From: a virus
Length of the DNA: 20,580 nt
Direction: 5' to 3' (one strand)
Virus record (IMG/VR): IMGVR_UViG_3300022858_001568
Coordinates: 1 to 20,580 of that record
Position 1 is the first letter of the stretch, and each line of letters starts with the position of its first letter. Positions 1-20,580 of this stretch are shown one piece after another. The notes under the pieces were generated by a model. That model made no database searches and was not told the origin of the DNA. It was given only the letters and a program-made list of their open reading frames with translations. Both the position numbers and the translations under genes were made by a program.

Positions 1-741
1 CAGCTGGGATCTCTCTCCAAGCCTACTGTGGCATGGGGTAGGCAGAATATTGCGATCACCACTCAGACATTGACCGCAGGTGGTGAGCGAATCACGATTT
101 ATGATCTGCGAGCTATTGCTCTGTTGCATAACAATACCCTCGAAGATGCTGAGGCTGATATAAACTCTGAACTGAACGATGCCTTTTCACGAGCAGTTGC
201 TGAGGCTGAAGATGATGCTTTTGCAGCCGCTGCCGGGGATGACTCTCCCAAGGGAATAACCTCTGATGCCAGAGTTCAGGCTTTATCTTCTTCAAGTGGT
301 GTAGCAGCTGCGCTTTCCGACTCCTCGAATAATGGAGTTGATGCCTTGGTCGATGTGCTCTATACACCGAAAAAGACTTATCGTAAGAATGGTACTTGGG
401 CGTTTAACTCTACCACGGAATCGGTCATTAGGAAGCTGAAAGACGGAGAAGGTAGATACCTCTGGCAGCCTCCGGTTCAGGAAGGACGTCCAGCGTTACT
501 GCTTGGCAAGCCCATCGTGAATCCTGAGGGAATGCCCGATATAGCCGCAAATTCATACCCGATCTTGTTCGGTGATTTCAAGGCTGGTTATAAAATCCGT
601 GATCGAAAAGGACTCACTGTTCAGAGACTCATTGAGCGATATGCAGAGTACGATCAGACCGGGTTTAAAATCGTCAAGAGGGTTGGTGGACAGGTAACAT
701 TGCCTGAAGCGTTTGCACCGATGAAAATCGCTGCATCATAA
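1..741 (+). CDS. HK97-family major capsid protein, C-terminal part (5' end outside window)
   Basis: The reading frame is already open at base 1, so the true start lies upstream; the GTG at 28 is an internal valine codon. About 246 residues are visible. The piece fits the C-terminal half of an HK97-fold capsid protein: an acidic, alanine-rich helical stretch, then a segment ending LLGKPIV, a proline-containing loop (NPEGMPDIA), a beta strand with FGDFKAGY, and a closing strand rich in K/R and V before a final EAFAPMKIA. This fold forms the hexamers and pentamers of the icosahedral shell. Its position ahead of connector, neck and tail genes is the usual one. The N-terminal arm, any scaffold domain and any protease upstream cannot be seen. 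The stop codon lies in a short AT-rich hairpin (735-756). Confidence 0.88.
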   Translation, partial: QLGSLSKPTVAWGRQNIAITTQTLTAGGERITIYDLRAIALLHNNTLEDAEADINSELNDAFSRAVAEAEDDAFAAAAGDDSPKGITSDARVQALSSSSGVAAALSDSSNNGVDALVDVLYTPKKTYRKNGTWAFNSTTESVIRKLKDGEGRYLWQPPVQEGRPALLLGKPIVNPEGMPDIAANSYPILFGDFKAGYKIRDRKGLTVQRLIERYAEYDQTGFKIVKRVGGQVTLPEAFAPMKIAAS

Positions 742-767
742 TCATTGTATTATGATCATCGTATTAT
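735..767 (+). repeat. AT-rich hairpin and 14-bp near-direct repeat after the capsid gene
   Basis: ATCATAAT (735-742) pairs perfectly with ATTATGAT (749-756) across a 6-nt loop and overlaps the capsid stop codon. ATCATTGTATTAT (741-753) is repeated with one change at 755-767. The stem contains no G:C-rich core and no T-run follows, so it does not look like a Rho-independent terminator. It may be an mRNA-end or processing signal, or may have no role. Confidence 0.35.
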
Positions 768-793
768 AGACACTGAATAAAAGGAGGATCGTT

Positions 794-2356
794 ATGAAGT
801 ATAGAAATTTTGTAGTATCTGTTTTTGTGTCACTTTTGCTTGTGATAGGCACAAATGCTTTTGCTACGGACTATTACAGGCCTTGGGTGAAGACTCAGGA
901 CCTGACCGTTATGAATGTCCCCGTCTTCGAAGCTGGACTCGGCATCGAAACCAGTGGCAACGTCTGGTATGTCGATTCAGGCGCTTCTGGTACAGCGGCT
1001 GGGACCTCATGGACCAATGCGAGTCTGACCGTTGATGCTGCTATCAATTTGGCGACTGCTGCAAACGGAGATCTTATTCGTGTAGCGGCAGGACATGCTG
1101 AAGCTTACACTGCGGCTAATGGGTTTGATTTAGACAAAGCTGGTATAACCATTGTTCACGAAGGTTCAATAGGCGCTCAAGCAACTTATACCTATTCCGA
1201 TACCGATGCAACTATTGCGGTTGGTGCTGCTAATTGTCGTATTTTTGGTGGCCGATATCTCGCAGGTATAAGCGGAGTAGTGATCGGGATCGCTGTTGAA
1301 GCTGGCGGAGATGATTTTGAACTTATCGATGCGGTATTTCCAGAGCCTACAACTTCGTCATGGGAGTTCGTTGATACGATTGATCTCGCTGCCGGAGCAG
1401 ATGGAGTGAAGATAATCCGACCGGTTCAGTTTACAGCTGATGCCGTTGGTGCAGCTCATTTTATTGATGCTGGCAATGGGGTTAACAATAATCTCTCAGT
1501 TATCACTCCGTATCTGTATGGAGAATATTCAGTGAGTGCGATCTGGTCTGATACCGTCGATCTTGAGGTATTAATTCAAGGTGGTTGTATAACCAACTTG
1601 ACTGATGGCCAACATGCAATCGAGTTTACTGGTGCGGCATTAGGATCAATAAAGGACATCCTCGTTCGAACCGATGTCCAGACTACTGCCGTTGATCCTG
1701 GTTCACTCACTTTGTCAAACGTCGTATGGGACGATGATGAAGTAGCTGATTCAACCTCAAGCCCGGTTGTGTTGGGTGCTGATGGTCCGGCGACGATAGG
1801 ACAAATTGATAGCACTACGACTGATAGCGTTCATGGAAAGATCGGAACCGATGCGGAGATGGGAGATGCGTCTTTGTATGATCAGTATATTGCTGATCAG
1901 ATTGACCTTGATGCGATCTTATATAATCAGGAAAAAGTTATTTCGGTCTCTGCTGATGAAATAACCGCTGACCTGTTTGACGTTGACGGTGGAGCGATTC
2001 TGATTAAATCAATCGTCGGTTATGTGTCTGCCGTTGTTGGATCTAACGCAACCACTGCTCAGTTGATTGTGGATCGAGATGATTCAACTACGGACACTGA
2101 GTTTACAACCGCAGTTGCCATAACTGATGACCCTGTTGGAACCGTTTATGCCTTTTCCGATGCTAATCCGGCTGTATTAACTCCGCTGGAACCGGGTGCT
2201 ACTGGTTTGTCGACATTGATGTCTTCATGGTTTTGTCCTGAAGGAATGATTGAGCAGTTGATGAGTGCTGATCCTGGTGGAGCTGCAACTGATCATATCA
2301 CATGGTATATGACGTATGTACCATTGGCTGCCGGTATTACCGTAACTGCTCAGTAA
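794..2356 (+). CDS. Sec signal-peptide protein with beta-helix-like N-terminal half, downstream of capsid gene
   Basis: 520 residues. The N-terminus is a textbook Sec signal: basic MKYR, a hydrophobic core at about residues 6-19, then a small-residue end with NAFA, giving likely cleavage after residue 24. Residues 56-160 contain NVWYVDSG and IRVAAGHAE, a pattern I associate with right-handed beta-helix repeats in phage and surface proteins (from family memory, not a search). Residues 160-380 remain beta-rich with turn residues D/N/G. The last 130 residues look like a separate beta domain. No catalytic residues stand out. AAAGGAGG (780-787) sets the ATG at 794. Position right after the capsid gene would suit a decoration protein, but the signal peptide argues for export to the periplasm or surface. 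Function is uncertain. Confidence 0.6.
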   Translation: MKYRNFVVSVFVSLLLVIGTNAFATDYYRPWVKTQDLTVMNVPVFEAGLGIETSGNVWYVDSGASGTAAGTSWTNASLTVDAAINLATAANGDLIRVAAGHAEAYTAANGFDLDKAGITIVHEGSIGAQATYTYSDTDATIAVGAANCRIFGGRYLAGISGVVIGIAVEAGGDDFELIDAVFPEPTTSSWEFVDTIDLAAGADGVKIIRPVQFTADAVGAAHFIDAGNGVNNNLSVITPYLYGEYSVSAIWSDTVDLEVLIQGGCITNLTDGQHAIEFTGAALGSIKDILVRTDVQTTAVDPGSLTLSNVVWDDDEVADSTSSPVVLGADGPATIGQIDSTTTDSVHGKIGTDAEMGDASLYDQYIADQIDLDAILYNQEKVISVSADEITADLFDVDGGAILIKSIVGYVSAVVGSNATTAQLIVDRDDSTTDTEFTTAVAITDDPVGTVYAFSDANPAVLTPLEPGATGLSTLMSSWFCPEGMIEQLMSADPGGAATDHITWYMTYVPLAAGITVTAQ

Positions 2357-2366
2357 GCAAGTAATC
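2354..2366 (+). repeat. 13-nt string shared by two consecutive intergenic regions (copy 1)
   Basis: TAAGCAAGTAATC begins with the stop codon of the preceding signal-peptide gene. The identical 13-mer recurs at 2855-2867, in the next intergenic region inside a predicted RNA fold. Shared intergenic strings in a compact phage genome can mark regulatory or recombination sites; no role is proven. Confidence 0.4.
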
Positions 2367-2418
2367 ATAAACAAAATTTATAAACAAGATCCATAAACAA
2401 AATTTACAAACAAAATTA
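2367..2418 (+). repeat. Four tandem copies of a 13-bp AT-rich unit
   Basis: The units are ATAAACAAAATTT (2367-2379), ATAAACAAGATCC (2380-2392), ATAAACAAAATTT (2393-2405) and ACAAACAAAATTA (2406-2418). Copies 1 and 3 are identical and copies 2 and 4 are diverged. The array fills the gap between a stop codon and the ribosome binding site at 2420-2425. The resulting leader is A-rich and largely unpaired, which could help ribosome loading on the following gene. The tandem arrangement is also prone to slipped-strand copy-number change. Confidence 0.65.
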
Positions 2419-2431
2419 AAGGAGGATGATT

Positions 2432-2809
2432 ATGAAAGGAGATCCTGGAGTAAATTACGACATAGATGATGATGGCTATCCGGCTTTAAGCCGGGGAGCT
2501 AATACGTATTTAACGGAGTCATTAGATCATGGGAAGGCTCCGTCAGTTTCGTACTTCATCTCATGCGGAGCATGGGCGTCTTCGTTCGTTGCGACGTTGC
2601 AGTACAGTGATAATGACAGCGACTGGACTGACGAGACGGCGGGTGCTGGCAATGATATCAGCTTGACGTTGGAAGCTGCCGGTAATGGCACGATTCATGT
2701 GCCTAATCCCAGAGGAAGGTACAGTCATCTGAGCATTGTGACTGGTGGAACCTGCGTATTCAGTGTAACCAGTGTATTGGGGCCATTGCGTTCAGTTTCA
2801 TCCGAGTGA
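2432..2809 (+). CDS. Small beta-rich phage protein, possible head decoration protein
   Basis: 125 residues from the ATG at 2432. An upstream in-frame ATG at 2426 is rejected because it abuts the ribosome binding site AGGAGG (2420-2425); the 2432 ATG has the normal 6-nt spacing. The protein is acidic and beta-rich: an N-terminal segment with DIDDDGYP, then a core with SYFISCGAW, FVATLQYSDNDSDW and a late strand containing RYSHLSIVTGG. Small proteins with this W-containing beta core are often found beside HK97 capsid genes. I infer a decoration or head-stabilising role from position and size, but no assigned family supports that. No signal peptide or membrane segment is visible. Confidence 0.55.
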   Translation: MKGDPGVNYDIDDDGYPALSRGANTYLTESLDHGKAPSVSYFISCGAWASSFVATLQYSDNDSDWTDETAGAGNDISLTLEAAGNGTIHVPNPRGRYSHLSIVTGGTCVFSVTSVLGPLRSVSSE

Positions 2810-2824
2810 TGGAATAGTTAATTT

Positions 2825-2893
2825 GAAAATTGCGGGATAGGGACTTAAGCCTGATAAGCAAGTAATCCTGAACTTGTTTCCCGCAAATTTTTC
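2825..2893 (+). ncRNA. Candidate three-way-junction RNA fold upstream of the HNH gene
   Basis: TTGCGGGA (2830-2837) is perfectly complementary to TCCCGCAA (2879-2886). The stem can extend by AAAA (2826-2829) pairing with the T-run at 2888-2891 past one bulged A. Inside lie two adjacent hairpins: CTTA/TAAG (2844-2847/2855-2858) and CAAGT/ACTTG (2859-2863/2872-2876). Both loops contain CCTGA. The T-run after the outer stem also resembles a terminator tail, although the enclosed 41 nt are long for one. It lies just before the endonuclease ribosome binding site (2910-2915). Phage homing-endonuclease genes are known to be held back by leader hairpins, so control of that gene is a reasonable inference. 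Fold energies were not computed. Confidence 0.45.
2855..2867 (+). repeat. 13-nt string shared by two consecutive intergenic regions (copy 2)
   Basis: TAAGCAAGTAATC, identical to 2354-2366. Here it spans the junction of the two inner hairpins of the predicted RNA fold: TAAG closes the first hairpin and CAAGT opens the second. Copy 1 lacks the surrounding complementary arms. Confidence 0.4.
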
Positions 2894-2920
2894 TCAGGGA
2901 TGATTCTACAGGAGGAATTG

Positions 2921-3634
2921 ATGATGAAAACTTGTATGATTGATGGTTGTGACAATAAACATTTGGCTAAAGGATACTGTAGAAAGCACTATCTGCGATG
3001 GAGGAAACATAACGGAGAAAAAATTTGTAAAGTTGATGGATGCGAAAATTTTGTGAAGGCATTGGGATACTGTATTAAACATTATACTCAATTTAGTAGA
3101 CACGGTAAGATATTAAGTCGTACGATCTATGATAGAAATGAAATACATGAAGAGAATGGAACCTATCGAATGAAACTGTATGATAAAAACGGCAAAGTGA
3201 TTGCTGAGACTTTCTTTGATGGAGAAAATCTTAATGAGATTAAAAAACATAAATGGCATAATAAATGTGGATATGTTTATACGATCCATGGTGGTGAGAA
3301 GCTGAATTTATCTAATTTTGTAAAAGGCGATTTTGAGCACAAATATATGTTTGATCACAGGGATCGGATTAAGCTGAATAATTTATCTAATAATTTGCGT
3401 GAAGTGACTTATTCACAGAATGCGATAAATCAAGGCATTCGATCAGATAACAATAGTGGTATTGTTGGTGTGGGTTGGGACAAAAATAAAAATAAATTTC
3501 GTGCTCGTATAGTTGTTGATGGTAAAGAAATTTTCCTTGGTAGGTTTGCAGATTTGCAAGACGCAGCAGAAGCCAGACGCCAAGCTGAAATGAAATACCA
3601 TGGAGAATTTTCTCCTAATTTTAGATCGGGATGA
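2921..3634 (+). CDS. Free-standing HNH endonuclease with C-terminal AP2 DNA-binding domain
   Basis: 237 residues from ATG 2921, which is placed by AGGAGG at 2910-2915. An in-frame ATG at 2900 is upstream of that site and is rejected; ATG 2924 is an alternative. Two metal-binding-like repeats (C5, C10, C20, H23 and C36, C41, C51, H54, spacing C-x4-C-x9-C-x2-H) open the protein. An HNH core follows with D145-H146, D148, N153-N154 and N158-L159-R160. Residues about 180-229 form an AP2-like beta-strand/helix domain (GIVGVGWDK, FLGRFADLQDAAEA). HNH-AP2 proteins cut DNA at specific sites and spread into allelic sites as free-standing homing endonucleases. The gene is visibly more A/T-rich than its neighbours and interrupts the head-gene order, consistent with insertion. 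It has no structural role in the virion. Confidence 0.88.
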   Translation: MMKTCMIDGCDNKHLAKGYCRKHYLRWRKHNGEKICKVDGCENFVKALGYCIKHYTQFSRHGKILSRTIYDRNEIHEENGTYRMKLYDKNGKVIAETFFDGENLNEIKKHKWHNKCGYVYTIHGGEKLNLSNFVKGDFEHKYMFDHRDRIKLNNLSNNLREVTYSQNAINQGIRSDNNSGIVGVGWDKNKNKFRARIVVDGKEIFLGRFADLQDAAEARRQAEMKYHGEFSPNFRSG

Positions 3635-3647
3635 AGGGAGGTAAAGT

Positions 3648-4046
3648 ATGAAGATTAAAATGTTAAAAACAGAAAAGGGAAGTATAGATGGGGTCCAAGT
3701 CAAAGAGTATAAGGCTGGAGAAATATATGACATACCTCTTAGCCTTGCTATTGTTTTTGTTGACCAGCTACAGATAGCCGTGAAGGTGGAAGCGCCTGAG
3801 GTTGTCGAAGCTGAGGAACCAGACGATGTGACAGGTGAGGAAGCCGAAGAGATTGAGACTCCAGAGACTGTGAAACCTGATGTGCCGGAGGAAGTAAAAG
3901 CAGATACTCCAGAGACTGTGAAACCTGATGTGCCGGAAAAGACCAAGACCGATACCCCGGAGAAGCCTGTGGCCAAGAAGCCCAGTCCCAGTGTAAAAGG
4001 CAAAGGGCCAATGGACGATATGAAGAGGGATAAGGCTAAGAAATGA
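3648..4046 (+). CDS. Small acidic phage protein with Pro/Glu/Lys repeat tail
   Basis: 132 residues, started by GGGAGG at 3636-3641. Residues 1-50 look folded and resemble the short phage proteins that contain a KxGEIYDIP-type segment followed by a hydrophobic helix (LSLAIVFVDQL). The rest is low-complexity: a 16-residue repeat starting TPETVKPDVPE occurs twice almost exactly, with a third degenerate copy (TPEKPVAKK), and a basic end (MKRDKAKK). The tail is probably disordered. The gene overlaps the connector gene by ATGA (4043-4046), implying translational coupling. Similar small proteins sit between capsid and connector genes in many siphoviruses, but I know of no assigned function. Confidence 0.6.
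   Translation: MKIKMLKTEKGSIDGVQVKEYKAGEIYDIPLSLAIVFVDQLQIAVKVEAPEVVEAEEPDDVTGEEAEEIETPETVKPDVPEEVKADTPETVKPDVPEKTKTDTPEKPVAKKPSPSVKGKGPMDDMKRDKAKK
3858..3937 (+). repeat. Direct repeat of 32 identical bases, period 48 bp, inside a coding region
   Basis: The 32 bases at 3858-3889 recur exactly at 3906-3937, a 48-bp period that encodes a 16-residue Pro/Glu/Lys repeat. A third, degraded unit follows from about 3954. Exact identity at silent positions points to recent duplication by slippage or unequal recombination, rather than to protein-level selection alone. Confidence 0.8.
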
Positions 4047-4597
4047 CACTTGAGCTTGTGACATACGAAGATCTGAAGGCGCTCCTCGGCTTAGAGAAGG
4101 AAGCAATAAGGGATTACCCTGCGCTGAATCTCCTTAGGCCGTCTGTGACGTCGGCTATCGAGGAGCATATTGGTAGATTGCTTGAGTCAAAAGAACGAAC
4201 GGAGACGATCTATTTTGGCTCATGCAAGCAATCTATGGTATCACTGCCAGCAATTCCTATTACTGCTATTTCATCGGTCACGGTCACGATTAGTGGTGAT
4301 TCTGAGACCTATGATGAAAATGAGGAATATGAAATTACAGAATATGGGATTAAGCTCCTGACTTTGCTGTCCAGTGCGAAGATGGTTGTGGTATATACAG
4401 GAGGAATTACGGAAGCCACCAATTCGATGAATAGAGCTGCCTTATTGCAGACAGCTTATGAGTTTCAGGCTAAAGATCATATAGGTGCAAGTAGTGTCTC
4501 AGCAGAAGGAGGTAGTGTGCAAAGACCAGAGCTTGGTCTTCTGAAGGAAGTTAAAAGGATATTGAGCAAAGACAAGCATCCGCTGATGGTGATATAA
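4043..4597 (+). CDS. Head-tail connector (adaptor) protein, gp6-like
   Basis: 184 residues. The start ATG overlaps the upstream stop as ATGA. The layout suits the gp6/gp15-like connector family: N-terminal helices (TYEDLKALLGL, PALNLLRPSVTSAIEEHIGRLL), a central beta region with TIYFGSCKQSMVSLPAIPITAISSV cut short here to its LPAIPI core, then YTGGI, and a C-terminal helical part. The motif of hydrophobic residue, P, I, followed by a strand and then vYTGG is the family hallmark I rely on. Such proteins form a ring below the portal that seals the head and docks the tail. The gene ends in TAATG overlap with the next gene. The call rests on fold pattern and gene order. Confidence 0.72.
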   Translation: MTLELVTYEDLKALLGLEKEAIRDYPALNLLRPSVTSAIEEHIGRLLESKERTETIYFGSCKQSMVSLPAIPITAISSVTVTISGDSETYDENEEYEITEYGIKLLTLLSSAKMVVVYTGGITEATNSMNRAALLQTAYEFQAKDHIGASSVSAEGGSVQRPELGLLKEVKRILSKDKHPLMVI

Positions 4598-5196
4598 TGA
4601 CTCTGGGCATAGAAGTCAGGAACCTTGCAGAAATTAGTGATTATCTTAATAAGCTTCCTGATAAAACATTTGATGAGGCCAAGAAGGTATTTCAAGAAGC
4701 GGTATTAGATGCGGATAAGGAGGTCAAGCTCAGATTTTCATCTAAAATCATACATTCACGAACTGGTACTCTACGGAGGTCATTAAGAACAAGCTTAACC
4801 GGGAGCAGCCTTAGAAATTTACGGGCATCGTTTTTTAGCTCTGCTAATGTAGCTGGAGTGCCAGTGAAATACGCTCCTCTTCAGGAATTCGGTGGTGTCA
4901 TCAAGGCTATTAATAAATATTCAGGAGTACCTGGAGGTCCTTACCTTAATATCCCGACAAAATCTAATTTGACTCCTGCCGGGGTGATGAAGAAGTCTGC
5001 AAAGGAATTGTTTAATGCAGGAGCCCACATACACAAATCAAAGGCAGGGAATTGGGGAGTTTTTATAGGGGATAAGATGATGATGGTTTTGAAGAAAAAA
5101 GTTGTGGTCCCTGCTCGACTTGGTATGATTGATGCAGCAGATGATCAAATACCGACGATATTGTCGAAATTGATTGTCCTAATCGGAGAGGATTAA
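4597..5196 (+). CDS. Neck/tail-completion protein, HK97 gp10-like
   Basis: 199 residues. ATG 4597 shares its A with the upstream stop (TAATG). Visible signatures are an N-terminal helix with many K/E residues, RTGTLRRSLR (about residues 55-64), YAPLQEFGG (about 91-99) and VVPARLGM near residue 170. RTGxLrrS ... YA..qEfG ... pARpf is the pattern of the HK97 gp10-like / tail-completion family. These proteins sit between the connector ring and the tail terminator, or act in head-to-tail joining. The protein is longer than the typical 130-160 residues, with an inserted stretch (about 100-160) containing GGPYLNIP and HIHKSKAGNWGVFIG. Confidence is good for family and moderate for exact role. Confidence 0.75.
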   Translation: MTLGIEVRNLAEISDYLNKLPDKTFDEAKKVFQEAVLDADKEVKLRFSSKIIHSRTGTLRRSLRTSLTGSSLRNLRASFFSSANVAGVPVKYAPLQEFGGVIKAINKYSGVPGGPYLNIPTKSNLTPAGVMKKSAKELFNAGAHIHKSKAGNWGVFIGDKMMMVLKKKVVVPARLGMIDAADDQIPTILSKLIVLIGED

Positions 5197-5197
5197 A

Positions 5198-5689
5198 ATG
5201 ACAGATCCAGCTGTAACGACTATATTAGATGAAGTTGATGCGAGATTGACCAAGATAACGACTGCCAATGGGTATCATTATACGGTTAATAAGATAGAAC
5301 GTGCAAGACTCGAGCCATTTGCTGGATATGATTTGCCAGCCGTCAATTATTGGTGTACATCGCTTACAAATACACGTAATGTCTACAATGATGATAATAG
5401 ACAGCTTGAGTTACTCATTGAGAGTCATAGTTTGACGAGGGATGAGCCTTTCGTTGATGTTGCGAATAAGTTAGCAGCAGATATCATAACTGTGTTAAAT
5501 CGAGCTACTACTGCGCCAAAAGTATCAGATGATCCTAACTATGAGCTTGATGAGACGATATCAGATCTAATATTTCAAGGGTATGATTACATAATAGGCC
5601 AGGGAGAAAAACCATGGTGCGGTGTGCTTGTCAGGTTTATAGTAGCATATCAAACTAATCCTTATGACATGACTACATACGGTGTATAA
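5198..5689 (+). CDS. Probable tail terminator protein
   Basis: 163 residues, one base after the neck gene stop, with GGAGAGG at 5184-5190 as ribosome binding site. The N-terminal helix (TTILDEVDARLTKI), a central beta region with LPAVNYW and RQLELLIESHS, a helix (FVDVANKLAADIITVL), and a final strand pair (GVLVRFIVAYQT) match the alpha/beta plan of lambda gpU-type terminator proteins. These cap the growing tail tube and join it to the neck. Position directly after the gp10-like gene and before the tail tube supports this. Sequence identity to any named protein is not claimed. The GTG start of the next gene overlaps this stop by 8 bases. Confidence 0.62.
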   Translation: MTDPAVTTILDEVDARLTKITTANGYHYTVNKIERARLEPFAGYDLPAVNYWCTSLTNTRNVYNDDNRQLELLIESHSLTRDEPFVDVANKLAADIITVLNRATTAPKVSDDPNYELDETISDLIFQGYDYIIGQGEKPWCGVLVRFIVAYQTNPYDMTTYGV

Positions 5690-7796
5690 TTTGAAAAAAG
5701 TAGCAATTATATGTTCACCCGGTAATGACAACCATTTATCCGAAATCTCAGATTATTTCAAGGCGAACTATGAGACGAAGGTCTGTGTGACCAATGATCT
5801 TGAGCAGACATTTAACGCTGTAAAATGGGCTGACATAATTTGGATCGAATGGGCTGATAATTCAGCGATCAATGTCACACGATTTGAGCAGTTGCTGTAC
5901 CAGAAGCAGGTGATATTACGGCTTCACAGCTATGAGGCATTCACACCATATCTCGATTATATTAAGTGGTCAGCGATTACAGATTTGATATTTGTTGCCG
6001 ATCACATTAAGGACATAGTCCTCCAGAAATATCCTTGTATTGAGAAGAACGTTGATCGAATTCATATGATACCGAACGGGATTGACACTGATAGATTTGC
6101 GCTGTCACGGGTTAAAAAGGGGAAGGACCTCGCATATCTTGGTTTTCTCAATTTTAAGAAAGCGCCTGTGTTATTGTTCACAGCCTTTGCAGAGCTATTG
6201 AGCATTCAGCCTGATTATACACTCCATGTCGGAGGTGCATTTCAAGAGGAGCGATACGCTCTCTATCTCAAGCAGATGCAAGAGCAAAATCCATTGCTTG
6301 CTGGACGAATCAAATTCCATGGTTGGATAGAGAAGCCGGAGGAATGGTTGGAAGATAAGAGTCACATCGTTTGCTCTTCAGTTCTGGAAAGCCAAGGCAA
6401 AGGAATCATGGAAGCCATGGCAATGGGTTTGAAACCAGTTATTCATAATTTTGTAGGTGCTGATACAATATACCCTATCAAATATTTGTGGTCCAAGGTT
6501 TCTGAATTTTGCAGCATGATTTTGTCTGAAGAGTATGATCCGGTTGAATATAGAAACTACATAACTTCTTATTATTCTTTTTCAGATAAAATTGGGCAGA
6601 TAGAGGCGGTCATCAAAAGTCATGCAGCTCCTGTATCTACATTCATGCCTGATAACCTTGTGAAACCTATAAGGTTGTCGGTTACGATGATGATGAGAAA
6701 TGAGGAAAAACACATAGGTAGGTGTCTTGAATCTATTAAGGACATCGCTGACGAGATAGTGATTGTCGATACCGGGTCAACAGATAAAAGCATCAAGATA
6801 GCTAAGTCATACGGTGCTAAGGTTCACAGGCATCCGTGGAAGGATGACTTTTCGCTTCATAGAAATCAAGTTATTCGTCATTCAACAGGTGATTGGCTAT
6901 TGCAGATAGATGCTGATGAAGAGTTGACAGGTAATAAAGAAGGGTTGAAGAAGACATTAGCGAGGCTAAGTCCTGAATATAACGGGGTGTCAGTTAAGCT
7001 TCAGGATGTATGTCAGGAATCAGGGACTCAATTTAATGCATCACGAATTTTTAGAAATGGCAAAATCAAATATCGTAGAGCAGTCCACAATATACCGATC
7101 TATGAAGGTGCTGAGAAATTTGGAGCTGTCCTGTATAACGATGTTACAATTATTCATCATGGATCGCATTATCAAATCTCGAAGAAAGAATCTAAGAAGA
7201 AGACTAAGCGCACAGGGACATTGTTAAAAAAAGCGCTGATAAAAGATCCTGAAGACTATGAACTGCTTTTCTATCTTATGCAGTTTTATGGAACGATTGA
7301 GGATTATAGCAAGGCGATCAGCTATGGTGAGAAATATCTTGAGAGCAAGTCTCTGTGTAATGGATTCAATGAGACCGTATACTATTCTATCATCCGGTTA
7401 TATCTGGAGCAAAAGAATTATGGAAGAGCTTACAAATGGTTGATAGAAGCGCAGAGAATATTACCTGATGACTTAGATATATCTTATGTCACAACTGAGT
7501 TCGGAGTAGTTACAGGCAATGGCCAGATGCTACTCGAGGGAGCACGGAATTATCTGAAGCAATATGAGATGTTTACAAAGCGACCAGATGCAAAAGGTAG
7601 CCGTTTCATATTCTCTCAGAAGCCGGATAGCTTATATTTTGTTCTTAAGCATATGACGGCATATTTATTAGGTGATGGTGTTGATTGCTTGAGTAAATTA
7701 AAAGAATCAATAGGGTTTTTGCAAGAAGCAGATCAAGCCATTGCTGCTGAAGAAGTTAAGCAACTATTAGAACCGATTGGAGTCAGCACAAACTAA
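5682..7796 (+). CDS. Two-domain glycosyltransferase (GT4-like plus GT2-like) with C-terminal TPR-like helices
   Basis: 704 residues from GTG 5682; TTG 5691 (giving MKKVAIICSPG, with weak GGTG at 5681-5684) is an equally plausible start. Residues 1-310 resemble a GT-B/GT4 enzyme: N-terminal Rossmann-like strand KKVAIICSPG, PNGID at 131-135, and ESQGKGIMEAMAMG at 236-249 carrying the E-x7-E type donor-binding motif. Residues 332-470 are a GT-A/GT2 domain: SVTMMMRNEEKHIGRCLES, IVDTGSTDKS, and the DAD metal site at 410-412. The C-terminal 200 residues are paired helices resembling TPRs (about 515-595). GT2-TPR proteins transfer sugars in glycan assembly or onto proteins. The gene sits between tail terminator and tail tube, so virion glycosylation is an inference. 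Both catalytic halves look intact. Confidence 0.85.
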   Translation: MYNLKKVAIICSPGNDNHLSEISDYFKANYETKVCVTNDLEQTFNAVKWADIIWIEWADNSAINVTRFEQLLYQKQVILRLHSYEAFTPYLDYIKWSAITDLIFVADHIKDIVLQKYPCIEKNVDRIHMIPNGIDTDRFALSRVKKGKDLAYLGFLNFKKAPVLLFTAFAELLSIQPDYTLHVGGAFQEERYALYLKQMQEQNPLLAGRIKFHGWIEKPEEWLEDKSHIVCSSVLESQGKGIMEAMAMGLKPVIHNFVGADTIYPIKYLWSKVSEFCSMILSEEYDPVEYRNYITSYYSFSDKIGQIEAVIKSHAAPVSTFMPDNLVKPIRLSVTMMMRNEEKHIGRCLESIKDIADEIVIVDTGSTDKSIKIAKSYGAKVHRHPWKDDFSLHRNQVIRHSTGDWLLQIDADEELTGNKEGLKKTLARLSPEYNGVSVKLQDVCQESGTQFNASRIFRNGKIKYRRAVHNIPIYEGAEKFGAVLYNDVTIIHHGSHYQISKKESKKKTKRTGTLLKKALIKDPEDYELLFYLMQFYGTIEDYSKAISYGEKYLESKSLCNGFNETVYYSIIRLYLEQKNYGRAYKWLIEAQRILPDDLDISYVTTEFGVVTGNGQMLLEGARNYLKQYEMFTKRPDAKGSRFIFSQKPDSLYFVLKHMTAYLLGDGVDCLSKLKESIGFLQEADQAIAAEEVKQLLEPIGVSTN

Positions 7797-7808
7797 AGGA
7801 GGTTTATT

Positions 7809-8837
7809 ATGTCGACAAGTGCCAAAGCAAAAATCAGCATAGAAACAGGGCGGACGCTGACTGCCTACGCCAAAATGACCGATGGCGGTGCTCATGATGT
7901 GCATTATCTCGGGACTGTATGGAGTGGCTACTCCAGCGATGCAGCTGATTATGGTCCGGACGTTAGACCGAATGGTATGGTCTCAGGAAGGAATGTCCTT
8001 TCTTTGCATGCCACTGACGATACAATAACCATTGCTGGGTTCACTGCCTATTCCAAAGGCACTGAACATACAGTTGTTGCGGCGACTGGTACGTTTACCC
8101 GTGGTACAGGTCCAGGTAAGTCTAAGATCATATCTGTGACAATGGATTCAGCCGGGACGATAGCGATAGTCCCTGGAGAAGAAGGTGCTGATACAACGTT
8201 CAGCGCAGTAAGGGACGCAGCAGGAGGACCTCCTTATATCCCGGTGAACAGTGTTGAGATCGGTCAGATCAGGGTAACGTCATCAACAGCTGGAGCATTG
8301 ACTGCGGCGGAGATATTTCAGGTTGTTGGAACCAATACCCAGAGATTTGATTATCCGACTTGGGAGGAGTTCAATATTGGCAAAGGCATATTGGCTGAAA
8401 CAGCTGGTGAAAAGAATTCCCACATAAAGTTTGATTCAGTGCTCCCTGCCATACATACTGGTGGAGTAGTCAAGGAGGTATTTGTTCAATATTATACTCC
8501 TTCGTATTCTGATCTGTCCAAGACTTTGGACTTCAAGCCGTGTGAAAACTCCCCATCGGTTTCTTCAACCCAGTATTACAATGGAACCATAGCTGCGGTG
8601 TCCAGAGCGCTTGGCACTGGCGGATTCACGGCTATTATGGCAAATAACGTCTCGGATGCGCTTCTGAATGAGCAGGATAAAGTAATCACGGTAAAGTTTT
8701 ATCCTGATCGGAATAAGAATCCATTTGTCTTAACACAAGGTGAAATTGGAGTCGCCAGGACTTTCCCGGTTGCAGATCAGAATCAGGCCAGTGTAATAAT
8801 AGCCTCTGAGAATGCAAGTGTGTCATTTCTATCATAA
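7809..8837 (+). CDS. Probable major tail (tube) protein
   Basis: 342 residues, with AAAGGAGG at 7796-7803 giving a strong start at 7809. This is one of the best ribosome binding sites in the window, as expected for a gene made in high copy. The protein is beta-rich with frequent G/T/S and no signal peptide, coiled coil or membrane segment. It opens with KAKISIETG, has a central extension (ATGTFTRGTGPGKSKI) and ends with VIIASENASVSFLS. Its place between tail terminator and tail chaperone is the standard siphovirus position for the tube subunit. It is larger than lambda gpV (246 residues), so it may carry an extra Ig-like or decoration domain. The call rests on order and composition more than motif. 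Confidence 0.68.
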   Translation: MSTSAKAKISIETGRTLTAYAKMTDGGAHDVHYLGTVWSGYSSDAADYGPDVRPNGMVSGRNVLSLHATDDTITIAGFTAYSKGTEHTVVAATGTFTRGTGPGKSKIISVTMDSAGTIAIVPGEEGADTTFSAVRDAAGGPPYIPVNSVEIGQIRVTSSTAGALTAAEIFQVVGTNTQRFDYPTWEEFNIGKGILAETAGEKNSHIKFDSVLPAIHTGGVVKEVFVQYYTPSYSDLSKTLDFKPCENSPSVSSTQYYNGTIAAVSRALGTGGFTAIMANNVSDALLNEQDKVITVKFYPDRNKNPFVLTQGEIGVARTFPVADQNQASVIIASENASVSFLS

Positions 8838-8849
8838 AACGGAGGTATA

Positions 8850-9311
8850 GTGGCATTTAACACAGAAAAGTTTGGTCAGTCAAGTTTTAGCCATAGGATG
8901 GAAGACATCCCAGTCCCAGGACTGTCAGTGTTCTTTGAAGATGATGAACCGGCGATATGGCAGGTAAGAGGATTAACTGGGCATGAGTTGGCGAAGGTCA
9001 ATGAGGCTGTCAAGTTAAATAAGGATGTAGGATCGATCCTTTCCGGCATCTCGTCTGAACTACACAGCGAAAAAATAGACTCTATAAAAGAAGTGCTTGG
9101 TTTAGGGGATAATACGCCGGATGATCTCGTACGGAGGATATCGTCATTGAGGTATGGTTCAGTGATACCAGAGATTACGCAAGAGATTGCTGTCAGGTTA
9201 GCTGATTCATTCCCTACGACTTTTTTCCAGCTTACGAATAAAATATTTGAGCTTACTGGTGAAGGTAAGACTTTGGGGGAATCGAAAGCCTCTGGGGAAA
9301 TAGCGACGTGA
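8850..9311 (+). CDS. Tail assembly chaperone, short form (gpG-like)
   Basis: 153 residues from GTG 8850, with ribosome binding site CGGAGGT at 8840-8846. The protein is acidic and mostly helical after a short beta start (IPVPGLSVFFEDDEPAIWQVRGLTGHEL), has no membrane segment, and lies directly before the tape measure gene. That is the place and type of lambda gpG, a chaperone that coats the tape measure during tail assembly and is absent from the mature virion. Near its end lies a slippery heptamer (9272-9278), so a fraction of ribosomes may enter the -1 frame and make a longer form ending at 9448. The frame and gene-order logic is strong; sequence similarity to gpG itself is not asserted. 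Confidence 0.72.
   Translation: MAFNTEKFGQSSFSHRMEDIPVPGLSVFFEDDEPAIWQVRGLTGHELAKVNEAVKLNKDVGSILSGISSELHSEKIDSIKEVLGLGDNTPDDLVRRISSLRYGSVIPEITQEIAVRLADSFPTTFFQLTNKIFELTGEGKTLGESKASGEIAT
9272..9278 (+). promoter_or_regulatory. Candidate -1 programmed frameshift site (T_TTG_GGG)
   Basis: Read in the chaperone frame, the bases are T TTG GGG, which fits the X_XXY_YYZ slippery pattern. After a -1 slip the two tRNAs face TTT and GGG. The -1 frame is closed by TAA at 9266-9268 and is open from 9269 to the stop at 9446-9448. The shift must therefore happen between 9269 and 9311, and this heptamer is the best match there. In lambda and many other phages, G/GT chaperones are made this way with a -1 slip. 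Confidence 0.55.
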
Positions 9312-9448
9312 GGAATTCATTAGCTTTATGTCATGATAAGAAGTGTTTTCTCTATGAGGCAAGGCCGGACCTATTTCCGCAGGGGTTTGTAACTCAGGTG
9401 GAAATAGCGCTCTGGTCTAAATTCTACGAAGGTCTGAAAGGAAATTAA
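9308..9448 (+). CDS. Tail assembly chaperone T-domain (-1 frame extension of the upstream gene)
   Basis: This is the -1 frame relative to the chaperone. If reached by frameshift at 9272-9278, the fused product has about 199 residues (143 plus 56). Its unique part includes CHDKKCFLYEARPDLFP and ends VEIALWSKFYEGLKGN, a helical end with aromatic residues as in T-like chaperone domains. In lambda the G-T fusion recruits the tape measure while G alone coats it. An alternative is independent initiation at GTG 9308, overlapping the upstream stop as GTGA, giving 46 residues, with GGGGA at 9294-9298 as weak ribosome binding site. The coordinates given are those of the alternative; the coding potential of the frame is the common point. 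The stop is 2 bases before the tape measure start. Confidence 0.6.
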   Translation: MRNSLALCHDKKCFLYEARPDLFPQGFVTQVEIALWSKFYEGLKGN

Positions 9449-9450
9449 TT

Positions 9451-12012
9451 TTGTCTAATGTCTCAAGAATTATAGATATAGTCTTTGTTGGAACGGATGA
9501 AGTGAGTGGCACCATTGATTCAGTATCCGGGAATATGTCTGATCTTGGGAACAGGATTGAGGCTATTGCTGAACCGTTAGCAGGATTTGCTGATGATATA
9601 TTAAAAGTCGATGCTGCTTTAATGGCAGTTGCTGCTGGGGGATTAGTCTATGCCTTTGCTAAATCCGCTGAATTTGAAGCTGCCACAATTGAGCTTCAAA
9701 AAGTTATAGGTGATGAAATAGCCTTGCTCGGTGATGCGCAGAAGGCTGCTCTTGATCTATCGACTACATATGGTGAAACCAGTTCTGCAATTTTGTTGAG
9801 TACAGCTAATTTTAAGCAAGCTGGATTTACCGTTGAAGAGTCTCTAACTCTGACTAAGAATGCCATGGATTTGGTCGTAGCCGGGTCGATAGATGCGTCT
9901 ACGTCAAGTGAGCTTCTCATAGCCACATTAAAAGGATTTAAAGAACCAGCGTCAGAAGCTGCAAGATTAGTCGATATCTTGAATGAAGTATCGAATAATT
10001 ATGCGACTGATGTCGAACAACTTGCGATAGGTATGGCTACACTCTCTCCTATTGCAGATAAGATGGGATTTACTTTTGAAGAAACTGCTGGTGTTTTAAC
10101 TCCAGTGATTGAGGTATTTCGTTCAGGTGGTGAAGCTGCAATCGCATTAAAAACAGGTTTATTGAAATTAATTGATGATTCCAAGCCTGTTGCTGAAGCC
10201 CTTGCATCGATTGGAGTGTCGCAAAAAGACGCAAATGGGGAGTTACGATCCGGTAAAGATATACTCTTTGATGTAGCTACTGCCTTTAATACTGCGGAAG
10301 AAAGTGATAAATTATTTCTTGCTCAGCAACTCGTTGGTATCCATCAAGCTGGTAGGATGGTCGAAGTATTCAACGGATTAGCGCTCTCAACTGAAGTCAC
10401 AGCGGTTGCAATGGGTGCAGCCGGATCAGCTGCATTAGAAGTCGCAGCCAGATTGGAGAGTGCTGAAGTTGCTGTTAATAGATTTCAGGTAGGGTTCGAG
10501 AATCTCGGTATTATTGTCGGAGACCAATTCCGTGTAGCAACCGTGGAAGCCATTGATGGTGCTACAGAGATTGAGCTGGCCTTGCAGGGGATCGTTTCTT
10601 CTGGGACGTTTAGCCCAGTGTTTGATGCACTAAATGAGTTCAGTAGTTCGTTTGGTGATTATCTCAGAGGAATAGCAGGAGCGATGCCTGAAGCGTTTGA
10701 GGAAGTTGATTTTGATGAATTCCTTGATGCTTTTGGAAGTTTAGGGGATGAGTTTAAATCCTTCATGAGTGAATTAGATCTGACAAAGCCTGAGGATTTG
10801 GCTAAGGCAATTCAGTTTGTGCTTGACTCAATGACGAGTCTCATAGTCGTTACCAAAGGCATGGTAGAAGCTTTTGAGCCGATGGTCACAGCAACCATCA
10901 ATATGGTAAAAGGGTTCAATGCGCTTGATGATGCAGAAAAAGAATCAGCTGGTAATATACTGGGATTAGCAAAATTAGTAACTGAATTTGGAATCAAATT
11001 TGCGGCTTTTGCGATGACTATCGGTCAGCATGCTGAGCTTATAGAGACAGTCTTTAAAGACATTGCTACCACTATAGGTTTTGCATGGGATTCAATGGCG
11101 ACTTCATTTGATCTTGCATTAATCATAATAGCTGGATCAATAAGAACGTTAGTCGAGATATTTGGACTCTTGCCTTTCACGGACTGGACAGAAAATGCAA
11201 CAGAAGAATTATCGACATTCATTGATTTTCTTGGAGCAGATGTTGTAGATCGTGCAGAAGCAAATTCAGAGAGGCTTAAATACGCATTCGGGGATGTGGT
11301 TCCTGGGATAGAAGAAATGGCAGGAGCTATGGAGGAAATCCCGAGTGAAATAGATACAAAAGTGGATATCGATTCAGAGCAAGCAACAACCAAGGCTAAT
11401 GACTGGTCTGCTTTGCTTGATGATGTGACTCCACCTGATAAAACAACAGAGATAATCCTTACTACTACTGATCCAACCCCAGCTGACATAAAAAAAGAAA
11501 TTGAAGCTATTCCTTCGGAGAAGTTATTACAAATAGAGTTGCAAGGTGAGATCGACACTGAGTTGGCAAGGATAGAAGCTAATGCAGGAAATATGCAGAC
11601 CCAGTTTGAGTGGCAGGCTAAGTTAGATATAGCCGCAGCCCAAGCTAACGCAGACATAATGGATTCGATATTTGAAGGACTTGCTACTACCATCTCAAGC
11701 ACAAGTGAAAGCCTTAATACTCTCTATGGCCTGTGGGCTAACGCAGACATGTTTGACAAGAGTGATATTGAGAAGTATATAAAGGAGGAGATGGAGATAA
11801 AAGAAGAAGCACATGATTTAGAAATGAGACTCGGTGAAGCGCAGCTTAAATATATGGAGAAGCGAACTGCTAAACTTAATAAAGGCGATGCGCTGATTAA
11901 CATAAGCGCTGATGGATTGGAGCCTGCACTGGAAATGGTCATGTGGCAAATATTAGAAAAAATACAAATAAGAGCAACCGAAGCTGGTTCAGAATTTTTG
12001 TTAGGAATATAA
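9451..12012 (+). CDS. Tail tape measure protein
   Basis: 853 residues from TTG 9451, with AAAGGA at 9437-9442. The longest gene in the window, directly after the chaperones, helical and alanine-rich throughout. Residues about 60-330 have the TP901-type tape measure core: a hydrophobic segment (LMAVAAGGLVYAFAKSAEFEAA), then TYGETSSAILLSTANFKQAG, SSELLIATLKGF and MGFTFEETAGVLTPVIEVF. Further hydrophobic stretches lie near residues 510-575. The C-terminal third is charged and coiled-coil-like. The protein sets tail length and fills the tube until DNA ejection. At roughly 0.15 nm per residue, the rule for siphovirus tape measures, the full length would imply a tail of about 130 nm, an upper estimate if part is globular. 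No lytic transglycosylase or peptidase motif was seen. Confidence 0.88.
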   Translation: MSNVSRIIDIVFVGTDEVSGTIDSVSGNMSDLGNRIEAIAEPLAGFADDILKVDAALMAVAAGGLVYAFAKSAEFEAATIELQKVIGDEIALLGDAQKAALDLSTTYGETSSAILLSTANFKQAGFTVEESLTLTKNAMDLVVAGSIDASTSSELLIATLKGFKEPASEAARLVDILNEVSNNYATDVEQLAIGMATLSPIADKMGFTFEETAGVLTPVIEVFRSGGEAAIALKTGLLKLIDDSKPVAEALASIGVSQKDANGELRSGKDILFDVATAFNTAEESDKLFLAQQLVGIHQAGRMVEVFNGLALSTEVTAVAMGAAGSAALEVAARLESAEVAVNRFQVGFENLGIIVGDQFRVATVEAIDGATEIELALQGIVSSGTFSPVFDALNEFSSSFGDYLRGIAGAMPEAFEEVDFDEFLDAFGSLGDEFKSFMSELDLTKPEDLAKAIQFVLDSMTSLIVVTKGMVEAFEPMVTATINMVKGFNALDDAEKESAGNILGLAKLVTEFGIKFAAFAMTIGQHAELIETVFKDIATTIGFAWDSMATSFDLALIIIAGSIRTLVEIFGLLPFTDWTENATEELSTFIDFLGADVVDRAEANSERLKYAFGDVVPGIEEMAGAMEEIPSEIDTKVDIDSEQATTKANDWSALLDDVTPPDKTTEIILTTTDPTPADIKKEIEAIPSEKLLQIELQGEIDTELARIEANAGNMQTQFEWQAKLDIAAAQANADIMDSIFEGLATTISSTSESLNTLYGLWANADMFDKSDIEKYIKEEMEIKEEAHDLEMRLGEAQLKYMEKRTAKLNKGDALINISADGLEPALEMVMWQILEKIQIRATEAGSEFLLGI

Positions 12013-12013
12013 T

Positions 12014-12364
12014 ATGATAGCAATAACAAAATCAACTTTTGATCCTGGTGGCGCAATAGTAGTCAGGAATTATAAGAACGAATCTGAACTCCGAAATGCA
12101 ACAGCCCGTGTGAGCAAATCATCTACTTTAGATGGTGGTGTTGTAGTGATTCACAGTGGGTTTGCGGATGGAGATCGCAATATATCTATAGAGGCAGTGC
12201 TCTCGCAGAGTGTCTCAGATTCTTTATGGGAGATTTTTCAGACAGAGACTTTTGTTAATTTAGCGATCCCTGATGGGGTGTTTAGTGCTGCGATTAGCAA
12301 ATTGCAGATAGACAATGGCGATGCAAAGATGACGATGGAAATTGAATCAAAATTAAGTGTATAG
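12014..12364 (+). CDS. Small tail-associated protein of unknown function
   Basis: 116 residues, starting one base after the tape measure stop (TAATATG). There is no strong ribosome binding site between them, so translation probably depends on coupling. The protein is beta-rich: it opens with a basic-polar segment (NYKNESELRNATARVSKSSTLDGG), then strands VVVIHSG, NISIEAVLSQ, a helix (SVSDSLWEIFQTE), and ends MTMEIESKLSV. I do not recognise the family. Genes in this place usually encode distal tail or tail-tip parts that attach to the tape measure end, which is the best inference. No signal peptide, Cys pair or catalytic motif is visible. Confidence 0.6.
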   Translation: MIAITKSTFDPGGAIVVRNYKNESELRNATARVSKSSTLDGGVVVIHSGFADGDRNISIEAVLSQSVSDSLWEIFQTETFVNLAIPDGVFSAAISKLQIDNGDAKMTMEIESKLSV

Positions 12365-12371
12365 GGAAGAT

Positions 12372-12527
12372 ATGGATGAGCAAAGTAAAGTAGGGAGTCG
12401 GTTTGAAGCGGAATTATGGCGTGATGGTAAGCTTGTTATAGATAAACCAAAACATCACAATTTCCTGATTGTTAAGAAAAACGAGGTCATAAAAATTGAT
12501 CTGAAGAGGAGCCGAGATGAAAAATGA
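12372..12527 (+). CDS. 51-residue small protein sharing an N-terminal WRDGKL module with the next gene
   Basis: ATG 12372 follows AGGGAAG at 12363-12369. The frame reads 51 codons and stops at 12525-12527, overlapping the next gene by 11 bases. Residues 10-22 run RFEAELWRDGKLV. The next protein has VEHWRDGKLL with the W at the same residue number (16), so the N-terminal modules align without a gap. After that this protein diverges into a basic, lysine-rich end (FLIVKKNEVIKIDLKRSRDEK). It may be a truncated paralogue or a separate small tail protein. The good ribosome binding site, coupled spacing and shared module together support it as a real gene. Confidence 0.62.
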   Translation: MDEQSKVGSRFEAELWRDGKLVIDKPKHHNFLIVKKNEVIKIDLKRSRDEK

Positions 12528-13041
12528 TGCGATTATAACTACCACATGGGACGTCGAACATTGGAGAGACGGTAAACTACTTGAGCGGACTATTGACAGC
12601 AATGTCTGTACGGCAGAGGGACTAAATCAGTTGCTGCGCATCATGTTTACGGGTGGCACCCCGATACCGTTATTGAACTGGTATGTCCTCATCTTTAACA
12701 CTGACACTTCACCTGCTGATGGTACAACCTATGCTACCCCGGTTTTCACCGAGGAAACTGATTATGATTCAGCAACACGGCCTTTATGGGAAGGCGGAGC
12801 AGTGGCAGCAAAGAGTGTGACCAGTAGCTTAAATAAAGCGACGTTCATATTTGATGCAACCTCTGACGGTCACACTATTTATGGTGGTGCTCTTGTTGGT
12901 GGAGATGGTGCAGATGTCAAGGGTGATGAAGCTGAGGCTAAGGGTAGACTTTATTCTGCAAGCAAGTTTGACAGCGCAAAACTTATTGCAGATAATGACA
13001 CTCTCAAAGTGACCGTAACACTGACGGCAGCAGACGCATAA
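12517..13041 (+). CDS. Phage structural protein of the WRDGKL type (probable tail-tip or fibre-associated protein)
   Basis: 174 residues, with AAGAGGAG at 12503-12510. The pattern WDVEHWRDGKL near residue 16, NVCTAEGLNQLLRIMF, LNWYVLIFNTD and ATRPLWEG is one I associate with small structural proteins near the distal tail of environmental phages. No enzymatic motif is present. The rest is beta-rich with a repetitive G/A/D segment (GGALVGGDGADVKGDEAEAKG). The overlap with the preceding 51-residue gene and the 28-base gap to the next indicate a single transcription unit. Exact role is unknown; a tail-tip or fibre-base component is an inference from position. Confidence 0.6.
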   Translation: MKNDAIITTTWDVEHWRDGKLLERTIDSNVCTAEGLNQLLRIMFTGGTPIPLLNWYVLIFNTDTSPADGTTYATPVFTEETDYDSATRPLWEGGAVAAKSVTSSLNKATFIFDATSDGHTIYGGALVGGDGADVKGDEAEAKGRLYSASKFDSAKLIADNDTLKVTVTLTAADA

Positions 13042-13069
13042 AGATAACCTATTGGCTGAAGGATAAATA

Positions 13070-14632
13070 ATGGCTGTTACTTGGAACCCATTAGATAAAT
13101 CAAATTATTTTACCCTTACAAATGGGGATCTGACTGCTGCCAATACGCTTGGAAATAGCCATGTTAGTCTACGGGCTACTGACTCTAAATTAAGTGGTAA
13201 ATGGTATTGGGAAATCCACATAGACAATTCACCTTCTGATGTACAATTCATAGGAATAGGTACATCGAGTGCTGTTCTCAATAATAGACTGGGATGGGAT
13301 ACGAATAGCTACTGTTATCTTTCTGATGGTAGAAAAGATTATAACAACGATTTGTTAAGTTATGGGGATTCTTTTGTCGAAGATGATATTATAGGAATTG
13401 CACTTGATTTAGATAACGGGAAACTTTATTTTTCTTTAAATGGAGTGTGGCAAAATTCAGGTGATCCTGTTGCTGGTACTGGCTTTGCTTATGATGGTAT
13501 TTCAGGTACCTTTTTTCCGATGGTGTCTGTATATTATAAGAATGATAGTTTTACTGCTCGATTTTTCAATACTGATTGTACATATTCTTCACCAACAGGA
13601 TTTAGTTATTTTCCCGTTGTTCATGAATTGGAAATCACTGAAGCTTCTGGGCTATCTGACGTGATAACTCCTGACCTCCTTGTCGAGACATTAGCTGAAG
13701 CTGCTGGATTATCTGGCGTGATAACTCCTGACCTCCTTGTCGAGACATTAGCTGAAGCTGCTGGATTATCTGGCGTGATAACTCCTGACCTCCTTGTCTT
13801 AGAGATAATCAACGCAATAGGTCTCAGCGATACATTGAGTGTAGAAGCATCATTGTCTATATTATTGGCTGAGACTATCGGATTATCTGATTCAGTGATT
13901 CCTGACCTCTTTGTCGAGATATTAGCAGAAACTGCCGGTCTGAATGATACCGTCGATAGAGACTATTATTTTTATAAGACAATTGCAGAAGCTGTTGGAC
14001 TAAATGATGTGATAGGTGTTCAGGCTGATTGGTTGATGACACTCCTTGAATCTGCTGGATTAGCCGACGTGATAGCCTCTTTTAATTGGACGCAATGGCT
14101 TTTACAAAATGAATATAAAGCAACCAAACGATATTACCTGACTTTGACTGGTGAAGATGATGATACGACTGACATTGTGATTCCAATGAAATCATTTCAA
14201 GGCAGACTTAGAGATGGCGATCCTACATATCTGTCTTGTGTGATTCCAGGAGCAGAATATGCAGCGCAAATAAATGCCCGGTCAAACGGTGATTTGATAG
14301 TTGAAATGGCTTATTTGATTGATGGTGTCGAACAATATAAAGAACAACTCGTGATAGTTGATTTGGAAACTATTAGGGTTGATGAAGGAGCTAAAAATCA
14401 ATCGATTACATTATCAGGACATAGAACAGAAAGTTTTGTAACCAAAGAAGTGATCTTAGATGGGGCATCATATTATTACATAAGTGGTGGAAAATATCAT
14501 TACAGGCTTGCGAAAGTTGATATGTATTTAAAACCGGGGGATACGGTTGAGGTCAATGGCGATTCATTCACCGTTGATGTAGTAACTTATTTTGTCAGTG
14601 TTAAAAGGCAGCAAATGGAAATCTCAGAATAA
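13070..14632 (+). CDS. Distal tail protein: SPRY-like domain, eight degenerate repeats, C-terminal tail domain
   Basis: 520 residues, with AAGGA at 13059-13063. Residues about 1-183 are a SPRY/B30.2-like beta-sandwich: GKWYWEIHID, IGIGTSS, IIGIALDLDNGKLYFSLNG and a late FFPMVSVYY. SPRY domains bind proteins or other ligands and are uncommon in phage tails. From residue 191 come eight units of 19-20 residues with core E-A-x-G-L-S-D-V-I; the first three are nearly identical in DNA too. Residues about 341-520 form a further domain (LLQNEYKATKRYYLTLTG, IPMKSFQGRLRDGDPTY) that resembles distal tail/baseplate parts. The protein is likely a tail-tip or receptor-recognition component with a repeat spacer. 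It ends with TAATG overlap into the next gene. Confidence 0.65.
   Translation: MAVTWNPLDKSNYFTLTNGDLTAANTLGNSHVSLRATDSKLSGKWYWEIHIDNSPSDVQFIGIGTSSAVLNNRLGWDTNSYCYLSDGRKDYNNDLLSYGDSFVEDDIIGIALDLDNGKLYFSLNGVWQNSGDPVAGTGFAYDGISGTFFPMVSVYYKNDSFTARFFNTDCTYSSPTGFSYFPVVHELEITEASGLSDVITPDLLVETLAEAAGLSGVITPDLLVETLAEAAGLSGVITPDLLVLEIINAIGLSDTLSVEASLSILLAETIGLSDSVIPDLFVEILAETAGLNDTVDRDYYFYKTIAEAVGLNDVIGVQADWLMTLLESAGLADVIASFNWTQWLLQNEYKATKRYYLTLTGEDDDTTDIVIPMKSFQGRLRDGDPTYLSCVIPGAEYAAQINARSNGDLIVEMAYLIDGVEQYKEQLVIVDLETIRVDEGAKNQSITLSGHRTESFVTKEVILDGASYYYISGGKYHYRLAKVDMYLKPGDTVEVNGDSFTVDVVTYFVSVKRQQMEISE
13640..13798 (+). repeat. Tandem 57-bp repeat within the SPRY tail gene
   Basis: Units lie at 13640-13696, 13697-13753 and 13754-13798 (the third matches for 45 bases, then diverges). 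Units 2 and 3 are identical over the shared part, and unit 1 differs at a few positions. Each encodes 19 residues of the form E-A-A-G-L-S-G-V-I-T-P-D-L-L-V-E-T-L-A. Five more units, diverged in DNA but visible in protein, continue to about 14090. Near identity of the first three marks recent expansion. Confidence 0.88.
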
Positions 14633-16026
14633 TGGGCAAGGGAATAATCATATCAGGTGGTACAGACGGTCAATACAACGTTCAGTTGACGCTGAAAAGA
14701 GATGAAATCACTGCCCAGATTGCCAATGCTAATGCTCAAATAACTGTAGTGGAAGCAAGCATAGCAAAGACTGAGGGTGAGATAACAGACATCAATGCAG
14801 AGATTGTAATCCTTACGAATGAGATGAATCTCCTGGGACCGGGTGCTGCGAAAGACGCTAAATATCAAGAGATCATAGATAAACAAGACGAATTAGGGAC
14901 TAAAACCCTTTTAAGGAATATATCGGAATTAAAGAAGACCTCATATCAGAAGAAAATAGATTATCTGAATGCTAACATGCCGGAAGATCCAACCGTCTCA
15001 GCTTGGTGCGGTGATTTAACAGAAGACTTATCTGGGAATGTAGGCACGATAGAGGTCCCCGGAGAGAGAGGGACTGTCTTGATCCAGCCGGGGCATGGTG
15101 GTAATGCGGCTTATACTCCTGCGAGAGACGGTCAGTTAGAGCCTGCGATAGCTGGGTTTCCTGCTGGAGTGTTTTATAATTTGGCTATGTTGCCCGGTTG
15201 GCAAAAGTGGATGCCGACTTATAGATTTGGTACAATGTCTAATTTAGATAAAGATGCTGGCACCTGTAATATTACCTTAGAAGCAGCAGTCAGCAGTCAG
15301 CAGTCTCTTGATCTCAATCAGGGTACAACTCTGACAGGAGTTTCTATCGAGTATATGGACTGCAATGCAACTGCTTTTGAAGATGGTGATAGTGTTTTGA
15401 TAAGATTCACTGATCAGGACTGGAGCAATCCGGTAGTCATCGGCTTTAAAATAAATCCTGCAACATGCTGTGGTGAGCTTAGCTGGGATGAGGATACGAG
15501 TGCCACGACTATATTGCGATACAACTCTGGGACAGTAGCAATACTCGATGAAAATCCATTAGGAGGACCATATAATTGGGAAGTAAGCGGAACAGGATGG
15601 ACGCTTGATAATGCGCAGACAGAAGGTTTAGCGAATACTCTCCGTGCCGGTTCGACTGCCTGTGGTACAGCAGTCATTACTGTCACTACTGAGTGTGGAG
15701 GTGAGATCATTGGTTATGTGGTATGTACTACAGGAAGTTGGTCTGCCTATAATACAATTTGTAGTAAGTGTACTCAAAATACTTTTTGTTTTTGTGAAAC
15801 AGAAGTTCATCCTTATAAATATAAAGGTATACTTAACTGTGTTTCGAATACTATCAGTTCTTGTGATTTTAATTGCACTGGAACTTGGTATTGGCTTTCT
15901 AATTGGACTCTCCCTTGTGATAGAGGACCAGTTGGTGCTGCTTGTGGTGAGTGCAGATGTTATGTAGCTGGACACGGCTGCCACTGGATTGTTGATATAC
16001 TTCAGAGATCGGATTGGGAGTGCTAA
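14632..16026 (+). CDS. Tail protein with N-terminal coiled coil and very cysteine-rich C-terminus
   Basis: 464 residues, ATG sharing its A with the upstream stop. Residues about 18-112 are strongly helical with coiled-coil spacing (QIANANAQITVVEASIAKTEG, cut here to its core). Residues 117-280 hold a beta-rich region with YRFGTMSNLDKDAG and TGVSIEYMDCNA, patterns I know from environmental phage tail proteins. Residues 285-370 look Ig-like (VSGTGWTLDNA, CGTAVITVTTECGG). From C377 to the last residue, C464, 13 cysteines fall in 88 residues, with CxxC, CFC, CGECRC and many W/Y. Such density suggests disulfide bonding outside the cell or metal binding. Likely a homotrimeric or oligomeric tail spike or tip, by inference from the coiled coil. 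Confidence 0.62.
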   Translation: MGKGIIISGGTDGQYNVQLTLKRDEITAQIANANAQITVVEASIAKTEGEITDINAEIVILTNEMNLLGPGAAKDAKYQEIIDKQDELGTKTLLRNISELKKTSYQKKIDYLNANMPEDPTVSAWCGDLTEDLSGNVGTIEVPGERGTVLIQPGHGGNAAYTPARDGQLEPAIAGFPAGVFYNLAMLPGWQKWMPTYRFGTMSNLDKDAGTCNITLEAAVSSQQSLDLNQGTTLTGVSIEYMDCNATAFEDGDSVLIRFTDQDWSNPVVIGFKINPATCCGELSWDEDTSATTILRYNSGTVAILDENPLGGPYNWEVSGTGWTLDNAQTEGLANTLRAGSTACGTAVITVTTECGGEIIGYVVCTTGSWSAYNTICSKCTQNTFCFCETEVHPYKYKGILNCVSNTISSCDFNCTGTWYWLSNWTLPCDRGPVGAACGECRCYVAGHGCHWIVDILQRSDWEC

Positions 16027-16382
16027 TGAATATAGAAAAGTTTGAAAAAGATATGATGGTCTTTTCGTTTAGACAACACCAGGACGTCCTTACTTACCTA
16101 AGCCATCTTGAGGCTTCTGGTTGGACGATCGAGGATGCAGAGAACTGGATAGAAGGAGAAAAGAAGCGGCTCACCTTGGGAGAGAAGAATATACCTTCAC
16201 CAGTCTTTCTTTGTCCTCTTTGTTCGAGTCCGATGCAGCTTCTTCAGGTGAATGTGGATAATGCTACCAAAACTGATGATGATTCGAAGAGTGTTTGGCT
16301 ATGTTCAAACAAGGAATGTTTGGATACAATATATAATAACGAGACTATTCAAGACATAATGAAAGAATTAACAAAGAAATAG
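16026..16382 (+). CDS. Small zinc-ribbon protein
   Basis: 118 residues from ATG 16026, in TAATG overlap with the previous stop and preceded by GGGAG (16017-16021). An in-frame TTG at 16014 upstream is rejected because the ribosome binding site lies after it. The first 55 residues are helical and charged. CPLC at 63-66 and C93/C98 in CSNKEC form a CxxC...Cx4C pattern consistent with a zinc ribbon, separated by 26 residues. Family unknown. Zinc ribbons of this size bind nucleic acid or stabilise protein contacts. In this operon it may be a tail accessory or a regulator. Confidence 0.68.
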   Translation: MNIEKFEKDMMVFSFRQHQDVLTYLSHLEASGWTIEDAENWIEGEKKRLTLGEKNIPSPVFLCPLCSSPMQLLQVNVDNATKTDDDSKSVWLCSNKECLDTIYNNETIQDIMKELTKK

Positions 16383-16395
16383 GAAAGGAGAAGTC

Positions 16396-16548
16396 ATGTT
16401 GGAAAAAGAAATAGTGGAAAAGATAGAGTCCGTCGAGGTATTTGACTCAGAGTCATTAAAGACATGCTTCAGCGTCATAGATAAGGCGTACGAAGAAAAG
16501 ATCGCTCTCGGTCAATTAAGAGCATATCTTGAGCAGTATTCAGAATAA
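16396..16548 (+). CDS. 50-residue helical protein
   Basis: ATG 16396 follows AGGAAAGGAG (16381-16390) at 5-base spacing, one of the clearer ribosome binding sites in the window. The frame reads 50 codons to TAA 16546-16548. The product is acidic and helical (EKEIVEKIESVE, EEKIALGQLRAYLEQYSE), with one cysteine and no membrane segment. It fills the space between the zinc-ribbon gene and the next structural gene. I do not recognise a family. The ribosome binding site and tight fit make it a likely gene. Confidence 0.62.
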   Translation: MLEKEIVEKIESVEVFDSESLKTCFSVIDKAYEEKIALGQLRAYLEQYSE

Positions 16549-16575
16549 CCTTAATTCAGAGGAGGGTCGAAAAAA

Positions 16576-16920
16576 ATGACTATCCAACATTTAATACAAA
16601 GAGCTCCAGCAAGATTTCTTGGATGGCATCATGAGGAGATCATAGAAGATGGAGACACAAGTGATCCTGTAGTAATACCTCCATTATTAGCTGGGCAGAG
16701 AATATCTGTCAGAACAATTGCTGGAACAAATGATGCGAAAGTTCAGAGCACGATTTCCAGCGATGCAAAAGTTATAGCAGGAACAGCGGTGTGGGAAGAT
16801 TGGTTACCCGGTGCTCAAATAGGGACAGTATCGGCAAATTTGGATGCGCCTGTTACGGCTTTAAGGGCAATTGTAGGGACTACGACTTCTGCAACAGTTC
16901 TATTTGAGATATTGATCTAA
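16576..16920 (+). CDS. Small beta-rich structural protein
   Basis: 114 residues, with GGAGGG at 16561-16566. No signal peptide. Sequence is beta-rich with GQRISVRTIAGTND, KVIAGTAVWEDWLPG and a final strand ATVLFEILI. It resembles, in type but not clearly in sequence, the small beta protein after the capsid gene. Likely a small tail/fibre-associated protein, by position directly before the signal-peptide fibre-like gene. No enzymatic motif. Confidence 0.58.
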   Translation: MTIQHLIQRAPARFLGWHHEEIIEDGDTSDPVVIPPLLAGQRISVRTIAGTNDAKVQSTISSDAKVIAGTAVWEDWLPGAQIGTVSANLDAPVTALRAIVGTTTSATVLFEILI

Positions 16921-16936
16921 GGAAAGGAGGTACAAA

Positions 16937-18955
16937 ATGATAAAACGATTTTTCTTGATGACATTTGCGATATGCCTCCTGTGGACCTCTGCTTTTGCAT
17001 GGAATGGTCCATGGAGTGTTGATGGTGTGCCATATATAAAGAAGGCAGCAGCTCCAACGGTGGCGGACTCAAGCTACGTCGTCCCATATATGTGGGTAGA
17101 TACAGCAAACGCTAAGTTTTATCTGCTCATTGACAATACTGCTGGAGCAGCAGTTTGGCAAGAGGTTAGTTATTCCGGTGGTATAATTGATACGCTTAAT
17201 CTTGATCAAAATGTTGAAACACTGGCTGCTACCAAGACTCTGGTTATTACTGACCTCGTCATTCAAAAACTTGATCCGGATGGCAGTGATAGAGACGTTG
17301 TGATGTCAGCTGAGGCTTCGAGCACGGATTTAGTGTTCTGGATTTACAATGCAGCTAATGGCGCAGGAGAAGACCTCACGGTTAAAGATGATGCTGCGGC
17401 TACTATCGTATCTCTTGGTCCTGGCATGGGAATGATGTTCTCTTGTGATGGAACAAGCTGGGTTGCTATTGGGGATGATGGGATCACTTATGACGCTGTG
17501 GCTGAATCGAATACCCTCGATAAGTTGATAATCGCCAATACTTCTGAACCTGCGATCATTATCTCAATGACTGGCATCACAGGTACAGACAATCAGGCAA
17601 TCGACATCATAGGCGGAGAAGCCCTTGATTCTGAAGAACACTGGACAGGGATTCGAGTTTTGCCAAGTGATCTTGATCCCGGTGCGGCTGATACCCGGAT
17701 CAGGGGAATTGCATCTAATCTCAGCGGAGTAGATGTGTCAAATGTCCCTGAAAGCATGGATGCATTGAGACTTGTTATGCCTGATGGTCGAACACTCACA
17801 GGTGCTGCAAGATCAGCTTGTGATGCTCTCTCCATACAGGACGGGGACATTGATCACTTCTTCGCCGTCCCTGCCACAGCAGCAACAATATTTACAGCGT
17901 ATGACATTAGTGTTGATGCAGGTTTATTGCACACAAATTCAGAGATTCATGCAATCGATGTCTCGGTTGCTGGAGGTGATCCTGATGGAGACGTTGCGGC
18001 TGTATCTACTGGCACTTATGTTGCACCAATTCATCAACATATTGGTGCATACTCTACGCCTGATCAGGCTACCCCAGACGCTTTTGCTGGGCACACCTCA
18101 GACGGTGGATCAACGTGGATAGATGGTATAGATGGACTGGAAATATTCGAGAAAAACGCTGATATTGTCTGGATCGGATCGGCAGCGGTGTTCTCAAATC
18201 TTGATGTGATTATGACCTCTAATGCAAGCAAGCAGATTGGTCTCACATGGGAATATTCCACTGGAGCTTCTACATGGTCATCCTTCGGAGTCGATGATGA
18301 TACCGATGGGTTTCAGCAGTCTGGTGTTATTAGTTGGACTGCGGCTAATTTGGTTGGATGGTCAAATTCAGGTGATCCTGGAGCTGGGGATTCAGACGCT
18401 GGTTACTGGATTAGAATAACGAGGACCTCTGGTCCTGACCCTGGAACACCTACGCCGACGACTATTCAGACCGGAGCTGTGGTGTTATATGAGTGGAATG
18501 AAGATGGCGATTTGGTCATTAAGAACATTGATATTGCTGAATATCGGATCTTTCCAGCAACTCTATCTGATGATACTGCAAGTGGGGACATTGACACGGT
18601 AACTTTTGGTGAAGATGTGGTATTCGGTGAAGTGTGTTATCCAGATGCCACAGATAACGAATGGAAGAAATCCCTTGGAACAAATGCAGCCGTTACTTAT
18701 CCAGGCATGGGAATTGCCCTTGAATCTAAAGGAAATGGTGAAGCAGGTAAGCTTCTTTTAAGAGGTAAAATCAGAGATGATTCAGCTTTTGCCGGGGAAA
18801 TGGGTGACATAGTATACCTCAGTGATGGAACGGCAGGAGATGTGCTTTATGCAGCTCCAGACACTTCAGGAGACATTGTTCAAATCCTTGGCTTCGTGAA
18901 TACCGACAATGTCTTTTATTTTAATCCTGACTATACATATGTAGAAGTTCCTTAA
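16937..18955 (+). CDS. Large signal-peptide protein with fibre-like domains
   Basis: 672 residues, with AAAGGAGG at 16922-16929. The N-terminus is a Sec signal peptide: MIKR, hydrophobic core 5-16, then TSAFA with probable cleavage after residue 21. The following segment (APTVADSS ... YMWVDTANAKFYLLIDNTAGAAVWQEV, shortened) matches a small domain seen at the start of many phage fibre proteins. The middle (about 400-510) contains WEYSTGASTWSSF and GYWIRITRTSGP, typical of receptor-binding or fibre beta domains. Residues 540-672 form another beta domain (GEVCYPDATDNEW, LLLRGKIRDDSAFAGEMGD, YLSDGTAGDVLYAAP) also common in phage adhesins. Fibre domains combined with a signal peptide are unusual. 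The product is either exported or the segment has another function. Confidence 0.62.
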   Translation: MIKRFFLMTFAICLLWTSAFAWNGPWSVDGVPYIKKAAAPTVADSSYVVPYMWVDTANAKFYLLIDNTAGAAVWQEVSYSGGIIDTLNLDQNVETLAATKTLVITDLVIQKLDPDGSDRDVVMSAEASSTDLVFWIYNAANGAGEDLTVKDDAAATIVSLGPGMGMMFSCDGTSWVAIGDDGITYDAVAESNTLDKLIIANTSEPAIIISMTGITGTDNQAIDIIGGEALDSEEHWTGIRVLPSDLDPGAADTRIRGIASNLSGVDVSNVPESMDALRLVMPDGRTLTGAARSACDALSIQDGDIDHFFAVPATAATIFTAYDISVDAGLLHTNSEIHAIDVSVAGGDPDGDVAAVSTGTYVAPIHQHIGAYSTPDQATPDAFAGHTSDGGSTWIDGIDGLEIFEKNADIVWIGSAAVFSNLDVIMTSNASKQIGLTWEYSTGASTWSSFGVDDDTDGFQQSGVISWTAANLVGWSNSGDPGAGDSDAGYWIRITRTSGPDPGTPTPTTIQTGAVVLYEWNEDGDLVIKNIDIAEYRIFPATLSDDTASGDIDTVTFGEDVVFGEVCYPDATDNEWKKSLGTNAAVTYPGMGIALESKGNGEAGKLLLRGKIRDDSAFAGEMGDIVYLSDGTAGDVLYAAPDTSGDIVQILGFVNTDNVFYFNPDYTYVEVP

Positions 18956-18965
18956 GGAGGATTTG

Positions 18966-19703
18966 ATGAGACGATCACTATTAGGATTATCCTTTCTCTT
19001 GTTTTTTCCTACCCTTGTCTTTGGTGCAGGAGCTATTGTTGGTGTAGATAATCCTGCAAAAGTTTGTGGAACAGTCTCAGCTAAAGTGTGTGGGGCTGCG
19101 GTTACTCCTGCCGCAAGTAGTTGTTCTTATGTCCATTGTAACGGCTTTGAGGCTCAGACCGATGATGACGATTGGACGACAGTGAGTGGCACCCCTGATT
19201 TTGACGATCTATCATGGGGAATGGAAGGCTTGGAGGGTTTAGAATTTCCTACTGGTAATAATGCAGTCGTATCTATTGCTGTAACCGCACGAGCAGAGAC
19301 ATGGATTACGTTCATGCTGCGGTTTAATGATAACAATGAATCTTTAGAAAACCTTGTGTTATTGTATAATGATTCCACGCTATTAGGAACCTTGTTGCAA
19401 GAACATGATGCTCTAATAAAGGTTCAGGCAGAGGGTGGGACTCTAACTGCTGGCGAGACAGTAGCTGCACATTCATCTATATTTTATCTCAAGTTACGGT
19501 TTAAGCAGGGTACGGGTGCAAATGCAGAGCTTGAGTTTTGGGCCTGTACGGACGGTCAGACATGGACGCAGAACCTTTCAAGTACTGATGGAACAAGTAC
19601 TGCTCAGGTGAATAAAATAGTTATTCAGAACACTCACGATAATGAGGTAATGTGGATTGATAATTTCATGGAGAATAGTGCAGATATCACGGATGCAAGA
19701 TAA
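18966..19703 (+). CDS. Signal-peptide protein with lectin-like (LamG-type) beta domain
   Basis: 245 residues from ATG 18966, set by AAGGAGG at 18954-18960. A TTG at 18963 is too close to that site. Signal peptide: MRR, hydrophobic core to about residue 18 and a small-residue end (VFGAG), cleavage near 20-21. The next 45 residues are Cys-rich, with AKVCG and AKVCGAAV as an imperfect pair, similar to the short KV-G-V linkers seen in phage proteins. The main part (about 60-245) is a LamG/ConA-like beta-sandwich: LSWGMEGLEGLEFP, AETWITFMLRFND, FYLKLRFKQG, ELEFWACTDGQTW and VNKIVIQNTHDNEVMWIDNF. Such domains bind carbohydrate or surface ligands. Domain assignment is by pattern only. Confidence 0.6.
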   Translation: MRRSLLGLSFLLFFPTLVFGAGAIVGVDNPAKVCGTVSAKVCGAAVTPAASSCSYVHCNGFEAQTDDDDWTTVSGTPDFDDLSWGMEGLEGLEFPTGNNAVVSIAVTARAETWITFMLRFNDNNESLENLVLLYNDSTLLGTLLQEHDALIKVQAEGGTLTAGETVAAHSSIFYLKLRFKQGTGANAELEFWACTDGQTWTQNLSSTDGTSTAQVNKIVIQNTHDNEVMWIDNFMENSADITDAR

Positions 19704-19724
19704 CAGCCTGAAAGGAAGATAATC

Positions 19725-20066
19725 ATGAATCAAATTTCAGTATTCAGAGGCGATGATAAGACATTTAACTTCACATTCAAAGACGGTGATGGAGCTGCCA
19801 TTGATATAACTGACTGGACAATATATTTCACTGCCAAAGAGAATGTTAATGATACAGATGACGAGGCTAAAATTAAAAAGGATGTAACAGTGCATACGGC
19901 TCCGGAGGGCGGCATCTCAAATTTTTCGCTTTCCCATATTGACACTGATCTGGACCCTAAAGAGTATTATTATGATTTTCAGATAAAAAAAGATGATGGA
20001 ATCATACGAACCCTCATAAAGGGTGGATTTCTTATCCATACTGATATCACAAGGAGAATTACCTAA
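19725..20066 (+). CDS. BppU-N-like small baseplate/fibre-base protein
   Basis: 113 residues, with AAAGGAAG at 19711-19718. The pattern FRGDDKTFNFTFKDGDGAAIDITDWTIYFTAKEN (shortened to its core: GDDKTFNF, DGAAIDITDW, FTAKE) and GISNFSLSHIDTDL, YYYDFQIKK, LIKGGFLIHTDITR fits the BppU N-terminal domain family. That family forms Ig-like domains at baseplate or fibre bases of siphoviruses. No signal peptide. It ends in TAATG overlap with the fibre gene, suggesting stoichiometric production of the two. Confidence 0.7.
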   Translation: MNQISVFRGDDKTFNFTFKDGDGAAIDITDWTIYFTAKENVNDTDDEAKIKKDVTVHTAPEGGISNFSLSHIDTDLDPKEYYYDFQIKKDDGIIRTLIKGGFLIHTDITRRIT

Positions 20067-20440
20067 TGTCTGACATCACTCTCAGTGTAGTCATTGATGA
20101 TGGTCCTGACATCAATATAATCTTGGACGAGGATCATAGCGACATCAATGTGACCATCGGTGATACTCAGGCTGTCATGGTCACAATACAAGGTGGGATC
20201 AAGATTCACAATACATTGCCTGACTTACAAGGTGGAGCTGCGGATGAGTATTATCATCTTCTTGAAGCGGAATATACCGAGTTAACCGAATGGTTGAATA
20301 ATGTTGTGCTGGGATCTAATGGAGTAACAACTATTCCACAGTTGGTCTTGATTCCTTCTGCAGCTGCTCTTGAAGCGATTGAGGGGGGAATGTTTTATAA
20401 TAACGCAGACAAGTCTGTTTATGTCTGCACAGATATTTAG
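20066..20440 (+). CDS. Tail fibre-type protein with YHL motif
   Basis: 124 residues, ATG overlapping the upstream stop (TAATG), with AAGGAG at 20051-20056. The front half is an acidic, valine/isoleucine-rich strand region (ITLSVVIDDGPDINIILDED). HNTLPDLQGGAADEYYHL resembles the HxxLxxLQGG...YHL motif found in many phage tail fibres, and EGGMFYNNADKSVYVCTDI resembles a short C-terminal fibre motif. The protein is far shorter than a full fibre, so it is either a complete small adhesin or the first part of a fibre assembled from several polypeptides. The stop is genuine in this sequence. Confidence 0.66.
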   Translation: MSDITLSVVIDDGPDINIILDEDHSDINVTIGDTQAVMVTIQGGIKIHNTLPDLQGGAADEYYHLLEAEYTELTEWLNNVVLGSNGVTTIPQLVLIPSAAALEAIEGGMFYNNADKSVYVCTDI

Positions 20441-20451
20441 GGGGGAAAAAT

Positions 20452-20580
20452 ATGATAGATTTTAATAGTTTTTGTTATAATTGTCCGTGGCGTGCAAGTC
20501 GTCCAAATGGTTCCTGTAGTTTTGAAGATCATTGTTCCGTAAGCGGAATGCCATGTAAAGAAGATACTTGCGCTGTGTTT
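20452..20580 (+). CDS. Cysteine-rich protein, N-terminal part (3' end outside window)
   Basis: ATG 20452 follows GGGGGG (20440-20445). The frame remains open to the window end, 43 codons. Visible residues include FCYNCPW, GSCSFEDHCSV, GMPCKEDTC; six cysteines in 35 residues with one CxxC. Six or more closely spaced Cys in a small protein usually indicate metal binding or disulfides. Family not recognised. It resembles the Cys-rich end of the coiled-coil tail protein only in composition. Confidence 0.55.
   Translation, partial: MIDFNSFCYNCPWRASRPNGSCSFEDHCSVSGMPCKEDTCAVF

Follow-up and report, generated by a model that had tools for sequence, protein, structure and literature searches.

The siphophage record analysed here encodes a double glycosyltransferase (GT) in a gene that directly precedes the gene of the major tail protein (MTP), the subunit of the tail tube. 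Sequence comparisons and structure models make it probable that this enzyme, expressed late, modifies the phage's own tail-tube subunit, the GT2 domain adding the first sugar and a partner elaborating it. Its relatives keep such enzymes beside the same tail-tube gene, and it is therefore likely that these phages put sugars on their own tails.

The window, the whole 20,580-base stretch that was analysed, is a virus record with head-tail and tail genes of a siphophage. The genes follow the order capsid C-terminal part, head-tail adaptor (4043-4597; phrog_442), neck or tail completion protein (4597-5196; phrog_5), tail terminator (TT, 5198-5689; synteny and a weak match to phrog_5078, E 8e-4), GT (5682-7796), MTP (7809-8837; 342 aa), a gene here called g8850 (8850-9311), tape measure protein (TMP, 9451-12012; PF10145, 1.5e-34; phrog_4211) and tail-tip genes, those with coordinates being on the + strand. 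The g8850 gene, which has homologues in MTP-family loci, occupies the position expected of a tail chaperone. The first-pass annotation had placed a 704-codon reading frame between the tail terminator and the MTP at exactly these coordinates, with the MTP ATG 12 bases past the GT stop, and this arrangement stands. The GTG start of the GT gene (5682) overlaps the tail-terminator stop by 8 bases; an alternative TTG start (5691) agrees with the start of the L007 homologue. The Shine-Dalgarno-like AAGGAGGT of the MTP gene (7796-7803, + strand), with AAGGAGG upstream of the ATG, overlaps the GT stop codon. The overlap at the front of the GT gene, the short distance to the MTP start and the Shine-Dalgarno-like sequence over the GT stop suggest that terminator, GT and MTP form one late translation unit. 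The GT-MTP gene order is not due to chance, because the order terminator-GT-MTP recurs in four relatives at GT identities of 54-71%, and each half of the GT has a dN/dS of about 0.1, a sign of purifying selection.

Elsewhere in the window, an HNH endonuclease gene (2900-3634) lies between 2426-2809 and 3648-4046; it is probably a homing insertion, since it is missing from the same place in relatives L006 and L007. Near-exact internal repeats (AEAAGLSGVITPDLLVETL) occupy positions 13621-13812 inside the tail-tip protein encoded at 13070-14632. Tail terminators with extra inserted segments (234-286 aa vs 163) were seen in L009 (4901-5761), L024, L038, L041, L044 and L051, several of them GT+ phages.

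The enzyme consists of a GT4-type half, a GT2 half and a TPR-like tail, as had been proposed from the letters alone, and the motifs then pointed out are all in place. Pfam profiles match Glycos_transf_1 (3.2e-10, residues 135-259), Glycos_transf_2 (1.1e-20, residues 333-467) and, weakly, TPR_19. The GT4-type half (residues 1-320; 5682-6641) shows 45-47% identity to Desulfobacterota GT4 domains and matches GT-B structures in the PDB. It carries PNGID (131-135), ESQGKGIMEAMAMG (236-249) and an EX7E motif (E236/E244; 6387-6413) kept in 13/13 aligned members; a GT-B fold with EX7E is characteristic of the retaining GT4 family. The GT2 half (residues 331-500; 6672-7181), of GT-A type, carries IVDTGSTDKS and the DXD motif DAD (410-412; 6909-6917). 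Its residues D363, R394, N395, D410 and D412 are kept in 21/21 aligned members, and H469, N470, H492 and R510 in 22/22. The tail (residues 501-699; 7182-7778) is all-alpha in the AF2 model. A GT-A GT2 domain, a DXD motif and a helical or TPR C-terminal region are the features of the SunS/GmaR-like GT2-TPR class, and the nearest solved structures by sequence are those of GmaR (best phmmer match for the GT2 domain, E 3e-25) and SunS/ThuS (E 3e-24). The AF2 model (25 homologues; pLDDT 89, pTM 0.82) shows both a SunS-like GT-A and a GT4 GT-B fold. In a Foldseek comparison with the PDB, the peptide glycosyltransferases SunS and ThuS rank highest (E 3e-20 to 6e-19), ahead of GT4/GT-B enzymes such as BshA. 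By every computational test applied (folds, kept EX7E and DXD motifs, and selection on both halves), the gene is predicted to encode a working two-domain enzyme. Its relatives and its linkage to the MTP suggest that it would glycosylate side chains of peptides or proteins.

The MTP family is represented by 121 distinct loci in scans of IMG/VR, whose entries are fragmentary sequences from uncultured phages. A GT2-TPR enzyme was found in 25 of these, a fraction that is not a prevalence since the search seeds were rich in GT+ members and the sample is biased to the window's lineage. In all 25 the enzyme gene is beside the MTP gene (upstream in 16, downstream in 9), and at most one gene, an LbetaH hexapeptide acyltransferase in three loci (L038, L101, L106), comes between them. 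Thus the linkage to tail genes, a point on which the initial proposal could have failed, is kept in the four syntenic relatives and in 25/25 GT+ loci. The surveyed stretches hold one further GT, that of L049, 5.6 kb off. In whole records, PF00535 was matched in 7/7 GT+ and 0/12 GT- phages, and the record of L099 has two additional GT2s elsewhere. Among the inserted ORFs of at least 100 aa in the MTP-flanking slots, most encode a GT, a sulfotransferase or an acyltransferase. Iterating a GT4 profile made it drift into GT2 proteins, and direct profiles were used in its place. Among INPHARED isolates there are two MTP-family members (MW202621, Marinobacter PS3), and neither has a GT beside the MTP. 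A phage-encoded GT conserved with virion genes, a feature of phage virion glycosylation systems, is present here; the two GT folds and the kept tail-gene linkage favor the dedicated virion-glycosylation system that the first-pass annotation had suggested.

Other genes were also observed next to the MTP gene. A lysozyme-like gene directly adjoins it in L076 (1053-1472), L082 (1032-1451) and L091 (7484-7903). In L125, of a lineage otherwise without GT, a methyltransferase, a phosphoribosyltransferase-like and a possible GT8-like ORF (the last without a Pfam match) lie directly upstream of it (5889-7944).

The presence of the GT follows the MTP more closely than it follows the neighbouring genes. 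The MTP tree gathers 24 of the 25 GT+ rows, all but L063, into one group of 29; the remaining rows of the group are one contig that ends right after the MTP and a four-member clade without GT. For the same 76 taxa, GT presence changes 3 times on the MTP tree, 8 times on the g8850 tree and 9 times on the TMP tree; for 59 taxa it changes 7 times on the TT tree vs 4 on the MTP tree. The GT thus appears tied to the MTP rather than to the region. As several of these loci have the GT downstream of the MTP, linkage alone would give the MTP no advantage over its downstream neighbour. Seven adjacent structural proteins had been named as possible acceptors in the initial proposal; the idea of a virion acceptor is retained, but not its spread over seven proteins, and the MTP is singled out because GT presence follows the MTP lineage whichever side of the MTP the GT occupies. 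In the GT2 tree made for counting origins, the deep forks lack resolution and branches are long, and the tree is compatible with one origin or several; domain extraction had cut two of its rows down to short pieces.

The GT2-TPR part of the system is constant and its partner varies: i) a fused GT4 domain in 11 loci, all of one MTP clade; ii) a sulfotransferase, either fused (L068 and L110 by Pfam; L042, L049 and L051 by their aligned PRS-loop and LVRxPL motifs) or encoded separately across the MTP from the GT (L054, L098, L099); and iii) a hexapeptide acyltransferase in the three loci named above. L044 and L063 have a GT2-TPR enzyme with no recognised partner. The separate sulfotransferase genes are directly downstream of the MTP (L098, 6941-7567; L099, 9041-9676; L054, 8428-9063), with the GT2-TPR gene directly upstream. 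Since the two sulfotransferase groups fail to match each other in profile searches, more than one gain of the partner seems likely.

The MTP belongs to phrog_30644, which is labelled "unknown function", and its AF2 model (pLDDT 91) resembles the tail-tube structures of lambda gpV, T1 and NF5. A suggestive candidate for the acceptor residue is Ser114 (codon 8148-8150, + strand), located in a predicted beta-hairpin (113-117) at the turn between strands 106-112 and 118-122. Column 114 holds Ser (23) or Cys (2) in all 25 GT+ rows. The four-member GT- clade that is sister to L110 has Asp or Glu there, and the other GT- rows are mixed, Ser also occurring in 48/86 GT- MTPs. The GT- part of the MTP tree shows 27 switches between Ser/Cys and other residues; the GT+ part, with 22% of the length, shows none (p 0.0011, uncorrected, for the best of about 340 columns). 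A comparable column was sought in four neighbouring proteins (g8850, TT, TMP and neck) and none was found. An independent-pairs test of GT against Ser/Cys114 yields 3 pairs, with which significance is impossible; the GT changes about 3 times on the MTP tree. ThuS modifies both Ser and Cys, in loops (PMC6405829), and the Ser-to-Cys exchange at position 114 would fit SunS/ThuS chemistry. The C-terminus of the MTP was considered as a mycobacteriophage-like acceptor and rejected; it is serine-rich and conserved, but equally so in GT- MTPs.

In the mechanism we propose, the late-expressed protein glycosyltransferase would act on the MTP, the product of the next gene. Its SunS/GmaR-like GT2 domain with the TPR-like tail would bind newly made MTP and transfer a first sugar onto a Ser, Cys or Thr side chain, the best candidate site being Ser114, in the hairpin of an insertion domain of the tube fold. 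A second sugar would then be attached by the fused GT4 domain; in relatives the second step would instead be sulfation by the sulfotransferase or acylation by the hexapeptide acyltransferase. The benefit might be a tail shielded from antibodies, proteases or decoy binding, or stabilised. We infer the acceptor protein and residue, the sugar, the order of steps, the enzyme activity, the host and the benefit alike. A broader version is offered tentatively, as a possibility we would not yet favor: an interchangeable tail-tube cassette of uncultured siphophages, in which a constant GT2-TPR enzyme primes an exposed Ser/Cys114 and an exchangeable second enzyme completes a lineage-specific disaccharide, sulfated or acylated sugar, the whole derived from flagellin glycosylation and co-evolving with the tube protein.

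The GT might instead act on a different protein synthesised alongside the MTP. That it glycosylates a different virion protein (capsid, tape measure or fibre), its place at the MTP being a tolerated insertion slot, is unlikely. Morons often settle in tolerated gaps, GT2-TPR clusters lie beside the major capsid gene in podovirus MW202524 and in L021, and a few other genes (the lysozyme-like genes of L076, L082 and L091, and those of L125) use the MTP-flanking slots; yet the sizeable insertions in these slots are mostly GT, sulfotransferase and acyltransferase genes, GT presence tracks the MTP better than it tracks TT, g8850 or TMP, and the GT is found on either side of the MTP while always adjoining it. 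The same tracking of MTP sequence rather than neighbouring genes argues against modification of host surface structures or flagellin for superinfection block or serotype conversion, which we regard as quite unlikely. There is ample precedent for phage GTs acting on host antigens, and the window GT has bacterial homologues at flagellin loci and a weak GtrB-like PHROG match (phrog_841, E 6e-4). This match is the only trace of the gtrA/gtrB/gtrC serotype-conversion set among the annotated window genes, which include no GtrA- or GtrC-like gene beside the GT, and the late structural operon position and translational overlap to the tail terminator and MTP also speak against it.

A very unlikely reading is that the GT acts on the MTP only in transit, as a folding or assembly checkpoint with no role for a virion glycan. 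The TPR-like tail could serve as a chaperone and the GT gene is directly upstream of the MTP gene, against which stand the catalytic residues kept in both domains and the partner enzymes, which imply an elaborated product. Glycosylation of hypermodified phage DNA is highly improbable and was not favored. Phage GT-A and GT-B enzymes acting on DNA exist; their systems are expected to include a pyrimidine hydroxymethylase or equivalent, and thymidylate-synthase-like genes occur in two of nine GT+ records (G003, G006). However, the other seven, including the 75-kb G002, have no PF00303 match (parts of these records may be missing), the nearest matches by structure are peptide glycosyltransferases, and neither the sulfotransferase and acyltransferase partners nor the MTP linkage fits DNA.

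The bacterial homologues bear on where the proposed MTP-modifying enzyme came from. Desulfobacterota genomes have matches of 45-47% to the GT4 half and 35-41% to the GT2 half. L204 encodes both a TPR-GT4 and a GT2-TPR protein directly before flagellin and FliD, and L206 encodes a GT41/GT2-TPR protein directly before flagellin. The latter (4805-8803) is a single 1333-aa protein joining TPR, GT41 (OGT-like) and GT2 domains. The simplest reading of these sequences is that the phages probably acquired the module from a bacterial locus for flagellin glycosylation and that it now travels with the MTP. MTP-family copies were found in 3/86 genomes of the family of the L096 genome, those examined being without an adjacent GT; a search for a prophage of the GT+ clade found none. 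Because such GT-less MTP relatives occur in genomes of the same family, there are hints that these phages have Desulfobacterota hosts.

Few phage isolates are known to have glycosylated virions, and it took mass spectrometry to identify the acceptors. In the present case gene order, congruence of trees and a covarying residue point to one acceptor protein and one candidate residue, which makes acceptor and site a question that two genes in E. coli could test. The exchange of GT4 for sulfotransferase or acyltransferase suggests that tail surface chemistry diversified like that of bacterial flagellin glycans. Sulfated sugars on a phage tail, if true, would be new relative to the literature found, and relaxed SunS-like enzymes modifying folded tube subunits could serve protein engineering.

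SunS and ThuS share with the window GT a GT-A fold, a helical C-terminal part and a conserved DXD, and are its best fold match (E 3e-20). Their substrates are small bacteriocin precursors and they lack a GT4 domain, whereas the window GT2 is fused to GT4 and linked to the tail tube. The features of a glycocin locus (small precursor peptide, SunT-like transporter and thiol-disulfide genes) are absent around the window GT, whose neighbours are tail genes. GmaR, the Listeria GT2 that is both flagellin glycosyltransferase and antirepressor, is the best GT2 sequence match and likewise acts on a filament subunit, but it is bacterial, also binds the repressor MogR and has no GT4 fusion. The Desulfobacterota enzymes of L204, L205 and L206 share the similar GT4 domain and a protein-subunit context, with both enzyme types beside flagellin in L204, but are separate large chromosomal proteins with N-terminal TPRs and methyltransferase or GT41 domains.

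Podovirus MW202524 and virus contig L021 also have GT2-TPR and GT4 enzymes beside the gene of the most abundant virion protein; there it is the capsid, not the tail-tube gene, and in L021 the domain order is reversed (GT2-TPR-GT4). In MW202524 (L189) a GT2-TPR gene, a second GT and a GT4-like gene (1656-7307) follow the major capsid gene at a short distance, a set that may correspond, for the capsid, to the tail cassette. The L021 sugar-gene cluster (7977-14992) is inserted in another phage, where it separates connector genes from a probable capsid gene; it comprises the GT2-TPR-GT4 fusion, a probable aminotransferase and epimerase, and more GTs.

The mycobacteriophages Che8, Corndog and Myrna are a known case of the same kind, as their phage-encoded GTs glycosylate virion capsid and tail-tube proteins (Freeman et al. 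2023, as cited in PMC12619734, PMC12363180 and PMC11256854). In the Che8 relative Maravista the GT genes are near the genome end (PMC11256854). The mycobacteriophage sites, as described in PMC12619734 and PMC12363180, are C-terminal, unlike the proposed MTP residue 114; neither a link to the window MTP family nor a fusion of the GT4-GT2-TPR type nor partners of the sulfotransferase or acyltransferase kind are reported in these two papers or in PMC11256854. The literature search found no report of MTP-linked GT, sulfotransferase or acyltransferase cassettes. Virion glycosylation as such is already known from mycobacteriophages, and what would be new here is its form, a GT fusion linked to the MTP with exchangeable partners.
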